Of a stretch of 64,000 bases of DNA, positions 1 to 64,000 are shown one piece after another (positions within the stretch are counted from its first letter, which is position 1; each line of letters starts with the position of its first letter). The position numbers and the translations under genes are program-made. Source of the stretch: Frigoribacterium sp. CFBP 13712 (GTDB lineage Bacteria; Actinomycetota; Actinomycetes; Actinomycetales; Microbacteriaceae); the NCBI RefSeq assembly GCF_014842255.1, contig NZ_JACYVH010000002.1, positions 420,519-484,518 on the forward strand. The letters run 5' to 3'. The notes below the pieces were generated by a model. That model was not told the DNA's origin. It saw nothing but the letters and a program-made list of their open reading frames with translations, and made no database searches.

Positions 1-946
1 GGACGGCGCCGACGACCGCATCGAGCGGGCCCCGCTGACCGGCGGCGCCGATCGCACCGTCGTCTATCAGGCCGCGCGCATCCAGGCCTTCGAGGTCTTC
101 GACACGGCGGTCGCGGTCGTGACCGACGACGGCACCACCTCGACGCTCAGCCTGGTCTCTCCCGACGGGGTGGCGGTGGAGACCCTTCCGCTGCCCGACG
201 GCCCGGGGCTGATCACCCGCTTCGGCGCGGACGCCGCCTCGACGACGATCGCCTTCTCGTGGCGGCCGCAGGGCTCCGAGACCGACACCCTGTACACGCT
301 GCCCCTCCAGGGCCAGCGCGCCGTGACCCCGGTGCAGTCCATCGCCGGCGAGCCCATCACCGTGCTCGACTGGTTCTTCGTGCCGGGCCGGGCCACGGTC
401 GTGGTCCAGTCGGCGGACGAGACCGTCGCGGCGTTCGATCTGACCGGCGCCGCGCCTCCTCGGCCCTACGGCACCTTCGTCTCGCTGCAGGGCGTCGCGC
501 TCGACGGCGGCACCTTCGTGGCGGCGACGGCGCTGCAGTCGTCGCGGGTCGACCTCGACACGGGTGAGCAGACGCCGATCCCGTTCTCGGCGGTCGAGGG
601 CGGCACGCCGTTCCGCGGCGAGCTGGTCGCCGTGGGCGAGACGACCTACGTGCAGCAGGTCGCGGTCCCGGCCGCCGACGGGAGCTCGTATCGCAACCTC
701 GTGGTCGTCGACGACCTGAAGGAGGCGCGGGCCCTGTACGAGCCGTCGGCCGTCGGGACGACCATCGAGGGCTTCTCCGTCTCGCCCAACGGGCAGTACC
801 TCGCGGTCGAGACGGCCGAGGCGACGGCGGAGACCGACTTCAGCTACACCATCGATCCCGTGCCGACCACCGTGACGACGACCATCGTCGACATCTCGAC
901 GGGCGGCGTGGTGGCGAGCTTCGCGGGGCACTCCACCGCCTGGTGA
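1..946 (+). CDS. Beta-propeller (TolB/WD40-like) protein, 5'-truncated
   Basis: The frame is open from base 2, so the true start lies upstream of the window and only the C-terminal 314 residues are seen. The protein has repeated beta-rich segments such as SVSPNGQYLAVETAE and VTDDGTTSTLSLVSPDG, the pattern of TolB/DPP-IV-type propeller blades. No catalytic motif is visible and no function can be assigned. It ends at TGA shortly before the converging DUF4031 gene. The internal methionine/valine codon near 119 is not a credible start because the homologous-looking propeller pattern continues upstream of it. Confidence 0.6.
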   Translation, partial: DGADDRIERAPLTGGADRTVVYQAARIQAFEVFDTAVAVVTDDGTTSTLSLVSPDGVAVETLPLPDGPGLITRFGADAASTTIAFSWRPQGSETDTLYTLPLQGQRAVTPVQSIAGEPITVLDWFFVPGRATVVVQSADETVAAFDLTGAAPPRPYGTFVSLQGVALDGGTFVAATALQSSRVDLDTGEQTPIPFSAVEGGTPFRGELVAVGETTYVQQVAVPAADGSSYRNLVVVDDLKEARALYEPSAVGTTIEGFSVSPNGQYLAVETAEATAETDFSYTIDPVPTTVTTTIVDISTGGVVASFAGHSTAW

Positions 947-971
947 CCGGGTCGGTCGGGCCGTCGGTCCC

Positions 972-1250
972 TCAGGCGGTCAGGCCCCGCTTGACGCGCT
1001 GGGACACACGCAGCCCGCTGCTCTCGAGGCGCCGGGCGAGCTCGAGACCGCTGATCGGACGGGCGCCCGCCTCGATCAGGTCGGCGCAGCGCGAGAGGGG
1101 GACGTCGTAGTGATCGTGGTCGAAGCCGCGCCGGGGGATGCCGTTCGCGGCGGCGAAGCGGTGCAGCTCGTCGTACGACTCGTCGCTGACGAGGTGGGCC
1201 CAGACGGTGTCGTGGGCCGGCCACACGGGGTCGTCGATCAAGATGGTCAC
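972..1250 (-). CDS. DUF4031 domain protein
   Basis: A 92-residue protein with the DUF4031 signature: TILIDDPVWPAH at the N-terminus, HLVSD, then IPRRGFDHDHYDVP. The function of this family is unknown; it is common and single-copy in actinobacteria. I start it at the GTG at 1250 rather than the GTG at 1256, because a TACCGT -10 box (1257-1262, minus strand) lies exactly six bases before it. That predicts a leaderless transcript, and the resulting N-terminus matches the family. It is divergent from rplU. Confidence 0.85.
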   Translation of the reverse strand: MTILIDDPVWPAHDTVWAHLVSDESYDELHRFAAANGIPRRGFDHDHYDVPLSRCADLIEAGARPISGLELARRLESSGLRVSQRVKRGLTA

Positions 1251-1273
1251 AGGCACACGGTAGTCCGAGTGCG

Positions 1274-1303
1274 TTGACGGCGGCCGAAACCGCCGTGTAA
1301 TCT
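1274..1303 (+). promoter_or_regulatory. Sigma-A-type promoter of rplU-rpmA
   Basis: TTGACG at 1274-1279 and TAATCT at 1298-1303 are separated by 18 bases, one of the best housekeeping promoters in the window. Transcription would begin near 1310. Confidence 0.7.
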
Positions 1304-1309
1304 AAGCGG

Positions 1310-1449
1310 TTGGTACGCATCGGCCCACGACCACGTCGTCGGCCCTCCGCGACGAACGGCCGCCGGGCTCAGGCTCCGCCGTCCGCCACCGCACGAACCG
1401 TGCGACGAGGCGGTCCCTCGTACATCCCCTGAGACATTAAGGAACACAC
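1310..1449 (+). promoter_or_regulatory. Long 5' leader of rplU
   Basis: About 140 transcribed but untranslated bases lie between the promoter and rplU. They include a small hairpin CGCACG-AAC-CGTGCG at 1392-1406 and end with the Shine-Dalgarno AAGGA before the ATG. L21 leaders that sense ribosomal protein are known in Firmicutes; whether this one is regulatory is inference only. Confidence 0.35.
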
Positions 1450-1758
1450 ATGGTCTACGCAGTCGTGCGCGCCGGTGGTCGGCAAGAGAAGGTCGAGGTC
1501 GGCACGATCGTCACCCTCGATCGACTGAAGGCCGACACCGGCGACAGCATCACCCTCGCCCCGGTCCTCCACGTCGACGGCGACACGATCCTCTCGACCG
1601 CCGACGCCCTGTCGAAGATCACGGTGACCGCCGAGGTCCTCGGCGATCTGCGCGGCCCGAAGATCGTCATCCAGAACTACAAGAACAAGACCGGGTACAA
1701 GCGTCGCATGGGCTTCCGTGCCGACCTCACCCGCGTCAAGATCACCTCGATCAAGTAA
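1450..1758 (+). CDS. rplU: 50S ribosomal protein L21
   Basis: A 102-residue protein of normal length for bacterial L21, a large-subunit protein that binds 23S rRNA. It opens with [18 protein letters not shown] and carries the family's C-terminal signature [13 protein letters not shown], followed by L-TRVKIT. Its start is supported by AAGGA upstream. It is followed after 12 bases by rpmA, the usual L21-L27 pair, and both precede obgE as in most actinobacteria. Confidence 0.98.
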
Positions 1759-1770
1759 GGGGCCCCGCAG

Positions 1771-2025
1771 ATGGCACACAAGAAGGGCGCATCGTCCACC
1801 CGTAACGGACGCGACTCGAACGCTCAGCGCCTCGGCGTGAAGCGCTTCGGCGGCCAGGTCGTCCTCGCCGGCGAGATCATCGTCCGCCAGCGCGGCACCC
1901 ACTTCCACCCCGGCGCCAACGTCGGCCGCGGCGGCGACGGCACCCTCTTCGCCCTCGCACCCGGCTCCGTCGAGTTCGGCAACAAGGGCGGCCGCAAGGT
2001 CGTCAACATCGTCGCCGGCGCCTGA
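1771..2025 (+). CDS. rpmA: 50S ribosomal protein L27
   Basis: An 84-residue protein beginning [20 protein letters not shown], the typical actinobacterial L27 without the cleaved N-terminal extension found in Firmicutes. The [20 protein letters not shown] motif is the L27 core. It acts at the peptidyl-transferase centre of the large subunit. It is co-transcribed with rplU and is followed by a strong hairpin terminator. Confidence 0.98.
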
Positions 2026-2062
2026 GCCTCCTCCGCGAGGCGCGGCACCAGCTGCGACACAC

Positions 2063-2091
2063 CGTATGGGCGAGCGTTGCTCGCCCATACG
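2063..2091 (+). terminator. Intrinsic terminator after rpmA
   Basis: A perfect 13-bp stem (CGTATGGGCGAGC with its complement) around a GTT loop, with a short T-containing tail. It separates rplU-rpmA from obgE and could attenuate rather than fully stop transcription. Confidence 0.75.
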
Positions 2092-2146
2092 TGTTCGACC
2101 CGGGAGTCCATCCCCGGCCCCCGAGAACTGAAATGACTGCACACCC

Positions 2147-3682
2147 ATGGCCACATTCGTCGACCACGTCACCCTGCACCTCCGCGCCGGCAACGGCGGC
2201 AACGGCTGCGTCTCCGTCAAGCGCGAGAAGTTCAAACCCCTCGCCGGCCCCGACGGCGGCAACGGCGGGCACGGCGGCGACATCGTGCTGGTCAGCGACA
2301 CCGGCGTCACGACGCTGCTCGGCTTCCACCGCGCGCCGCACCGTTCGAGCGAGAACGGCGGCTTCGGCATGGGCGACCACCGAAGCGGCACGAACGGCGA
2401 GCTGCTCGAGCTGACCGTGCCGGTCGGAACGGTGGTCAAGTCCGAAGACGGCACCGAGCTGATCGACATGGTCGAGCCCGGCATGCGCTTCGTCGCCGCG
2501 CAGGGCGGCATCGGTGGCCTCGGCAACGCGGCGCTGTCGTCGACCAAGCGCAAGGCCCCCGGCTTCGCGCTGCTCGGCACGCCCGGCTGGCAGGGCGACG
2601 TGCTGCTCGAGCTCAAGGTCGTGGCCGACATCGCGCTGGTGGGCTACCCGTCGGCCGGCAAGTCGAGCCTCGTGGCCGCGCTCTCGGCGGCGAAGCCCAA
2701 GATCGCCGACTACCCGTTCACGACGCTGCACCCGAACCTCGGCGTGGTCGAGTCGGGCGAGACGCGCTACACCGTCGCCGACGTCCCCGGTCTCATCGAG
2801 GGCGCGAGCGAGGGCAAGGGGCTCGGTCTCGAGTTCCTCCGTCACGTCGAGCGCTGCTCGGCCCTGCTGCACGTGCTCGACTGCGCGACCCTCGACCCCG
2901 GCCGCGACCCGCTGACCGACCTCGAGATCATCCTCGGTGAGCTCGAGGCGTACCCGGTGCCCGAGGGGCAGCTGCCCCTGCTCGAGCGCCCGCAGCTGAT
3001 CGCACTGAACAAGGTCGACGTCCCCGACGGCCGCGAGCTCGCCGACTTCGTCACGCCCGAGCTCGAGGCGCGCGGCTACAAGGTCTTCGAGATCTCGGCG
3101 GTGAGCCACGAGGGTCTCCGCAACCTCTCGTTCGCGCTGGCCGAGGTGGTCGAGACCAGCCGGGCCGAGATCGCCGCCCGACCCGCGCCTCCTCGGCTCG
3201 TCATGCGACCGCGCGCCGTCAACGAGAAGCCGTTCGTCATCCGGGTCGAGGGCGGCACGTACGGCAACGTCTACCGCATCCTGGGCGAGAAGCCGCAGCG
3301 CTGGGTGGTGCAGACCGACTTCAACAACGAGGAGGCCGTCGGCTACCTGGCCGACCGGCTCAACACGATCGGCGTCGAGGACGCCCTGTTCAAGGCCGGC
3401 GCTCAGGCCGGTTCGACGGTCGTCATCGGGCCCGAGGGCGGCATCGTCTTCGACTGGGAGCCGACCCTCACGTCGACCGCCGAGCTGATGACCAGCGCGC
3501 GCGGCACCGACCCGCGTCTGATCAAGAACGACCGCCCGACGCGCAACCAGCGCCGCGAGGAGTACTTCGAGCGGATGGACGCCAAGGCCGAGGCCCGCGC
3601 CGAGCTGCAGCGCGAGCGCGCGTCGGGCATCTGGACGGACGACGAGGGCTTCCTCGTGAAAGAGGGCGACGACAAGGCATGA
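2147..3682 (+). CDS. obgE: GTPase Obg
   Basis: A 511-residue Obg/CgtA protein, a GTPase associated with 50S ribosome assembly and stress control. The glycine-rich Obg fold occupies about residues 2-158 ([17 protein letters not shown]). The G domain follows with G1 [11 protein letters not shown]2 [13 protein letters not shown]3 [10 protein letters not shown] and G4 NKVD. A C-terminal OCT domain lies at about 360-440, then a charged tail. The start ATG lacks an obvious Shine-Dalgarno sequence. Its stop overlaps the start of proB by four bases (ATGA), so the two are translationally coupled. A copy of the dispersed AGGAGGCGCG motif lies inside the gene near 3184. Confidence 0.97.
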
Positions 3683-4503
3683 GCGACACGGCGTCGTCGG
3701 CGGACCGCCGTGAGGGCCCCCGGGTGACCGACCGGGCCGGCATCGCGTCGGCTCGGCGCATCGTCGTCAAGGTCGGCTCGTCGTCGATCAGCGGCGACAA
3801 CGCCGGTCAGATCGAGCCGCTCGTCGACGCCCTCGCGGCCGCCTACGGGCGGGGCGCGGAGATCGTGCTCGTCTCGTCGGGGGCGATCGCCACGGGCATG
3901 CCGCATCTGCGGCTCGACTCGCGACCGACCGATCTCGCGACCCAGCAGGCCGCGGCCGCCGTCGGGCAGAACGTCTTGATCTACCGCTACCAGCAGAGCC
4001 TCCGGCGGTACTCGATCGTCGCCGGACAGGTGCTGCTGACGGCCGGCGACATCCAGAACCCGACCCACCGGAGCAACGCCCAGAGGGCGATGTCGCGCCT
4101 GCTCGACCTTCGCATCCTGCCGATCGTCAACGAGAACGACACCGTCGCCACCCAGGAGATCCGCTTCGGCGACAACGACCGCCTCGCGGCCCTCGTCTCG
4201 AAGCTGATCGCCGCCGACGCCCTCGTGCTGCTGAGCGACGTCGACGCCCTCTACACCCGACCGCCGCACGAGCCCGGAGCGGTGAAGATCACCGACGTGC
4301 CCTTCGGTGATCAGCTGACCGGCGTGACCTTCGGAGACGTCGGCGCCGCGGGCGTCGGCACGGGCGGGGCGGGCACCAAGGTGGCCGCCGCGCGCTACGC
4401 CGCCGAGGCGGGCACCCCGGTGCTCGTGACCTCGACGGCGAACGTCTCGCGGGCGCTGTCGGGCGACGACGTCGGCACGTTCTTCGAGGCCGCGAAACCG
4501 TAA
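3679..4503 (+). CDS. proB: Glutamate 5-kinase
   Basis: A 274-residue enzyme for the first step of proline synthesis (glutamate to glutamyl-5-phosphate). Motifs include [12 protein letters not shown] near residue 28, [26 protein letters not shown] and [15 protein letters not shown]. It lacks the C-terminal PUA domain of the E. coli enzyme, a known short form. It overlaps obgE by four bases and is followed after ten bases by proA, so the pathway genes are adjacent. Confidence 0.96.
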
Positions 4504-4506
4504 GAT
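4501..4506 (+). promoter_or_regulatory. -10 box for a leaderless proA transcript
   Basis: TAAGAT lies seven bases before the proA ATG, and its TAA is the proB stop codon. No clear -35 is needed for this class of actinobacterial promoter. It would let proA be transcribed without proB. Confidence 0.5.
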
Positions 4507-4513
4507 CAGGGGC

Positions 4514-5782
4514 ATGTCGCCCTCCGAAGTCGTCGCCCCCGCGTTCGTCGACAAGCTGACCGCGGCCCGGTCCGCGTCCGGCGTGCTGGCCACGGCGACG
4601 GCCGACGCGAAGAACGCGGCCCTCCGGGCCATCGCCCGTGCACTCGTGACCGCCGAGCCTCGCATCGTCGCCGCGAACGCCCTCGACCTCGAGGCGGCCG
4701 CCGAGGCCGGTCTGTCGGAGTCGCTGCGTGATCGTCTCCGCCTCGACGGCGACCGGCTGGCGGCACTCGCCGCGGCCACCGAGCTCGTCGCGACCCTCGT
4801 CGACCCGATCGGCGAGACCGTGCGCGGGCGCGTGCTGCCGAACGGCCTCCGCCTCGATCAGGTCCGCGTCCCGTTCGGGGTCGTCGGCGCCATCTACGAG
4901 GCCCGGCCGAACGTCACCGTCGACATCGCCGCCCTCGCGCTGAAGAGCGGCAACGCGGCGGTCCTCCGGGGCGGCAGTGCGGCGCTGCACACGAACGCGG
5001 CCCTCGTCGAGATCGTGCAGGAGGCGCTGGTCGGGTCGGGACTCCCCGCCGACTCGGTCGTCACCGTCGACGAGTTCGGACGCGACGGCGCCGGCTGGCT
5101 GATGACGGCGCGCGGCCTGGTCGACGTGCTCGTCCCGCGGGGGAGCGCGCAGCTGATCAGCACGGTGGTCGAACGCTCGACGGTGCCCGTCATCGAGACC
5201 GGGGCCGGTGTGGTGCACGTGTTCCTCGACGAGACGGCCGACGCCGCCATGAGCATCGACATCGTGCTCGACGCCAAGACGAGCCGGCCGAGCGTCTGCA
5301 ACGCCCTCGAGACCCTGCTCGTGCACGAGTCCGCCGCCGAACGGCTGCTGCCGTCGATCGTCGCCGCCCTGCACGAGGCCGGCGTCACCGTGCACGGCGA
5401 CGAGCGGACCCAGGGGCTCGTCGCGGGCGTCGTGCCCGCGACGGACGACGACTGGGCGGCCGAGTACATGAGCCTCGACCTCGCCGTCGCCGTCGTCGCG
5501 GACCTCGACGCGGCCATGGCGCACATCGACCGCTGGTCGACGCGTCACACCGAGAGCATCGTCACCAACGACCACGCCAACGCCGAGAGGTTCCTGGCCG
5601 AGGTCGACAGCGCGGTGGTGATGGTCAACGCCTCGACGCGGTTCACCGACGGCGGCGAGTTCGGCTTCGGCGCCGAGGTGGGCATCTCGACCCAGAAGCT
5701 GCACGCCCGAGGGCCGATGGGACTCGGCGAGCTGACGAGCACCAAATGGATCGTGCGCGGCAGCGGCCAGGTGCGCGGCTAG
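4514..5782 (+). CDS. proA: Gamma-glutamyl phosphate reductase
   Basis: A 422-residue NADPH-dependent reductase that converts glutamyl-5-phosphate to the semialdehyde in proline synthesis. It has the aldehyde-dehydrogenase-like fold with family motifs [31 protein letters not shown] and, around the catalytic cysteine, [15 protein letters not shown] (about residue 260). The C-terminus [17 protein letters not shown] is diagnostic. It follows proB and probably has its own leaderless promoter. Confidence 0.97.
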
Positions 5783-5785
5783 ACT
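5780..5785 (+). promoter_or_regulatory. -10 box overlapping the proA stop codon
   Basis: TAGACT begins with the proA stop codon TAG. It would start a transcript near 5792 serving the small membrane gene at 5818, which has its own GGAG ribosome site. Confidence 0.45.
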
Positions 5786-5817
5786 GTCCCGGATCGTCCT
5801 CTCGAAACGGAGTACCC

Positions 5818-6036
5818 ATGCTCGACGTCACACTGCTCGCCGCGGCCCACGAAGAACTCGCGCCCCTGCTGGCGCCCCCGGTCGTGATCTCGCTGGTGTT
5901 CGGCGTCTTCTTCCTGTTCCTCGGCTACGTCGTGTGGAGCTACCGCGACGTCGCGAACCGAAGCCCCCGCAAGGCGAAGACGCAGGAGCACAAGGCCGGG
6001 CCCATCGACGAATACGGCCACCCCGAATCGCACTGA
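5818..6036 (+). CDS. Small single-pass membrane protein
   Basis: A 72-residue protein with one hydrophobic segment ([20 protein letters not shown], about residues 21-40) followed by a basic, polar tail rich in K, R and H. A GGAG site eight bases upstream supports the ATG at 5818; an in-frame extension further upstream overlaps proA and has no ribosome site. Its position between proA and nadD is often seen in this family of actinobacteria. No function is known. Confidence 0.75.
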
Positions 6037-6053
6037 CGCGAGAGACGGACACC

Positions 6054-6725
6054 ATGGTCGCGGCGGACAGCCCGATGTCGTCGTCGGGCGCGACGTCGAC
6101 CGGTGACGAGTCGTCGGGCGGAGGCGCGGCCGAGTCGGTCCGTCGACCCCGCGTCGGCATCATGGGCGGCACGTTCGACCCCATCCACCACGGCCACCTC
6201 GTCGCCGCCAGCGAGGTGGCGTCGTCGTTCGACCTCGACGAGGTGCTGTTCGTCCCCACGGGTCAGCCCTACATGAAGACGGGTGTCACCGACGGCGAGC
6301 ACCGGTACCTCATGACGGTGATCGCGACCGCGTCGAACCCGATGTTCACCGTCAGCCGGCTCGACATCGACCGGCACGGGCCCACTTACACGATCGACAC
6401 CCTGCGCGATGTCCGGGCCCAGCGACCCGACGCGCAGCTCTTCTTCATCACAGGCGCCGACGCCGTGGCGCAGATCCTCGACTGGAAGGACGTCCAGGAG
6501 CTCTGGGACCTCGCGCACTTCGTCGCGGTCTCCCGGCCGGGTCACGACCTCACCGTTTCCGGATTGCCCGAGAGCGACGTAAGCTTGCTCGAAGTCCCCG
6601 CGCTGGCCATCTCGTCGACCGACTGCCGCGCTCGGGTCGCCCGAGACTCCCCGGTCTGGTACCTGGTCCCCGACGGGGTCGTCCAGTACATCTCCAAGCA
6701 CCACCTGTATCGGAGCGTTGCATGA
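6054..6725 (+). CDS. nadD: Nicotinate-nucleotide adenylyltransferase
   Basis: NadD makes deamido-NAD from nicotinate mononucleotide and ATP. The nucleotidyltransferase motif [15 protein letters not shown] (with HxGH) and the second motif [12 protein letters not shown] (the ISST/R signature) are both present. The 223-residue reading starts at ATG 6054 with a disordered 30-residue serine-rich lead; a start nearer the core is possible because the ribosome site is weak. Its TGA overlaps the next ATG (ATGA), so the downstream Pro/Ala-rich protein is coupled to it. Confidence 0.94.
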
Positions 6726-7981
6726 GTTCGTCCGACGGCCAGCCGCCTCTCACCCGACGGCAGGTTCGAGACCTCGAGCGTGCGCGCGAGGCGGGCCAGG
6801 CGATCACCGGCGCCGTCCCCGTCGGCGCCCCGTCGTCGTCTCAGACCGCCGCTCCGGCGTCGATGCCGACGCCCGCCTCGGCTCCCGAGCCCTCGTCGGC
6901 TCCGAGTCCGGCGGCGCCCGCATCGGCTCCTGAGCCCGCATCGGCTCCTGAGCCCGCGTCGGCTCCCAGCCCGGCCAGCCCGGACTCGGCTCCCGAGCCC
7001 GCAGTCGCGCCGGCGTCGGCCCCCGACCCCGTGTCGTCAGCCGACCAGGCACCGGCCTCCGTCCCGGCCCCCGGCTCCGTCTCGTCGCCCGAGCGTGGAC
7101 TCACACGCCGCGAGCTGCGGGCGCTCCGCGAGTCGCAGTCGGGCCGGCCCGCCGAGCCCGTGCCGCTCCAGGCTCCCGGGCCCGAGCCGCGCCGACCCCT
7201 CTCCGAGGCGCTCAGCACCGTCGACGAGTTCATCGCGCCGGGTGGCGCATCGGGTGTCGGTGGCGACCACGACTCCTCCGTCGCCGACTCGTCCCCGCTC
7301 CCCACGCCCGCCGGTCAGAACCCGTCGGGGCCCGTCGACGGGGCGACCGACGGCGATGCCGACGACTCGACCCGCGCCTCCTCGGGGCAGACCCCCGCGC
7401 TGCGGCCCGCGTCGTTCGAACGCCGCGACGACTCCGCGCCGGCGGCTCCCGCCGCTGTGCGCCCGATCGTCCCGACCGTCCCCGCGTCGGCGCCCGAGTC
7501 GAACGGCCTCGTGCCGCCCGTCGGCCACTGGACGAGTCAGAGCGCGGCGCCCGACGACGAGACGGCTCCCGGTCGCGCGCTCGGCACGCACACCGGGCAG
7601 ACGAACGCGCTGATCCTCACCGATCAGCAGATCGCCGACGTCACCGGGGCGCTCAACGCGACCGGCGAGATCATCATCACCGGGTCGATCGACCTGCCGC
7701 GGAGCCTCGGCGCGACGGGGTCGCAGGCCCGTGTCGACAACGCCGACATCGACCGCCTCCTCGAGCAGGGCGACGCCGAGAACGCCGAGACCGACGCCGT
7801 GCCCGTGCGGGCCAGTCGGGCCATCAGCACCCACACCTCGACCCGGGCCGTCGTGCTCGCGGCGTCGCAGCCGAAGTCGAGTCGACTGCCGTTGTTCCTC
7901 GGCATCGGCGGGGGCATCATCGGAGCAGGTATCATCGGTGTGGTCGTCGCGGGTTTCGCGACGGGCATCCTGGGTCAGTGA
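6722..7981 (+). CDS. Pro/Ala/Ser-rich protein with C-terminal membrane anchor
   Basis: A 419-residue protein of unknown function. Two copies of a basic motif, [14 protein letters not shown] (about 11-24) and [13 protein letters not shown] (about 124-136), flank a low-complexity stretch of [12 protein letters not shown] repeats (about 45-110). A second variable linker follows, then a conserved-looking segment [19 protein letters not shown] and a single hydrophobic helix at the extreme C-terminus ([20 protein letters not shown]). It looks tail-anchored with a long cytoplasmic arm. It is coupled to nadD and lies upstream of rsfS. Confidence 0.75.
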
Positions 7982-8020
7982 CCCTCGTCATCCTCCGCAC
8001 CACCGACACGTAAGGCATCC

Positions 8021-8401
8021 GTGACAGCCACTCCTCGCGCCATCGAGCTCCTGCAGATCGCGGCCCGCGCCGCCGACGACAAGCAGGCCGACGACCTCGT
8101 CGCGCTCGACGTCTCCGAGCCGCTGCCTCTGACCGACATCTTCCTGCTGGCCTCCGGTCGAAGCGAGCGCAACGTCGTCGCGATCGCCGGCGAGATCGAA
8201 GACAAGATGCTCGAGGCCGGCGTCAAGACGCTCCGTCGCGAGGGTCGCGCCGAGGGCCGGTGGATCCTCCTCGACTTCGGCGACATCGTCGCGCACGTGT
8301 TCCACGACGAAGACCGTCAGTACTACTCGCTCGAGCGTCTGTGGAGCGACTGCCCCACGATCCCGATCGAGTTGCCCGAGCCCGCTCAGAACGAGGCGTG
8401 A
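8021..8401 (+). CDS. rsfS: Ribosome silencing factor RsfS
   Basis: A 126-residue RsfS/Iojap protein, which binds L14 on the 50S subunit and blocks subunit joining under starvation. Motifs are DIFLLASGRSERNVVAIA, RREGRAEGRWILLDFGDIVAHVF and the C-terminal YYSLERLW. It starts at GTG 8021, 39 bases after the preceding gene, with a weak AAGG site. It follows nadD as in many bacteria, and a strong hairpin follows it. Confidence 0.95.
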   Translation: MTATPRAIELLQIAARAADDKQADDLVALDVSEPLPLTDIFLLASGRSERNVVAIAGEIEDKMLEAGVKTLRREGRAEGRWILLDFGDIVAHVFHDEDRQYYSLERLWSDCPTIPIELPEPAQNEA

Positions 8402-8423
8402 CGCGCCCCGTCCCGTCGAACAC

Positions 8424-8470
8424 CGAGAGGTGAACGAGACACCGCATCGCGGCGTGTCGTTCACCTCTCG
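8424..8470 (+). terminator. Terminator hairpin after rsfS
   Basis: A long stem pairs CGAGAGGTGAACGA with TCGTTCACCTCTCG and continues with CAC/GTG after a two-base bulge. There is no T tract, which is common in high-GC actinobacteria. Confidence 0.7.
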
Positions 8471-8620
8471 CATGTCGCGGGCCGGATCCGCGACGGGCGG
8501 AGCAGGCCGAGGAGGCGCCGGGCGGTGGTCAAAGTGGGCCGTGTTCAGCACCGCTCGATTTCTGTAGTAGGGTTGACGAGTTGCTTCGCAAGGGGCACGA
8601 CAAGCAAGACAACTGAACAT

Positions 8621-8696
8621 GGGTCTGTGGCGCAGCTGGTAGCGCACCTGCATGGCATGCAGGGGGTCAGGGGTTCGAGTCCCCTCAGATCCACCA
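8621..8696 (+). tRNA. tRNA-Ala (anticodon GGC)
   Basis: A complete 76-base cloverleaf with the CCA end encoded. The acceptor stem GGGTCTG/CAGATCC contains the G3-U70 pair that identifies alanine tRNAs. The anticodon stem CCTGC/GCAGG encloses the loop ATGGCAT with anticodon GGC, reading GCC codons. The T-arm contains GGTTCGAGTCC. The 150 bases between the rsfS hairpin and this gene hold no reading frame I can support and presumably carry its promoter. Confidence 0.96.
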
Positions 8697-8700
8697 ACAC

Positions 8701-8737
8701 CGAAAGGCATCCGCTCAGCGGGTGCCTTTCGTTGTTT
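8701..8737 (+). terminator. Terminator after tRNA-Ala
   Basis: The stem CGAAAGGCATCCGC pairs with GCGGGTGCCTTTCG around a TCA loop (one T-G wobble) and is followed by TTGTTT. This is the most classical intrinsic terminator in the window. Confidence 0.85.
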
Positions 8738-8841
8738 CACCACGGCGTCACCATTGCGCAGCCGGCATCGCCCCCGATCTCTTTCTGGGAGCGCTCTGCA
8801 TATCCGCTCCACGCCTCCGGGCGCGACGGTAGAACTGATGC

Positions 8842-9618
8842 ATGAGCAACGACCAGCCCGGCACCGGCAGCACACCCGAACCGAACGCGACCCCCGCCTC
8901 CCACGAGCCGGACCCCCAGGCGCGACCCGAGGTGACCGCGCCCGCCCCCGACACTCGTCCGCGTCCGGCCTACGGTGAGTACGCGCCGACGCCCGCGGCC
9001 GGTTCCGAGCCGCAGCCCGGGCGGACTCCGGCGACGCCGCAGCCCGGTCAGGCCCAGGTGCCCGGTTCATCCGCCCCCGCCGGCCCTGCCGTCCCTCCCG
9101 TCGCCGGGCGTCCGACGACCACCGAGGGCACGCCCGGTCCGCGCGGCACCGGGGCGTTCGCCGGCGCCGGTCACCCGCAGACGCTCGCGACGTTCACCCG
9201 CTACGAAGACGCGCAGTCCGCGGTCGACCTGCTCTCGGATCAGGGGTTCCCGGTCGAGAGCGTCTCCATCGTGGGTCACGACATCCGCACCGTCGAGAAC
9301 GTCTCCGGTCGTCTCACCAAGGGAGGGGCCGCTGCACGCGGCGCCGGGGGAGGTGCCTGGTTCGGGCTCTTCCTCGGTCTCCTCTTCGGTCTCTTCGCCA
9401 CGAACGTCGCCTTCATCGGCATCCTGCTGATCGCCGTGGGCGGCGGCGCCCTCTGGGGTGCCCTCTGGGGCTTCGTCGGGCATGCCGCCCTGCGGGGACG
9501 TCGCGACTTCGCGTCGACCAAGACCATGGAGGCCGGCAGCTACGAGGTGCTCGTGCGCGGCGAGCTCGCGACGCAGGCGCACCAGCTGCTGTCTCAAGGT
9601 CGGGGCATGACGCCGTAG
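8842..9618 (+). CDS. General stress protein 17M-like (YflT-type) membrane protein
   Basis: A 258-residue protein. The first ~100 residues are disordered and Pro/Thr-rich. The core (about 110-250) begins TLATFTRYEDAQSAVDLLSD and continues FPVESVSIVGHDIRTVENVSGRLT, the YflT stress-domain pattern. A glycine-rich double hydrophobic segment follows (WFGLFLGLLFGLF and IGILLIAVGGGALWGALWG), then SYEVLVRGELA. It is probably an inner-membrane stress protein of unknown biochemical role. TAGAAC six bases before the ATG predicts a leaderless transcript. Confidence 0.75.
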   Translation: MSNDQPGTGSTPEPNATPASHEPDPQARPEVTAPAPDTRPRPAYGEYAPTPAAGSEPQPGRTPATPQPGQAQVPGSSAPAGPAVPPVAGRPTTTEGTPGPRGTGAFAGAGHPQTLATFTRYEDAQSAVDLLSDQGFPVESVSIVGHDIRTVENVSGRLTKGGAAARGAGGGAWFGLFLGLLFGLFATNVAFIGILLIAVGGGALWGALWGFVGHAALRGRRDFASTKTMEAGSYEVLVRGELATQAHQLLSQGRGMTP

Positions 9619-9640
9619 TCCGACCCAGCGGCACCACAGG

Positions 9641-9670
9641 GCGGCCCGTCGCATCCGTGCGGCGGGCCGC
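9641..9670 (+). terminator. Terminator after the stress-protein gene
   Basis: A 13-bp stem, GCGGCCCGTCGCA with TGCGGCGGGCCGC (one wobble), around a TCCG loop. Confidence 0.7.
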
Positions 9671-9702
9671 TCGTGCGTCAGGACATCGCTTGGTGTGCGA
9701 AT

Positions 9703-9717
9703 CATTGGTACACTAAC
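9703..9717 (+). promoter_or_regulatory. Leaderless promoter with possible MarR-type operator
   Basis: TACACT at 9709-9714 lies eight bases before the GTG at 9723. It is embedded in the imperfect dyad TTGGT-AC-ACTAA (one mismatch), a shape and AT-richness typical of MarR-family operators. The regulator encoded second in this operon could act here; that is inference. Confidence 0.4.
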
Positions 9718-9722
9718 TGATC

Positions 9723-9983
9723 GTGAGCCCGAGACGAGATGACCGCGAACCCCGCAGCTACGAGCACGGCAGCCGCTTCGGCGACCTGATCGAGGGGCTC
9801 AACCGGCGTCTGCGTCCGTACATCGGCGGGGCGCAGCTCGGGCTCAAGAACGAGGCGCCCCTCGTGCCGCCCGTCCACGGGGGAGCCTGCCCGCTCTGCG
9901 GCCACCCGATGGACGAGCACGTCGTCGACCGCTCCGGTGTGCGGACGATGCTGCACTGCCCGGCACCGCAGGCCGAGCGGTGA
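9723..9983 (+). CDS. Small zinc-ribbon-like protein
   Basis: An 86-residue protein with a basic N-terminus and a C-terminal candidate metal site: CPLCGHPMDEH followed by HC near residue 79, giving three Cys plus His ligands. It starts at GTG and probably lacks a leader. Its stop overlaps the start of the OhrR-type regulator by four bases (GTGA), so the pair is one operon. No named family is recognised. Confidence 0.7.
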   Translation: MSPRRDDREPRSYEHGSRFGDLIEGLNRRLRPYIGGAQLGLKNEAPLVPPVHGGACPLCGHPMDEHVVDRSGVRTMLHCPAPQAER

Positions 9984-10465
9984 CCACGCCCATCGCTCAG
10001 GCGGTGCCGACCGGCCCGCCCGCGGCCGATCGTCCGCAGGTCGACCCGCTCGCCCTCGAGAGTCAGATCTGCTTCGCGCTCTCCGTCGCGTCCCGCAGCG
10101 TCGTCGCCGCCTACCGCCCGGTGCTCGAGCCGCTCGGGCTGACGCACCCCCAGTACCTCGTGATGCTCGCCCTCTGGCAGGGCCCCGCGCTCGCCCTCAA
10201 AGACCTGGCGACGGCGCTGCGTCTCGACCCCGGCACGCTCTCGCCGCTGGTCAAGCGGCTCGAGGCGCAGGGGCTCGTGACGAGGAGGCGCGGGTCGACG
10301 GACGAGCGCACGCTCGCCATCGCACTCACCCCCGCCGGTGCCGTCCTCCGGGCCGAGGCCGAGTCGATCCCGGCGCGGATGATGGAGCGCCTCGGGGTCG
10401 AGCGCGACGAGCTGGTGGTGCTGCACCGGACCATGTCGAAGCTGATCGCCGCGGCGGAGGGCTGA
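9980..10465 (+). CDS. OhrR-like MarR-family regulator
   Basis: A 161-residue winged-helix regulator. The segment ESQICFALSVASRSVVAAYRP, then LGLTHPQYLVMLALW, is the OhrR subgroup pattern, with the conserved peroxide-sensing cysteine near residue 31 and the paired tyrosines. The recognition helix is around LRLDPGTLSPLVKRLEAQGLV and the wing around RRGSTDERT. OhrR proteins normally repress ohr in response to organic peroxides, but no ohr gene is present here; the partner is a zinc-ribbon protein. Family is confident, ligand is inference. Confidence 0.85.
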   Translation: MTTPIAQAVPTGPPAADRPQVDPLALESQICFALSVASRSVVAAYRPVLEPLGLTHPQYLVMLALWQGPALALKDLATALRLDPGTLSPLVKRLEAQGLVTRRRGSTDERTLAIALTPAGAVLRAEAESIPARMMERLGVERDELVVLHRTMSKLIAAAEG

Positions 10466-10523
10466 CCCGCGCCTCCTCGGCGGGTGCTCTGTCGGTGCCT
10501 CCGGGGATGTCTCGGCGACGGGC

Positions 10524-10826
10524 TCAGCGGAGGGGCAGCGGTGCGTGCGCGTCGCGGGACCAGCTGACGGCGAGCGAGTCGTCGAGCGTGCGGATGGCGA
10601 GCTCGGAGCGGAGGGAGTCCTCGAAGTGACGCGCCGATCGCTCGTCGGCCACGACGACGTCGAGCCGCAGCGAGCCGACCTCGTCGGTCACGAGCACGGG
10701 GCCGTCGGAGAAGCGCACGAGGTACTGGTGCGCGGCGATCGGGAGGCTCTCGTAGTGGCTGCGGAGGCTGCGCTCGAGCAGGCGCACGGAGTCGCTGCCG
10801 GTGGTCGGCGTCACACGGGCGCTCAT
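10524..10826 (-). CDS. DUF2218 family protein
   Basis: About 100 residues with the DUF2218 layout: MSARVTPTTGSDSVRLLER, then RSHYESLP, a beta-rich LRLDVVVADERSARHFEDSL and the C-terminal SLAVSWSRD. The function of the family is unknown; members often sit next to siderophore or iron genes, which is not the case here. The start is uncertain: 10826 gives the family-like N-terminus but has no good ribosome site, and starts up to 10865 are possible. It converges on the MarR gene. Confidence 0.7.
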   Translation of the reverse strand: MSARVTPTTGSDSVRLLERSLRSHYESLPIAAHQYLVRFSDGPVLVTDEVGSLRLDVVVADERSARHFEDSLRSELAIRTLDDSLAVSWSRDAHAPLPLR

Positions 10827-11013
10827 CGCGATCATGCGGGCATGCTGCCCTGCCGAGGCGTCCACGGGGTGAACGGGACGTGTCGGGCCGGCCGAGAGTC
10901 ATCCGCGGGTGGGCGGGAGTCACCCGGTCCCCTTCTTGGGGGACCGGCTCCGCGGGCGATATCGTCGCCTCTGGCGGAACCCGAACCCGCCACCCGTCAG
11001 GAGAACACCCCCC

Positions 11014-12483
11014 ATGAACCGACTCACCGGCATCGTCGCCGTGGCAGCGATCCTGTCTCTGGGGGTGGCGGCCCCGGCCGTCGCAGCCCCCTCGGGCACG
11101 AACAGCACCAGCAGCACGAGCAGCACCAGCAGTGCGAAGGGTTCGACCGGCCCGAAGACCGCGACCGGCCCGAAGGGCGCGACCGGCCCGAAGACCGCGA
11201 CCGGCCCGAAGAAGAAGGCCGTCGTCAGGGCCCCCTCCGCCCCGCGGTCGGTCACGGCCACCGCAGTCGGGGCGACCTCCGTGGACATCGGCTGGAAGGC
11301 CCCGGCGTCGACCGGCTCGCCGGCCCTCGCGGGCTACTCGGTCACCCTCGTCTCGGTCGGCGGGCATGCCGTCGGGCGGACGATCCGGGTCGGCCCGACG
11401 GTGCGGACCGCTCGCATCACCGGGCTGACCCCCGGCAGTCGCGCGCGTCTCGAGGTCAGGGCGCGGAACGCGTCGGTCTCGAGCGTCGCCGCCGCGGTGT
11501 CGTTCACGCCCGCGACCGCGCCCGTCACCCCCGTGGACGAGGGGACCGCCGTCTTCGCCGTGACGAACGGACGCATCGTTGTGTTCCCGGCCGTCGACTC
11601 GGCGCCCCTCGACGTCGCTGCGGCGCCGGCCGCACCCGGCGGCTACGACGTGGCCGCGAACGGCGACGTCACGGTGCTCGACTCGACGGCCGGCACTCTC
11701 GTCCGGTACCCCGCCACCCAGGCGGCCCCGGTCACCCTGGCCACCGGGCTGGCGGGCGCCGACGAGCTGCATGTGTCGCCGAAGGGCGTCGCGTACCTGC
11801 TCACCGCCTCGGGCTCGCTCGTCGAGTTCGGCGTCGACGGCACCCGCCGCACGGTCGCCGCGTCGTTCCCCTCGGCGCCCCTGCAGCTGACGGTGCGGGC
11901 GAACGGCGACGTCGTCGTGCTGTACACCAGCGTGCTGCGCACCTACCCGGCCGGCGGCGGCGCCCCGGTTGAGAGCGCCTTCTCGCAGGGCACCACCCGT
12001 CTCGCCGACCTCGTCGCCGGCGCCGGTCGCACGAACTACTTCGAGGCCAACAGCGGCGGCGCCGTGGGTCTCCAGTTCTGGTCGACGGACGACGGCTCCG
12101 GCACCTCGGGCGGCAGCCCCTCGCTCACCGACCGCACCATCTACGCCGCGGGCGGCTACGGTCTGAACGGTTCGTTCTACTCGCTGCAGGCGACGACGTT
12201 CTGCCTGCCGCAGGGCGCGAACCGTCCGCCGTGCACGGCCGACCTCGCCACGAAGGACGTCGCCGTCACCTCGCCGAGCGGCGTCCGCACGGTGGTGCCC
12301 GCCACCGGTCTCGCCCTGCAGAGCCAGACGCGACCCGGCAGCATCGCGGCCGACGCCGACGGGGTCCTCTTCGTCGGGCTCGCCAGCGGTGCCACCCCCG
12401 GGCTCTGGAGCATCGCCCCCGCAGGAGGCGCGGCGCAGCTGGTCGAGGAGGGCGCCTTCACCGACGTGCAGGTGATCGACTGA
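11014..12483 (+). CDS. Secreted FN3-domain / beta-propeller protein
   Basis: A 489-residue exported protein. A signal peptide (MNRLTGIVAVAAILSLGVAA..AVAA) is probably cut near residue 25. A Ser/Thr linker and six-residue repeats of the type TATGPK/GATGPK (about 43-66) follow. Then comes an FN3 domain (about 72-165, APRSVTATAVGATSVDIGWKAP and the ITGLTPGSRARLEVRARN strand). The rest is propeller-like repeats (VLDSTAGTLVRYPAT, HVSPKGVAYLL, IAADADGVLFVGLA). AGGAG upstream supports the start. It is probably a surface or matrix protein; ligand unknown. Confidence 0.8.
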   Translation: MNRLTGIVAVAAILSLGVAAPAVAAPSGTNSTSSTSSTSSAKGSTGPKTATGPKGATGPKTATGPKKKAVVRAPSAPRSVTATAVGATSVDIGWKAPASTGSPALAGYSVTLVSVGGHAVGRTIRVGPTVRTARITGLTPGSRARLEVRARNASVSSVAAAVSFTPATAPVTPVDEGTAVFAVTNGRIVVFPAVDSAPLDVAAAPAAPGGYDVAANGDVTVLDSTAGTLVRYPATQAAPVTLATGLAGADELHVSPKGVAYLLTASGSLVEFGVDGTRRTVAASFPSAPLQLTVRANGDVVVLYTSVLRTYPAGGGAPVESAFSQGTTRLADLVAGAGRTNYFEANSGGAVGLQFWSTDDGSGTSGGSPSLTDRTIYAAGGYGLNGSFYSLQATTFCLPQGANRPPCTADLATKDVAVTSPSGVRTVVPATGLALQSQTRPGSIAADADGVLFVGLASGATPGLWSIAPAGGAAQLVEEGAFTDVQVID

Positions 12484-12501
12484 CCCCTCCGGCGCGTCGT
12501 C

Positions 12502-13236
12502 TCAGAGGCCAGGGGCCGCTTCGCGCTCGTCGTCGAACTCGGCCACGGTGGCCGTGATCAGCGCCTGCGCGGCGGCGAAGGCCCCGTCGGCGTCGCCGTC
12601 GGCGAGGGCGTCCGCCAGGGCGTGGTGCCGGGCGGCGCTGGCGGGGGTGTACTCGGTGATGGTGAAGCGTCGCTCCTCGGTGCGGGTACGCAGCAGCGCT
12701 TCGACCGTCGTGGCGAAGTGGCCGATGACGGCGTTGCCCGAGCCGTGCAGGATCGCCGAATGGAACGCGATGTCGGCCTCGAGGTACTTCCGCCCGTCGC
12801 CCTCGACGCCGGCTTCGACCATCGCGCTGGCCGCCTGGCGGACGAGCGCCGCCTGCAGGGGGTCGAGCCGCCCCGCGCTGAGGCGGGCGGCCACCGGTTC
12901 GAGGCCGAGTCGCAGCTCGAGCAGCTCGCGCATCTGCGTGTGGTACTCGGGCCCGCGGCCGCGCCACACGATGATCTGCGGGCTCATCAGATCCCACGAG
13001 GCGCGGGGGAGCACCTGGGTGCCGACCCGCTGGCGCGGCTCGACCATGCCGAGCGACTGCAGCACCCGGAGCGACTCGCGGAGCACCGAGCGGGAGACCG
13101 AGAATCGGACGGCGAGCTCGTCGAGGTTCACGATGGACCCCGGGCCGAGTCGACCGTCGACGATCTCCTGACCGAGGACGTCGACCACCTGAGCGTGCAG
13201 ACCGCGCTCACGGGATGACTGGAGTCCGGGCGTCAT
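12502..13236 (-). CDS. GntR/FadR-family regulator (FCD domain)
   Basis: A 244-residue regulator with an N-terminal GntR winged helix (DELAVRFSVSRSVLRESLRVL, VEPRQRVGTQVLPR) and a C-terminal FCD ligand domain holding the metal-binding pattern ADIAFHSAIL plus ARHHALADAL. AGGAG six bases before the ATG fixes the start. It is divergent from gluconokinase, so it most likely represses gluconate use and responds to gluconate or its 6-phosphate; this is inferred from position. Confidence 0.9.
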   Translation of the reverse strand: MTPGLQSSRERGLHAQVVDVLGQEIVDGRLGPGSIVNLDELAVRFSVSRSVLRESLRVLQSLGMVEPRQRVGTQVLPRASWDLMSPQIIVWRGRGPEYHTQMRELLELRLGLEPVAARLSAGRLDPLQAALVRQAASAMVEAGVEGDGRKYLEADIAFHSAILHGSGNAVIGHFATTVEALLRTRTEERRFTITEYTPASAARHHALADALADGDADGAFAAAQALITATVAEFDDEREAAPGL

Positions 13237-13298
13237 CGTCAGCTCCTGGGATCGGGGCGAGGGCGCCTTGCCGGGTGGGTCGCCCTGTGGCAGACTCC

Positions 13299-13320
13299 AT
13301 AAATCTGATTTATCAGCATC
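13299..13320. promoter_or_regulatory. Candidate GntR operator between gntR and gntK
   Basis: Two overlapping dyads occur in the only AT-rich patch of this spacer: ATAAAT-CTG-ATTTAT (13299-13313) and CTGAT-TT-ATCAG (13305-13316). They lie about 65 bases upstream of the GntR start and fit autoregulation plus control of gntK. Confidence 0.5.
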
Positions 13321-13450
13321 GATCAGATCGACTCGCGCCTCAAGACTGCCAGATCGACGGGTGGCCGGCGCGAGGCCCCGCCCGTTCGAACCCGCACCAT
13401 CCCCCTGACGACGAGGTCGCGACGACGCGTCCTCGAAAGGACGCGACAGC

Positions 13451-13531
13451 ATGACCCCCAGCGCTGCGGCACCCGCCGCCCCCACCACTCCGAGCAGCGA
13501 GACGCCCGTGTCGGCAGGCGGGGTCGTCTGA
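13451..13531 (+). CDS. 26-residue upstream ORF coupled to gntK
   Basis: ATG with a GGACG-type site about 11 bases upstream opens a short Ala/Pro/Thr frame that stops at TGA, overlapping the gntK ATG as TGATG. It contains no gluconate-related or attenuator-like codon run. It may only deliver ribosomes to gntK, which has no ribosome site of its own. Confidence 0.4.
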   Translation: MTPSAAAPAAPTTPSSETPVSAGGVV

Positions 13532-14082
13532 TGGCCGTCGTCGAGAACGCGGGTCGCGCCTCCTCGGGGCCGTACGCCACCGATCCCGTGCTGGTCGTGA
13601 TGGGCGTCTCCGGCTCGGGCAAGTCGACGCTCGCCGCGATGCTCGCCGAGCAGCTCGGCTGGGACTTCTACGAGGGCGACGACCTGCACCCCGACGAGAA
13701 CGTCGCCAAGATGGCCGCGGGCACGCCCCTCGACGACGACGACCGGGCCCCCTGGCTCGACACGGTGTCGTCGTGGATCATCGAGCACGCCATGGCGGGC
13801 GTGCCGGGCGTCATCACCTGCTCGGCGCTGAAGCGCAAGTACCGCGACGTGCTGCGCGAGCACAACGTCGTCTTCGTCTACCTCCGGGGCACCCGCGAGA
13901 TGCTCGGCGACCGCATGGCGTCGCGCGAGGGGCACTTCATGCCGAGCGCTCTGCTCGACTCCCAGGTCGCCACGCTCGAGCCGCCGCAGGCCGACGAGCG
14001 GCACGTGGTCGTCGACGCGGGGCGCGCACCCGCCGAAGAGGTCGACGACGTCATCCGGCTGCTGGGTCTGACGCGCGCCTGA
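13531..14082 (+). CDS. gntK: Gluconokinase
   Basis: A 183-residue P-loop kinase that phosphorylates gluconate to 6-phosphogluconate. The Walker A is GVSGSGKST (about residue 25), followed by the family motifs FYEGDDLHP and NVAKMAAGTPLDDDDRAPWL, then CSALKRKYRD and EGHFMPSALLDSQ. The thermoresistant GntK subfamily has this length. It starts at ATG 13531, coupled to a short upstream frame. No gluconate permease is in the window. The divergent FCD regulator probably controls it. Confidence 0.95.
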   Translation: MAVVENAGRASSGPYATDPVLVVMGVSGSGKSTLAAMLAEQLGWDFYEGDDLHPDENVAKMAAGTPLDDDDRAPWLDTVSSWIIEHAMAGVPGVITCSALKRKYRDVLREHNVVFVYLRGTREMLGDRMASREGHFMPSALLDSQVATLEPPQADERHVVVDAGRAPAEEVDDVIRLLGLTRA

Positions 14083-14149
14083 GCGGGGCCGAGCGGGGCC
14101 GAGGCGTCCGCCCGCGCGGGGGACCGGCTGGTCGTCGGCCCCCTCGGGG

Positions 14150-14623
14150 TCAGGCGGGTGCGCCGGCCAGCGCCGCCACCGAGACGACCGTGGCCTGGTC
14201 GCGGTCGAGGTCGATGACCGCGAGGTGATCGAGGATGAGCACGGCGCCGACCGACAACGCCGCCTGCCGGGTCGCCGTGACGTGCGGTCGATACCCCGCG
14301 CCGTTCCGATCGGGGTCGTCCGCGGCCCAGCCGATCGACTCGAGCGCGGCGAGCAGGCTGGTGTGCAGCGCGGTCAGCAGCTCGGGCTCGACCAGGGCGA
14401 CCGGCGTGTCGCTGTCGCGCCCGAACCGGGCCGTGGCGCCGATCGCCGTGGGGATGGGCTGGGTGCCCGCGGCGACGCCCGCGACGGCCTCCTCGACCGC
14501 GTGGCGCCCCGACAGGGCGGTGAACGGCGGCACGACGGTGGCGTGCAGCGGCAGGCGCCCGACGGTGTGGCGGTCTCCGACGACGAGGGCGTCGATCGGG
14601 GCGATGATGGCGTAGTGCGGCAC
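14150..14623 (-). CDS. 2H phosphoesterase (2'-5' RNA ligase-like)
   Basis: A 157-residue protein carrying the two HxT motifs of the 2H phosphoesterase superfamily: LHATVVPPF near residue 26 and RPHVTATR near residue 116. Such enzymes act on cyclic phosphates or 2'-5' RNA bonds; the substrate here is unknown. I choose the GTG at 14623 because TAGCGT lies seven bases upstream (leaderless); a GTG nine bases further upstream overlaps that -10 box. Confidence 0.8.
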   Translation of the reverse strand: MPHYAIIAPIDALVVGDRHTVGRLPLHATVVPPFTALSGRHAVEEAVAGVAAGTQPIPTAIGATARFGRDSDTPVALVEPELLTALHTSLLAALESIGWAADDPDRNGAGYRPHVTATRQAALSVGAVLILDHLAVIDLDRDQATVVSVAALAGAPA

Positions 14624-14686
14624 GTCCGTCACGCTACGCGCGGGCCCCTGCGCGGATCGCCGACGGCGGCCCCGTCGGGGGACACA

Positions 14687-15202
14687 TCAGGAGGCGCGGG
14701 TCGGGCCCGTCGACCCCGGCGTGCGACCGCTCGCCGCGCGGGCCCGTGCCGTGTCGCTGCGCGGACCGACCGGGACCGAACGCGTCGCCTGCGCGAGTCC
14801 CGACACGGCGCTGTCGACGTACATGCTCTCGGCGCGGTCGACCACGAACGTCTCGTGCCAGATGCCGACGGCGCCCGGGGCCGAGCGGGCGCGACGGTTG
14901 AAGGCCGTCCAGGCCGGGCGGTGCGCCTGATCGGGCGAGCTCGCGTAGGCGTAGAGCTTCTCGAGCGACGTCCAGTACTGGACGAGCACCGGCCCGCCGC
15001 GGCCGATCGTGACGCGGAAGCCGGCGAGACCGCTGTCGGGGTCGCGCATGAGCTCCGTGAGCATCGGCGTCATGGCGCCGAAGACGGGCAGCCAGCGGTC
15101 GGGTCGCCACCAGCGATTGACGGTCATGCCGATCAGGAACACCACGAGCTCGCCGTCGTGCTCGTGCGTCGTGCGGCTCGGCTTCGGCTTGACTCTCGTC
15201 AT
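14687..15202 (-). CDS. DUF4188 family protein (monooxygenase-like)
   Basis: A 171-residue protein with DUF4188 features: ELVVFLIGMTVNRWWRPDRW at about 18-37, GGPVLVQYWTSLEKLYAYA, and GIWHETFVVDRAESMYVD. The family has a ferredoxin-like dimeric fold related to small haem or cofactor-free monooxygenases; no substrate is known. AAGGAGAG just upstream fixes the start. The C-terminal ~25 residues are low complexity. It is divergent from a MerR regulator across a strong dyad and is its likely target. Confidence 0.8.
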   Translation of the reverse strand: MTRVKPKPSRTTHEHDGELVVFLIGMTVNRWWRPDRWLPVFGAMTPMLTELMRDPDSGLAGFRVTIGRGGPVLVQYWTSLEKLYAYASSPDQAHRPAWTAFNRRARSAPGAVGIWHETFVVDRAESMYVDSAVSGLAQATRSVPVGPRSDTARARAASGRTPGSTGPTRAS

Positions 15203-15217
15203 GGTCTCTCCTTAGAT

Positions 15218-15257
15218 GGATAGTGCGGCTCTCCAATAATGGAGAGTCCCGCTATCC
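15218..15257. promoter_or_regulatory. Dyad operator between DUF4188 and merR-type genes
   Basis: A 40-bp interrupted inverted repeat. The core CTCTCCA-ATAA-TGGAGAG (15229-15246) is perfect, and the outer arms GGATAG...CTATCC are also perfect. It sits between divergent starts, as expected for a MerR-family operator that controls both genes. Confidence 0.7.
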
Positions 15258-15273
15258 AATGTCAAGGGGAACC

Positions 15274-15882
15274 GTGCGCATCTCCCAGCTGGCCGACACG
15301 ACCGGGGTGCCCGTCGCCACGATCAAGTACTACCTGCGCGAGGGTCTGCTGCCCGAGGGCGAGCGCACGAGCGCCACCCAGGCGCAGTACGGCGACGACC
15401 ACGTGCGCCGCATCCGGCTCGTCCGGGCCCTCGTGGGCGTCGGCGGCCTCAGCGTCGCGACGGCGCGCAGCGTGCTCGAGCAGCTCGACGCCGAGCACGA
15501 CTCGGTCGCCGAGATGCTCGGAGTCGCCCAGGGGGCGGTGACCCCGACCGCCGTCGACGGGCTCGACGTCGGTCGCGCCCGTGCCCTCGTCGACGGCTGG
15601 GGGTGGACGATCGACCCCGGCTCGCACGACGTCCTCGCGGCCCTCGAGGTCGCGATCTCCGGGCTGGAGGCGGCCGGCTTCGATCTGCCCGACGGCCGGC
15701 TGGACGGCTACGCCGAGGCCATGGCGACGGTCGCCGAGGCCGAGATCGCCGGCATCCCGGTCGACTCGGTCGACGCCGCCGTGCAGTACGTCGTGCTCGG
15801 CACGGTGCTCGTCGAGCCGCTGCTGCTCGCGCTCCGTCGCCTGGCCCAGCAGGACGCCTCCTGGCGCCGCTTCGGGGTCTGA
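15274..15882 (+). CDS. MerR-family transcriptional regulator
   Basis: A 202-residue regulator starting at GTG 15274, preceded by AAGGGG; an ATG 15 bases upstream lies at the operator and has no ribosome site. The N-terminal helix-turn-helix is RISQLADTTGVPVATIKYYLREGLLP, the subgroup with a KYYLREGLL wing. A coiled effector segment and a helical C-terminal domain follow. No cysteine metal site is visible, so a metal sensor is unlikely. It probably controls the divergent DUF4188 gene and itself. Confidence 0.9.
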   Translation: MRISQLADTTGVPVATIKYYLREGLLPEGERTSATQAQYGDDHVRRIRLVRALVGVGGLSVATARSVLEQLDAEHDSVAEMLGVAQGAVTPTAVDGLDVGRARALVDGWGWTIDPGSHDVLAALEVAISGLEAAGFDLPDGRLDGYAEAMATVAEAEIAGIPVDSVDAAVQYVVLGTVLVEPLLLALRRLAQQDASWRRFGV

Positions 15883-15885
15883 CAC

Positions 15886-15947
15886 CGCGCCTCCTGCCGG
15901 GCGTGGGGCGGCTCGTCCGTCGACCGGGCGGGATGTCAGGAGGTGCG
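15886..15947. repeat. Inverted pair of the dispersed motif between converging genes
   Basis: CCGCGCCTCCTG just after the MerR stop faces CAGGAGGTGCGG, which overlaps the MFS stop codon; one pair is a wobble. The gap is about 40 bases. It may act as a bidirectional terminator. Confidence 0.45.
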
Positions 15948-17363
15948 GGCCCCGCCCCGCAGACCGACGAACGAGACGACCGCGCTCGCCCCGAGCAGCA
16001 GGGCGACCACGACGACGACGCGATGGAACCCGTCGACCGTCAGCGCGCCTCCGGCGATGACGCCCAGGAACGCGACCGCGACCAGCCCGGAGACCCGTGA
16101 GATCGCGTTGTTCACGGCGGAGGCGATCCCCGACTGCGCGGCCGGGATCTGCGACAGCACCGTCGAGGTGAGCGGTGCGACCGTCACTGCCAGACCGAAT
16201 CCGAACAGGACGACGCCCGGCACGATCTGCCACCAGACGTCGATCGGCTCGCGGACGAGCAGCATCCAGAGGAACCCCGCCGCCGTGATCAGGGGCCCGA
16301 CGGTCATGAACGGGCGCGGGCCGTGCCGGGCGGCGAGGGTGCCGAACAGGGTCGAGAACAGCAGCGACACGATCGTGGTGGGCAGGGTCACCAGCCCGGC
16401 GAGCGTGGCCGAGAGCCCCGCGAGCTCCTGCACGACGAGCGGGATGGTCAGCGTGCCGAGGTTCAGGGCGGAGTAGACGCCGACGGTGGCCAGGTTGCCG
16501 ACCGTGAAGGCGCGGGTGCGGAAGAGCGAGAGCGGCATCATCGGGGCGGGGGCGCGGCGCTCCCACCAGACGAAGGCGACCAGCGCGGCGAGGCCGACGG
16601 CCAGCGGCACGACGACGAACCAGGCGCCGAAGCCGACCCGCTGCCCCTCGATCAGCGCGAAGACCGGGCCGGCGAGACCGACCGCGGCGAGCACGGCGCC
16701 GATCGCGTCCACGCGCGGGGGAGCACCGACCGAGCCGCGGTGCGCATCGCCGGGGAGGCGCGTCATCAGCAGCAGGGTCAGCACGACGGGCACGACCACG
16801 ACGGCGAACACCCAGCGCCAGCCGATCGTGTCGACGAGGGCCCCGCCGGTCAGCGGGCCGATCAGGAACGCGACGCCCGTCCAGGCCGTCCAGCTGCCGA
16901 TGGCCCGGCCCTGCGCCGGGCCGCTGAACGTCGACGTGATCAGCGCGAGACTGCTCGGGACGAGCAGCGCCGCCGCCACGCCCTGCAGAGCGCGCGCGGC
17001 GATCAGCAGACCGGGGTCGGGCGCGAGGGCGGCGAGCACGCTCGTGACGGCGAACGCGATCAGACCGGCCCGCAGCACCCGCACGCGGCCGAAGGTGTCG
17101 CTGAGCGAGCCGGCCACGAGCATCAGCGAGCCGAGGGCCAGCAGATAGGCGTCGACCACCCACTGCTGCAGGGCGAGGTCGGCGCCGGCGGTGGCCCCGG
17201 TGCCCGAGCCCGCGAGCTCGCGCGCGATGACGGGCAGCGCCACCGTCACGATCGAGCCGTCGAGGAACGCCACGAACGACGCCAGCACCGCCACGACGAG
17301 GACGACGCGCCGGCCGCGCAGGGTGGCGGCGTCGTCGCTCGGGGCCGGGGGAGGTGTGCTCAT
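15936..17363 (-). CDS. MFS transporter, DHA2 (EmrB/QacA) type
   Basis: A 475-residue drug/proton antiporter with about 14 predicted membrane helices. Typical motifs are FLDGSIVTVALPVI in helix 1, motif A DTFGRVRVLRAG after helix 2, and RALQGVAAALLVPSSLALI. It is likely an exporter of toxic compounds; the substrate is unknown. The start ATG lacks a clear ribosome site. It reads toward the MerR gene and is separated from upstream ligD by a long hairpin. Confidence 0.88.
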   Translation of the reverse strand: MSTPPPAPSDDAATLRGRRVVLVVAVLASFVAFLDGSIVTVALPVIARELAGSGTGATAGADLALQQWVVDAYLLALGSLMLVAGSLSDTFGRVRVLRAGLIAFAVTSVLAALAPDPGLLIAARALQGVAAALLVPSSLALITSTFSGPAQGRAIGSWTAWTGVAFLIGPLTGGALVDTIGWRWVFAVVVVPVVLTLLLMTRLPGDAHRGSVGAPPRVDAIGAVLAAVGLAGPVFALIEGQRVGFGAWFVVVPLAVGLAALVAFVWWERRAPAPMMPLSLFRTRAFTVGNLATVGVYSALNLGTLTIPLVVQELAGLSATLAGLVTLPTTIVSLLFSTLFGTLAARHGPRPFMTVGPLITAAGFLWMLLVREPIDVWWQIVPGVVLFGFGLAVTVAPLTSTVLSQIPAAQSGIASAVNNAISRVSGLVAVAFLGVIAGGALTVDGFHRVVVVVALLLGASAVVSFVGLRGGARTS

Positions 17364-17415
17364 GCTGCACTCAACACCCGGGAGATCCCGAGTGATACCC
17401 CGCCGTCACCGTACG

Positions 17416-17475
17416 CCGCCACGAACTCGACATGCCGCCACGCGATTCGGTGGCGGGATGTCGAGTTCGTGGCGG
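17416..17475. repeat. Long imperfect hairpin between ligD and the MFS gene
   Basis: Two 26-base arms (beginning CCGCCACGAACTCGACAT on the plus strand) pair with one mismatch around an eight-base loop, GCGATTCG. The flanks repeat GGCGGTGT. It could stop ligD transcription before the MFS gene, but the size and AT-poor loop look more like an interspersed palindromic element. Confidence 0.7.
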
Positions 17476-17537
17476 TGTGGCGGTGTGGCGGTGGCGGGAG
17501 GCGCGGGCCGGGTCGCGCAGACCGCACGCCGCGAAAC

Positions 17538-20219
17538 TCACCCCTCGCGGACGACGTCCTCCGGCGACTTGTCCGGGCGCCAGCCGCGCCACGAGGGCTG
17601 ACGCAGCCGCCCGGTCGAGGTCCACTCGGCGATCGACACCTCGCCGACCCGCGACGGCGTCACCCAGTGGGCGTCGCGCGCGTCGGCCGCCGGCACGCCG
17701 ACCAGCGGGCTGGTCTTGCGCTCCGCCGCGCGCAACGACGGCAGCAGCTCGTCGAGCTCGCGGTCGGTGAAGCCGGTGCCGACGCGCCCGACGTACTTCA
17801 GCCCCTCGTCGCCGGGGACCCCCATCAGCAGCGAGCCGATCCCGTCGGCCCGACGCCCGGCACCGGGCCGCCACCCGGCGATCACGACCTCCTGCGTCTG
17901 GTGGTGCTTCATCTTGATCCAGGCCCGCGAGCGCCGCCCGACGCTGTACGCGGCGTCGCGGCGCTTGGCGACCACCCCCTCGAGCCGGAGCCGCTTCGAC
18001 GTCGCGACCGCCGCCTCCTGATCGCCGTCGAACGCCGGGGGCACGTCGATCGCGCCGCCCGAGTCGACGATGCGCGTCAGCACCTCGCGCCGATCGTCGT
18101 ACGGGTCTCGCACGAGCGACCGGCCCTCGGCCCGCATCACGTCGAAGAGCAGGTACCGGACGGGCGCGTCTGCGGCGACCCGGGCGATGTCGCGCGGGCG
18201 GCTCAGCCCCATGCGGCGCTGCAGCAGGCCGAAGTCGGGGCGACCCTTCTCGTCGACGGCCACGATCTCGCCGTCGAGGACCGCGCCTCCCTCGCTGTCG
18301 ACCCGGTCGGCGAGCTCCTGCAGCTCGGGGTAGGCGGGGGTGAGGTCGTTGCCGTTTCGGCTGGTGAACGTGACGGCGCCGTCGTGCACGATCGCGACGG
18401 CGCGGATGCCGTCCCACTTCATCTCGAAGGCCCAGTCGCCGTCGGCCAGGTCGTGCGCGTCGCCCGTCGTCGCGAGCATCGGTGCGACCGGGTCGGGTGC
18501 GGTTGCGGTTGCGTGTTCGGGCGCAGGTAACTCCTGCTTCCCGTCGCGAGCCGAGGAGGCGCGGCCCGACTTCCCGGGGGAGTCGCCGCGCGAATGCGAC
18601 ACCCGTGAGGAGTTGCCGACGCGCGAGCCGCCGCCGCTGCTCTCGCCGCCGCCGCTTCTCTCGCCGCTGCCGCTGCGGCTGCCGCTCTTACCGTTGCCGC
18701 TGCCGCTGCCGCTGCCGCCGCCTCCGCCGCTTCTCTTGCCGCTGCCGCCGCCACCGCTCTTGCCGCCGCTCTTGCCGCTGCCGTCGGCGTCGTCCTTCAT
18801 GCGGTGGATCAGCCAGTTCGACTCGGCCCGCCCGCCGCCGTGGCCCGTGTGGATCAGCGCGACGCGGCGGGTGCCGCGCTGCTCGCCGTGCAGCACGACG
18901 ATGACCTCCTTGCCGTCGCGCCACTTCTCGAGGTCGTACTCGCCCGAGTCCCAGATCGTGACCTCGCCCGCGCCGTACTCGCCCTTCGCGATGGTGCCCT
19001 CAAAGGTGCCGTACTCGAGCGGGTGGTCCTCGGTCTGGACGGCGAGGTGGTTCGTGCCCGGGTCGTCGGGCTCGCCCTTCGGCAGGGCCCAGCTGACGAG
19101 GACGCCGTCGTGCTCGAGGCGGAAGTCCCAGTGCAGCGAGCTGGCGTGGTGCTCCTGGATGACGAAGCTCGTGCCGTCGGTCGAGGCAGGGGCCTCGGCG
19201 GGCACCGGCTCGGCGGTCTTGGACGCGTCGCGCTTCGAGCGGTAGACCTCGAGGCGGTCGCGCACCTTCTCGGACGGGTCGTGGTCGGGAGCCTCGGTGT
19301 TGCGGAAGTCCTCGCCCAGCTCGCCCGACGGCACCGGCACGTGCGCCGACACGTCGGCCAGGGGGTCGCCACGCCGCTTGAGCCGCGAGAGCACGTCGGT
19401 GTACTCGAGCTGCACCAGCGACTTCGAGGCGAGCTCGCGCCAGGTGCGCGGCATCGCGACGGTCGGCCGCGTCCGCCCACGGAGCGAGTACGGAGCGACC
19501 GTCGTCTTGTTGCCGTTGTTCTGCGACCAGTCGAGCAGCACCTTGCCCCGGCGGTCGGCCTTGCCCATCGTGCTCAGCACGAGGTCGGGGTGATCGGCCT
19601 CCATCGCGCGGGCCAGCTCGTGGGCCACCTCGCCGACCTGGGCGCTGGTCTGCTTCCCGTCGAGCCGGGCGTAGAGGTGCACGCCCTTGCTGCCGCTCGT
19701 CACGGGCATCAGCTCGAGTCCCATGCCCTCGACGATGGGCCGCAGCAGCTTCGCCACGGCGACGCACTCGGCGAGGCCGACGCCTTCGCCCGGGTCGAGG
19801 TCGAGCACCAGCCGGTCGGGGTTCCGCTGCGCCCCCTTCGGGCCGAACCGCCATTGCGGCACGTGCACCTCGAGCGCGGCGACCTGCGCCAGCCAGGTGA
19901 GCGTCGCGACGTCGTTCACCATCGGGTAGACGTTGGCGTGGTCCTTGTGCTCGATGGTGTGCCGAGCGACCCAGTCGGGCGCGGAGTCGGGCAGGTTCTT
20001 CTCGAAGAACACCTCGCCGTCGACGCCGTTCACCCAGCGCTTGCGGGTGGCCGGTCGACCCTCGACGTGAGGCAGCATCCACTCCGCGACGGCGGCGTAG
20101 TAGCCGAGCACGTCGGCCTTGGTCGTGCCGGCGTCGGGGTAGAGCACCTTGTCGAGGTTCGTCAGCTGCAACCGGTGCCCGCCGACCTCGACGGTCTCGC
20201 CGCGTCCCTTGCCCGCCAT
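17538..20219 (-). CDS. ligD: Multifunctional DNA ligase LigD
   Basis: An 893-residue end-joining enzyme in the mycobacterial order polymerase-phosphoesterase-ligase. The primase-like polymerase is at about 1-300 (LTNLDKVLYPDAGTTKADVL, DLDPGEGVG). The 3'-phosphoesterase is at about 345-480 (FVIQEHHASSLHWDFRLEHD). An extreme Gly/Ser/Lys linker spans about 485-570. The ATP-dependent ligase follows, with the nucleotidyl lysine in FEMKWDGIRA, DGEIV, and VVAKRRDAAYSVGRRSRAWIKMK. The AGGAGGCGCG motif before the ATG doubles as its Shine-Dalgarno site. Ku is encoded nearby. Confidence 0.97.
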   Translation of the reverse strand: MAGKGRGETVEVGGHRLQLTNLDKVLYPDAGTTKADVLGYYAAVAEWMLPHVEGRPATRKRWVNGVDGEVFFEKNLPDSAPDWVARHTIEHKDHANVYPMVNDVATLTWLAQVAALEVHVPQWRFGPKGAQRNPDRLVLDLDPGEGVGLAECVAVAKLLRPIVEGMGLELMPVTSGSKGVHLYARLDGKQTSAQVGEVAHELARAMEADHPDLVLSTMGKADRRGKVLLDWSQNNGNKTTVAPYSLRGRTRPTVAMPRTWRELASKSLVQLEYTDVLSRLKRRGDPLADVSAHVPVPSGELGEDFRNTEAPDHDPSEKVRDRLEVYRSKRDASKTAEPVPAEAPASTDGTSFVIQEHHASSLHWDFRLEHDGVLVSWALPKGEPDDPGTNHLAVQTEDHPLEYGTFEGTIAKGEYGAGEVTIWDSGEYDLEKWRDGKEVIVVLHGEQRGTRRVALIHTGHGGGRAESNWLIHRMKDDADGSGKSGGKSGGGGSGKRSGGGGGSGSGSGNGKSGSRSGSGERSGGGESSGGGSRVGNSSRVSHSRGDSPGKSGRASSARDGKQELPAPEHATATAPDPVAPMLATTGDAHDLADGDWAFEMKWDGIRAVAIVHDGAVTFTSRNGNDLTPAYPELQELADRVDSEGGAVLDGEIVAVDEKGRPDFGLLQRRMGLSRPRDIARVAADAPVRYLLFDVMRAEGRSLVRDPYDDRREVLTRIVDSGGAIDVPPAFDGDQEAAVATSKRLRLEGVVAKRRDAAYSVGRRSRAWIKMKHHQTQEVVIAGWRPGAGRRADGIGSLLMGVPGDEGLKYVGRVGTGFTDRELDELLPSLRAAERKTSPLVGVPAADARDAHWVTPSRVGEVSIAEWTSTGRLRQPSWRGWRPDKSPEDVVREG

Positions 20220-20282
20220 CGCGCGCCTCCTCGTGTCGTGTGGTTCTCGTTCTACCCGGCTGCGGCGGGTCCGTGTCGTCAG

Positions 20283-20306
20283 CGGCGGGTCGGCGCCGAC
20301 CCGCCG
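20283..20306. terminator. Perfect 24-bp GC palindrome
   Basis: CGGCGGGTCGGC followed at once by its complement GCCGACCCGCCG. It lies in the 183-base spacer upstream of ligD, downstream of the dehydrogenase gene, and would terminate that gene's transcript. The rest of the spacer holds no frame, only a TAGAAC -10-like box for ligD and one dispersed-motif copy at 20390. Confidence 0.55.
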
Positions 20307-20402
20307 CCGACCACGGGGACCCGCCCCATCGACCGCGGCCCGCCACCCCGCACGAGCGGAGGACGGGCCGTGGTGGAACGACGGAGCCGAGGAGGCGCGG
20401 TG

Positions 20403-21290
20403 TCAGACCGCCGGCATCGCTCCGGCGATCGTGATGGTCGCGCCCGAGGTGTAGCTCGACTCGGGGCTGACCAGGTGCACGTAGGCGGCGGCGAGCTCGG
20501 CCGGCTGGCCGGGGCGGCCGAACGGCGCCTGGCCGCCGAACTCCGACACCGTCTCGGCGTCGTCGGAGCCGGGCTGCAGGGGGGTCCAGACCGGGCCGGG
20601 GGAGACCTGGTTGACGCGGATGCCCTTGGGCGCGAGCTGCTGCGCGAGACCGGCAGTGAAGACGCCGATGGCGCCCTTCGTCAGCGCGTAGTCGATCTTG
20701 TCGGGGCTCGGCTGGGTGCCCTGCACCGAGCCGGTCGTCACGATCGACGAGCCGGGCTCGAGGTGGGGGATGGCCGCCTGGGTCAGCCAGAACAGCGAGT
20801 AGACGTTGGTCTTGATGGTCGAGTCGATGTCCTCGGTGGTGAGCGTGAGGATGTCGTCGTTGCTCTTCATCCGGCCGGCGACCATGACCAGGGTGTCGAG
20901 CCCACCGAGCTCGTCGACGGCGGTCTGCACGAGGTCGCGGCAGTACTGCTCGTCCGAGATGTCGCCGGGCACGAGCACGGCGCGGCGGCCCTCGCCCTCG
21001 AGCAGGTCGCGCACCTCCTCGGCGTCCTCCTGCTCGCTGGGCAGGTAGCTGAGCACGAGGTCGGCGCCCTCGCGGCTGAGCGCGATCGCGGCGGCGCGAC
21101 CGATGCCCGAGTCGCCGCCGGTGACGATGCCGCGGAAGCCGGTGAGGCGCTCCTTGCCGACGTAGCTGGTCTCGCCGTGGTCGGGCTTCGGGTCCATCTT
21201 CCAGGCCTCGCCCGGCAGCGACTGCTCCTGCTTCGGGAACGGCGGGGCGGGGTACAGGTCGACCGGGTTCTTCTTGTCGTATTGGCTCAT
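20403..21290 (-). CDS. Short-chain dehydrogenase/reductase
   Basis: About 295 residues. A typical N-terminal extension of the YghA/YhxD group (KKNPVDLYPAPPFPKQEQ) precedes the Rossmann motif GIVTGGDSGIGRAAA. The catalytic residues are in the TGSVQGTQPS segment and YALTK, and the cofactor motif is NVYSLFW. It probably reduces small aldehydes or ketones with NAD(P)H; members are often stress-induced. The start may be ATG 21290 or the GTG three codons upstream. It lies divergent from ku. Confidence 0.88.
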   Translation of the reverse strand: MSQYDKKNPVDLYPAPPFPKQEQSLPGEAWKMDPKPDHGETSYVGKERLTGFRGIVTGGDSGIGRAAAIALSREGADLVLSYLPSEQEDAEEVRDLLEGEGRRAVLVPGDISDEQYCRDLVQTAVDELGGLDTLVMVAGRMKSNDDILTLTTEDIDSTIKTNVYSLFWLTQAAIPHLEPGSSIVTTGSVQGTQPSPDKIDYALTKGAIGVFTAGLAQQLAPKGIRVNQVSPGPVWTPLQPGSDDAETVSEFGGQAPFGRPGQPAELAAAYVHLVSPESSYTSGATITIAGAMPAV

Positions 21291-21373
21291 GCCGTCCACG
21301 GTGCTCGCACCGCGCCTCCCGCGCTCACGGGGTGTACCCCGCAGACGGGCATTCGGAGGCCATGCGGAGAAAG

Positions 21374-22393
21374 ATGTCGGGCATGCGATCGATCTGGAAG
21401 GGCGCGATCACGTTCGGGCTCGTGAACGTGCCCGTCAAGCTGTACAGCGCCACGGAGGACCACGACGTCTCTCTGCACCAGGTGCACGACGCCGACGGTG
21501 GCCGCATCCGGTACCAGCGGAAGTGCGAGATCTGCGGCAAGGTCGTCGACTACGAGCACATCGACAAGGCGTACGACGACGGCGACCGCACCGTGGTGAT
21601 CACGGGTGACGACCTGAAGTCGCTGCCGGAGGAGAAGTCGCGCGAGATCGACGTGCTCGAGTTCGTGCCCAGCGATCAGCTCGACCCGATCATGTTCGAC
21701 CGCAGCTACTTCCTCGAACCGGACGGCACGTCACCGAAGGCCTACGTGCTGCTGCGCCGGACCCTCGAGGAGACCGACCGCACGGCCATCGTCCACTTCT
21801 CGCTGCGGCAGAAGACCCGGCTCGCGGCCCTGCGCGTCCGCGGCGACGTGCTGATGCTGCAGACGCTGCTCTGGGACGACGAGGTGCGGGAGGCGCGGTT
21901 CCCGGCGCTCGAGAAGCAGACCCGCATCAGCGACAAGGAGCTCGACATGTCGTCGTCGCTCGTCGACTCGCTCAGCGACGACTTCGAGCCGGCGGATTTC
22001 AGCGACGACTACCAGGAGGAGCTGCGCCAGCTGATCGACGCGAAGCTGGAGGAGGGCGAGTCGCTCGACACCGACGCCACCTTCGGCGAGAAGCCGGAGG
22101 ACGACGACGAGGGCGGCGAGGTCATCGACCTGATGGAGGCGCTGCGCCAGTCGGTCGAGAAGAACCGGTCGGGCGGACATCGCAAGCCCGCGAAGAAGCC
22201 CGCCGCTGCCGAGAAGCCGGCCGCCTCGTCGTCGACATCGAAGCCCGCGGCGAAGAAGTCGCCTGCGAAGAAGCAGTCCGCGAAGAAGGCGACCTCGGGG
22301 TCGACATCCGGAGGGGCGGGTTCCGCGGCGAGGAAGAAGCCCGCCTCGTCCACCTCCGACAAGAAGGCGGCCCCGAAGAAGAAGGCCGGCTGA
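21374..22393 (+). CDS. ku: DNA end-binding protein Ku
   Basis: A 339-residue bacterial Ku that binds double-strand ends and recruits LigD. The core opens MRSIWKGAITFGLVNVPVKL and includes DGGRIRYQRKCEICGK and MLQTLLWDDEVR. The C-terminal ~75 residues form a lysine/alanine-rich tail with repeats of the KPAAKK type, resembling histone H1 tails and known from some actinobacterial Ku proteins. GGAGA just upstream supports ATG 21374; ATG 21383 gives the canonical N-terminus and is also possible. Confidence 0.96.
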   Translation: MSGMRSIWKGAITFGLVNVPVKLYSATEDHDVSLHQVHDADGGRIRYQRKCEICGKVVDYEHIDKAYDDGDRTVVITGDDLKSLPEEKSREIDVLEFVPSDQLDPIMFDRSYFLEPDGTSPKAYVLLRRTLEETDRTAIVHFSLRQKTRLAALRVRGDVLMLQTLLWDDEVREARFPALEKQTRISDKELDMSSSLVDSLSDDFEPADFSDDYQEELRQLIDAKLEEGESLDTDATFGEKPEDDDEGGEVIDLMEALRQSVEKNRSGGHRKPAKKPAAAEKPAASSSTSKPAAKKSPAKKQSAKKATSGSTSGGAGSAARKKPASSTSDKKAAPKKKAG

Positions 22394-22402
22394 CCGCGAC
22401 GG

Positions 22403-22681
22403 TCAGTGTTCGCGGAGCGCCTCGATCAGGTCGGCCTTCTTCAGGTCGGAGTAGCCGGTCACGCCCAGTTCCTTCGCGCGTCCCCTGAGCTCCTCCACCG
22501 TCCAGTCGTCGTACGAACCGGACTTCCCGCCCCTGGCGGCCACCTTCTTCTCGCTGTCGCCCTTCTGGGCGGCGGCGTTCGAGATGCGCGCAGCCTTCTC
22601 CTTCGACGCCCCCTCGTCGCGGAGCGCCTCGTACATGTCGGGGTTCTTCAGCTGCGGGGGAGTCTCGTCCTTCGGCGTCAT
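22403..22681 (-). CDS. DUF7218 / Rho N-terminal-like small protein
   Basis: A 92-residue protein. The first half, KNPDMYEALRDEGASKEKAARISNAAA, is the DUF7218 pattern. The second, DDWTVEELRGRAKELGVTGYSDLKKADLIEALREH, is a SAP/Rho-N-like fold that usually binds nucleic acid. TACGGT seven bases before the ATG indicates a leaderless transcript. It ends nine bases from the stop of ku on the opposite strand. A role in DNA handling is plausible from fold and place but unproven. Confidence 0.8.
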   Translation of the reverse strand: MTPKDETPPQLKNPDMYEALRDEGASKEKAARISNAAAQKGDSEKKVAARGGKSGSYDDWTVEELRGRAKELGVTGYSDLKKADLIEALREH

Positions 22682-22722
22682 GCGCCCGACCGTACGCCCG
22701 GCGCGGCGGCTTGTCTCACGCC

Positions 22723-25122
22723 TCAGGCGCCGAACTGCCAACCGGTCACGTCGGGGTGGTCCTCGCCGTGCTCGTACGCGTACGCCCGGGCGGCCTCGCG
22801 GCGCGACTCGAAGTCGGCCACCAGCTCGGGGTGCTCGTCGGCCAGCCCCGGCACGCGGTGCAGCACGTCGAGCACCAGTCGGTACCGGTCGATGTCGTTG
22901 AGCATGGCCATGTCGAAGGGCGTGGTCGTGGTGCCCTTCTCCTGGAAACCCCGCACGTGCAGCTCGTCGTGGTTCGTGCGCCGGTAGGTCAGCTGGTGCA
23001 CGAGCGACGGGTAGCCGTGGAAGTCGAAGACGACCGGCTTCGAGGTCGTGAAGAGCGCGTCGAAGTCGTCGCTCGTCAACCCGTGCGAGTGCTCGCGGAC
23101 GTCCTGCAGACGCATGAGGTCGACGACGTTGACCACGCGGGTGCGCAGCGACGGCAGCACCTGACGCAGCAGATCGGCGGCGGCGACGGTCTCGAGGGTC
23201 GGCACGTCGCCGGCGCAGGCCAGCACGACGTCGGGGTCGACGCCGTGGACGGGGGTGCCCTCGGTGCCGGCCCACTCCCAGATGCCGACGCCGCGGCGCA
23301 CGTGCTCCTCCGCCTCGGCGAGCGACAGCCACGCGGGTGACTCCTGCTTGCCCGCCACGATGACGTTGACGGTGTCCGTGGTGCGGAAGGCGTGGTCGGC
23401 GACGGCCAGCAGGGTGTTCGCGTCGGGTGCCAGGTAGATGCGCACGAGGTGCGCCTGCTTGTTGACCACCACGTCGAGGAACCCCGGGTCCTGGTGCGAG
23501 AACCCGTTGTGATCCTGCCGCCAGACGTGCGACGACAGCAGGTAGGTGAACGACGAGATGGGGGCGCGCCAGTCGATCTCGTCGGCGCTCTCGAGCCACT
23601 TGGCGTGCTGGTTGAACATCGAGTCGACGATGTGCACGAACGCCTCGTAGGTGTTCAGCAGCCCGTGCCGCCCGGTCAGCAGATAGCCCTCCATGAGCCC
23701 CTGCAGGAGGTGCTCGCTCAGCACCTCCATCACCCGCCCGCTGCGGGCGACGTGCTCGTCGTCGGGCCAGACGTCGGCCGACCAGACCCGGTCGGTCACG
23801 TCGAACACCGGGTCGAGTCGGTTCGACACGGTCTCGTCGGGCCCGAACAGCCGGAACGTCGAGGGGTTGTCGCGCACGATCTCGGCCAGCCACCGGCCGA
23901 GCACGCGCGTGGCCTCGGCCTGCGTCCGGCGGTCGTCCGACGTCTCGACGGCGTGCCGGCGGTAGTCGGTCAGGGTGAGATCGCGACGCACCAGCCCGCC
24001 GTTCGAGACCGGGATCGCGCTCATCCGCTTCTCGCCCTCGGGCCGGAGATCGCCGAGCCAGGCGACGGGGCGCCCGTCGTCGTCGAAGAGCTCGTCCGGT
24101 CGGTACGAGCGCATCCACGCGTCGAGCTGCTCACGGTGCTCGTCGTTCTCGCGGACCCCGCTCAGCGGCACCTGGTGGGCGCGCCAGGTGCCCTCGATGC
24201 GCTCTCCGTCGACCATCGCCGGCCCCGTCCAGCCCTTCGGGGTCTTGAGCACGATCATCGGCCAGCGGGGGCGCTCGCCGCCGTCGCCGGTGCGCGCCTC
24301 CTGCTGCAGCTCGTCGATGCGGGCGAAGGCCCGGTCGAGGGCCGCCGCCATCCGTTCGTGCACCCGCATCGGGTCCTCGCCGTCGAAGCCGCCCGCGACG
24401 ACGATCGGGTCGTGACCGTACCCGCGCATGAGCTCGAGCAGCTCGCTCTCGGGGATGCGCGAGAGCACCGTCGGGTTGGCGATCTTGTAGCCGTTGAGGT
24501 TCAGGATCGGCAGCACGGCGCCGTCGTGGCGGGCGTCGAGCAGCTTGTTCGCATGCCAGCTGGTGGCCAGCGGCCCCGTCTCGGCCTCGCCGTCGCCGAT
24601 CACGCAGACGGCCACGAGATCGGGGTCGTCGAGCACGGCGCCGTACGCGTGACTCAGCGAGTAGCCGAGCTCGCCGCCCTCGTTGATCGAACCAGGCGTC
24701 TCGGGAGCCGCGTGCGACGGGATGCCGCCCGGGAACGAGAACTGCTTGAAGAGCCGCTGCAGCCCCCGCGCGTCGGGCGTGATCTCGGGGAACAGCTCGG
24801 AGTACGTGCCCTCGAGGTACGTGTTCGCCACCATGGCCGGCCCGCCGTGCCCCGGGCCGCAGACGTAGAGCAGATCGCGGTCGTCCCGGCGGATGACGCG
24901 GTTCAGGTGCGCGTAGACGAAGCTCAGCGCCGGAGACGTGCCCCAGTGACCGAGGAGGCGCGGCTTGATGTCGTCGCGCGCGATCGGCCGCGTGAGCAGC
25001 GCGTTCTCCATCAGGTAGATCTGCCCCACGGTGAGGTAGTTGGCGGCCCGCCACCACGCGTCGACGAGAGCGAGGTCGTCTTCGGCGGCTGTCGGGACGG
25101 GGGCGGATGCGGGGCTGCTCAT
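22723..25122 (-). CDS. xfp: Xylulose-5-phosphate/fructose-6-phosphate phosphoketolase
   Basis: A 799-residue thiamine-diphosphate enzyme that splits xylulose-5-P or fructose-6-P with phosphate to acetyl-phosphate. Signatures are VCGPGHGGPAMVANTYLEG, SFPGGIPSHAAPETPGSINE, the ThDP motif GDGEAETGP, and FSHQDPG in the second half. Its ATG overlaps the stop of the GH15 gene (ATGA), so it is the second gene of a coupled pair. No acetate kinase or phosphotransacetylase is in the window. Confidence 0.97.
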   Translation of the reverse strand: MSSPASAPVPTAAEDDLALVDAWWRAANYLTVGQIYLMENALLTRPIARDDIKPRLLGHWGTSPALSFVYAHLNRVIRRDDRDLLYVCGPGHGGPAMVANTYLEGTYSELFPEITPDARGLQRLFKQFSFPGGIPSHAAPETPGSINEGGELGYSLSHAYGAVLDDPDLVAVCVIGDGEAETGPLATSWHANKLLDARHDGAVLPILNLNGYKIANPTVLSRIPESELLELMRGYGHDPIVVAGGFDGEDPMRVHERMAAALDRAFARIDELQQEARTGDGGERPRWPMIVLKTPKGWTGPAMVDGERIEGTWRAHQVPLSGVRENDEHREQLDAWMRSYRPDELFDDDGRPVAWLGDLRPEGEKRMSAIPVSNGGLVRRDLTLTDYRRHAVETSDDRRTQAEATRVLGRWLAEIVRDNPSTFRLFGPDETVSNRLDPVFDVTDRVWSADVWPDDEHVARSGRVMEVLSEHLLQGLMEGYLLTGRHGLLNTYEAFVHIVDSMFNQHAKWLESADEIDWRAPISSFTYLLSSHVWRQDHNGFSHQDPGFLDVVVNKQAHLVRIYLAPDANTLLAVADHAFRTTDTVNVIVAGKQESPAWLSLAEAEEHVRRGVGIWEWAGTEGTPVHGVDPDVVLACAGDVPTLETVAAADLLRQVLPSLRTRVVNVVDLMRLQDVREHSHGLTSDDFDALFTTSKPVVFDFHGYPSLVHQLTYRRTNHDELHVRGFQEKGTTTTPFDMAMLNDIDRYRLVLDVLHRVPGLADEHPELVADFESRREAARAYAYEHGEDHPDVTGWQFGA

Positions 25123-27047
25123 GGGGCCTCCTTCTGGTCGTCGGTCGCGTCGGTGCTCAGCTCGTGGATGGTGATGGCGGCGTTGACCAGCGCGAGGTGG
25201 CTGAGCCCCTGCGGCATGTTGCCGAGGAACTGGCCGTCGTCGGCGCTGATCATCTCGGTCATGAGACCGAGGTCGTTGGTCTGGTCGACGAGCTCGTCCA
25301 TCAGGGCCACCGCCTCCTCCTGTCGGCCGACGCAGGCGAGGGCGCTCGCCATCCAGAAGGCGCAGGCCACGAAGGTGCCCTCCTCCTGGTGGACGTCGCT
25401 GTAGCGGAACACCAGCGGCCCCGCCCCGAGCTCGCGACGGATGGCGTCGATGGTGCTCGACATGCGCTCGCCGCGGTCGAAGCCGCTGGGGGCGTGCAGC
25501 AGCACCGAGGCGTCGAGCTTGTCGCTGCCCGGGTACATCACGTACGCCCCGAGCTCCTCCGACCAGCCGTGCTCGTCGATCCACTCGACGATGAGGTCGC
25601 GGTTCTTCTTCCAGTGCTCGAGGTCGTCCGGGTCGGGGTGCATCTGACCGATCTCGGTCAGCCGCAGCGCCGAGTCGATCGCCTGCCAGCAGCCCATCTT
25701 GCTGCTCACGTAGTGCTGCTCGTCGGGGAGCTCCCACATGCCGGAGTCCTTCTCCTGCCAGCGACGGCAGGCGTCGTCTGCGAAGCTGGCGAGGAGGTCG
25801 CCGGTCGAGACGTCGAGGATGTTCCCGTCGTCGGCGTACTGGCTCATGATCGACAGGATGTCGGCGAAGGTGCCGAGCTGCAGCTGCTCACCGGCCGGGT
25901 TGCCCTTGTAGACCGGTCCGATGCCGCGCCAGCCCTCGGATCCGGTCTCGTGCGTGCCGTCGGGCACGGTGCCGTCGAGGTTGAGGAAGATGTGCATCGT
26001 GCGGCCGTTGGCCTTGAGAGCCGAGAGCATCCACGACACGGCCGCCTGGGTCTCCTCGCGAAGGCCGAATCGGACGAGGGCGTTCACCGTGTAGGCGAGA
26101 TCGCGCACCCATGCGAACCGGTAGTCCCAGTTCTTGTCGCCGGTGAAGTTCTCGGGCAGCGCGGCGGTCGCCGCCGCAGCGATCGCGCCGGAGGGGCTGT
26201 AGATGAGGAGCTTCAGGGCGAGGGCGCTGCGCTGGACCTGCTCGGCCCAGGGGCCGTCCCAGTTGAACTCGTCGGACCAGGTCTGCCAGTTGCCGATGGT
26301 GCGGTCGATCCCCTGGTCGACGACGTGCGGATCGGGCAGGTGCAGGGGTTCGTCCTCGACGCCGCAGAGGCACAGGAGCGAGCGCGACCCCGGCTCCGTC
26401 GTGAACTCGCCCCAGAAGCGGTGCGGGCCCCCGTGCGTCTCGCCGTCGCCCGGCTGGGTCGAGTCGATGCGACCGTGGCCGAAGCCGACCAGGGCGATGT
26501 TGATGTCGGCCGCTCGGAGGACGGGCCCGTGCAGCGTGTCGAACCGTCGGATCGGATGCGTGCCGAACGTGTTGCCGGGCACGACGGCCCAGCGCATGTC
26601 GACCGAGCCCTCGACCCCGTCGATCCGTCGGGCGAGCTCGGCCCAGGGGAGTCGACCCGCGATGCCGGTGACCAGGGCGTCGGTCACCTCGACGACGCCC
26701 GTGGAGGTGCGGAAGCGGGTCACGAGGACGTTGGTGTTCGCGACGTACCGGCGCTGCACCGAGAAGTCGTCGTCGACCGGCCGCAGCTCGATGCGACCGC
26801 CCTTCCCGGCGTCGACGATGCCCGAGAACACGGGGTCGGAGTTCAGCTCGGGCATCGGGAGCCAGTCGATCTGCCCGTCTCGGGCCACGAGGGCGACTGT
26901 CCGGCCGTCGCCGATCGCCCCGTACGACCGCAGGGCGATGTAGCCGTCTTCTCGGGGCTCGGGTCGGTGCCACTCGCCGGCGGCGCGCGCGGCTCCGGGG
27001 TCGGTGGTGGCGGCGGTGTCGTCGGGTCTGTCCAGGAGATCGGTCAC
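25119..27047 (-). CDS. Glycoside hydrolase family 15 (trehalase/glucoamylase type)
   Basis: A 642-residue cytosolic enzyme without signal peptide. The N-terminal beta domain begins YIALRSYGAIGDGRTVALVARDG and contains IDWLPMP. The (alpha/alpha)6 barrel shows NWDYRFAWVRDLAYTV and GSEGWRGIGPVYKGNPAGEQ. Mycobacterial relatives are trehalases; substrate cannot be told from glucoamylase by eye. The GTG at 27047 is the best start but has no clean ribosome site. It is coupled to phosphoketolase downstream, suggesting that freed glucose feeds that bypass. Confidence 0.9.
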   Translation of the reverse strand: MTDLLDRPDDTAATTDPGAARAAGEWHRPEPREDGYIALRSYGAIGDGRTVALVARDGQIDWLPMPELNSDPVFSGIVDAGKGGRIELRPVDDDFSVQRRYVANTNVLVTRFRTSTGVVEVTDALVTGIAGRLPWAELARRIDGVEGSVDMRWAVVPGNTFGTHPIRRFDTLHGPVLRAADINIALVGFGHGRIDSTQPGDGETHGGPHRFWGEFTTEPGSRSLLCLCGVEDEPLHLPDPHVVDQGIDRTIGNWQTWSDEFNWDGPWAEQVQRSALALKLLIYSPSGAIAAAATAALPENFTGDKNWDYRFAWVRDLAYTVNALVRFGLREETQAAVSWMLSALKANGRTMHIFLNLDGTVPDGTHETGSEGWRGIGPVYKGNPAGEQLQLGTFADILSIMSQYADDGNILDVSTGDLLASFADDACRRWQEKDSGMWELPDEQHYVSSKMGCWQAIDSALRLTEIGQMHPDPDDLEHWKKNRDLIVEWIDEHGWSEELGAYVMYPGSDKLDASVLLHAPSGFDRGERMSSTIDAIRRELGAGPLVFRYSDVHQEEGTFVACAFWMASALACVGRQEEAVALMDELVDQTNDLGLMTEMISADDGQFLGNMPQGLSHLALVNAAITIHELSTDATDDQKEAP

Positions 27048-27177
27048 GTCGTCTACGGTGGCCCGGCGCGCCTCCTCGTGCTCGACCTCGCAGCCATCTG
27101 TGAGCCGGGGGGTGATCGGGCGGCCCTGTGGGGGACAGAAGGCGCCGCGGTCGGCGGTCGCCTGATAGACCGGAGGG

Positions 27178-28053
27178 ATGGCCCTCCCCACCGGAACGAC
27201 GACCGAGCCCCGCCTCCTCCTCGACGCGAAGGCGGTGCTCGTCGAGAGCCCCGTCTGGGACGCCGACGCCGCGGAGTGGATCTGGTGCGACATCACGCCC
27301 GGCGTGCTGCACCGCACGAGCGCCGACGGGACGCGCGACCGCACGACGCAGCTGCCCGCGCCCCTCGCGAGCTTCCAGCGTCGCCGGGGCGGCGGACTGA
27401 TCATGGCGCTCGGCGACCGGATCGTCACGACCGACGACGAGGGCGGAGACCTGCACGAGATCGCGCACCTGCCGCACCGGCACGACGGCATCCGCTTCAA
27501 CGAGGGCAAGTGCGACCCGTTCGGCGCCTTCGTCGTCGGTGCGATGGACGTCACCGACGAGGCGCCCGACGGCCTGATGTACCGGATCGGCCCCGACGAG
27601 GCCGTGACGCGCCTCCGCGGCGGCTTCACGACCTTCAACGGGCTCGAATGGAACGACGACGGCCGCACCATGTGGTTCACCGACACCGGCGTCAAGACCA
27701 TCTTCCAGGCTCAGTGGGGCCCCGAGGGCGACCTGGCCGAGGTCGTGCCGTTCACGAGCGGCGGCATGCACGACGGTCTCGTGCGTGACGAGCGGGGCGA
27801 GTTCTGGGGCGCGATCTACGGCGAGGGCGTCGTCGTCCACCTCGACCAGGACGGCGATCTCATCGACCGCATCGAGTTCCCGGCGCCGCAGCTGACCGGC
27901 ATCGCCATCGGCGGTCCCGACATGTCGACGCTCCTCGTCGGCTCGGCCCGCGAGAACATGAGCGACGACGAGCTCGCCCGTGCTCCGCTGAGCGGCGGTC
28001 TCTTCACCGTCGAGCTCGACCGCCGCGGTCGCGAGAGCTTCCTGTTCGGCTGA
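27178..28053 (+). CDS. SMP-30/gluconolactonase-like protein
   Basis: A 291-residue six-bladed propeller hydrolase. The expected metal ligands are visible: Glu in VESPVWDAD (about residue 23), Asn in RFNEGKCDPFG, Asn in TTFNGLEWNDDG and Asp in GGMHDGLVRDE. Such proteins open sugar lactones such as gluconolactone. TAGACC and GGAGGG both precede the ATG. It is divergent from the GH15-phosphoketolase pair and could supply gluconate for the gluconokinase encoded 14 kb away; that link is inference. Confidence 0.88.
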   Translation: MALPTGTTTEPRLLLDAKAVLVESPVWDADAAEWIWCDITPGVLHRTSADGTRDRTTQLPAPLASFQRRRGGGLIMALGDRIVTTDDEGGDLHEIAHLPHRHDGIRFNEGKCDPFGAFVVGAMDVTDEAPDGLMYRIGPDEAVTRLRGGFTTFNGLEWNDDGRTMWFTDTGVKTIFQAQWGPEGDLAEVVPFTSGGMHDGLVRDERGEFWGAIYGEGVVVHLDQDGDLIDRIEFPAPQLTGIAIGGPDMSTLLVGSARENMSDDELARAPLSGGLFTVELDRRGRESFLFG

Positions 28054-28166
28054 GCTGACGGCTCGCCCGGCCGAGCGGACGGCCCACCGGCCGAAGGGGA
28101 CGAGCCGTCAGGCCGAGCGGACGGCCCGTCAGGAGGCGGACGGCCCGTCAGGAGGCGGACGGCCCG
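28054..28166. repeat. Short GC tandem repeats between converging genes
   Basis: Four copies of GCGGACGGCCC start at 28075, 28117, 28136 and 28155; the last three have a 19-base period with GTCAGGAG between them. The 150-base spacer holds no gene. Confidence 0.7.
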
Positions 28167-28203
28167 TGTCGACCGGGCCGCCCGCCTGCCGGGTGCGCGA
28201 CCG

Positions 28204-29382
28204 TCAGATGCGGCCGGCCAGCTCGACGTCGCCGGGCGTGCACTCGCGCACGACCTCGCGGGCGGCGTCCCGAGCGCCCTCGACGTTCCAGAGCAGCACG
28301 CCCTCGACGCCGTCCTCACCGAGGTAGTAGGCCACGGCGCGACCCTCGCCCTTGTCGTCGAGCACCGTCTCGAGTGAGGCGTCGAGGGTGCCGACGGCCT
28401 CATACGAGATGTCGAACACCTTCGAGTAGTAGTACGGCGTGTGGTCGTAGACCTCGTCCGAACCGGCCATGATGCGGCCGACCGCGGCGCCCTGCGACTT
28501 CGCGTTGTCGACGTGCTCCACACGGCGCCGACCGAGGATCGCGTCGGGGTAGTCCGCGACGTCGCCGGCTGCGAACACGTTCGGGTCCGAGGTCCGGAGC
28601 CCCTCGTCGACCACGACGCCGTCGTCGGTGTCGAGACCGGCCTCGGCCGCCAGCGAGTCGTCGGGCGAGATGCCCAGTCCGACCACCACGGCGTCCGCGT
28701 CGAGGGTCGACCCGTCGTCGAGCACGAGGTGCACCCCGGCGTCGTCGGCCGTGCCGCTCTCGACGCGACGACCGCGGGCCAGGTCGACCCGCGCCTCCTC
28801 GAACGCCTTCTCGAAGGTCGCCGCGATCGGAGCCGGGAAGATCGACCCGCCGAGCACGTCGTCGGGGAACACGAGGGTGACCCGCGTGTCGTTCCGCGCG
28901 AGGGCGGCGGCGATCTCGGTGCCGATGTAGCTGCCGCCGACCACGGCGACGTGGCGTCCGTCGCCCGAGAGCTCGCGCAGCCTCCGGTAGTCGGCCGCGG
29001 TGCGGAAGTACACGACGCGGTCGTCGTCGGGCAGGTCGAGCGCGGTCGGACTGCCGCCGGTGGCCAGCAGCAGACGGCCGTAGCCGACCGTGTCGCCGTC
29101 GCTCGTCGTGACGGTGCGGGCCTCGCGGTCGATCGACTCGACCATGGTGCCCAGGCGCAGCTCGGCGCCCGACGCCTCGACGGTGCCGAGGTCGTTGTCG
29201 GCGGGGGTGTAGTCGGGGTCGATCCAGAGCTTCTTCGACAGCGCGGGTCGGGTGTAGGGGGCGTCGACGTCGGCGCTGACGATCAGGATCGTCGCCTCGG
29301 GGGTGGTCTCGTGGATGGCCTTCGCGGCGGCGTCTGCGGTCATGCCGCCGCCGACGATGACGTGGTCGTAGCTCGTGCTCAT
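28204..29382 (-). CDS. FAD-dependent pyridine-nucleotide oxidoreductase
   Basis: A 392-residue flavoprotein of the ferredoxin-reductase/AIF-like group. The FAD site begins YDHVIVGGGMTADAAAKAI; the usual third glycine is threonine-alanine here. The NAD(P)H site is VAVVGGSYIGTEIAAALA and the second FAD motif is NVFAAGDVADYP. A C-terminal reductase domain follows. It may shuttle electrons to a ferredoxin or act on quinones; no partner ferredoxin is nearby. A GAGGAT site supports the ATG. It is followed on the same strand by nothing closer than the converging SMP-30 gene. Confidence 0.88.
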   Translation of the reverse strand: MSTSYDHVIVGGGMTADAAAKAIHETTPEATILIVSADVDAPYTRPALSKKLWIDPDYTPADNDLGTVEASGAELRLGTMVESIDREARTVTTSDGDTVGYGRLLLATGGSPTALDLPDDDRVVYFRTAADYRRLRELSGDGRHVAVVGGSYIGTEIAAALARNDTRVTLVFPDDVLGGSIFPAPIAATFEKAFEEARVDLARGRRVESGTADDAGVHLVLDDGSTLDADAVVVGLGISPDDSLAAEAGLDTDDGVVVDEGLRTSDPNVFAAGDVADYPDAILGRRRVEHVDNAKSQGAAVGRIMAGSDEVYDHTPYYYSKVFDISYEAVGTLDASLETVLDDKGEGRAVAYYLGEDGVEGVLLWNVEGARDAAREVVRECTPGDVELAGRI

Positions 29383-29468
29383 GGTGTCGATCCTCTGGAC
29401 GAGAGACGGCACCGCCCGGGAGGCGCGGGTAGCGCGGTCCAGGACGGTGCCGTCAGGGGGTGGTCGGG

Positions 29469-30008
29469 TCAGTTGGCGATGGCGCCGACGCGGTCGAGAC
29501 CCTCGGCCGCGGCCGACTCGTCACGATCGCGGGTCTTGGGCGAGCGGGCGTCCTTCTCGGGGTGACGGTTCTCGGCGCCGGTCATCCACGCGAGCTGCTC
29601 GAGGCGCTCGAGGATGCCGTGCAGCACGTCGGCCGTCGTCGGGTCCTCGTCGTCGACGTCGTCGTGCACGGTGCGCATCGTCTCGGTGACGGCGTACATG
29701 CGGTCGACGATCAGGTCGACGACGGCGGTGGTCTCGACGGGCCCGGCGGGGAACTCCTCGAGGCTGGTGTTCTTCGTGACGATGGCCGAGCGGCCGTCGG
29801 GGATGAGGTAAACGGCGCGCATGCGCTCGGCGACCTCGTCGGAGAACTCGCGGGCTGCGTCGACGATCTCGTCGAGCTGCAGGTGGAGGTCGCGGAAGTT
29901 CGAGCCGAGGAGGTTCCAGTGGGCCTGCTTGCCCTGGAGGTGCAGCTCGATGAGGTCCACGAGGACCTTCTGCATGTTGTCGCGGAGTGTGTCGGATCCC
30001 TGGAACAT
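29469..30008 (-). CDS. dps: Dps family ferritin-like protein
   Basis: A 179-residue DNA-protection ferritin that oxidises and stores iron and limits hydroxyl radicals. The intersubunit ferroxidase motif is complete: KQAHWNLLGSNFRDLHLQLDE and then VDAAREFSDEVAERM. The C-terminal 25 residues are polar and basic (AENRHPEKDARSPKTRDRDE). GGGAG upstream fixes the ATG; an in-frame upstream extension is unlikely. Confidence 0.93.
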   Translation of the reverse strand: MFQGSDTLRDNMQKVLVDLIELHLQGKQAHWNLLGSNFRDLHLQLDEIVDAAREFSDEVAERMRAVYLIPDGRSAIVTKNTSLEEFPAGPVETTAVVDLIVDRMYAVTETMRTVHDDVDDEDPTTADVLHGILERLEQLAWMTGAENRHPEKDARSPKTRDRDESAAAEGLDRVGAIAN

Positions 30009-30047
30009 GATGTCTCCCGTTCGTCGTGGGTTCGTTTCGGAGTCTGT

Positions 30048-30081
30048 GCACCGGCGGGTGCGTCGCACCGGTGGGTGCGTC
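30048..30081. repeat. 17-base tandem duplication in the dps leader
   Basis: GCACCGGCGGGTGCGTC is followed directly by GCACCGGTGGGTGCGTC. It lies about 40 bases upstream of dps and could be a duplicated protein-binding site. Confidence 0.6.
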
Positions 30082-30181
30082 GTGGACGATAGACCCCCGG
30101 GGCCGGGTCCTCTCAGATTGCGGGGGACGAGCCCGGGGGTGATGGGCGGCGTGCTCCCAGTTCTGGGGGGAGGGGCGTCGA

Positions 30182-30195
30182 GGGAACCGGTTCCC
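30182..30195. promoter_or_regulatory. Perfect LacI-type palindrome
   Basis: GGGAACCGGTTCCC is a perfect 14-bp palindrome with the central CG and AACCGGTT core typical of LacI-family operators. It lies 112 bases upstream of the unknown gene at 30308, in the 299-base spacer shared with dps. No LacI regulator is in this window. Nothing else in the spacer looks coding. Confidence 0.55.
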
Positions 30196-30307
30196 TGCTG
30201 CGTGCGCGGGTGATAGTTTCTCGATAGCGGACGAGTCGATACCCGTCGGCATCGGACGACATCGATGGGCCCGCGGAGTCGGGTCGGTCAGGCCTTGAGG
30301 GGGGCGC

Positions 30308-30649
30308 ATGGTTGCGAGGACGACGGTCACGGCCGCGGAGTCGACGGAGATCGTCCGACTGCGGCGCGAGATCGAGAGCGCCTGGGGCGCCTTCGACGAC
30401 ATCGAGCTGATGGAGTGGGACCACCGCGTGCTGGTCGTGCGGAGCATCGTCGGGTCGCTGCCCGACGCCGCGAGCGCTGCCGCCCGGGCCGGGCACGGCG
30501 ACTTCGCGCTGCAGCTGCTGCACGACGCCGCGCTCTTCCCGCCGCCGTGGGCGAGCATCTGCAGCAAATGGGACGCCGCCCTGGCCATGTCGGTCGAGAT
30601 CGTCGAAAGCCTCGCCTGCTCCGAGAGCGAACTGCTCGGCCAGCTCTGA
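30308..30649 (+). CDS. Conserved-looking protein of unknown function
   Basis: A 113-residue, mainly helical protein that I do not recognise. Features include a charged helix TEIVRLRREIESAWGAFDDI, a hydrophobic LVVRSIVGSLPDAASAAARA and a CSKWD/LACSES pair of cysteines near the C-terminus. GGGGGG eight bases upstream supports the start. It stands alone behind the LacI-type palindrome and precedes an alpha/beta hydrolase gene with its own promoter. Confidence 0.6.
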   Translation: MVARTTVTAAESTEIVRLRREIESAWGAFDDIELMEWDHRVLVVRSIVGSLPDAASAAARAGHGDFALQLLHDAALFPPPWASICSKWDAALAMSVEIVESLACSESELLGQL

Positions 30650-30683
30650 GGCACGGACCCACCGCCGCGCCTAGCCTGAGGTC

Positions 30684-31427
30684 ATGACGAACGCCCCCTC
30701 CCGCGAACGGCCGGGGCGACGCCGGGTCGGTCTCCGCCGGTTCGTCCGGTGCCTCGTGCTCGACTACGCCTTCGTCTGGCGGGTCCATCTCGACCCGCCG
30801 TCGAAGCGATCCGTCCCCCGGGCCTACCGCGAGGGCGATCGCGCCCCCGTGCTGCTGCTGCCGGGCGTCTACGAGACGTGGCGGTTCCTCCGGCCGATCG
30901 CCGATCGGCTGAACGCCCTGGGGCATCCGGTGGTGGTCGTGCCGGGGATGCGCCACAACCGGCGCCCGATCGCGACGACCGCCGAGGCGGCCCAGGCGGT
31001 GCTCGATGCGCACGACCTCCGCGACGTCATCGTGCTCGGACACAGCAAGGGCGGTCTCATCGGCAAGACCATGATGGTCTCGACCGACGTCGACCGGCGC
31101 ATCGCCCGCATGGTGACGGTCAACAGCCCGTTCTCGGGCACGCGGTGGTCGACGGTGCTGCCGAACCCGGCGCTGCGGGCGTTCTCGCCGCGCGACGCGG
31201 CCCTCCTCCGCCTGGCCGACCAGGTCGACGCGAACGCGCGGATCACCTCGATGGCGTCGCGGTTCGACGCGCACGTCACCGAGGGCAGCGTGCTGCCCGG
31301 TGCGACCAATCTCGAGTTCCCGGTCGACGGGCACTTCCGTCCGCTCGGGAACGCGCGCTGCCAGGCGCTCCTCATCCGAGCTGTGCAGGGCGGGCCCGGA
31401 GGAGGCGCGGGGCCGGTCAGCCGATGA
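30684..31427 (+). CDS. Alpha/beta hydrolase (lipase/esterase-like)
   Basis: A 247-residue hydrolase. The oxyanion region is VLLLPGVYETWRFLRPIAD, the nucleophile elbow is VLGHSKGGLIGK (Ser about 116) and a C-terminal VDGHFRPL offers the catalytic histidine. No signal peptide is visible, although a basic stretch with a short hydrophobic run precedes the core. TAGCCT six bases before the ATG predicts a leaderless transcript. Its 3' end overlaps the converging FUSC gene by 11 bases. Confidence 0.85.
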   Translation: MTNAPSRERPGRRRVGLRRFVRCLVLDYAFVWRVHLDPPSKRSVPRAYREGDRAPVLLLPGVYETWRFLRPIADRLNALGHPVVVVPGMRHNRRPIATTAEAAQAVLDAHDLRDVIVLGHSKGGLIGKTMMVSTDVDRRIARMVTVNSPFSGTRWSTVLPNPALRAFSPRDAALLRLADQVDANARITSMASRFDAHVTEGSVLPGATNLEFPVDGHFRPLGNARCQALLIRAVQGGPGGGAGPVSR

Positions 31428-32517
31428 TCTCCTCGCGCACACGGCGGAGGTCCTCGAGCAGCGACCCGACCAGCACCCAGTTGTCGGGGTCGGGGCGGAG
31501 CACCTGCACCGGCGAGGTCAGCGCCGGGGTGTCGTCGGGCGACGGCGTCGACGAGGCGGGCCGGCCCGTGTCGGCCGGGCGCGCCTCCTCGGTGGTCCGG
31601 GCCAGGAGGCGGACGTCGTGCGCCGCACGACGGAGGTCCTCGGCGATGCTCTGCACCACGGGGTCGTCCGCCAGCCCCGGGTCGTAGTTGTCGTGCACCG
31701 AGCGGACCATGCCGACCACGCGGTTCACCAGCACGGTCAGGCGGTCGAGCAGCGCCCCGTCGGCCTCGAGCACCGAGCGGTTGCGGCTGGCCCGGGGGTT
31801 CAGCTGCAGACTCTCGACACCGGCCGTGACCGCCGAGGAGGCGCGGGCCTGGGCTGCGCGCAGCGCACGGGCGTCGTCGAGTCCCGCCCGCAGCCGCGCC
31901 GCGTCGACCGGCTCGGAGAGCACGGCGGCGGTCTCGTCGAGCACCGACGCGATGTCGCGGGCGAGACGGCCCACCGCGAGATGCGCGGGCGCGAGCAGCA
32001 CCGGCGGCACGATCAGGGCGTTCACCGCGAGGGCGATCGCCGCGCCGATGATCGTCTCGAGCACCCGGTCGAGCGCGTAGTCGGGGGTCTGCGCGCCGAT
32101 GGCGAGCACGAGCATGGCCGAGATCGGCACCTGGTTCGCCGAGCTCGGCGTGAGCCGGAACGCCCACGCGACCAGCAGGCTGACGACGACGATCACGAGC
32201 ACGATCCAGGTCGCGTCGCCGAAGACGAGACCGGCGGCGAAGGCGATCAGCACCCCCGCGATGACGCCCACGCTCCGTTCGAGACCGCGGACGAACGACT
32301 GGTTGACGCTCGGCAGCACCACGAGCAGCGCGGCGATGGCGGCGAAGATCGGCAGCGGCTGCTGCAGCAGGGCCACCGAGGCGAACCAGGCGGCGATGAC
32401 CGCCGCCGAGGTCTTGACGACCTGCAGCAGGGGCGTCCGCTTCGACTGGCGGATGCGCGACGCCACTCCCATGCGCGGCAACCCCCTCGGCAGGGGTCTC
32501 ACGCGACGGGACGGCAC
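31417..32517 (-). CDS. FUSC family membrane protein
   Basis: A 366-residue protein with six membrane helices in the first half (VIAAWFASVALL, LPIFAAIAALLVVLP, VIAGVLIAFAAGLVF, WIVLVIVVVSLLVAWAF, ISAMLVLAIGAQ and IIGAAIALAVNALIVPPVLL) and a helical cytosolic second half. This is the FUSC/aromatic-acid exporter fold. TAGTCT six bases before the GTG at 32517 supports this start. Substrate unknown. Confidence 0.85.
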   Translation of the reverse strand: MPSRRVRPLPRGLPRMGVASRIRQSKRTPLLQVVKTSAAVIAAWFASVALLQQPLPIFAAIAALLVVLPSVNQSFVRGLERSVGVIAGVLIAFAAGLVFGDATWIVLVIVVVSLLVAWAFRLTPSSANQVPISAMLVLAIGAQTPDYALDRVLETIIGAAIALAVNALIVPPVLLAPAHLAVGRLARDIASVLDETAAVLSEPVDAARLRAGLDDARALRAAQARASSAVTAGVESLQLNPRASRNRSVLEADGALLDRLTVLVNRVVGMVRSVHDNYDPGLADDPVVQSIAEDLRRAAHDVRLLARTTEEARPADTGRPASSTPSPDDTPALTSPVQVLRPDPDNWVLVGSLLEDLRRVREEIIG

Positions 32518-32617
32518 GGGCCCAGACTACCGATCGCCGTGAGCGGTCCATCACGATTCGGTCACCCCGCGGCCCTGCGCGCACGGTGCCCGTCGCGCGG
32601 GCTGGTTCACTGACGGG

Positions 32618-33835
32618 GTGTGGCCCAACTCGGCTGAGATCCTCCCTGCAGCGTTCGCGAACTCCGGTGTGACCGTCGTCTCGTTCCGACCGCACTCCGT
32701 CGAGCCCTCCGGCGCCGGGTTCCTCTACGGCTACGAGGTCGACACCGTCGACGCCCTCGGTGCGACGGCCACCGTGCTGACCTTCATCGACACCGACGCA
32801 CGCGCCGCCGACGGCTCGTCGGTGATCGCCACCGACCCCGGCACCGGGCGGCCCCTCGCCGTCTGGGCCTACCCGGCCGACCCGATGCTGCCCGCGCTCG
32901 CCGGCGTCACGTTCCCCGACCGCGTGGTCGAGTCGCTCGCCGCCCTCGACATCGTCGTGACGTCGCCGACGCTGACGGTCGCGGCCTACCGACCGGGCAA
33001 GCGCGCCGTCATCCGGCTCGACTCCGCCGAGACGACGCTGTTCCTCAAGGTGATCCGCCCCGATCGCGTGGCCCCGATCGTCGACCTGCACACGGCGTTC
33101 CGCAGCAGCGGCGTCCCGGTGCCGGCCGTGCTCGCGTCACGCGCCGACGGGCTGCTCGTGCTCGAGCGGGTGCCCGGCGAGCCGGCGGGGCGGCACGTGC
33201 TCGCCCTCGCCGACGACCCGCGCTTCGTCGACCAGCTCGTCGAGATCGGGCGCCTGACGGCGACCGTGCCGGTGGTGGCGCCCGCGCAGTCCGACGCGCT
33301 CGACCACGGCGGGTGGCACCGCGCCACGCTGCTCGGGCAGCTGCCGCGGCGGGCGGCCGAGATCGACGCGGTCTACGCCGAGATCGACCGGCGCCGCGCC
33401 AGCTGGGTCGGCGACCCGCTGACCGTCATCCACGGCGACCTCCATCTCGAGCAGCTCTTCGTCGACCCGGCCGAGCCGTGGCGCGTCACCGGCGTGCTCG
33501 ACATCGACACGGCGGGGGTGGGTCACCCGGCCCGCGACGCGGCGGCCCTCGTCGCGCATCTCGTCGTCACCGGCCAGTGGCACCGCGGCAACGGCGACGA
33601 ACCCGAGGCGCGCGCCTGCGAGCGCCTGGCCGACGAGGTCGCCCGTGTCTGGAGCGACCGCGTGCCGCAGTGGGCCGAGCGCCTGGCGCCGGCCGTCGCC
33701 TCGCAGCTGCTCGCCCACGCCGGCGGACAGGCGACCCTCGGAACCGAGACCGGTCGCCGCAAGGCCGTGCAGCTGATCGCCGCCGCCGTCGGCGCTCTGC
33801 GGCTGCCGGTCGGCCAGTCGGACGCCGGCGATTGA
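32618..33835 (+). CDS. APH-fold phosphotransferase
   Basis: A 405-residue kinase-fold protein. A poorly conserved N-terminal cap (about 1-110) precedes an APH-like lobe with KRAVIRL and TTLFLKVIRP (ATP lysine), the catalytic loop HGDLHLEQLF and the metal motif VLDIDTAGVGHPARD. The loop has Gln where aminoglycoside kinases have Asn, a change shared with maltokinases such as the one at 39441-40796. It is more likely a sugar or small-metabolite kinase than a resistance enzyme. It starts at GTG, with TTCACT six bases upstream. Confidence 0.8.
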   Translation: MWPNSAEILPAAFANSGVTVVSFRPHSVEPSGAGFLYGYEVDTVDALGATATVLTFIDTDARAADGSSVIATDPGTGRPLAVWAYPADPMLPALAGVTFPDRVVESLAALDIVVTSPTLTVAAYRPGKRAVIRLDSAETTLFLKVIRPDRVAPIVDLHTAFRSSGVPVPAVLASRADGLLVLERVPGEPAGRHVLALADDPRFVDQLVEIGRLTATVPVVAPAQSDALDHGGWHRATLLGQLPRRAAEIDAVYAEIDRRRASWVGDPLTVIHGDLHLEQLFVDPAEPWRVTGVLDIDTAGVGHPARDAAALVAHLVVTGQWHRGNGDEPEARACERLADEVARVWSDRVPQWAERLAPAVASQLLAHAGGQATLGTETGRRKAVQLIAAAVGALRLPVGQSDAGD

Positions 33836-34141
33836 CCGTCGCGACACACGAGGAGGCGCGGGTGGCGTCGGTCGCCCGCGTGCGCGTAAACTGACCGCAG
33901 CATCACCGCCCGCGTCGTCGACCGACCCGGCCCGCCACGAGGCCCCGCCCTCGTCCGGTCCGCTCGTGCCCGTCGGTCCCGTCGGGGCGTGGTGACCCGT
34001 CTCTCTACGGACACCACAGCTGCATCCACGTCCAGCCCCACCGCGGGCACGGTCGCGCGCATCGGGCGCCGACCTGCTCGCACCGTCGTCGCCACGACGA
34101 CACAGCACCGTCGACGCCCGCGTCGACCACGAGGAGGAGCC
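33836..34141 (+). promoter_or_regulatory. Promoter and long leader of the SNF2 helicase
   Basis: No reliable gene is seen in these 306 bases. One dispersed-motif copy lies at 33851. A TAAACT -10 box is at 33887-33892, so the mRNA would have a leader of about 240 bases rich in GTCG repeats. It ends in the strong Shine-Dalgarno GGAGGAG. An in-frame open extension back to 33989 exists but has arginine-rich noise composition. Confidence 0.4.
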
Positions 34142-36274
34142 TTGGCTCGACCAGGCCAACGTCAATCGGGCGGAACACGCACCGCCACCCGTTCGAACCG
34201 TCGCCGCGAGGTCGACAACGACGGGCTGATCCCCGTCCTGGCCCGCGCCGTGCGCGAGGTCGAGGCCGCGGCCCAGCGGGGCCAGGTGAAGCCCTCGTCG
34301 CGCACCAAGTTCCAGGTCGTCGCGCTGCTCATGCGAGAGGAGCGCGCGCGTGTCAAGGTCGACAAGGCGATCAGCGACTCCGAGCGCGCCGAGCAGATGA
34401 AGCGCCTCGACGGCGTCGCGCAGATCCTCGCCAAGACCGCGGCCCGCGACACGTCGCTGATCGCGCTCCTCGCCGAGGAGGCCGTCGTCTCCGAGGCCGC
34501 GAAGGCGCTGAAGCGCGACCTGCAGATGTCGGCCGGTCTCGAGCTCGCGCCCGAAGAGCTCGTCATCGTCACCGAGAAGGCCCCGGCCCCCGTCGCCTCC
34601 GAGCGTCAGGTCGTTCCGCAGTCGGTCATCTCGCGTCAGCTGGCCAACCCGTTCCTGCCGCCCGACTTCTCGCTGGCCGAGGTGGCCCGCGAGGCGCACC
34701 CCGTGCGACTCGCCAACTGGGAGCTCTTCGGCCCCCTCTTCAAGTCGTTCGAGTACGGCGCCGGCGGCGGGCCCGCCTGCATGCCGCTGCCCGACCCCAC
34801 CACCGTCGACGCCCCGGCCGGCGCCACGCTGATGCAGCACCAGGCGCAGCTCGTCGAGTCGGCCCGACAGGGTCACCGCACCTACCTGCTCGCCGACGAG
34901 CCGGGTCTCGGCAAGACCGCCCAGGCCCTCCTCGCCGCCCAGGCGGCGGACGCCTATCCGCTGCTGGTCGTCGTCCCCAACGTCGTGAAGACGAACTGGG
35001 CCCGTGAGGTCCAGCTGTGGACCCCGACGCGCAGCGCCACCGTCATCCACGGCGACGGCGAGAACCTCGACGCGTTCGCCGACGTCGTCATCGTCAACTA
35101 CGAGGTGCTCGACCGCCACGTCGGCTGGCTCGGCGAGCTCGGCTTCAAGGGCATGATCGTCGACGAGGCCCACTTCATCAAGAACAAGGAGTCGCAGCGG
35201 TCCCGCCACGTGATGCAGCTGTCGCAGCGCATCCGTCAGCGCACGGCCCACCCGCTGCTGATGGCCCTCACCGGCACGCCGCTGATCAACGACATCGAAG
35301 ACTTCAGAGCCATCTGGGAGTTCCTCGGCTGGATCGGCGAGAAGAAGCCGAACGCCGAGCTGCTCGAACGCCTCGAAGACGCCGGTCTCACCCCGGCCGA
35401 CCCCGGCTTCTTCTCGTCGGCCCGCGAGATCGTCATCGACATGGGCATCGTCCGCCGCCGCAAGGTCGACGTCGCCGCCGACATCCCGGCCCGCCGCGTC
35501 GCCGACCTGCCCGTCGAGCTCGACGACGAGGTCGGCCGCTCGATCCGCGAGGCGGAGCGCGAGCTGGCCCGCCGCCTCGTCGAGCGGTACCGGTCCGCCC
35601 TGTCGACCCGCACCTCCGGCGTCCGCGTCGACGGCGTCGACCACGACCTCGTCCGCCAGGTCGCCCGATGGGAGCTCGAAGACAGCCGCTCGTCGTCGTC
35701 GGGCGAGAACGTCTTCAGCATGGTGCGCCGCATCGGGCAGGCGAAGGCCGGGCTCGCCGCCGACTACACCGCGCAGCTGGCACGGAACGTCGGCAAGGTC
35801 GTCTTCTTCGCCAAGCACATCGACGTCATGGACACCGCCGAGGCGACCTTCGCCAAGCGCGGGATCAAGTACGCGTCGATCCGCGGCGACCAGACGCCGG
35901 CGGTGCGCCAGCGCCAGATCGACGCCTTCGTGAACGACCCCGAGGTCGCCGTCGTGGTCTGCTCGCTGACCGCGGCCGGCGTCGGGCTCAACCTGCAGGT
36001 CGCCTCGAACGTCGTGCTCGCCGAGCTGTCGTGGACGGACGCCGAGCAGACGCAGGCCATCGACCGCGTGCACCGCATCGGCCAAGAGGAGCCGGTCACC
36101 GCGTGGCGCGTCATCGCCGCCCAGACGATCGACACCAAGATCGCGGAGCTGATCGACAGCAAGGCGGGGCTCGCCGCCCGGGCACTCGACGGCGACGACA
36201 GCGAGCTCGCGGCGTCGACCGACGTGCAGCTCGACGCCCTGATCGCGCTGCTGACCGAGGCCCTCGGCGGCTGA
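34142..36274 (+). CDS. SNF2-family DEAD/DEAH helicase
   Basis: A 710-residue Swi2/Snf2-type ATPase starting at TTG, chosen because GGAGGAG lies just upstream. A basic tail and an uncharacterised helical domain (about 20-190, with MREERARVKVDKAISDSERA) come first. Motor motifs follow in order: LLADEPGLGKTAQA (Walker A), IVDEAHFIKN, LTGTPLIND, SIRGDQTP and QAIDRVHRIGQ. It probably remodels protein-DNA or RNA polymerase complexes, as RapA-like proteins do; no nuclease, methylase or defence partner is adjacent. Confidence 0.93.
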   Translation: MARPGQRQSGGTRTATRSNRRREVDNDGLIPVLARAVREVEAAAQRGQVKPSSRTKFQVVALLMREERARVKVDKAISDSERAEQMKRLDGVAQILAKTAARDTSLIALLAEEAVVSEAAKALKRDLQMSAGLELAPEELVIVTEKAPAPVASERQVVPQSVISRQLANPFLPPDFSLAEVAREAHPVRLANWELFGPLFKSFEYGAGGGPACMPLPDPTTVDAPAGATLMQHQAQLVESARQGHRTYLLADEPGLGKTAQALLAAQAADAYPLLVVVPNVVKTNWAREVQLWTPTRSATVIHGDGENLDAFADVVIVNYEVLDRHVGWLGELGFKGMIVDEAHFIKNKESQRSRHVMQLSQRIRQRTAHPLLMALTGTPLINDIEDFRAIWEFLGWIGEKKPNAELLERLEDAGLTPADPGFFSSAREIVIDMGIVRRRKVDVAADIPARRVADLPVELDDEVGRSIREAERELARRLVERYRSALSTRTSGVRVDGVDHDLVRQVARWELEDSRSSSSGENVFSMVRRIGQAKAGLAADYTAQLARNVGKVVFFAKHIDVMDTAEATFAKRGIKYASIRGDQTPAVRQRQIDAFVNDPEVAVVVCSLTAAGVGLNLQVASNVVLAELSWTDAEQTQAIDRVHRIGQEEPVTAWRVIAAQTIDTKIAELIDSKAGLAARALDGDDSELAASTDVQLDALIALLTEALGG

Positions 36275-36345
36275 CGCGCGGCGCGACCGGCAGCGAGCCG
36301 GCCGCTGTCCCCTGCGCGCAGTGCGGGGGTCGCCTCCCAGAGAGC

Positions 36346-36371
36346 GCGGGTTCAGTGGATCCTGAACCCGC
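36346..36371 (+). terminator. Hairpin between helicase and VOC gene
   Basis: GCGGGTTCA pairs perfectly with TGAACCCGC around an eight-base loop, GTGGATCC. It either ends the helicase transcript or lies in the VOC leader. Confidence 0.5.
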
Positions 36372-36393
36372 ACTCGACCCCTAGGAGCACACC

Positions 36394-36789
36394 ATGCCCG
36401 AGATCCAGGGCTACGCCCACGTCGCCATCACCGTGTCCGACCTCGACGCGAGCCTGCCGTTCTACGAGAAGCTGCTCGGCGCCGAGCCCGTCGGCCGCAT
36501 CCAGCTCGACGGCCTCGACCGCCACCTGTTCCCGGTGGGCAACGGGCAGATCCTCGGCGTGACCGCCTACACGCACGGGTCTGCCGACGTGTCGAACCCG
36601 ACCACCCCCGGGCTCGACCACATCGGTCTCGCCGTCGCCGACCGCGACGGCGTCGTCGCCTGGCAGGAGCAGGCCACGGCGGCCGGCATCGAGTCCGACC
36701 TGCAGGACGCCGACTTCGGTCACGCCCTCATGGTGAAGGACCCGGACGGCAACCAGATCGAGTTCTTCGCCCCGCGCGCGCAGAGCTGA
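36394..36789 (+). CDS. VOC/glyoxalase family protein
   Basis: A 131-residue protein with two paired beta-alpha-beta-beta-beta modules. Module one starts GYAHVAITVSDLDASLPFYEKLL and module two GLDHIGLAVADRDGVVAW, ending VKDPDGNQIEFFAPR. Metal ligands would be His near residue 9, His near 72 and Glu near 124. It could act on a glutathione/mycothiol adduct, a diol or an antibiotic; the activity is not predictable. A TAGGAG site precedes the ATG. Confidence 0.88.
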   Translation: MPEIQGYAHVAITVSDLDASLPFYEKLLGAEPVGRIQLDGLDRHLFPVGNGQILGVTAYTHGSADVSNPTTPGLDHIGLAVADRDGVVAWQEQATAAGIESDLQDADFGHALMVKDPDGNQIEFFAPRAQS

Positions 36790-36848
36790 TCCGCAGGGCC
36801 CGCACCGCGCCTCCTCGGCTCCGGTCGGGTCCGCCCGCCGAACGACGG

Positions 36849-36880
36849 ACGGCTGCCACGCATCGATGCGAGGCAGCCGT
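36849..36880. terminator. Bidirectional terminator between VOC and mycoredoxin genes
   Basis: ACGGCTGCC pairs with GGCAGCCGT, enclosing the palindrome CGCATCGATGCG. The flanks carry one copy of the dispersed motif in each orientation (36806 and 36900), facing each other across the hairpin. Confidence 0.7.
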
Positions 36881-36910
36881 CGGTTCGTCGGGATGGCGAA
36901 GGAGGCGCGG

Positions 36911-37183
36911 TTACAGTCCGAGCTTCGCCTGCACGTCGGCGAGCGACGGGTTCGTGGCCGTCGAGCCGTCGGGGTAGATGATCGTCGGCACGGTCTGGTT
37001 GCCGTCGTTGACGCTCTGGACGATCTCGGCGGTGCCGGGGACCTCCTCGATGTTCACCTCGGTGTAGGCGATGCCCTGCTTGCCGAGCTGCTGCTTGAGG
37101 CGGGCGCAGTAGCCGCACCACGAGGTGCTGAACATCGTGATCGATCCGGCGGCGGGGACGTAGGCGGTGGCGGTGTCACTCAT
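36911..37183 (-). CDS. Mycoredoxin-like glutaredoxin
   Basis: A 90-residue thioredoxin-fold protein with the active site FSTSWCGYCARLKQQL (CGYC at about 22-25), the cis-Pro in QTVPTIIY, and VNIEEVPG. This is the mycoredoxin-1 pattern, which reduces mycothiol mixed disulfides in actinobacteria. TAGGCT six bases before the ATG marks a leaderless transcript. It is divergent from poxB. Confidence 0.92.
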   Translation of the reverse strand: MSDTATAYVPAAGSITMFSTSWCGYCARLKQQLGKQGIAYTEVNIEEVPGTAEIVQSVNDGNQTVPTIIYPDGSTATNPSLADVQAKLGL

Positions 37184-37266
37184 GACCCGAGCCTAAGCCT
37201 GGTCGGCGGTGAGCGGCGGGGGAGTTGGCTGGGAGCCGCATCAGGCACACCACGAGGAGGAACCCC

Positions 37267-39024
37267 ATGGCCGACACGGTCGCCGATCAGATCATCGCCC
37301 AGCTCGTCTCCGCCGGGGTCCGGCGCATCTACGGCATCGTCGGTGACAGCCTCAACCCGATCGTCGACGCCGTCCGGCGGACCGGGGGGTCGGCGAAGGG
37401 CGGCATCGACTGGGTGCACGTCCGCAACGAGGAGGCCGCCGCGTTCATGGCCTCCGGCGACGCGCAGATGAGCGGCGAGCTGGCCGTCTGCGCGGGGTCG
37501 TGCGGCCCCGGCAACCTGCACCTGATCAACGGCCTCTACGACGCCCATCGCAGTCGGGCGAAGGTCCTGGCGATCGCGAGTCACATCCCGAGCACGATGA
37601 TCGGCTCGGGGTACTTCCAGGAGACCCACCCCGACCGGCTCTTCGTCGAGTGCTCGGGCTACAGCGAGATGATCTCGACGGCGCCGCAGTCGCCCGGCGT
37701 CGTCGCGTCGGCGATCCGCCACACCCTGGCGGGCGAGGGAGTCAGCGTCATCACGCTGCCCGGCGACATCGCCGAGCTGGACGCCGCCGGTCGCGTGCCC
37801 GCCCCCGTGACCGTCGGGGCCGCCGAGCTCGTCCCCGCCGCTGCGGACGTCGAGGCTCTGGCGGATGCCATCAACCGGGCGAAGACGGTGGCGCTGTTCG
37901 TCGGCGAGGGCGGTCGGGGCTCGCACGACGAGATCGTCGAGCTCGCCGACCTGATCGGCGCGCCGATCGGGCACAGTCTGCGCGGCAAGGACGTCATCCA
38001 GTACGACAACCCGTTCGACGTCGGCATGACCGGGCTGCTCGGCTACGGGGCGGCCCACGCGGGCATCCACGACGCCGACCTGCTCGTGCTGCTCGGCACG
38101 GACTTCCCGTACCCGCAGTTCCTGCCGGACGGCGAGAAGGTGACGATCGCGCAGGTCGACGTCAAGGCCGAGGTGATCGGTCGTCGGGCCGACGTGCACG
38201 TGCCCGTCCACGGGGCGATCGCGCCGACCCTCCGTGCGCTGATGCCCCTCGTCCGCCGCAAGAGGAACCGGAGGTTCCTCGAGAAGACCCTCAAGAAGCA
38301 CGACCGGCTGATGTCGGGCGTCGTCGGCGCCTACACGAAGGACGTCGAGGGGATGCGGCCGATCCACCCCGAGTACGCGGCCTCGCTGCTCGACGAGGTC
38401 GCGGCCGACGACGCGATCTTCACCGCGGACACCGGCATGGGCAACGTCTGGGCCGCCCGGTACATCACTCCGACGCCCGAGCGACGCATCTTCGGCTCGT
38501 ACCTGCACGGGTCGATGGCGAACGCGCTGCCGCATGCGCTCGGAGCGCAGATGGCGTTCCCGGAGCGGCAGGTGGTGTCGATCTCGGGCGACGGCGGGCT
38601 GTCGATGCTGATGGGCGAGCTGGTCACGGCGCAGATGTACCGGCTGCCGGTGAAGATCGTCGTGTTCAACAACAGCACGCTGGGGCTCGTCAAGCTCGAG
38701 ATGCTCGTCGACGGGCTGCCCGACTTCGGCGTCGACGTGCCGTACACCGACTACGCGGCCGTCGCGAGGGCGATCGGCATCCACGCGGTGCACGTCGACG
38801 ACCCGCGCGATCTCCGCACGGCGTTGGAGGCGGCGTTCGAGCACGACGGACCCGCCCTCGTCGACATCGCCACCGACCCGAAGGCGCTGTCTCTGCCGCC
38901 GACGATCAGCGGCTCTCAGGTCAAGGGGTTCTCGCTCGCCCTGTCGAAGATCGTCATGAACGGCGGCGCGGGGGAGGCCGTGGCGATGGCCCGGTCGAAC
39001 CTGCGGAACATCCCCCGGCCGTAG
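37267..39024 (+). CDS. poxB: Pyruvate dehydrogenase (quinone) / pyruvate oxidase
   Basis: A 585-residue thiamine-diphosphate flavoenzyme that oxidises pyruvate to acetate and CO2 with electrons passed to quinone. The N-terminal domain has IYGIVGDSLNPIVDAVR and the cofactor glutamate in HVRNEEAAAFMA. The ThDP motif is GDGGLSMLMGE through IVVFNNSTLG. The C-terminal DGPALVDIATDPKALSLPP resembles PoxB. GGAGGAA supports the ATG at 37267. It would give acetate beside the acetyl-phosphate made by phosphoketolase. Confidence 0.93.
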   Translation: MADTVADQIIAQLVSAGVRRIYGIVGDSLNPIVDAVRRTGGSAKGGIDWVHVRNEEAAAFMASGDAQMSGELAVCAGSCGPGNLHLINGLYDAHRSRAKVLAIASHIPSTMIGSGYFQETHPDRLFVECSGYSEMISTAPQSPGVVASAIRHTLAGEGVSVITLPGDIAELDAAGRVPAPVTVGAAELVPAAADVEALADAINRAKTVALFVGEGGRGSHDEIVELADLIGAPIGHSLRGKDVIQYDNPFDVGMTGLLGYGAAHAGIHDADLLVLLGTDFPYPQFLPDGEKVTIAQVDVKAEVIGRRADVHVPVHGAIAPTLRALMPLVRRKRNRRFLEKTLKKHDRLMSGVVGAYTKDVEGMRPIHPEYAASLLDEVAADDAIFTADTGMGNVWAARYITPTPERRIFGSYLHGSMANALPHALGAQMAFPERQVVSISGDGGLSMLMGELVTAQMYRLPVKIVVFNNSTLGLVKLEMLVDGLPDFGVDVPYTDYAAVARAIGIHAVHVDDPRDLRTALEAAFEHDGPALVDIATDPKALSLPPTISGSQVKGFSLALSKIVMNGGAGEAVAMARSNLRNIPRP

Positions 39025-39054
39025 GCGCCGCGCCGCGCCGCGCGCCGCGGAGCG

Positions 39055-39352
39055 TCGAGGTGACTCGAAACGACCCCTCCGGGGCGTCGAGGCGCCGTTT
39101 CGAGTCACCTCGTTTCGGGGGCGGTGGCCCGAGCGCATCGAGGTGGCTCGAACGGGCGCTCTGGCGAGCCCAGGCGCCGCGCCGCCCCGCGCCCCGCGTC
39201 CGCCCCCCATCGATGTGACTCGAAACGGCCCTTTCGGGACTCAAAGGCGCCTCTTCGCGTCACTTCGTTGCAGGGGCCGCGGCCCCCTGTGCATCGAGGT
39301 GACTCGAAGGGCCCCTTCGGGTGAGCCGAGGCGCCGCTTCGCGTCACTTCGT
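39055..39352. repeat. Array of four diverged palindromic repeat units
   Basis: Units begin at 39055, 39138, 39210 and 39294 with variants of TCGAGGTGACTCGAA. Units 1, 3 and 4 end with an opposite arm (GTTTCGAGTCACCTC in unit 1, CTTCGCGTCACTTCG in 3 and 4), so each can fold into a hairpin; unit 1 has a perfect 15-bp stem. Unit 2 has lost its right arm. The 416-base spacer between poxB and the kinase gene contains no credible gene. Confidence 0.85.
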
Positions 39353-39362
39353 CGAGTGCGTC

Positions 39363-39406
39363 AGGAGGCGCGGTGCCGGTCCTCGAAGGCCGGCACCGCG
39401 CCTCCT
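39363..39406. terminator. Hairpin made of two facing AGGAGGCGCG motifs
   Basis: AGGAGGCGCGGTGCCGG pairs perfectly over 17 bp with its complement, with a ten-base loop region TCCTCGAAGG. It sits between converging poxB and the kinase gene and would terminate both. Confidence 0.75.
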
Positions 39407-39440
39407 CGGCTCGGCCCGGCAGGCCCGGCAGACGCGACCG

Positions 39441-40796
39441 TCAGCCGGCGGCGGGCGTGCTCCGCGCGGCCAGGCGGGCGACCGCGGTCAGCGGGATGCT
39501 GATCCAGTCGGGCCGGTTGCGGCTCTCGTAGATCGCCTCGTACACGGCCTTGTCGATCTCGAAGGCGTCGAGCAGTGCGCGGGCCGCGCGGATGTCGACA
39601 CCCGACGATGCGATGTAGCCGTCGACGAAGGCCTTGCGGGCGTCGTGGGCCCACTCGCGGGCGTCGACCGGCGTCGACTCGTGGGCGAGCGACCCGGCGA
39701 CGTAGTCGAACGAGCGCAGCATCCCGGCGATGTCGCGGATCGGCAGGTCGGGGCGCGAGCGCTCGGGCATGGGGCGCAGCGGCTCGCCCTCGAAGTCGAT
39801 CAGCATCCAGCCGCGCTCGGGCGACAGCAGCGCCTGTCCGAGGTGCAGGTCGCCGTGGATGCGCTGCAGGTCCGGCCAGGCGAGATGACCGGCCGCGTCG
39901 TAGACGCGCGAGATGGCGGCTTCGTGCTCGGCGATCTCGGGCACCTCGCGGGCCGCCGTGGCGATGCGCCGGCGCATGCTGACGAGGGCGCCGTCGATCT
40001 CGTCGGGCCCCGCCGCGACGCTGCCGAGCTCGACGGCGAGGGTGGCGTGCATCTCGGCGACGGCCACGCCGAGGTCGTGCGCCTCGGCGGTGAAGTCGGT
40101 TCCGGCCGCCGCGGCCGCGAGGGCCACGCGCCAGGCGTCGTCGAGCCCGGGCAGGAACTCCTGCGAGAACGCGAGGTGCCCGGTGGCGGTCCCGCCGTCG
40201 CGGCCCGGGTCGGTCCAGGTGGCGCGCAGCGAGCCGAACGACGACGGCACGTGCGTCGAGCCGCCGCGGGTCAGCGACGCCTGGGTGGTGACGTCGGGGT
40301 TGTCACCGTGGTGCAGCACGCGGAAGACCTTGGCGATCACGTGCTCGACCGGCCCGCCCTCGACGTCGTAGATGATCGAGGTGTTCGACTGCTCGCCCGA
40401 GAGCACGCGCGAGCGCCGCACCGTGCCGGGGTCGACGATGCGGGTGCCCTCGACGGAGACGTCGGCGCCGTCGATGCGCGCCTCGTCCGTCATCGTGCGG
40501 AGCAGCTCGCGGGCGTAGGCGGGGTCGTGCGGCCCGTCGTAGAGGTAGCGGCCGTCGGCCGAGCCGATGAAGGCCGCGTCGCCGCCGGGAAGCGGGGCGT
40601 CGCGGCTCACCAGCGGCACCTGGTACAGCACGGGGGTGTCGCCGGCCTCGTCGATGATCAGCAGAGTCAGGGCGAGCGCGTCGCCGAGATCGGACTCGTA
40701 CGACCCGATGACCCGCAACGCGGGCGTCCGCCCCTTCGTCGCGTACCAGCGCTGTCGCGCCATCCATCCGGCCAGACTCGGTGCCACGTCGCTCAT
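39441..40796 (-). CDS. Maltokinase-type sugar kinase
   Basis: A 451-residue APH-fold kinase with the maltokinase N-terminal cap (LAGWMARQRWYATKGR, residues about 8-23). The kinase lobe shows VIAKVFRVLH, the catalytic loop RIHGDLHLGQALL and the metal motif MLIDFEGEP. In the GlgE pathway such enzymes phosphorylate maltose, but treS and glgE are absent here, and orphan relatives phosphorylate glucosamine. TAGGGT six bases before the ATG indicates a leaderless transcript. Confidence 0.85.
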   Translation of the reverse strand: MSDVAPSLAGWMARQRWYATKGRTPALRVIGSYESDLGDALALTLLIIDEAGDTPVLYQVPLVSRDAPLPGGDAAFIGSADGRYLYDGPHDPAYARELLRTMTDEARIDGADVSVEGTRIVDPGTVRRSRVLSGEQSNTSIIYDVEGGPVEHVIAKVFRVLHHGDNPDVTTQASLTRGGSTHVPSSFGSLRATWTDPGRDGGTATGHLAFSQEFLPGLDDAWRVALAAAAAGTDFTAEAHDLGVAVAEMHATLAVELGSVAAGPDEIDGALVSMRRRIATAAREVPEIAEHEAAISRVYDAAGHLAWPDLQRIHGDLHLGQALLSPERGWMLIDFEGEPLRPMPERSRPDLPIRDIAGMLRSFDYVAGSLAHESTPVDAREWAHDARKAFVDGYIASSGVDIRAARALLDAFEIDKAVYEAIYESRNRPDWISIPLTAVARLAARSTPAAG

Positions 40797-40822
40797 GCGA
40801 CGACCCTACGCCCGCCCGGCCG

Positions 40823-40879
40823 AGGAGGCGCGGCGCGAGCCCCGAGGAGGCGCGCGCGGCTCGACGCCGTCGCCGCGCC
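40823..40879. repeat. Cluster of three dispersed-motif copies
   Basis: Two direct copies of AGGAGGCGCG (40823, 40845) and one near-copy in the other orientation (CCGCGCCTCC near 40876) fill the spacer between the divergent kinase and CYTH genes. Confidence 0.6.
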
Positions 40880-40935
40880 TCCCTCACGGGGCGGGCCGCT
40901 CGCCCCGCACCCGGCGACCGGCTACAACTGGAGGC

Positions 40936-41574
40936 ATGAGCCGCACCGAGCAGACCGAGATCGAGCGCAAGTACGACGTCGACCAGACGGCCGTCGTCCC
41001 CGACCTGGGCGGGGTCGCCGGGGGAGGGCTCGTCGTCGGGCGCACCGAGCCGCGACCCGCCGTCGAGCTGGTGGCGACCTACTGGGACACCGACGACCAC
41101 GCGCTCGTCGCCGCCCGGACGACCCTGAGGAGGCGAGAGGGCGGAGGCGACGAGGGCTGGCACCTCAAGCTGCCGCCGCAGGCCGGCACGACGGGCCGTC
41201 GTGAGGTGCACTGGCCGCTCGGATCCGCCGACGAGCCGGTGCCCGCTGACCTGCTGGCACTCGTCGCCGGCGTGCTCGACGGGCGCTCGGTGCGCCCCGT
41301 GCTCCGGCTGGCGACGAACCGCTCGGTGCTGATGCTGCTGGCAGACGACGACTCGGCCCTCGCCGAGGTCGCCGACGATGTGGTCACCGCGACGCGACTC
41401 GCGTCGGGCGCCGAGCGTCGCTGGCGCGAGTGGGAGGTCGAGCTCGCGCCGGGTGTCGACGGCGAGCCGGGCGAGGGTCTGCTCGACGCGGTCGAGCAGC
41501 GTGTCCTCGCCGCCGGGGCCGTCGTCTCGTCGTCGCGGTCGAAGCTGGCGAGGGGCCTCGGGGCCGAGGGCTGA
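40936..41574 (+). CDS. CYTH domain protein
   Basis: A 212-residue protein with the CYTH hallmark EIERKYDV (ExExK) near residue 7 and basic/acidic tunnel strands TTLRRRE, GWHLKLP, RREVHWPL, WREWEVELAPG and SRSKLARGL. CYTH enzymes hydrolyse inorganic triphosphate or make cyclic AMP. There is no CHAD domain. TACAAC seven bases before the ATG suggests a leaderless mRNA, although GGAGG also lies close by. Confidence 0.9.
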   Translation: MSRTEQTEIERKYDVDQTAVVPDLGGVAGGGLVVGRTEPRPAVELVATYWDTDDHALVAARTTLRRREGGGDEGWHLKLPPQAGTTGRREVHWPLGSADEPVPADLLALVAGVLDGRSVRPVLRLATNRSVLMLLADDDSALAEVADDVVTATRLASGAERRWREWEVELAPGVDGEPGEGLLDAVEQRVLAAGAVVSSSRSKLARGLGAEG

Positions 41575-41595
41575 CCTGCCGACGGCCGCCCGCCC

Positions 41596-41633
41596 GGCCG
41601 ACCCGCGCCTCCTCGGAGTCCGCGGGTCGGGCC
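41596..41633. terminator. Bidirectional hairpin between CYTH and peptidase genes
   Basis: GGCCGACCCGCG pairs with CGCGGGTC-GGCC (one bulged G); the loop contains a dispersed-motif copy at 41604. Confidence 0.6.
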
Positions 41634-41653
41634 GGCCCGCTCGGGTCGGCCGC

Positions 41654-43762
41654 CTAGGCGCGACCGAGCACGTCGAGGATCCACGCGATCTCGACGGCGC
41701 GCTCGCGCCACGACTCGTAGCGCCCGCTCACGCCACCGTGCCCGGCCGACATCTCGGTCTTCAGCAGCACGGGCGCGCCGACGTCGCGCAGCCGGGCGAC
41801 CCACTTGGCGGGTTCGACGTAGAGCACGCGGGTGTCGTTGAGCGAGGTCACGGCGAGGATGCGCGGGTAGGCGACGCCCTCGCGCACGTTCTCGTAGGGG
41901 CTGTAGCCGCGCATGTACTCGTAGACCTCGGCGTCGTGCAGCGGGTCGCCCCATTCGTCCCACTCGATCACCGTGAGGGGCAGATCGGGGTCGAGGATGC
42001 TCGTGAGCGCGTCGACGAAGGGCACGGCGGCGACGATCCCCGCGAAGCGGTCGGGCGCGAGGTTGGCGACCGCGCCCATCAGCAGGCCGCCCGCGCTGCC
42101 GCCCTCAGCGACGAGCAGCTCGGGCGTGGTGCGGCCCTCGGCGATGAGGTGGTCGGCGACGTCCACGAAGTCGGTGAACGAGTTCTTCTTCGTCAGCGTC
42201 TTGCCCCCTTCGTACCAGGCGCGACCCAGCTCGCCGCCGCCGCGCACGTGCGCCACGGCGAAGACGACGCCACGGTCGAGCAGCGACAGACGGGCGACGC
42301 TGAAGCCGGGGTCGATGCTGTGCTCGTACGAGCCGTAGCCGTAGAGGTGGACGGGCGAGGGGCCCGAGGTCGGCACGGCGTCGCGGCGCCAGACCAGCGA
42401 CACGGGCACGCGCGTGCCGTCGGCCGCGGTGGCCCATTCGCGCGACTGCTCGTAGTCGGCGGGGTCGTAGCCGCCGAGCACGTTCTGCCGCTTGAGCAGG
42501 CGACGCTCGCCGGTGCGCACGTCGAGGTCGTACACGGTCGACGGGGTGACGAACGAGGTGTAGCCGAATCGGACGGTGGGCTGGGCGAACTCGGGGTTGC
42601 CGCCGACGCCCGCGGCGAAGAGCGGCTCGTCGAACGCGACCTCGGTCACGTCGCCGTAGCCGTCGGCGTCGAGCGGGACGACCGCGAAGCGGGGCAGCGC
42701 GTCGCGACGGTACTCGACGACCAGGTGGCCGGCGAACGCGTCGACCGATTCGAGCCGGACGGAGGCGCGGTGCGGCATGATCACGCGGCGGTCGGTGGTC
42801 GAGGTGGGGTCGTCGGCCGGCACGTCGACCAGCTCGAAGTTCTCGGCGTCGTCGTTGTGGACGACGAGGAGGCGGTCGCTGCCCGCGACGATCGCGTGCT
42901 CGACCTCGTACTCGACGCCCTCGCGGCGCGGCCACACGACGCGGAACTCGCCCGTCGGGTCGCTCGAGTCGAGCAGCCAGGTCTCGCTGGTGATCTTGGA
43001 GCCGATGTCGATCACGAGGTACTGGCGGCTGCGGGTCAGGCCCACGCCGATCCAGTAGCGGTCGTCGGGCTCGGTGAAGACGGTGACGTCGTCGGCCGCC
43101 CGGCCGACCTCGTGACGCCAGATGGTGTCGGGGCGCCACGACTCGTCGACCGTGGGGTAGAAGACGTAGCGACCGGTGGCGTCGAAGAGGGCGCCCGGGG
43201 CGGTGTCGGGGATCTCGTCGTCCAGGTCGGAGCCGGACTCGAGGTCGCGGATCCGCAGGGTGTAGCGCTCGTCGCCCTCGGTGTCGACCGCGTAGGCCAG
43301 CAGTCGGCCGTCGGGGGAGACGTCGAAGCTGCCGAGCGAGAAGAAGTCGTGTCCGTCGGCCTCGACGTTGCCGTCGAGGAGGACCTGCTCGCCCTCGGCG
43401 GGGCGGTCGGCGCCGAAGACCGGGGGAGTCCAGTCGTCGGGGCCCGCGATGGGCGCCCGGCAGTGGATGCCGTACTGCGAGCCCTCGGCCGTCCGCGAGT
43501 AGTACCACCACGAGCCCTCACGGACGGGGACGCCGAGGTCCGTCTCTTGGACGCGGCTCCTGATCTCGTCGAACACGGTCTCGCGGAGACCCGCGAGATG
43601 CGCGGTCTCGGCGGTCGTGTGGGCGTTCTCGGCCTCGAGATGCGCGAGGACCTCCGGGTCCTCCTTCGCCCTCAGCCATTCGTAGTCGTCGACGAAGTCG
43701 TGGCCGTGGTGGCTGCGAGTGACGGGTCTCTTCGGAGCGCGGGGCGCGGGGACGGAAGCCAT
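41654..43762 (-). CDS. ptrB: Oligopeptidase B-like S9 peptidase
   Basis: A 702-residue prolyl-oligopeptidase-family enzyme that cuts short peptides after basic residues. A short lead (RSHHGHDFVDDYEWLRAKED) precedes a seven-bladed propeller and an alpha/beta hydrolase domain. The nucleophile is in VAEGGSAGGLLMG, the aspartate in TSLNDTRVLYVEP, and the histidine in SAGHGGVSGR near the C-terminus. It is cytosolic. TAGGGT six bases before the ATG predicts a leaderless mRNA. Confidence 0.93.
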   Translation of the reverse strand: MASVPAPRAPKRPVTRSHHGHDFVDDYEWLRAKEDPEVLAHLEAENAHTTAETAHLAGLRETVFDEIRSRVQETDLGVPVREGSWWYYSRTAEGSQYGIHCRAPIAGPDDWTPPVFGADRPAEGEQVLLDGNVEADGHDFFSLGSFDVSPDGRLLAYAVDTEGDERYTLRIRDLESGSDLDDEIPDTAPGALFDATGRYVFYPTVDESWRPDTIWRHEVGRAADDVTVFTEPDDRYWIGVGLTRSRQYLVIDIGSKITSETWLLDSSDPTGEFRVVWPRREGVEYEVEHAIVAGSDRLLVVHNDDAENFELVDVPADDPTSTTDRRVIMPHRASVRLESVDAFAGHLVVEYRRDALPRFAVVPLDADGYGDVTEVAFDEPLFAAGVGGNPEFAQPTVRFGYTSFVTPSTVYDLDVRTGERRLLKRQNVLGGYDPADYEQSREWATAADGTRVPVSLVWRRDAVPTSGPSPVHLYGYGSYEHSIDPGFSVARLSLLDRGVVFAVAHVRGGGELGRAWYEGGKTLTKKNSFTDFVDVADHLIAEGRTTPELLVAEGGSAGGLLMGAVANLAPDRFAGIVAAVPFVDALTSILDPDLPLTVIEWDEWGDPLHDAEVYEYMRGYSPYENVREGVAYPRILAVTSLNDTRVLYVEPAKWVARLRDVGAPVLLKTEMSAGHGGVSGRYESWRERAVEIAWILDVLGRA

Positions 43763-43794
43763 CCGCCAACCCTACTGAAGGCCGCGGTGGGCGC

Positions 43795-44145
43795 TCAGTG
43801 CGAAGCGGCGTCGATCCGGCCCATCAGCGACCACACGGCGCGCGACAGCTCGGGGTGCCAGAGCGCGACCGTCCGGAGGAACCTCAGCTCGTCGGTCGTG
43901 CCCAGCCCGCCCGCGACGGGCACCCCGTCGACGCCTCGCGCCGCGGCGCGGATCGAGATGACGACCTGCTCGTCGACGGTGGGCAGACCGGGGATGACGT
44001 CCCACGGGTCCTCGCCGTTGCGGCACCGGAGCTCGATCAGGGCCGCGAGCTCGTCGTGCGCCTCGGCCCGCAGCACCTCGAGGCTGCGACCGGCCCCACG
44101 GAACTCGGGCACGCCCCCTCGGGGCGCGTCGGGTGTCTCGGGCAT
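43795..44145 (-). CDS. Hypothetical protein
   Basis: A 116-residue soluble protein I do not recognise. Two helical stretches, LEVLRAEAHDELAALIELRCRNG and DEQVVISIRAAARG, precede DELRFLRTVALWHPELSRAVWSLMGRID. It has one cysteine and no membrane segment. TAGGCT seven bases before the ATG supports expression and the start. It lies 32 bases upstream of oligopeptidase B on the same strand. Confidence 0.65.
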   Translation of the reverse strand: MPETPDAPRGGVPEFRGAGRSLEVLRAEAHDELAALIELRCRNGEDPWDVIPGLPTVDEQVVISIRAAARGVDGVPVAGGLGTTDELRFLRTVALWHPELSRAVWSLMGRIDAASH

Positions 44146-44201
44146 GCGGACGAGCCTACGCGCGAGCGCCTCGACGGTCGCGGGGCCGCTAGCCTCGGCG
44201 C

Positions 44202-44711
44202 ATGGTCTACCGAGTGTGCGTCGCCTACCTCCTCCGCAGGGTCGAGGGGCGGACGGAGGTGCTGCTCGGTCGCAAGAAGCGCGGTCTCGGCACGGGGCGG
44301 TACGTCGGTCTCGGCGGCAAGCTCGAGGCGGGGGAGTCGGCGCTCGACGCGATCGTCCGCGAGATCGCGGAGGAGGCGGGCGTGGTCGTGCAGCCGGGCG
44401 ACCTCGACCGCCGCGGGGATCTGCTCTATCTGTTCCCGCACCGCGAGTCGTGGAGCCAGCGCTCGACGGTGTTCGTCACGACGCGCTGGTCGGGCGAGCC
44501 CGTCGAGAGCGACGAGCTCGCCCCCGCCTGGTTCGCGCTCGACGATCTGCCGCTCGACGAGATGTGGAGCGACGCGCGCGCGTGGCTCCCGGCCGTGCTC
44601 GCCGGCGGCGCCGTCTCGCACGAGTTCACCTTCGGCGAGGACCTCGCGAGCGTCGCCTCCGATCGGCCTCTGCCCGACGGCATGCCGCCCGTCGGCGCTC
44701 CGTCCGCCTGA
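44202..44711 (+). CDS. NUDIX hydrolase, MTH1-like
   Basis: A 169-residue NUDIX enzyme. LLGRKKRGLGTGRYVGLGGKL resembles MTH1 (8-oxo-dGTP diphosphatase), and the box GGKLEAGESALDAIVREIAEEAGV fits G-x5-E-x7-REUxEExGU. It may clean oxidised purine nucleotides. TAGCCT six bases before the ATG predicts a leaderless transcript. It is divergent from the hypothetical gene at 43795 and converges with the membrane pair. Confidence 0.9.
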   Translation: MVYRVCVAYLLRRVEGRTEVLLGRKKRGLGTGRYVGLGGKLEAGESALDAIVREIAEEAGVVVQPGDLDRRGDLLYLFPHRESWSQRSTVFVTTRWSGEPVESDELAPAWFALDDLPLDEMWSDARAWLPAVLAGGAVSHEFTFGEDLASVASDRPLPDGMPPVGAPSA

Positions 44712-44721
44712 TCGGCCGGGG

Positions 44722-44949
44722 TCAGCGCTCGCCGCGGTGCGACCGGGAGCCGCTCGAGCGGACGAAGAAGTCGACCACGCCGACCAGCACGGCCAGCACG
44801 ACCGCGCCCCACGCGTAGCCCACGAAGAGACCGGCGACGTCACGGCCGCCCGGTGCGAGCGTGACGCTCAGGACGTAGAGGGCGGCGGCGGCGACCAGCA
44901 GGACGACGACGACCGCGACGAGCAGGCGGTGCAGGGCGGATCGGTTCAC
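44722..44949 (-). CDS. Small two-helix membrane protein
   Basis: A 75-residue protein with two hydrophobic segments (LLVAVVVVLLVAAAALYVLSV and GLFVGYAWGAVVLAVLVGVVDFF) and a basic C-terminus. It starts at GTG. A TAGGCT -10 box eight bases upstream begins with the stop codon of the larger membrane gene before it. The two genes may work together; function unknown. Confidence 0.7.
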   Translation of the reverse strand: MNRSALHRLLVAVVVVLLVAAAALYVLSVTLAPGGRDVAGLFVGYAWGAVVLAVLVGVVDFFVRSSGSRSHRGER

Positions 44950-44960
44950 GACCGGTCAGC

Positions 44961-46292
44961 CTACCGGCGGGGTCTCGTCGGGATCGGCCGCGTGTCGAGG
45001 GTGTCGTCTTCGAGGCCGCCGGGCGAACCGAGGAACATGTCGCCCGATGTGCCGTCGTCCAGGTCGCCGCGCTCGTCGATGTCGACGGTGTTGATCGTGC
45101 CGGTGTCGGTCGAGACGAGCCCGTGGCGTCGCAGCACCTCGTCGCGCTCGGCGACCAGGAAGTCGCGGTTCGCGTTCTGGGCGTCCGCGAACATGGTCGT
45201 GCGACCCGTCACGATGCGGCGGATCCGACGTCGCTCCCACCACTTCTTGCCGGTGACCATCAGCACGACCCCCGCGACCGCGTAGGCCAGCATCATCGTG
45301 AGTCCGCGACCGTAGCCGGGGCCGACGTCGTAGAGGGCCCGCTTCAGCATCTCGGTGATGCCGCTGCCCACCACGACGTTGTTCAGCCAGGCGAACGGCT
45401 GGGGCATGAACCACGACGGGTAGGCCCCGCCCGAGGCCGGCATCGACAGGAAGACGAAGACGATCATCGCGGGCAGGGCGACGAACCGACCGACGAAGTA
45501 GCTGATGCCGTTGACAGCGAGGCCGATCGCGATGATCCATCCCCAGCCCAGCAGGAAGAGCTCGAGGAAGTGACCCTGCACGGCGCCGACCACCGGCCCG
45601 GCCAGGACGTTCGTGATCAGCGAGATGACCGCCCCGCCGACGACGATCACGGTCGTGCGGGTGCGGTGACGCAGCGGCGCGCCCATCAGCCCGATGAACA
45701 TGGCGACCATGTACCCGCCGATGCACCAGGCGAGCATCAGGTAGAGCGAGACCGTGCCGTACTCGTCGTAGGCGGGCAGCGGGGCGAGGTCGGTCACCGC
45801 GGGCGCCGCTGCCCCCTCCGCCTCGATCACCGGCGTCAGCATGGCCGGGATCAGGGCCGCGACCTGGTACTGGTGCGCGCTCGCCGTGTAGAGGGCGTCG
45901 TCGCCCGGGTCGTAGGCGACCGCCACGCGACCGCTCGTGACGGCCGACCGCGCCTCCGCCACGTCGTCGTACGAGCGCAGCTCGATCGCGCCGGGCAGCC
46001 GCTCGTCGAGGGTCGTCTGCAGCTCGGACGACGAGCCGACGATCGCCACCGGCACGTCGTGCGGATGCGGCGCATGGAACGCCGCGATGTAGCAGAGGCA
46101 GAAGCCGACGATGAAGAACAGCGGCAGCCAGAGCTGCAGCCCGATCAGCTGCAGCGACGGGTGGAGGGTCGAGTACCACCGACGGAAGCGGCCGGGCCCG
46201 GTCCGACCGGCTCGATCCGCGCCGCCCGCGCCGTCGTCCGCCGCGCCTCCCGCCGATCCGCCCGTCGTCGATCCCGCCGTCGTGTCCGTCAC
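44961..46292 (-). CDS. ABC-2-like / DUF3533-like membrane protein
   Basis: A 443-residue protein. A Gly/Ala-rich cytosolic tail (about 1-35) precedes one helix (LWLPLFFIVGFCLCYIAAF), an extracytosolic domain of about 120 residues (VPVAIVGSSSELQTTLDERL), then five to six helices and a C-terminal polar tail. This layout matches YhgE/Pip and DUF3533 ABC-2-type permeases. No ATPase is adjacent. It starts at GTG. Export or phage-receptor-like roles are known for relatives; none can be assigned here. Confidence 0.7.
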   Translation of the reverse strand: MTDTTAGSTTGGSAGGAADDGAGGADRAGRTGPGRFRRWYSTLHPSLQLIGLQLWLPLFFIVGFCLCYIAAFHAPHPHDVPVAIVGSSSELQTTLDERLPGAIELRSYDDVAEARSAVTSGRVAVAYDPGDDALYTASAHQYQVAALIPAMLTPVIEAEGAAAPAVTDLAPLPAYDEYGTVSLYLMLAWCIGGYMVAMFIGLMGAPLRHRTRTTVIVVGGAVISLITNVLAGPVVGAVQGHFLELFLLGWGWIIAIGLAVNGISYFVGRFVALPAMIVFVFLSMPASGGAYPSWFMPQPFAWLNNVVVGSGITEMLKRALYDVGPGYGRGLTMMLAYAVAGVVLMVTGKKWWERRRIRRIVTGRTTMFADAQNANRDFLVAERDEVLRRHGLVSTDTGTINTVDIDERGDLDDGTSGDMFLGSPGGLEDDTLDTRPIPTRPRR

Positions 46293-46358
46293 TGCCGCCT
46301 GCTCTCGCCTCGTCCGCCGTCCTCCAGGGTACGCCGCGGTCTCCGCCCGTCGACCCCC

Positions 46359-48107
46359 TCAGGACCTCGTGCTGGCGAGCGCCGAGGTGTCCATGGCGAG
46401 CTCCTCCGCGTCGAGCCCGAGCAGCACCCGCCGCATGACCTCCTCGTCGAGGTTGCCCGCGTCGCGTTCGCGGAGCACGACCTCGCGACGCTTGGCCAGC
46501 AGCTCCCGACGGATGGTGCCGATCGCGTGCGGTGCCTCGCGCCTCCTGCGGGCCTGGTCGTCCGTCGGGCCGTTCGCCTCGCGTTCGTCGGCGTCGTCGA
46601 CCGCGGTGCGCTGCAGGGCCTCGTTCTGACGCAGCAGACGCGTGGTGGTCGAGCGGACGGCGCGGTCGGTGAGCTCCGCGCCCCAGCGCTCCTCCCACAC
46701 GGGTCGGCGGCGTTCGACGTACGCCATCGTCTCCTCCGTGCTGGTCGCGAAGATCTCGAGCTCGGCGGCGAGGTCGCGGTCGCGCTGGGTCTCGTCGCGG
46801 ACCCCGAGGGCGCGGATCACGACGGGCAGGGTCAGCCCCTGGATCAGCAGGGTCCCCACGGTCACGATGAACGCGATCAGGAACATCGTGTCGCGGGCCG
46901 GCACCGCGATGCTCGACTGGGTGACGGCGGGGATCGACACGGCCGCGGCCAGCGTCACGACGCCGCGCATGCCCGTCCACGAGATGACCGTGAGCTGCCG
47001 CCAGTCCATGCGAGGCTGCGGCCGGTAGCGGACCGCGCGGAGAGCGGGCGCAGCCCGGGCCCTCCGCAGCGCGGGCACCCTGCGGAGCCTCCGCAGCAGA
47101 GGCGACAGGAACACGTAGCGGGCGGCGCGCGCGGCGTAGTGGCTGCCGAAGACGAACACGGGGCGGACGAGCACGACGACCGCGAGCACGGCGAGCGCCA
47201 CCCCGACGCTCTGCCCGAGACCCCTTTCGCTGTCGGCCACGTCGAGCACCACGGCCCGCAGCTGCAGCCCGATGAGGGCGAAGACGAAGCCCTCGAGGAC
47301 GACGTCCGCCGCCGACCAGAACGGGCGCTCCTGCAGTCGGGTCGCGTAGCCCGTCCGTGGCGAGTTGAAGCCGACGTAGAGCCCGGCGGCGACGACGCCG
47401 AGCACGCCCGACCCGCCGAGCTCCTCCGCCGTGATGTAGGCGACGAACGGCAGCAGCAGTCCGATGACGTTCTCGATGACCGGGTCGTCGATGCGCATCC
47501 GCACCCGGTGCGCGACGAAGCCGAGCACGAGACCGACGGCCACCCCGACCCCGATCGCCAGCGCGAAGATGCCGAGGTCGTCCCACACCGTGAGGCTGGC
47601 CCCGCCGACGATGGCGAGGAACACCTTCACGAGCGTCAGCGACGCGGCGTCGTTGATGAGGCTCTCGCCCGACAGCACGGTCATCACCTTGCGGGGCAGA
47701 CCGAGCCTCCGCCCGATGGCGGCGGCCGACACCGCGTCAGGAGGCGCGACCACGGCCCCGACGAGCAGTGCGGCCGGCAGGGTCATGTCGGGGATCATCA
47801 GGTAGGCCACGCCGCCCACGGCGAAGGCGGTGACGACGACGGCGCCGACGCCCAGCCGGGCGATCTGGGCCCGGCTCTCGCGGAAGTTGAGCAGCGAGAC
47901 GTCTAGGGCGGCGGAGTAGAGCAGCGGCGGCAGCACCACGGTCAGGATCAGCTCCGAGTCGATCTCGACGTCGGGCACACCGGGGATCAACGAGACGAGC
48001 AGTGCGACGCCGACGGTCAGCAACGGGGCCGGCAGGCCGCGCCAGCGGGCGAAGGCGGTGACGATCAGAGAGCCCGTGAGGATGATCAGCAGCTCGGCGA
48101 GTTCCAT
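46359..48107 (-). CDS. CPA1-family Na+/H+ antiporter (NhaP-like)
   Basis: A 582-residue antiporter with about 12 helices at residues 1-420 and a long cytosolic C-terminus. The transport core has VGAVVAPPDAVSAAAIGRRLG and VLSGESLINDAASLTLVKVF (the ND pair of CPA1). The end includes coiled segments such as LLRQNEALQRTAVDD. It exports Na+ or K+ for proton uptake. The start at ATG 48107 gives the usual first helix but has no clear ribosome site. Confidence 0.92.
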   Translation of the reverse strand: MELAELLIILTGSLIVTAFARWRGLPAPLLTVGVALLVSLIPGVPDVEIDSELILTVVLPPLLYSAALDVSLLNFRESRAQIARLGVGAVVVTAFAVGGVAYLMIPDMTLPAALLVGAVVAPPDAVSAAAIGRRLGLPRKVMTVLSGESLINDAASLTLVKVFLAIVGGASLTVWDDLGIFALAIGVGVAVGLVLGFVAHRVRMRIDDPVIENVIGLLLPFVAYITAEELGGSGVLGVVAAGLYVGFNSPRTGYATRLQERPFWSAADVVLEGFVFALIGLQLRAVVLDVADSERGLGQSVGVALAVLAVVVLVRPVFVFGSHYAARAARYVFLSPLLRRLRRVPALRRARAAPALRAVRYRPQPRMDWRQLTVISWTGMRGVVTLAAAVSIPAVTQSSIAVPARDTMFLIAFIVTVGTLLIQGLTLPVVIRALGVRDETQRDRDLAAELEIFATSTEETMAYVERRRPVWEERWGAELTDRAVRSTTTRLLRQNEALQRTAVDDADEREANGPTDDQARRRREAPHAIGTIRRELLAKRREVVLRERDAGNLDEEVMRRVLLGLDAEELAMDTSALASTRS

Positions 48108-48251
48108 GCGGAGGCGACCGTCCCGTCGTGTCGGGCAGCCGCGTCGGATGCAGCGACTGCAAGGAGATGCCTCCATCCTGTCAGCGCGCCGCTAAGAGAA
48201 CGTCGGATGAACGCGGCCGAGCCGGCGCCTCCGCCCTCGTAGCATCGTCGG

Positions 48252-49793
48252 GTGAGCGCCCTCGCCGACGACCTCGTCCGAACGACCCCGCAGGGGTCCG
48301 TCCGCGGACTCCGCGAGCGCGGCGTCGTCGCGTGGCGCGGGATCCCCTACGCCGCGCCTCCTGTCGGGCCCCTCCGGTTCCGAGCCCCCGAGCCCGCCCC
48401 GGGCTGGGCGGGCGTCCGCGACGCGACCCGGTTCGGGCCCGCGGCCCCGCAGGACAGGGTGCAGTTCGTCGGCGTCGACGCGACGACGCCGCTCAGCGAG
48501 GACTGCCTGACGATCAACGTGATCGCGCCCGAGGGCAGCGCCGCGGGAGACGACCTGCCCGTGCTGGTCTTCGTGCACGGCGGCGCGTACAGCGTCGGTT
48601 CGTCGCGCGAGCACCCGAGGCAGGGCGAGACGCTGGTCCGCGAGGGCGGCATCGTCTACGTGAGCTTCAACTACCGGCTGGGCGCGTTCGGCTACCTCGA
48701 CTTCACGCACTGGGCCACCCCCGAGCGCCCGCTCGAGTCCAATCTCGGGCTGCGCGACCAGGTGGCCGCCCTCGAGTGGATCCGCGACACGATCCGGTCG
48801 TTCGGCGGCGACCCCGATCGCGTGACGCTGTCCGGCGAGAGCTCGGGCGGCAACGCCGTCACGACCCTCATGACGGTGCCGCGCGCTCGCGGGCTGTTCG
48901 CCGGGGTGATCGCTCAGAGCTCGCCGCCGAACGCCGTCTACCCGCCCGAGGTCACCCGGCGCTGGGCGGGGGAGTTCCTCGAGATCCTCACCCACGCCCT
49001 GCGGGACGACGACCTCGAGTCGACCTCGGTCGACGACGCGGCCGAGCTGCTCGCCGTCGCGCCGACGGGGGCGATCGTCCGGGCCGCGAGTCAGCTGCAG
49101 CTGAGGATCCCCGACGAGGACCCGGGCACGATCTGCTTCAGCCCCGTCATCGACGGCGGGTTCCTGCCCGAACGCCCGCTCGACGCGTTCAAGGCGGGGC
49201 GGGCGCATCCCGTGCCGCTGATCATCGGGACGAACGACCGCGAGGGCTCGGTCTTCACGGGGCGACGCGACATCCTCGCCACGACCAAGCCGCGCATCCG
49301 GGCGATCTTCGCGGCGACGAAGAAGAAGTCGCGACGCGAGATCAAGAAGCACTACCCGGGGCTCCCGTCGCGCCCCGCCGCCCTCGACTTCGGCGGGGAC
49401 TTCGCGTTCTGGTTCCCGAGCGTCAAGGTGGCCGAGCGGCACGCGGTGCACCAGCCCGTCCGCTTCTACCGGTTCGACGCGACCACGCGGATCCTGCGGG
49501 TCGCGGGTCTCGACGCGTTCCACGGGCTCGAGCTCTGGGGCGTGTACGACCGGATGCGCTCCCCGTTCGGCTGGGCGCTCAGCCTGCTCGGCGGGCGTCG
49601 TGCGTTCGTGCGGGCCTCGGCCCGGACCCGCGCACGGTGGCTCGAGTTCGTCCGCACGGGGTCGGTCGAGGGCTGGCCCACCTACGACCCGTTCCGGCGT
49701 CGGACCCTGATCATCGACGTGCGCGACCGCGTCGAGCACGATCCCCGGGGCGAGCGCCGCCGTGCCTGGCAGGAGTTCGTGCCGCACGTCTGA
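48252..49793 (+). CDS. Type-B carboxylesterase
   Basis: A 513-residue carboxylesterase/lipase. Diagnostic segments are GIPYAAPPVGPLRFRAPEP, EDCLTINVIAPEG, FVHGGAYSVGSS (oxyanion) and the nucleophile VTLSGESSGGNAV (Ser about 197), with Glu near 311 and His in FHGLELWG. No signal peptide, so it is probably cytosolic. It may act on aromatic or carbamate esters. TAGCAT six bases before the GTG start indicates a leaderless mRNA. Confidence 0.92.
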   Translation: MSALADDLVRTTPQGSVRGLRERGVVAWRGIPYAAPPVGPLRFRAPEPAPGWAGVRDATRFGPAAPQDRVQFVGVDATTPLSEDCLTINVIAPEGSAAGDDLPVLVFVHGGAYSVGSSREHPRQGETLVREGGIVYVSFNYRLGAFGYLDFTHWATPERPLESNLGLRDQVAALEWIRDTIRSFGGDPDRVTLSGESSGGNAVTTLMTVPRARGLFAGVIAQSSPPNAVYPPEVTRRWAGEFLEILTHALRDDDLESTSVDDAAELLAVAPTGAIVRAASQLQLRIPDEDPGTICFSPVIDGGFLPERPLDAFKAGRAHPVPLIIGTNDREGSVFTGRRDILATTKPRIRAIFAATKKKSRREIKKHYPGLPSRPAALDFGGDFAFWFPSVKVAERHAVHQPVRFYRFDATTRILRVAGLDAFHGLELWGVYDRMRSPFGWALSLLGGRRAFVRASARTRARWLEFVRTGSVEGWPTYDPFRRRTLIIDVRDRVEHDPRGERRRAWQEFVPHV

Positions 49794-49884
49794 CGACCGA
49801 CGACCACCGCTCGGCAGCGCGCGCGAGACACCTCCCGGCCACCTCCGAGTTGACCGCCGTTCACCCAGCTGTGACACTCAGCCG

Positions 49885-51162
49885 GTGGATATCACGCTCA
49901 TCGTCGTCCTGGTCATCGCGGTGGCCCTCTTCTTCGACTTCACCAACGGGTTCCACGACACCGCGAACGCGATGGCGACGCCGATCGCCACCGGGGCGAT
50001 GAAGCCCCGGGTCGCGGTCACCGTGGCCGCGGTGCTGAACCTCGTCGGCGCGTTCCTCAGCACCGAGGTCGCCAAGACCGTCTCGGGCGGCATCATCCGG
50101 GAGGGCGACGGGGGAGTCCTGATCACCCCCGAGATGATCTTCGCCGGGCTGATCGGCGCCGTGGTCTGGAACATGTTCACCTGGCTGCGCGGTCTGCCGT
50201 CCAGCTCGTCGCACGCGCTCTTCGGCGGCCTGATCGGAGCCGCGCTGGTCGGCGCCGGGCTCGGCTCGGTCGACTTCGGCGTCGTCCTGTCGAAGGTCGT
50301 GCTGCCGGCGCTGCTCGCTCCGCTCATCGCCGGGGTGGTCGGGTACACGGCGACGCGCCTGGCGTACACGATCACCCGACGGCGCGACGACAAGAGCGAG
50401 CGGGGCGGGTTCCGCTACGGCCAGATCTTCACCTCGTCGCTTGTCGCTCTGGCGCACGGCACGAACGACGCGCAGAAGACGATGGGCGTCATCACCCTGA
50501 CGCTGATCGCGGGCGGCCTGCTCGCCCCCGACTCCGGCCCGCCGTTCTGGGTCGTCGTGGTCTGCGCGTTCGCCATCGCGCTCGGCACCTACACCGGGGG
50601 CTGGCGCATCATCCAGACCATGGGAGGCGGTCTCACCGAGGTCAAGCCCACCCAGGGCTTCTCGGCCGAGGCGTCCACGACGGCCACCGTGCTCGCGTCG
50701 AGCCACCTCGGCTTCGCCCTGTCCACGACGCAGGTCGCCAGCGGCTCCATCATCGGCGCCGGTCTCGGCCGCCGCGGCTCGAAGATCCAGTGGGGCACGG
50801 CCGGCAAGATCGTCGTCGCCTGGTTCATCACGCTCCCGGCGTCCGCCGCCGTGGGCGCCGTCGCCGCGTTCATCGCGTCGTGGGGTCTCCCCGGCCTCGT
50901 GATCGACGCCGTCGTGGGTGCCACGGTCATCGCCGGCATCTTCGTCGTCTCGCGCCGTCGGCCGCACGACCAGGGCTCGGCCATCGAGGTCGACGTCGCC
51001 GCGACGTCCGTCCTCTCGCGGCGTCGGGCCCGCCGGGCCGACCGCCGCGGACGCGTCGACACGCCGGCGGCCGGTGTCGAGGCGCCGTTCGTCCGGATGG
51101 ACGATCCACCGGCCCCCGCCGCGACGCGCAGCGGCTCCACCACCGACGACGAGGTGCGCTGA
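49885..51162 (+). CDS. pit: Low-affinity inorganic phosphate transporter
   Basis: A 425-residue PiT permease with about ten helices. The duplicated signature is present: FDFTNGFHDTANAMATPIATGAM near the N-terminus and ALAHGTNDAQKTMGVITL in the middle. GTG 49885 gives the canonical MDITLIVVLVIAVALFF start. The C-terminal 60 residues are a polar tail. Its stop overlaps the next ATG (TGATG), coupling a small membrane protein. Confidence 0.93.
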   Translation: MDITLIVVLVIAVALFFDFTNGFHDTANAMATPIATGAMKPRVAVTVAAVLNLVGAFLSTEVAKTVSGGIIREGDGGVLITPEMIFAGLIGAVVWNMFTWLRGLPSSSSHALFGGLIGAALVGAGLGSVDFGVVLSKVVLPALLAPLIAGVVGYTATRLAYTITRRRDDKSERGGFRYGQIFTSSLVALAHGTNDAQKTMGVITLTLIAGGLLAPDSGPPFWVVVVCAFAIALGTYTGGWRIIQTMGGGLTEVKPTQGFSAEASTTATVLASSHLGFALSTTQVASGSIIGAGLGRRGSKIQWGTAGKIVVAWFITLPASAAVGAVAAFIASWGLPGLVIDAVVGATVIAGIFVVSRRRPHDQGSAIEVDVAATSVLSRRRARRADRRGRVDTPAAGVEAPFVRMDDPPAPAATRSGSTTDDEVR

Positions 51163-51371
51163 TGATCGACTGGTCCGCATTCGTCGTGGTCGCGCTCGTC
51201 GCGCTCTTCTCCGCCGCCGCCCTGGTCTCGCTCTACTCTTTCGGGTTGCGCCTGCTCGCCGTCGACGACCGCGCGCGGGTGCGCACGATCGCCGGCTACG
51301 CCTGCTTCGTGGTCTGCGCGCTCGGCGTCCTGTTCGGCATCTACCTGATCGTGCCCGCCCTCCACAGCTGA
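51162..51371 (+). CDS. Small membrane protein coupled to Pit
   Basis: A 69-residue protein with two hydrophobic helices (FVVVALVALFSAAALVSLYSFG and AGYACFVVCALGVLFGIYLIVP) joined by a short charged loop. The ATG overlaps the pit TGA by one base. Small proteins in this position are likely Pit accessory subunits, but nothing in the sequence proves it. Confidence 0.75.
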   Translation: MIDWSAFVVVALVALFSAAALVSLYSFGLRLLAVDDRARVRTIAGYACFVVCALGVLFGIYLIVPALHS

Positions 51372-51374
51372 ACC

Positions 51375-51399
51375 GGCGCGGGTCGAGCCGACCCGCGCC
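51375..51399 (+). terminator. Terminator after the pit operon
   Basis: GGCGCGGGTC-GAGCC-GACCCGCGCC is a perfect 10-bp stem; its right arm runs into a dispersed-motif copy (51394). A TACAGT -10 box for aspA follows at 51433-51438. Confidence 0.75.
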
Positions 51400-51500
51400 T
51401 CCTCGGCCCGCCGCCCCGCGAGGGCCCGCGCCGGTACAGTCGTGGTCACCGCCCGATCGACGACGACCGGGCCCGACTGACGACCGGAGGCGCACCACCC

Positions 51501-53018
51501 GTGACGCACGAGACAGCAGCAGCCACCCGCACCGAGACCGATTCGCTGGGCAGTCGGGAGGTCCCCGCAGACGCCTACTGGGGCATCCACACATCTCGCG
51601 CGCTCGAGAACTTCCCGATCTCGCAACGGCCGATCTCGGTCTACCCCGACCTCGTCATCGCCCTCGCGCTCGTCAAGCAGGCGGCGGCCCGCGCCAACGT
51701 CGAGATCGGCGTGCTCGACCGCACCAAGGCCGAGGCCATCGAACGCGCGTGCGTCGAGATCCGCGGCGGGGCGCTGCACGACCAGTTCGCGGTCGGGGTC
51801 ATCCAGGGCGGCGCCGGCACGTCGACCAACATGAACAGCAACGAGGTCATCGCGAACCGGGCGCTCGAGCTGCTCGGTCACGCGAAGGGCGACTACGCGC
51901 GGCTGCACCCGATCGACGACGTCAATCGCAGCCAGAGCACGAACGACACGTACCCGACGTCGATCAAGATCGGCATGGTGCTGACGCTCCGCCGCCTGCT
52001 CGACGAGCTCGACCTGCTGGCGACGTCGTTCGCGACGAAGGGCGCCGAGTTCCACGACGTGCTGAAGGTCGGTCGCACCCAGCTGCAGGACGCCGTGCCG
52101 ATGACCCTCGGCCAGGAGTTCGTCGGCTTCGCCCACACCCTCGGCGAAGACGTGCAGCGGCTGCGCGACGTCGTGCCGCTGCTCGGCGAGATCAACCTGG
52201 GCGCGACCGCCATCGGCACCGGGATCACCGCCGACCCGCAGTACGCCGAAGCCGTCCGCCGCCACCTCGGCGAGCTGTCGGGCATGGACCTCGTCACCGC
52301 ACCCGACCTCATCGAGGCGACGAGCGACACGGGCGTCTTCATGACGCTGATGGGCGCCCTCAAGCGCAGCGCCATCAAGCTCTCGAAGATCTGCAACGAC
52401 CTGCGGCTGCTGTCGTCCGGGCCGCAGGCGGGCCTCGGCGAGATCACCCTGCCGCCCCGCCAGGCGGGCTCGTCGATCATGCCCGGCAAGGTCAACCCCG
52501 TGATCCCCGAGGTCGTCAACCAGGTCGCGTTCTCGGTGGCCGGGGCCGACCTCACCGTCACGATGGCGGCCGAGGCCGGTCAGCTGCAGCTGAACGCCTT
52601 CGAACCGGTCATCACGCACTCGGTGATGCAGAGCCTGCAGTGGATGACCTACGCCTGCCGCACGCTCCGGGTCAACTGCGTCGACGGCATCGAGGCCAAC
52701 CGCGCGCGGCTCAGCCAGCAGGTCGACACCAACGTCGGCAGCGTCACGGCGCTCACGCCCTACATCGGCTACGCGGCCGCCGCGGCGATCGCCCACACGG
52801 CGCTGACCACGAACGGCTCCATCTCGGCGCTCGTCGTCGCCGCGGGCCTCATGAGCGAGGCGCAGGTGCAGAAGGTCCTGTCGCCCGCGCGCCTCTCGGG
52901 GCTCGAGGCCGTCACGAGCTCGATCCCGATCATCGACGTCGACGACCCCGCCGCGGCGGTGGCCCGGGCGGCCAACTCGGCCGGGGCGCGCAACCCCGCC
53001 GACGAGACCGCCGGCTGA
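51501..53018 (+). CDS. aspA: Aspartate ammonia-lyase
   Basis: A 505-residue fumarase/aspartase-superfamily lyase that interconverts aspartate with fumarate plus ammonia. GRTQLQDAVPMTLGQEF (Q instead of the H of FumC) and GGAGTSTNMNSNEVIANRALE favour aspartase over fumarase. The flexible signature loop is GSSIMPGKVNPVIPEVVNQV. The C-terminal ~30 residues are an Ala-rich extension. It starts at GTG with GGAGG ten bases upstream. Confidence 0.92.
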   Translation: MTHETAAATRTETDSLGSREVPADAYWGIHTSRALENFPISQRPISVYPDLVIALALVKQAAARANVEIGVLDRTKAEAIERACVEIRGGALHDQFAVGVIQGGAGTSTNMNSNEVIANRALELLGHAKGDYARLHPIDDVNRSQSTNDTYPTSIKIGMVLTLRRLLDELDLLATSFATKGAEFHDVLKVGRTQLQDAVPMTLGQEFVGFAHTLGEDVQRLRDVVPLLGEINLGATAIGTGITADPQYAEAVRRHLGELSGMDLVTAPDLIEATSDTGVFMTLMGALKRSAIKLSKICNDLRLLSSGPQAGLGEITLPPRQAGSSIMPGKVNPVIPEVVNQVAFSVAGADLTVTMAAEAGQLQLNAFEPVITHSVMQSLQWMTYACRTLRVNCVDGIEANRARLSQQVDTNVGSVTALTPYIGYAAAAAIAHTALTTNGSISALVVAAGLMSEAQVQKVLSPARLSGLEAVTSSIPIIDVDDPAAAVARAANSAGARNPADETAG

Positions 53019-53052
53019 GGCGGGCGCGGCAGGCCGGAGGCGACGGCGGCGA

Positions 53053-53091
53053 AGGAGGCGCGGTGCCGGTCGGACCGGCACCGCGCCTCCT
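53053..53091. terminator. Hairpin made of two facing AGGAGGCGCG motifs
   Basis: AGGAGGCGCGGTGCCGGTC pairs perfectly with its complement about a single central base, so the true loop is a few bases. It lies between converging aspA and the YihY gene. The sequence of the stem is almost the same as at 39363-39406. Confidence 0.8.
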
Positions 53092-53138
53092 GCAGGTCGC
53101 AGCCCTCCGACGGAGGCCTCGCGACCGGAGCCTCCTGA

Positions 53139-54281
53139 TCAGGGGGTCGAGGGCGCGTGGCTGGTCGTGTCGGTCTGCTCGGAGCGCTCCGCCGCGTGCT
53201 CCCGCTCGGCGTCGGCCGCCGCCTGCTCGTGCTCGGAGCGCAGGTGCAGCCGCCGCAGCTCGTCGGGGTCGAGCACCCCGCCGTTCTCGCGCAGCGACCG
53301 TTCGCGGATGGCGCGGCCGACCCGGATGTCCCAGGCGAGGTTGCGCGCCAGGATGTGATTGCGCGCCGTGTCGCGCATCGGCAGCGGGATGACCTCCTCG
53401 GCCTTCACCCCGCGCCGCAGCTGACGCATGCGGAGGATCTCGCTGTCGAGCTCGCCCCCGATGATCAGCACGAAGTTGCTGATGTACGCGTAGAGCAGCA
53501 CGACGACGACGCCGCCGACCCAGCCGTAGAAGCGGTCGTAGTTGGAGACCGTCAGCACGTAGGTCGCGAAGCCCGCGGTCGCGAGCGCCCAGCCGCCGAG
53601 CGCCACCATGGCGCCGTACGACACCCAGCGCAGGCGAGGCGGTCGGACGTTCGGCGTGAAGAAGTAGAGGACGGCCACAGACAGCACGGCGAGGGCGACC
53701 AGCACCGGCCACTTGAGCACGTTGTAGAGGTCCGTCCAGGGGCGGCCGATGCCGAGACGACCGGCGACCGCGTCGCTGAGGGTCGGGGTCACCAGCAGGA
53801 TCACCGCGATCAGCGCGAGCGAGACCATCAGCACGAGCGTCACGATCATCATGTGGCCGCGGAACTTCCAGATGCGTCGCCCCTCCTCGACCTCGTAGGC
53901 GGTGTTCATCGCCCGACCGAACGCCGTGGCGTAGGCCGACAGCGACCAGAGGGTCAGCCACAGGCCGATGGCGAACGCGAGCCCCGGGCTCGACAGGCTC
54001 AGCATCTGCTCGAGCGGGCTGCGCAGCGACTCGACCGCGTTCGGCGTGAGGATGTACCTCGCGACCACGAGGATCTCCTCGACCGCGTCACGCCCGTCGT
54101 CGACGAACAGGGCGACGCCCGACACGAGCGCCAGGGCCGTGGGCACCAGGGCGAGCAGGGCGAAGAACGTCAGCGAGGCCGCCGCATCGATCGTGCGATG
54201 CCGGAGGAAGTCGTGCCAGACCCGCATGACGACGTAGCGGAGCATCGTCGGGTCCTCGGGCAGGGACCGGGTCGACGACAT
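53139..54281 (-). CDS. YihY/BrkB family membrane protein
   Basis: A 380-residue protein with six helices in the YihY fold (DAAASLTFFALLALVPTALAL, LAFAIGLWLTLWSLSAYA, MIVTLVLMVSLALIAVILLV and others), ending in YISNFVLIIGGELDSEI. A charged C-terminal tail of about 80 residues follows. Annotations as ribonuclease BN are outdated; the role is unknown. TATCCT six bases before the ATG predicts a leaderless mRNA. Confidence 0.9.
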   Translation of the reverse strand: MSSTRSLPEDPTMLRYVVMRVWHDFLRHRTIDAAASLTFFALLALVPTALALVSGVALFVDDGRDAVEEILVVARYILTPNAVESLRSPLEQMLSLSSPGLAFAIGLWLTLWSLSAYATAFGRAMNTAYEVEEGRRIWKFRGHMMIVTLVLMVSLALIAVILLVTPTLSDAVAGRLGIGRPWTDLYNVLKWPVLVALAVLSVAVLYFFTPNVRPPRLRWVSYGAMVALGGWALATAGFATYVLTVSNYDRFYGWVGGVVVVLLYAYISNFVLIIGGELDSEILRMRQLRRGVKAEEVIPLPMRDTARNHILARNLAWDIRVGRAIRERSLRENGGVLDPDELRRLHLRSEHEQAAADAEREHAAERSEQTDTTSHAPSTP

Positions 54282-54354
54282 CCCCCGAGGATACCGCCGG
54301 CCCGTCGCCCGCCCCGGCCGCTCGGCCGATCCCGGCTGCCCCTAAGGTCGAGGC

Positions 54355-55728
54355 ATGACCTGGAACGATCCCCGCGGCCACGACCACCCCAGGTCGTCGA
54401 CCGTCACGCCGAACCCGCAGCCGGTGTGGTACCCGGTGCAGCCGGTGTTCAGCCGACCCGCGCCTCCTCGGCCCCGCGTCGCGAGCACGGTGGCGCTCGC
54501 GGTCGGGTTCACCGTCATCGGGGTGTTCGCGCTCGCCGTGGTCGTGTACTTCCTGATCTTCCTCCGCCCGTCGCTGATCGCGGCCGGCGCGCTGCTCGCC
54601 TTCGTGCCGCTCGCGATCGTGCTGGTCGGCATCTGGCTCGTCGACCGATGGGAGCCCGAGCCCCGGGTCGCGCTGCTGTTCGCGTTCCTCTGGGGTGCAG
54701 CCGTCGCCGTGAGCACCGCGCTCGTGGTCGACATCGTCGTCGGCAACGTCCGGGCCGTCTTCGGTCTCGCCGACGGCGACTCCGCCGATCTCTTCGGGGC
54801 GGTCGTGCAGGCGCCCGTCGTCGAGGAGGCCGCCAAGGGCTTCGGGGTGCTGCTGGTGCTCTGGATCTTCCGCCGCCACTTCGACGGCCCGGTCGACGGC
54901 ATCGTCTACGCCGCCACGGTCGCGGCCGGCTTCGCCTTCGTCGAGAACATCCAGTACTTCGCCGTGCAGGTCGCCGACGACCTCGCGACCGGCAGCCAGG
55001 GGCTCGTGTTCACGTTCCTGGTGCGGGCGATCATGTCGCCCTTCGCCCACGTCATGTACACGGCCTGCACCGGCGTCGCCCTCGGCTACGCCGTCCGTCG
55101 CACGGGCCCGTTCGGCGCCATCGGCTTCTTCTTCGCGGGTCTCGTCCCGGCCATCGCGCTGCACGCCCTCTGGAACGGCGCGCTCGTCGTCGTCGGCGGG
55201 GCGTTCTTCGCCTACTACCTGCTGGTGCAGGTGCCGATCTTCGCGGCGATGGTGGGGCTCGTCATCTTCCTGCGCCGCAGCGAGCGCCGCACCACGCACG
55301 CCCGCCTCGCCGAGTACGCCGCCGTCGGCTGGTTCAGCGCCGACGAGGTCGCCATGCTCTCGACCTCCGCCGGGCGTCGCCGAGCACGCCGCTGGGCCGC
55401 GGCGAACGGCCTCGGCCCCGCCATGAAGCGCTTCGTGTCGGACGCCACCCGGCTGGCGTCGACCCGGCAGCGGATGCTCAAGGGGCGCCGAGAGCTCGAC
55501 GCGGTCGCCGGCCGCGACGAGGCCGAGCTGCTGCAGGCGCTCGGCGCCAGCCGGGCCGCGTTGCAGGCGCCCGCCACCGCGTTCGCCGATCACGCGCCGC
55601 GGCCCGACGGCACGCCCTGGGTCGACGGATCGGGGCGCCCGATGGGCAGCGGCTACGACGGCGCGGACCGGGGGCGGCAGCCGGTGTACTACGACCAGTG
55701 GGGGCGTCCGCTGCCTCCGCAGTGGTGA
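54355..55728 (+). CDS. PrsW-family intramembrane metalloprotease
   Basis: A 457-residue protein. A proline-rich cytosolic tail precedes about eight helices. The PrsW catalytic motifs are complete: VVEEAAKG (EExxK), FAFVENIQY, FAHVMYTACTG and ALHALWNG. A soluble C-terminal third is rich in Arg and Ala. PrsW proteases cut anti-sigma factors or similar membrane proteins; the substrate is not visible nearby. TAAGGT six bases before the ATG suggests a leaderless mRNA. Confidence 0.92.
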   Translation: MTWNDPRGHDHPRSSTVTPNPQPVWYPVQPVFSRPAPPRPRVASTVALAVGFTVIGVFALAVVVYFLIFLRPSLIAAGALLAFVPLAIVLVGIWLVDRWEPEPRVALLFAFLWGAAVAVSTALVVDIVVGNVRAVFGLADGDSADLFGAVVQAPVVEEAAKGFGVLLVLWIFRRHFDGPVDGIVYAATVAAGFAFVENIQYFAVQVADDLATGSQGLVFTFLVRAIMSPFAHVMYTACTGVALGYAVRRTGPFGAIGFFFAGLVPAIALHALWNGALVVVGGAFFAYYLLVQVPIFAAMVGLVIFLRRSERRTTHARLAEYAAVGWFSADEVAMLSTSAGRRRARRWAAANGLGPAMKRFVSDATRLASTRQRMLKGRRELDAVAGRDEAELLQALGASRAALQAPATAFADHAPRPDGTPWVDGSGRPMGSGYDGADRGRQPVYYDQWGRPLPPQW

Positions 55729-55804
55729 CGGCCGCGCACCTCCCTCGCCGACCGCGCCCGTCGTCCCTCCGGGCGTCCTGCCCGTCGTCCGGCCGGGCGC
55801 GCGA

Positions 55805-56889
55805 TCAGGGCGTCGGCGCGGTCGCGTCGTAACGGCGGAACGACGGCGTCAGCCGGGCCACCACCCCGAGCAGGACGACGACGAGCGCTCCGCCGAGCAG
55901 CGGCGGCCAGGCGACGCCGACCGCGGCGACGAGTCCGACGAACAGGTCGCCGAGGCGGGGCCCGCCGGTGACGACGACGATGAAGATCCCCTGCAGGCGT
56001 CCGTGCATCGAGTCGGGCGCCGCGGCCTGCAGGATCGTCGAGCGGAAGATCGAGCTGACGTTGTCGGCCGCACCCGCCCCGGCCAAGGCGATCGCGGCCG
56101 CGACGAGGGCGACCGGTCGGGCGTCGGCCAGACCGTCGCCGAGAGCGCCGCCCGCTCGCATCGGCGTCAGCGCCAGGACGACCCCGAAGGCCGCTATGAA
56201 AGCGCCGTAGACCGCGATGGAGCGGTTGACCGCCCGGCCCTGCAGCCGCACCTGCCCCAGACGGCCGGAGAACACGCTGCTGAGCAGCGAGCCGACGGCG
56301 TAGGAGGCGGTGAGGGCTCCGACGGTCACCGCGCCTCCTCCGATCACCAGGGTGCCGACGACCGGGTACAGCACCCGCGGCTGTCCGAAGGTCATGGCGA
56401 TCAGGTCGACGACGAACGTGGTGCGGATGTTCGGCGAGCTCCGCAGGAACCGCAGGCCCTGGGCGAGCGACGACAGGCCGGGTCGGCTGGTCTCGCCCTC
56501 GGGTCGGATGGGCGGCAGCGTGAGGATGCCGACGAATGCGAAGGAGAAGAGCACGACGTCGACGCTGTACGTGAGCGGGAACCCCACCCCCGCGACCAGC
56601 ACCCCGGCCAGAGCGGGGCCGACGGTCAGCATCAGGCCGGTGCCGATGCCGCCGAGGGCCACGGCGAAGGTCGAGCGGGTGATGTCGTAGACCTCGAGGC
56701 CGACGGCGACGACGGTGAGCTGCGTGCCGATGCCGCTGACGGTGTTGCCGACGAAGAGCCGGGCGAAGGCGGGGCTCGCGCGGAGGGCGTCAGGTCGACG
56801 AAGAGCGGTCGTCGCGGTGCGCCGGGAGGAGTGGACAAGACTCCATCATCGTCGATTTTGCGCGGCCCGGGAGCGGAGGTATCGTCCAT
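55805..56889 (-). pseudogene. Broken MFS transporter gene (frameshift plus internal deletion)
   Basis: The N-terminus opens at ATG 56889 and reads normally to RPLFVDLTP. It must then shift by one base near 56785 to continue LRASPAFARLFVGNTVSG and on to TFAVALGGIGTGLM. The family sequence between helix 2 (STFAVAL) and LTVGPALAG is about 70 residues longer, so helices 2-4 with motif A appear lost; GCCCTCGGC at the join is a possible recombination point. The rest, through RLQGIFIVVVTGGPRLGDL, is intact. A sequencing slip in the C run could explain the frameshift but not the missing helices. Confidence 0.6.
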
Positions 56890-57017
56890 TCGTTCGCATC
56901 GATGAGCAGATCTCGGTGCGAACGGACGGTGGGTCGACCACTCGAGCCTCGCAGGGAGGACACGAGCGGTCGACCCTCCTTCGTCTGGTCGGGTCCGTCG
57001 GTGGTTGGATGGTCGGT

Positions 57018-57392
57018 ATGACTCACGACCCCAGCATCAAGCCCGAGATCGACGCCCCCGAGGGCCCCGCCCCCACCGAGCTGCAGATCGTCGACATCAC
57101 CGTCGGCGACGGCGACGAGGCGACGGCCGGTTCGACCGTCAACGTGCACTACCTCGGCGTCGAGTACGACTCCGGCGAGGAGTTCGACTCGTCGTGGAGC
57201 CGCGGCGAGCCGATCAACTTCCCGCTCGCGGCGCTCGTGCTCGGCTGGCAGGAGGGCATCCCCGGCATGAAGGTCGGCGGACGTCGCAAGCTCGTCCTCC
57301 CCCCGCACCTCGCCTACGGCCCCGCCGGCGGCGGTCACTCGCTCTCGGGCAAGACCCTCATCTTCGTGATCGACCTGCTCGGCGTCAGCTGA
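57018..57392 (+). CDS. FKBP-type peptidyl-prolyl isomerase
   Basis: A 124-residue single-domain FKBP without signal peptide, so cytosolic. Motifs are AGSTVNVHYLGVEYDSGEEFDSS, LGWQEGIPGMKVGGRRKLVLPP and LAYGPAGGG, ending TLIFVIDLLGVS. It catalyses cis-trans proline isomerisation. Its TGA overlaps the ATG of the aldo/keto reductase by one base, so the two are coupled. The spacer upstream (56890-57017) contains an inverted repeat CGTTCGCA...TGCGAACG. Confidence 0.95.
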   Translation: MTHDPSIKPEIDAPEGPAPTELQIVDITVGDGDEATAGSTVNVHYLGVEYDSGEEFDSSWSRGEPINFPLAALVLGWQEGIPGMKVGGRRKLVLPPHLAYGPAGGGHSLSGKTLIFVIDLLGVS

Positions 57393-58231
57393 TGACGGCG
57401 GCCTCGGCACCCTCCGTCGGGTTGAACGACGGTCGCACCCTCCCGAGCATCGGGCTCGGCACGTACGGGATGAACGGCGCCGAGGGTGCCGGGCAGATCG
57501 CCACGGCCATCGAGTCGGGCTACCGCCTGATCGACACGGCGCTGAACTACGGCAACGAAGACGCCGTGGCCGAGGCCGTCCGACGGGTCGACGTGCCCCG
57601 CGACGAGCTCGTGATCACGACCAAGCTGCCCGGTCGGCACCACGGTTACGACGAGACCATCTCGAGCTTCCACGAGAGCCTGGGCACCCTCGGTCTCGAG
57701 CGGGTCGATCTCTACCTGATCCACTGGCCGCTGCCGCGGGTGGACAAGTACGTCGACTCGTTCCGTGCGTTCGTGAAGCTGCAGGAGGACGGCCTCGTCT
57801 CGTCCGTCGGCGTCTCGAACTTCACCGAGGCTCACCTCCAGCGGCTGGCCGACGAGACCGGCGTCGTGCCGGCGGTCAACCAGATCGAGCTGCACCCGTA
57901 CTTCCCGCAGGCCGGCCTCCGGGCCGTCCACGAGCGCATGGGCATCGTGACCGAGAGCTGGAGCCCCCTCGCGAAGCAGAGCGAGCTGCTCAGCGAGACG
58001 GTGATCACGGACATCGCGGCCGCGCACGGGAAGACCCCGACGCAGGTCGTGCTCCGCTGGCACGTCCAGCTCGGCGCCGTCCCGGTGCCGAAGTCGGCCG
58101 ATCCCGGTCGCCAGCGCGAGAACCTCGACGTCTTCGACTTCGAGCTGTCGGCGGCCGAGGTCGAGGCCATCAGCGGCCTCGAGCGCGGTCGGCTGTGGGA
58201 CGGCGACCCCGAGACCCACGAGGAGTTCTGA
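57392..58231 (+). CDS. Aldo/keto reductase
   Basis: A 279-residue TIM-barrel reductase of the diketogluconate-reductase/prostaglandin-synthase group. Catalytic residues are Asp in GYRLIDTALNYGNE (with Tyr), Lys in ITTKLPG and His in LYLIHWPLP. The signature VGVSNFTEAHL and NADPH site VPVPKSADPGR are present. It reduces small carbonyls with NADPH. It is coupled to FKBP and closed by a terminator. Confidence 0.94.
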   Translation: MTAASAPSVGLNDGRTLPSIGLGTYGMNGAEGAGQIATAIESGYRLIDTALNYGNEDAVAEAVRRVDVPRDELVITTKLPGRHHGYDETISSFHESLGTLGLERVDLYLIHWPLPRVDKYVDSFRAFVKLQEDGLVSSVGVSNFTEAHLQRLADETGVVPAVNQIELHPYFPQAGLRAVHERMGIVTESWSPLAKQSELLSETVITDIAAAHGKTPTQVVLRWHVQLGAVPVPKSADPGRQRENLDVFDFELSAAEVEAISGLERGRLWDGDPETHEEF

Positions 58232-58250
58232 CCGGCACAACGCCGCGTCG

Positions 58251-58287
58251 ACCGAGCGCCCCCAGCCACCCGGCGGGGGCGTTCGGT
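58251..58287 (+). terminator. Terminator after the aldo/keto reductase
   Basis: ACCGAGCGCCCCC pairs with GGGGGCGTTCGGT (one wobble) around an 11-base loop. A TAGACT -10 box for the next gene follows at 58302-58307. Confidence 0.75.
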
Positions 58288-58341
58288 CGTCCGGCGGCAG
58301 GTAGACTGACACGCCGACTTTCCCGAAGGGTTGAGTGACTG

Positions 58342-60630
58342 TTGTCTTCTGAGCTGGACCGCGAACGCGCCTACGTGGGCACGCTCTACTCGCGACTCGA
58401 CGAGTTGAAAGCCGACGCCCGAGGGCGTCTCGAGACCGTACGGCGCGAGGCCGTCGGGGGCAATCACCAGAGCCGCAGCGAGCGCGACTCGTACGCGCGG
58501 CTCTACGAGGACACGATCGCGCAGCTCGGCGCCGTGGACGAGCGGCTCGCCTTCGGGCGCCTCGAATTGGAGGAGCCCGACGAGCTCGGTCAGAGCGGCG
58601 ACGTCGACGCCCCGGCCGAAGCCGGCGAAGGCGGTCGGTACCGCTACATCGGCCGCATCGGCCTCCGCGACCGGTCGCACCACCCGATCCTGCTCGACTG
58701 GCGCGTGCCGGGTGCGGCCGCCTTCTACCAGGCGACCGCGGCGACTCCGCAGGGCGTGCGGGCCCGGCGTCACCTGACCCTCGACGGGCGCACCGTCACC
58801 CGGCTCGAGGACGAGGTCTTCGACCCCGACCTGCTCGACCGCGACGACGTGCAGCTGCAGGGCGAGGGCGCGCTCATGGCCGCCCTCACCGCGCAGCGCA
58901 CCGGGCGCATGACCGACATCGTGGCGACCATCCAGGCCGAGCAGGACCGCATCATCCGCGCACCGCTCGACGGCGTGCTCGTCGTCCAGGGCGGACCGGG
59001 CACGGGCAAGACCGCCGTCGCGCTGCACCGCGCCGCGTACCTCCTCTACTCGCACCGCGAGCGGCTCCGCGGCTCGGGTGTGCTCGTGGTCGGCCCGTCG
59101 CGGTCGTTCCTCCGGTACATCGAGCAGGTGCTGCCGTCGCTCGGCGAGAGCGGCGTCGTGCTGTCGAGCCTCGGCGGTCTCTACCCGGGCCTCGAGACCC
59201 AGCTCGACGACGCGCCCGAGACGGCGGCCGTCAAGGGTCGCGCCGAGATGGCCGACCTGATCCGCCGTGCGGTCCGGTCGCGGCAGGTGCGCCCGACCGA
59301 GTCGACGACGATCGACATCAACGGGGAGCGCCTCGTCGTCCAGCCCGACCTCGTGGGCGACGCGATGCGTCGTGCCCAAGAACGGGGCAAGCCGCACAAC
59401 GAGGCTCGCGTCACGTTCAACAAGGGCGCCCTGTCGGCCCTCACCCGGTTGCTCGTCGCTCAGATGCGCGAGCACGGCACGACCGTCGACGAATCGGACG
59501 AGGCGGTGCTCCGCGAGGACATCCGCCAGTCGTACGACGTGCGGGTGCTGTTGAACACGGCGTGGATGCCGCTCTCGGCCGAGAAGCTCGTCGAAGACCT
59601 CTACGCCCGGCCGAACTGGCTGGCGTCGTTGACCCCGCGCTGGAGCCCCGCCGAGCGCGCCCTGCTGCAGCGCCCCCGGGGTTCGGAGTTCACGATCTCC
59701 GACGTCCCCCTCCTCGACGAGGCGGCCGAGCTGCTCGGCGAGTTCCAGGCCGGCGTGGACCCCGACAAGCTGGCGCGCAAGCAGCAGCGCAAGCGCGACA
59801 TCGAGAACGCCGAGCGCGCGATCGAGAACATGGGCGTCGAGGGCATGGTGTCGGCCGAGCAGATCGCGGGCGGGTTCGCCGAACGGGCCGCCTCGATGAC
59901 CACGGCCGAGCGTGCGGCCGGCGACCGCACCTGGGCTTTCGGCCACGTGGTGGTCGACGAGGCGCAGGAGCTCTCGCCGATGCAGTGGCGTCTGCTGTCG
60001 CGTCGGTGCCCGCTGCGGTCGTTCACCGTCGTCGGCGACATCGCGCAGGCGTCGAGCCCGGCGTCGGCCGACTCGTGGGACCGCGCCCTGCAGAGCCTCC
60101 TGGGTCGTCGTCGTCGCGGTACCGAGGCCCCGACCAGCGCCCCATGGACTCTCGAAGAGCTGACGGTCAACTACCGGACCCCGACGCAGATCGTGCAGTA
60201 CGCCGAGGACGTCGCGAAGGCGACCGGTCTGCGCATCACCCCGAGCAGGTCGGTGCGCTCGAGCGAGTGGCCGGTGCTCGAGGTGACCGGCGCCTCCTCG
60301 AGAGACGACTTCGTCCGCGCCACGGTCGACGCCGTCCGGGCCGACCGTGAGATCGACGGCGACGGGACCCTCGCGGTCGTCGCCCCCGCGCAGGCCGTCG
60401 CGACGCTCGTCGACGCGTTGTCGGCGGCGCTGCCCGGCCTGGTCGCCGCGGGCACGGCCTCGCTGACCAAGCCGGTGTCGGTGCTCAGCCCAGCGACCGC
60501 GAAGGGCCTCGAGTTCGACTCCGTCGTCGTCGTCGACCCCGAGCGCATCCGGACCGGTGCCGAGCGGGGCAACGCCAGCCTGTACGTGGCGATGACGCGC
60601 CCCACCCAGCGTCTGACCGTCGTCAGCTGA
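58342..60630 (+). CDS. helR: RNA-polymerase-recycling ATPase HelD/HelR
   Basis: A 762-residue superfamily-1 motor starting at TTG. The N-terminal coiled arm (RERAYVGTLYSRLDELKADA, about 5-75) is the HelD secondary-channel arm. Motor motifs are VVQGGPGTGKTAVALHRAAY (Walker A) and VVDEAQELSPMQWRLL (Walker B), and the end is SLYVAMTRPTQRLTVV. HelD frees RNA polymerase stalled on DNA or held by rifamycins. A rifamycin-type element upstream is not visible. A weak AAGGG site precedes the start by 11 bases. Confidence 0.88.
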   Translation: MSSELDRERAYVGTLYSRLDELKADARGRLETVRREAVGGNHQSRSERDSYARLYEDTIAQLGAVDERLAFGRLELEEPDELGQSGDVDAPAEAGEGGRYRYIGRIGLRDRSHHPILLDWRVPGAAAFYQATAATPQGVRARRHLTLDGRTVTRLEDEVFDPDLLDRDDVQLQGEGALMAALTAQRTGRMTDIVATIQAEQDRIIRAPLDGVLVVQGGPGTGKTAVALHRAAYLLYSHRERLRGSGVLVVGPSRSFLRYIEQVLPSLGESGVVLSSLGGLYPGLETQLDDAPETAAVKGRAEMADLIRRAVRSRQVRPTESTTIDINGERLVVQPDLVGDAMRRAQERGKPHNEARVTFNKGALSALTRLLVAQMREHGTTVDESDEAVLREDIRQSYDVRVLLNTAWMPLSAEKLVEDLYARPNWLASLTPRWSPAERALLQRPRGSEFTISDVPLLDEAAELLGEFQAGVDPDKLARKQQRKRDIENAERAIENMGVEGMVSAEQIAGGFAERAASMTTAERAAGDRTWAFGHVVVDEAQELSPMQWRLLSRRCPLRSFTVVGDIAQASSPASADSWDRALQSLLGRRRRGTEAPTSAPWTLEELTVNYRTPTQIVQYAEDVAKATGLRITPSRSVRSSEWPVLEVTGASSRDDFVRATVDAVRADREIDGDGTLAVVAPAQAVATLVDALSAALPGLVAAGTASLTKPVSVLSPATAKGLEFDSVVVVDPERIRTGAERGNASLYVAMTRPTQRLTVVS

Positions 60631-60731
60631 CGAGGCGCGCCTCGTCGGTCGACGGGCGCGACCCTCGTCAGCCGACGAGCGCGCGCCTCGTCAGCCGACG
60701 AGCGCTCGCCTCGTCAGCCGACGAGCGCGAA
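60618..60731. repeat. 23-base tandem repeat spanning two converging gene ends
   Basis: Three near-identical units begin at 60663, 60686 and 60709 (CCTCGTCAGCCGACGAGCGC), with two diverged units to their left starting inside the helR end. The last unit is the 3' end of the adenosine deaminase gene including its stop codon. Each unit contains the dyad CTCGTC-AGCC-GACGAG and so may terminate both genes. Confidence 0.85.
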
Positions 60732-61877
60732 CTCGCTGTCGAGCGCGGCGATGTCGCGCTCGAAGTCCGCGCGCAGCGTCTTCTTCTCGGCGGCGGGCAG
60801 CCAGCTCGCGTCGACCCCGGCGAGGGCCATGGCCCGCACCTGGTCGGCGGTGGCGCCGATCTGCTCGTGCACGATGCGGTACTCGGCGGCGAGGGTCGTC
60901 GGGAACATCCCCGGGTCGTCCGACGCGGGCACGACGTTCAGGCCCGCGGCGAGCATCGCCTCGATCGAGGCGCGTCGCCACGGTCGCCACGAGCGACGTG
61001 ACGTGGTCGAGACGACGGTGAAGGCCACCTGCTCGTCGCGCATGCGGGCCACGACGTCGTCGTCCTCGAGCACGTAGTACCCGTGGTCGATGCGGTCGCA
61101 GCCGAGCAGATCGAGGCAGGTGACGGTGTTGACGGCCGTGGGGGAGTGCTCCGACGAGTGGGCCGTCCGACCGAGCCCGGCCTCGCCCGCGAGCCGGTAG
61201 GCGTCGACGAACCGCTCGGGCGGGCCCGAGGTCTCGAGGTTGTCGAGACCGATGCCCGCGACGTACTCGTGCGGGTTGTCGACCACCTGCCGCACGAGGG
61301 CGAGCGCGTGCTCGCCGCTCCGGCTGCGATCGATGCCCTGGATCATCCGGCCGGTCATGCCGAAGTCGCGCTCGGCCATCCGGATGCCCTCGGCGTACGC
61401 CTCGACCGAGCCCGCGTACCCGAGCGACTCCAGGTGCGGTGGCACCGCGTCGAAGAACAGCTCGAGGTGACGCGTCGAGCTGCTGCGGTGGGCGTCCTCG
61501 AAGGCCTCGTAGACGATGCGCGTCAGGTCGTCGGCATCGCGCAGCACCTCGACGACCCAGTTCGACGCCTGGAACAGCGAGTACGACACCTCGGGCTCGT
61601 CGGCGCTCCGCCCCTGCGGCACCGGGATGCGGGTGTCGCGGTACAGGGCGGGGTCGGGCGGCAGCGAGTTGATGTCGGCGAAGATGCGCTCGGGCTCGGC
61701 CGGCAGGGCGAGCCCCTCGCGACGGGCGAGCTCGGCGAACGTGCCGGCCCGTACCGTGCCGATCAGGTGGCAGTGCAGATCGGTCTTCGGCAGTCGGTCG
61801 AGGTAGGCCCCGGGCAGGTCGCGTCCGGGCAGTGCCGCCCCGGGCAGGTCGCGTCCGGGCAGTGCGGTCTCACCCAT
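60714..61877 (-). CDS. add: Adenosine deaminase
   Basis: A 387-residue zinc TIM-barrel deaminase. LPKTDLHCHLIGTV gives the HxH metal pair (about 31-33), HSSEHSPTAVNT the catalytic region, RIDHGYYVLED the following His and PASDDPGMF the final Asp. The usual HAGE motif reads HSSE here, with serine-serine for alanine-glycine. The N-terminus carries a ten-residue duplication (LPGRDLPGA twice). The ATG overlaps the TGA of the binding-protein gene, so uptake and deamination may be linked. Confidence 0.85.
   Translation of the reverse strand: MGETALPGRDLPGAALPGRDLPGAYLDRLPKTDLHCHLIGTVRAGTFAELARREGLALPAEPERIFADINSLPPDPALYRDTRIPVPQGRSADEPEVSYSLFQASNWVVEVLRDADDLTRIVYEAFEDAHRSSSTRHLELFFDAVPPHLESLGYAGSVEAYAEGIRMAERDFGMTGRMIQGIDRSRSGEHALALVRQVVDNPHEYVAGIGLDNLETSGPPERFVDAYRLAGEAGLGRTAHSSEHSPTAVNTVTCLDLLGCDRIDHGYYVLEDDDVVARMRDEQVAFTVVSTTSRRSWRPWRRASIEAMLAAGLNVVPASDDPGMFPTTLAAEYRIVHEQIGATADQVRAMALAGVDASWLPAAEKKTLRADFERDIAALDSEFALVG
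61807..61865. repeat. 30-base tandem duplication inside add
   Basis: A 29-base block starting GCCCCGGGCAGGTCGCGTCC at 61807 recurs at 61837. It encodes the repeated LPGRDLPGA near the enzyme's N-terminus and keeps the frame. Confidence 0.85.
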
Positions 61878-62944
61878 CAGCGCGACGTCACCTCGCGCGC
61901 GAAGCGGTCGACCCACTCCGAGCGGGTCGGCACCAGCTCGGTGGGGTCGAGGGTCGAGTAGCCGGCGGCGACGGGGTCGGCGGCGATGTCGCCCACGACG
62001 GCCTCGATCGAGTCGGGCACCGTGGCCGACGGGTTGACGGGCAGGTCGCCGACGATCTCGGCGGACGCGGTCTGCGCCTCCTCCGACAGCAGGTAGTCGA
62101 TGAAGCGGTTCGCGCCGTCCACGTTCTCGGCGCCGGTGGGGATCATCGCGCGGTTGGTCGCCATGTAGCGCCCTGTGTCGGGGGCGGTCCAGGCGACGGG
62201 CTCGCCCGAGGCGACGAGGTCGGTCGCGAACCCGCTCAGCGAGTCGGCCGCGACGATCTCGCCCTGGGTCAGCAGGTTCGTGACCTCGGTCGACGAGCTG
62301 TAGAACTGCAGCACGCCGGGGGCCCACTCGCCGAGCTGCTCGAGGGCGGCGTCGATGTCGTAGGGTCCGTCGCCGTACTCGTCGGCGACGCCCGAGACCA
62401 TCAGCTGGCCCGCGGTGACCGAGATGTCGGGCAGAGCGACCCGGCCCGACAGGTCGTCGTCGCCGTAGAGGCTCCACGAGGCGGCCTCGTCGGCGGTCAG
62501 CTCGTCGGTCGAGTACATCGTGCCGTTCAGCTGGTAGCTGTAGGCCGGCCCGACGTACTCCTCCTCCGTCGCGAAGTCGGCGATCTCGTCGAGCGACGGG
62601 ACGGCCGAGGCGTCGACCTGCTGGAAGAGTTCGTCCTCCTGCCCGAGCGCCGCGTAGTAGTCGGAGATGAGCATCACGTCGACCTCGGGCTCGCCGCCGG
62701 CGAGCTGCAGCTGCGACAGGCGGTCGGAGTTCGATCCGGTGTCGACGACGACCTCGATGCCGGTCTCCTCCGTGAACGGGTCGATCACCGCCTCCTGGAA
62801 CTCCTCCACCCCGAACGGAAAGGTGCTGACGGTGATGCTGTTCGCGTCGGGCTCGTCGCCGCTCGACGAGCAGCCGGCGAGCACGAGGGTGGTCACGGCG
62901 ACGCCGGCGACGAGCGCCAGGCGGGTGCGGATGGTGGTGGTCAT
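61877..62944 (-). CDS. ABC transporter substrate-binding lipoprotein
   Basis: A 355-residue exported lipoprotein: signal peptide with lipobox VLAGCSSS (Cys about 25). The mature part opens ITVSTFPFGVEEFQEAVIDPF and resembles the spermidine/putrescine or iron type (cluster D) of binding proteins. AAAGGAC precedes the ATG. It follows an ABC ATPase of the PotA type and is coupled to adenosine deaminase. Permeases would lie beyond the window. Ligand unknown. Confidence 0.88.
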   Translation of the reverse strand: MTTTIRTRLALVAGVAVTTLVLAGCSSSGDEPDANSITVSTFPFGVEEFQEAVIDPFTEETGIEVVVDTGSNSDRLSQLQLAGGEPEVDVMLISDYYAALGQEDELFQQVDASAVPSLDEIADFATEEEYVGPAYSYQLNGTMYSTDELTADEAASWSLYGDDDLSGRVALPDISVTAGQLMVSGVADEYGDGPYDIDAALEQLGEWAPGVLQFYSSSTEVTNLLTQGEIVAADSLSGFATDLVASGEPVAWTAPDTGRYMATNRAMIPTGAENVDGANRFIDYLLSEEAQTASAEIVGDLPVNPSATVPDSIEAVVGDIAADPVAAGYSTLDPTELVPTRSEWVDRFAREVTSR

Positions 62945-62962
62945 GGTCGTGTCCTTTCGGGG

Positions 62963-62979
62963 CGGTCTCGGTGAGACCG
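62963..62979 (-). terminator. Small hairpin between ABC ATPase and binding-protein genes
   Basis: CGGTCTC-GGT-GAGACCG, a perfect 7-bp stem, lies 19 bases upstream of the binding-protein ATG in a 110-base spacer that also has a dispersed-motif copy at 63021. It could protect or modulate the binding-protein message. Confidence 0.4.
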
Positions 62980-63054
62980 GTCGGGAGGGGAACGCTGAAG
63001 AGCAGAGGGAGGGGGAGCCGAGGAGGCGCGGGTCGGCGCCGCAGCCCCCGGGTG

Positions 63055-64000
63055 TCAGTCGGCGACCGCGACGAGTCGCCCGACCGGCGCCGAGACGGTC
63101 ACCGGGTCGCCGATCGCGATCGTCTCCACGCCGGTGCTGCGGACGTCGGAGACGAGTCGGACGTCCGCTCCGGCGGCGTCGACGGCCTGCACGGTCACCA
63201 GGAGGTCCACCCCGCGGTACGCGACGTCGGTGACGCGGCCGGCGAGCTGCAGACCGTCGTGTGCCGCGCCTCCTGCGGGGCCGCCGGGGGTGACCGCGAG
63301 GTGCTCGGGTCGGACGGCCAGCGAGGTGCCGTCGGCGGCCGTGACGAAGTTCTCGTAGCCGAGGAACTCGGCGACGAAGCGGTTCGCGGGGTTCGGGAAC
63401 ACCTGCTGCGGGGCGCCCTGCTGCATGATGCGACCGGCGCGCATCAGCACCATGTCGTCGCTCATCTCGAGCGCTTCGTCCTGATCGTGGGTGACGAGCA
63501 CGACGGTGAGACCGGTCTCGCCCTGGATGCGGCGGATCTCGGCCCGCATCTGCACCCGCAGCCGGGCGTCGAGGTTCGACAGGGGCTCGTCGAGCAGCAG
63601 CAGCTTCGGGCGGATCGCGATGGCCCGGGCCAGCGCCACGCGCTGCTGCTGACCGCCGGACAGCTTCTTCGGCTTGCTGCCCGCGAGGTGCGCGAGACCG
63701 ACGAGGTCGAGGGTCTCCATCACGCGCCGACGGCGTTCGGCGGTGTCGACGCCGCGCAGCTTGAGGCCGTACCCGACGTTCTCGGCGACCGACAGGTGGG
63801 GGAACAGCGCGTATGACTGGAACACCATGCCGAGGTCGCGCTTCTCGGGCGGGGTGCGGGTGCTGTCGACCCCGCCGATCCGGATCGTGCCCGACGTCGG
63901 GGCCGAGTAGCCGGCGAGCATGCGGAGGCTCGTGGTCTTGCCGCAGCCGCTCGGGCCGAGCAGCGTGGTGAGCCTGCCCTCGGAGATGGCGAGGTCGATC
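63055..64000 (-). CDS. ABC transporter ATP-binding protein (PotA-like), 5'-truncated
   Basis: The reading frame runs past the window end, so the N-terminus is missing. Visible motifs are Walker A LLGPSGCGKTTSLRMLAGY, Q-loop MVFQSYALFPHLSV, signature KLSGGQQQRVALARA, Walker B LLLLDEPLSNLDARL and the switch HDQDEALEMSD. The C-terminal TOBE domain (about 80 residues) includes VRPEHLAV. It powers import with the lipoprotein encoded next; the class covers polyamine, iron(III), thiamine and phosphonate systems. Confidence 0.93.
   Translation of the reverse strand, partial: IDLAISEGRLTTLLGPSGCGKTTSLRMLAGYSAPTSGTIRIGGVDSTRTPPEKRDLGMVFQSYALFPHLSVAENVGYGLKLRGVDTAERRRRVMETLDLVGLAHLAGSKPKKLSGGQQQRVALARAIAIRPKLLLLDEPLSNLDARLRVQMRAEIRRIQGETGLTVVLVTHDQDEALEMSDDMVLMRAGRIMQQGAPQQVFPNPANRFVAEFLGYENFVTAADGTSLAVRPEHLAVTPGGPAGGAAHDGLQLAGRVTDVAYRGVDLLVTVQAVDAAGADVRLVSDVRSTGVETIAIGDPVTVSAPVGRLVAVAD

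Follow-up and report, generated by a model that had tools for sequence, protein, structure and literature searches.

According to a 2025 paper, the Neisseriaceae and the Pasteurellaceae are the only families known to possess uptake motifs, and the motifs of both families occur as dialects (PMC12616744). In genes, nearly all tested genomes with uptake sequences show a preference for the antisense direction, and the Pasteurellaceae sequences show an excess toward gene ends (both PMC2346458). When uptake sequences of Haemophilus and Neisseria are paired, the extended motif supplies A/T flanks and a T-tail, and the Neisseria stems have fewer thymines (PMC1852404). The positions of neisserial DUS are described as conserved between strains. 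Among actinobacteria, Micrococcus luteus is described as naturally competent and as possessing Flp pili (PMC6370729). Among the open-access papers listed, judged by title, we found none that ties uptake sequences to Microbacterium, Frigoribacterium or their family, and none on natural transformation of Frigoribacterium.

The window, that is, the whole stretch of DNA analysed (64,000 nt), derives from contig C2 of the 3.16-Mb genome of Frigoribacterium sp. CFBP 13712 (Microbacteriaceae). Initial annotation had proposed that facing copies of a motif build terminator hairpins in this DNA as uptake sequences do. At 39363-39406, AGGAGGCGCGGTGCCGG stands opposite its perfect complement over 17 bp (22-nt arms, 91% complementary), and the near-identical stem at 53053-53091 has 19-nt arms that are 100% complementary. 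As had been stated, the extension GTGCCGG is present in both stems. Both sit between converging genes. The core of hairpin 1 lies 339 nt from the stop codon on its left and 35 nt from that on its right; for hairpin 2, these distances are 35 nt and 48 nt. Folding of the + strand gave -48.4 and -49.0 kcal/mol, and 0 of 200 shuffles folded as well (z -6.3 to -7.2 in four folds, both stems and both strands). Two further sites, 15886-15947 and 36806-36909, had been described as looser facing pairs. However, their copies stand back to back, with the reverse-complement copy first and the forward copy last, 44 bp and 86 bp apart, respectively. A third facing pair at 40824-40882 (imperfect, gap 39) had been overlooked. 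The pairs and the genes beside the two hairpins are as follows:

15883-15948, unstranded: back-to-back pair; second copy with 1 mismatch, first copy 2 nt behind a stop codon
36803-36912, unstranded: back-to-back pair with another inverted repeat between its copies (36838-36891); a stop codon lies directly beside the second copy
37267-39024, + strand: thiamine-pyrophosphate enzyme, left of hairpin 1
39363-39406, unstranded: hairpin 1, facing pair, 17-bp perfect stem (inverted-repeat search, folding)
39441-40763, - strand: maltokinase N-cap protein, right of hairpin 1
40824-40882, unstranded: imperfect facing pair (the third), with a gap of 39, between divergent genes
51501-53018, + strand: fumarase/aspartase-type lyase, left of hairpin 2
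53053-53091, unstranded: hairpin 2, facing pair, 19-nt perfect arms (inverted-repeat search, folding)
53139-54281, - strand: BrkB-family membrane protein, right of hairpin 2

The window also holds other inverted repeats. Just left of hairpin 1, 39056-39360 is taken up by an array of inverted units, roughly three or four and imperfect (TCGAGGTGACTCGAAACG ... CGTTTCGAGTCACCTCG), of a different repeat family. An intergenic 29-nt inverted repeat at 17413-17478 (93% complementary, 8-nt loop) is without the motif, and at 60620-60724, between converging genes, the arm TCGTCAGCTGACGAGGCGCGC is accompanied by three successive complementary partners.

The genome contains 1,562 copies of the motif's core, GGAGGCGCGG, against 76 of the reversed word; in the window, the counts are 40 and 1. 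For the 12-mer GGAGGCGCGGTG, the corresponding genomic counts were 233 and 1; single copies were divided between the strands (110 forward, 123 reverse). When up to two mismatches were allowed, 63 matches to the 12-mer were found in the window, where 39.4 (sd 6.2) were expected. Counts per 20 kb of the genome are over-dispersed (variance/mean 2.0), and the departure of the spacing between word copies from random was not significant. The 11-mer AGGAGGCGCGG is abundant in all 16 Frigoribacterium genomes examined (383-1,239 copies, controls 4-27). Its nearly invariant heart is GGAGGCGC: among one-base variants in the genes of the source genome, the first base and the last two are variable, the first C shows a modest excess of variants (10 versus 2.6), and each inner variant has 0-5 genic copies as compared with 93 for the intact word. 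The core copies in the window are the following (genes were called with a home-made codon-model caller, in the window as in the samples described below):

450-459, - strand: genic
721-730, + strand: genic
3183-3192, - strand: genic
6120-6129, + strand: genic
7372-7381, - strand: genic
10284-10293, + strand: genic
10467-10476, - strand: intergenic, 1 nt after a stop codon
12424-12433, + strand: genic
14690-14699, + strand: very end of a called gene
15885-15894, - strand: intergenic, 2 nt after a stop codon
17497-17506, + strand: intergenic
18281-18290, - strand: genic (LigD gene)
18555-18564, + strand: genic (LigD gene)
20391-20400, + strand: intergenic, 2 nt behind the stop codon of a - strand gene
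21310-21319, - strand: intergenic
21889-21898, + strand: genic
24954-24963, + strand: genic
28789-28798, - strand: genic
29419-29428, + strand: intergenic
31401-31410, + strand: near the end of a called gene
31837-31846, + strand: genic
33852-33861, + strand: intergenic
36805-36814, - strand: intergenic
36901-36910, + strand: intergenic, adjoins a stop codon
39364-39373, + strand: in hairpin 1
39396-39405, - strand: in hairpin 1
40824-40833, + strand: in the third facing pair
40873-40882, - strand: in the third facing pair
41603-41612, - strand: intergenic
42761-42770, + strand: genic
45948-45957, - strand: genic
46241-46250, - strand: genic
48352-48361, - strand: genic
51393-51402, - strand: intergenic
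53054-53063, + strand: in hairpin 2
53081-53090, - strand: in hairpin 2
54458-54467, - strand: genic
56329-56338, - strand: genic
63022-63031, + strand: intergenic
63264-63273, - strand: genic

The word is spread through genes as well as between them. In a 464-kb sample of the source genome, 88.5% of which is coding, 244 core copies were divided into 134 genic and 110 intergenic ones; in stretches unselected for pairs, 73 of 130 copies were genic and 57 intergenic. The intergenic density was 1.85 per kb in the unselected stretches and 2.06 in the first sample, where densities are biased upward because stretches had been picked partly where exact pairs were known. Genic copies were compared with shuffles of synonymous codons: 134 versus about 12 in the source genome, 72 versus 8.5 in G035, a congener whose contig C1 matches NZ_RKIE01000001.1 of Frigoribacterium sp. 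PhB160 at 100% over 8,000 aligned bases, and 79 versus 12.3 in a further Frigoribacterium genome (G110). The two genic 10-mers with the highest scores were GGAGGCGCGG and AGGAGGCGCG, which is GGAGGCGCGG shifted by one base, in each of the three Frigoribacterium samples. Copies in genes were more often antisense (169) than sense (116, p 0.002), and 140 of 276 fell into the terminal fifths of genes, an excess (p 0.0004). Twelve sampled copies, in antisense orientation, start 0-2 nt after a stop codon (for example, 10467, 15885, 20391 and 36901 in the window), and the flank of the word may help to form the stop codon at such sites.

The density of the word is kept while the positions of its genic sites turn over. 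Only 3 of 25 genic sites of the source genome were identical in orthologues, about as overall identity predicts, with gapped sites scored as misses: 1 of 13 in G035 (about 1 expected) and 2 of 12 in G110 (about 1 expected), where 4 more were one mismatch off. This turnover bears on the explanation that survives best among the rivals, namely that the word is bound by some other abundant DNA-binding protein, or read by a modification system, for reasons that have nothing to do with uptake. Whatever reads it specifically could keep such a word in place. Nevertheless, turnover at kept density argues against site-specific regulation, and the inverted use of the word in hairpins parallels uptake sequences; we regard this first rival as unlikely.

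Chi- and KOPS-type motifs have an orientation that follows replication. If the word were a Chi-like hotspot for recombination, or a site that organises the chromosome, its sharp specificity, the small tolerance of inner mismatches, the hundreds to thousands of copies and the restriction of words to lineages would fit. In G110, however, 64 copies lie on the + strand and 54 on the - strand of 20 stretches, a local balance, and none of these stretches was strongly biased (the most uneven were small, with 3:0, 2:0 and 3:7). Consistent strand bias was likewise absent from stretches of eight other genera of the family, counted mostly for the word CGGATGCCG treated below (most uneven stretch 5:14). 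A strongly oriented motif was rejected on this local balance. The intergenic excess and the use in hairpins also speak against a Chi-like site, which ranks second among the rivals and is improbable.

The use in hairpins was then counted in the genome. The source genome has 13 exact facing pairs of the 12-mer (control, 0), where hand calculation gives an expectation of about 0.1 for uniform placement, and of no more than about 1.2 were every copy confined to intergenic DNA. All 13 are intergenic (7 between co-directional, 4 between convergent and 2 between divergent genes), and 11 lie behind at least one stop codon. Stretches of three Frigoribacterium genomes that had not been picked for pairs held 10 facing pairs with gaps of up to 30 nt versus 1.55 expected (8 in the source genome, 2 in G110 and none in the small G035 sample), as compared with 0 outward pairs versus 1.65 expected at the same gaps; tandem pairs numbered 6 versus 3.2. 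Facing pairs thus exceed what single-copy density predicts. These values replace an earlier count for the source genome (22 versus 5.6, gaps up to 100), which carried the picking bias of the first sample, where 6 of 20 stretches of the source genome, 10 of 15 of G035 and 12 of 15 of Curtobacterium G105 had been chosen at known exact pairs. An apparent enrichment between convergent genes in that biased sample (13 of 143 convergent versus 1 of 166 divergent regions, p 0.0004) was rejected too: it was not visible in unselected stretches (1 of 92 versus 0 of 108), and a convergent bias across the complete set of 13 pairs was not significant.

The stems covary. At the fifth inner position, 15 of 19 pairs of the source genome are complementary versus 8.7 with shuffled partners (best of 500 shuffles, 14); at the fourth, the values are 13 versus 6.6 (best shuffle, 16) in the source genome and 13 of 14 versus 4.6 (best shuffle, 10) in G035. 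Complementarity at inner positions one to three, which are part of the common GTGC extension, was within the best shuffle. Between co-directional genes, the hairpin centre lies a median of 38-41 nt behind the upstream stop codon. From the pair excess, the covariation and the position behind stop codons, we conclude that the hairpin is under selection and is often located where a terminator would be. TTTT was found within 15 nt in none of the 108 flanks of 54 sampled hairpins (21 from Curtobacterium), and a scan of 36000-54500 with a terminator consensus gave no terminator-like site at the two stems. In G110, where the word is present, none of 37 strong intergenic stems was built of it. The hairpin may end transcription without a T-tract or with the help of Rho, or it may protect the 3' end. 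The proposal that facing pairs form terminator hairpins as uptake sequences do is partly supported, by the pair excess, the stem covariation and the uptake-like character of single copies; its claim that the arrangement is the same as in Haemophilus and Neisseria is not supported, since A/T flanks are supplied there, whereas 0 of the 54 hairpins sampled here have a T-tract.

Distribution of the word points to a second genus. A scan of the genome collection for facing pairs gave at least 119 stretches, and all matches listed were from Curtobacterium or Frigoribacterium. Among 150 genomes of the family, the core was far above control in three of Frigoribacterium (936-1,562 copies) and two of Curtobacterium (673 and 688). 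It was weaker in genus g55 (399 versus 142 for the control in one genome, 133 versus 98 in its congener), and the highest count in the remaining genomes was 208 versus 202 (G116). The Curtobacterium genomes G031 (contig C1 probably NZ_MJGN01000001.1) and G105 (best matches among Curtobacterium contigs) have 97 and 83 exact facing pairs, often GGAGGCGCGGTGCCAGCTGGCACCGCGCCTCC. Their copies are mostly intergenic: genic copies in G105 numbered 11 versus 5.8 in codon shuffles, core density at least 150 nt from gene ends was 0.028 per kb as compared with 0.18-0.28 in Frigoribacterium, and neither GGAGGCGCGG nor AGGAGGCGCG was among the six top words (with complements) listed for Curtobacterium genes. 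No position of the Curtobacterium pairs covaries beyond the best shuffle because the stems are nearly fixed. The contrast between the two genera shows that the hairpin use of the word is separable from its dispersed use.

Curtobacterium is also the model for the third rival, a pure family of terminators or 3'-end hairpins in which single copies are decayed halves. The numerous pairs of that genus with their frequently fixed stem and mostly intergenic copies, and the short distance of hairpin centres behind upstream stop codons, are in its favour. In Frigoribacterium, however, over half of the sampled copies are genic (134 of 244; 73 of 130 in unselected stretches), also deep in genes, and only 38 of 244 copies are in close facing pairs, even in the pair-enriched sample. 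Moreover, decay predicts many neighbours with one inner mismatch, whereas inner variants reach at most 5 genic copies versus 93 intact, and the largest excess, at the first C, is 10 versus 2.6. We rejected a pure terminator family on the genic copies, including those deep inside genes, and hold this explanation to be quite improbable. Lastly, a compositional or codon-usage artefact is conceivable, since G+C-rich codons can spell the word and the G+C content of the sampled genome is 71.5%. It was rejected as highly improbable given the synonymous-codon shuffles (about 12 versus 134), the relatives without the word and the reversed control (76 versus 1,562).

Words of similar behaviour occur elsewhere in the family. 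We took 40-kb samples from 20 other genera of the Microbacteriaceae, of which 19 were usable (G003 had no usable gene calls). In 10 of the 19, CGGATGCCG or an overlapping GGATGCC form was among the four top genic 9-mers. In genes, GGATGCCG was found 71 times versus 10.9 in codon shuffles in G106 and 35 versus 6.0 in G129. Whole-genome counts of CGGATGCCG reach 3,084 (G142), 2,929 (G102) and 2,536 (G063), as compared with 121-156 in three Frigoribacterium genomes. Outside the family, in 111 genomes from 19 families of the order, its count never exceeds 406, nor its ratio to the reversed word about 4.5; because the reversed word contains TAG, such ratios flatter CGGATGCCG, and codon shuffles are the fairer control. 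For GGATGCCG, no clear excess of facing pairs was seen across eight other genera (13 facing, 7 outward and 16 tandem among 305 sites). Other genera have other words: GGATGCGC was found 22 times versus 4.5 in codon shuffles in G028 (genus g29), and GGAGGCGC, a shorter form of the Frigoribacterium word, 205 times in genes versus 74 in G055 (g55, L221-L235). Congeners of genus g85 differ in CGGATGCCG (175 copies, control 64, in G228; 2,245 in G106), and the word may have been lost or replaced within that genus. In several sampled genera, no dispersed word was detected; in genus g5, the nearest to Frigoribacterium by one fumarase comparison, neither word was much above control. The words of different genera look like dialects, as in the Neisseriaceae and Pasteurellaceae. 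By comparison of the words, without a genus tree, only GGA-GC is common to CGGATGCCG, GGATGCGC, GGAGGCGC and AGGAGGCGCGG; the resemblance of GGATGC and GGAGGC is short and may be a coincidence.

We also looked for mobile DNA and for uptake machinery. In G151, one 45-kb stretch with a phage portal gene lacks the word, where about 12 copies would be expected from the mean spacing of 3.9 kb; the contig with this gap was fully covered by the match listing. Phage Min1, counted alone, has one CGGATGCCG and one GGAGGCGCGG. In L029, a motif-free stretch of 14.4 kb contains regulators, ECF sigma factors and a LysE exporter, and no clear mobile element was seen among the 10 proteins scanned (8 with a family). 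A glutaredoxin query aimed at phages of the Microbacteriaceae gave 15 records, none of them from the family by organism name. ComEC is present in 148 of 150 genomes of the family, and a ComEA-like protein in all 12 genomes searched (8 over the cut-off). This presence is family-wide and does not single out the motif-rich genera.

Single copies of the word had been taken to be like uptake sequences, and they are so in being dispersed, without local strand bias, both genic and intergenic, and specific to lineages. We give a probability of about one half to a reading in two layers, in which a family-wide word resembling uptake sequences has a Frigoribacterium form that is reused in 3'-end hairpins. 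The sum of the features probably fits an uptake-sequence-like word better than its rivals, because positions turn over at kept density, copies lie on both strands with an antisense and gene-end bias, and hairpins, apparent dialects and the G151 gap are found. Pointing the other way are the over-dispersed counts, the sites without conserved positions, the genera in which no dispersed word or, as in g5, neither word stands out, the scarcity of CGGATGCCG in G228, the occurrence of ComEC and ComEA throughout the family, the lack of a T-tract, the strong G110 stems built of other sequence and the small G035 sample free of close facing pairs. On the two-layer reading, AGGAGGCGCGG would be the Frigoribacterium form of a dispersed recognition word of the Microbacteriaceae, and a putative receptor of the competence machinery would prefer DNA that bears it. 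Fragments of self type would recombine back, so that the word would accumulate as a genome-wide density and not as fixed sites. Where two copies came to stand in facing orientation close to the end of a gene, separated by about 9-22 bp, the stem would be kept and lengthened by selection, and the RNA hairpin may end or protect the transcript without a U-tract. It is possible rather than probable that the Microbacteriaceae are the third family, and the first Gram-positive one, with DNA uptake sequences, in which CGGATGCCG is the commoner dialect, AGGAGGCGCGG is that of Frigoribacterium, and AGGAGGCGCGG was taken from or given to the hairpin common with Curtobacterium. If so, the forces behind the spread of these words, be it sex, repair or selfish drive, could be tested in a third lineage; the word would also be a pointer to a novel receptor for DNA in the envelope of Gram-positive bacteria and offer a practical handle for transforming such actinobacteria.

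Among known systems, the Curtobacterium intergenic palindrome GGAGGCGCGGTGCCAGCTGGCACCGCGCCTCC has identical arms and a similar position, but its loop is frequently fixed and its genic copies are near shuffle level (11 versus 6). Chi- and KOPS-type motifs are likewise many exact short words, but the word described here is without consistent strand bias. With intrinsic (Rho-independent) terminators, the hairpins share a stable G+C-rich stem shortly behind stop codons; unlike them, they lack TTTT within 15 nt in 108 of 108 flanks. As compared with the DUS of Neisseria and the USS of the Pasteurellaceae, the word has a putative role in uptake, its host is an actinobacterium, it is G+C-rich and several times denser between genes, and its hairpins are without a T-tract. 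Moreover, neisserial DUS keep their positions between strains and the Frigoribacterium sites do not, although the Frigoribacterium species are far more diverged. In common with DUS and USS, however, it is a short word with hundreds to thousands of genic and intergenic copies, antisense exceeds sense in genes, related genera have what look like dialects, inverted pairs form hairpins behind genes, and, as with the USS of the Pasteurellaceae, copies are biased toward gene ends.
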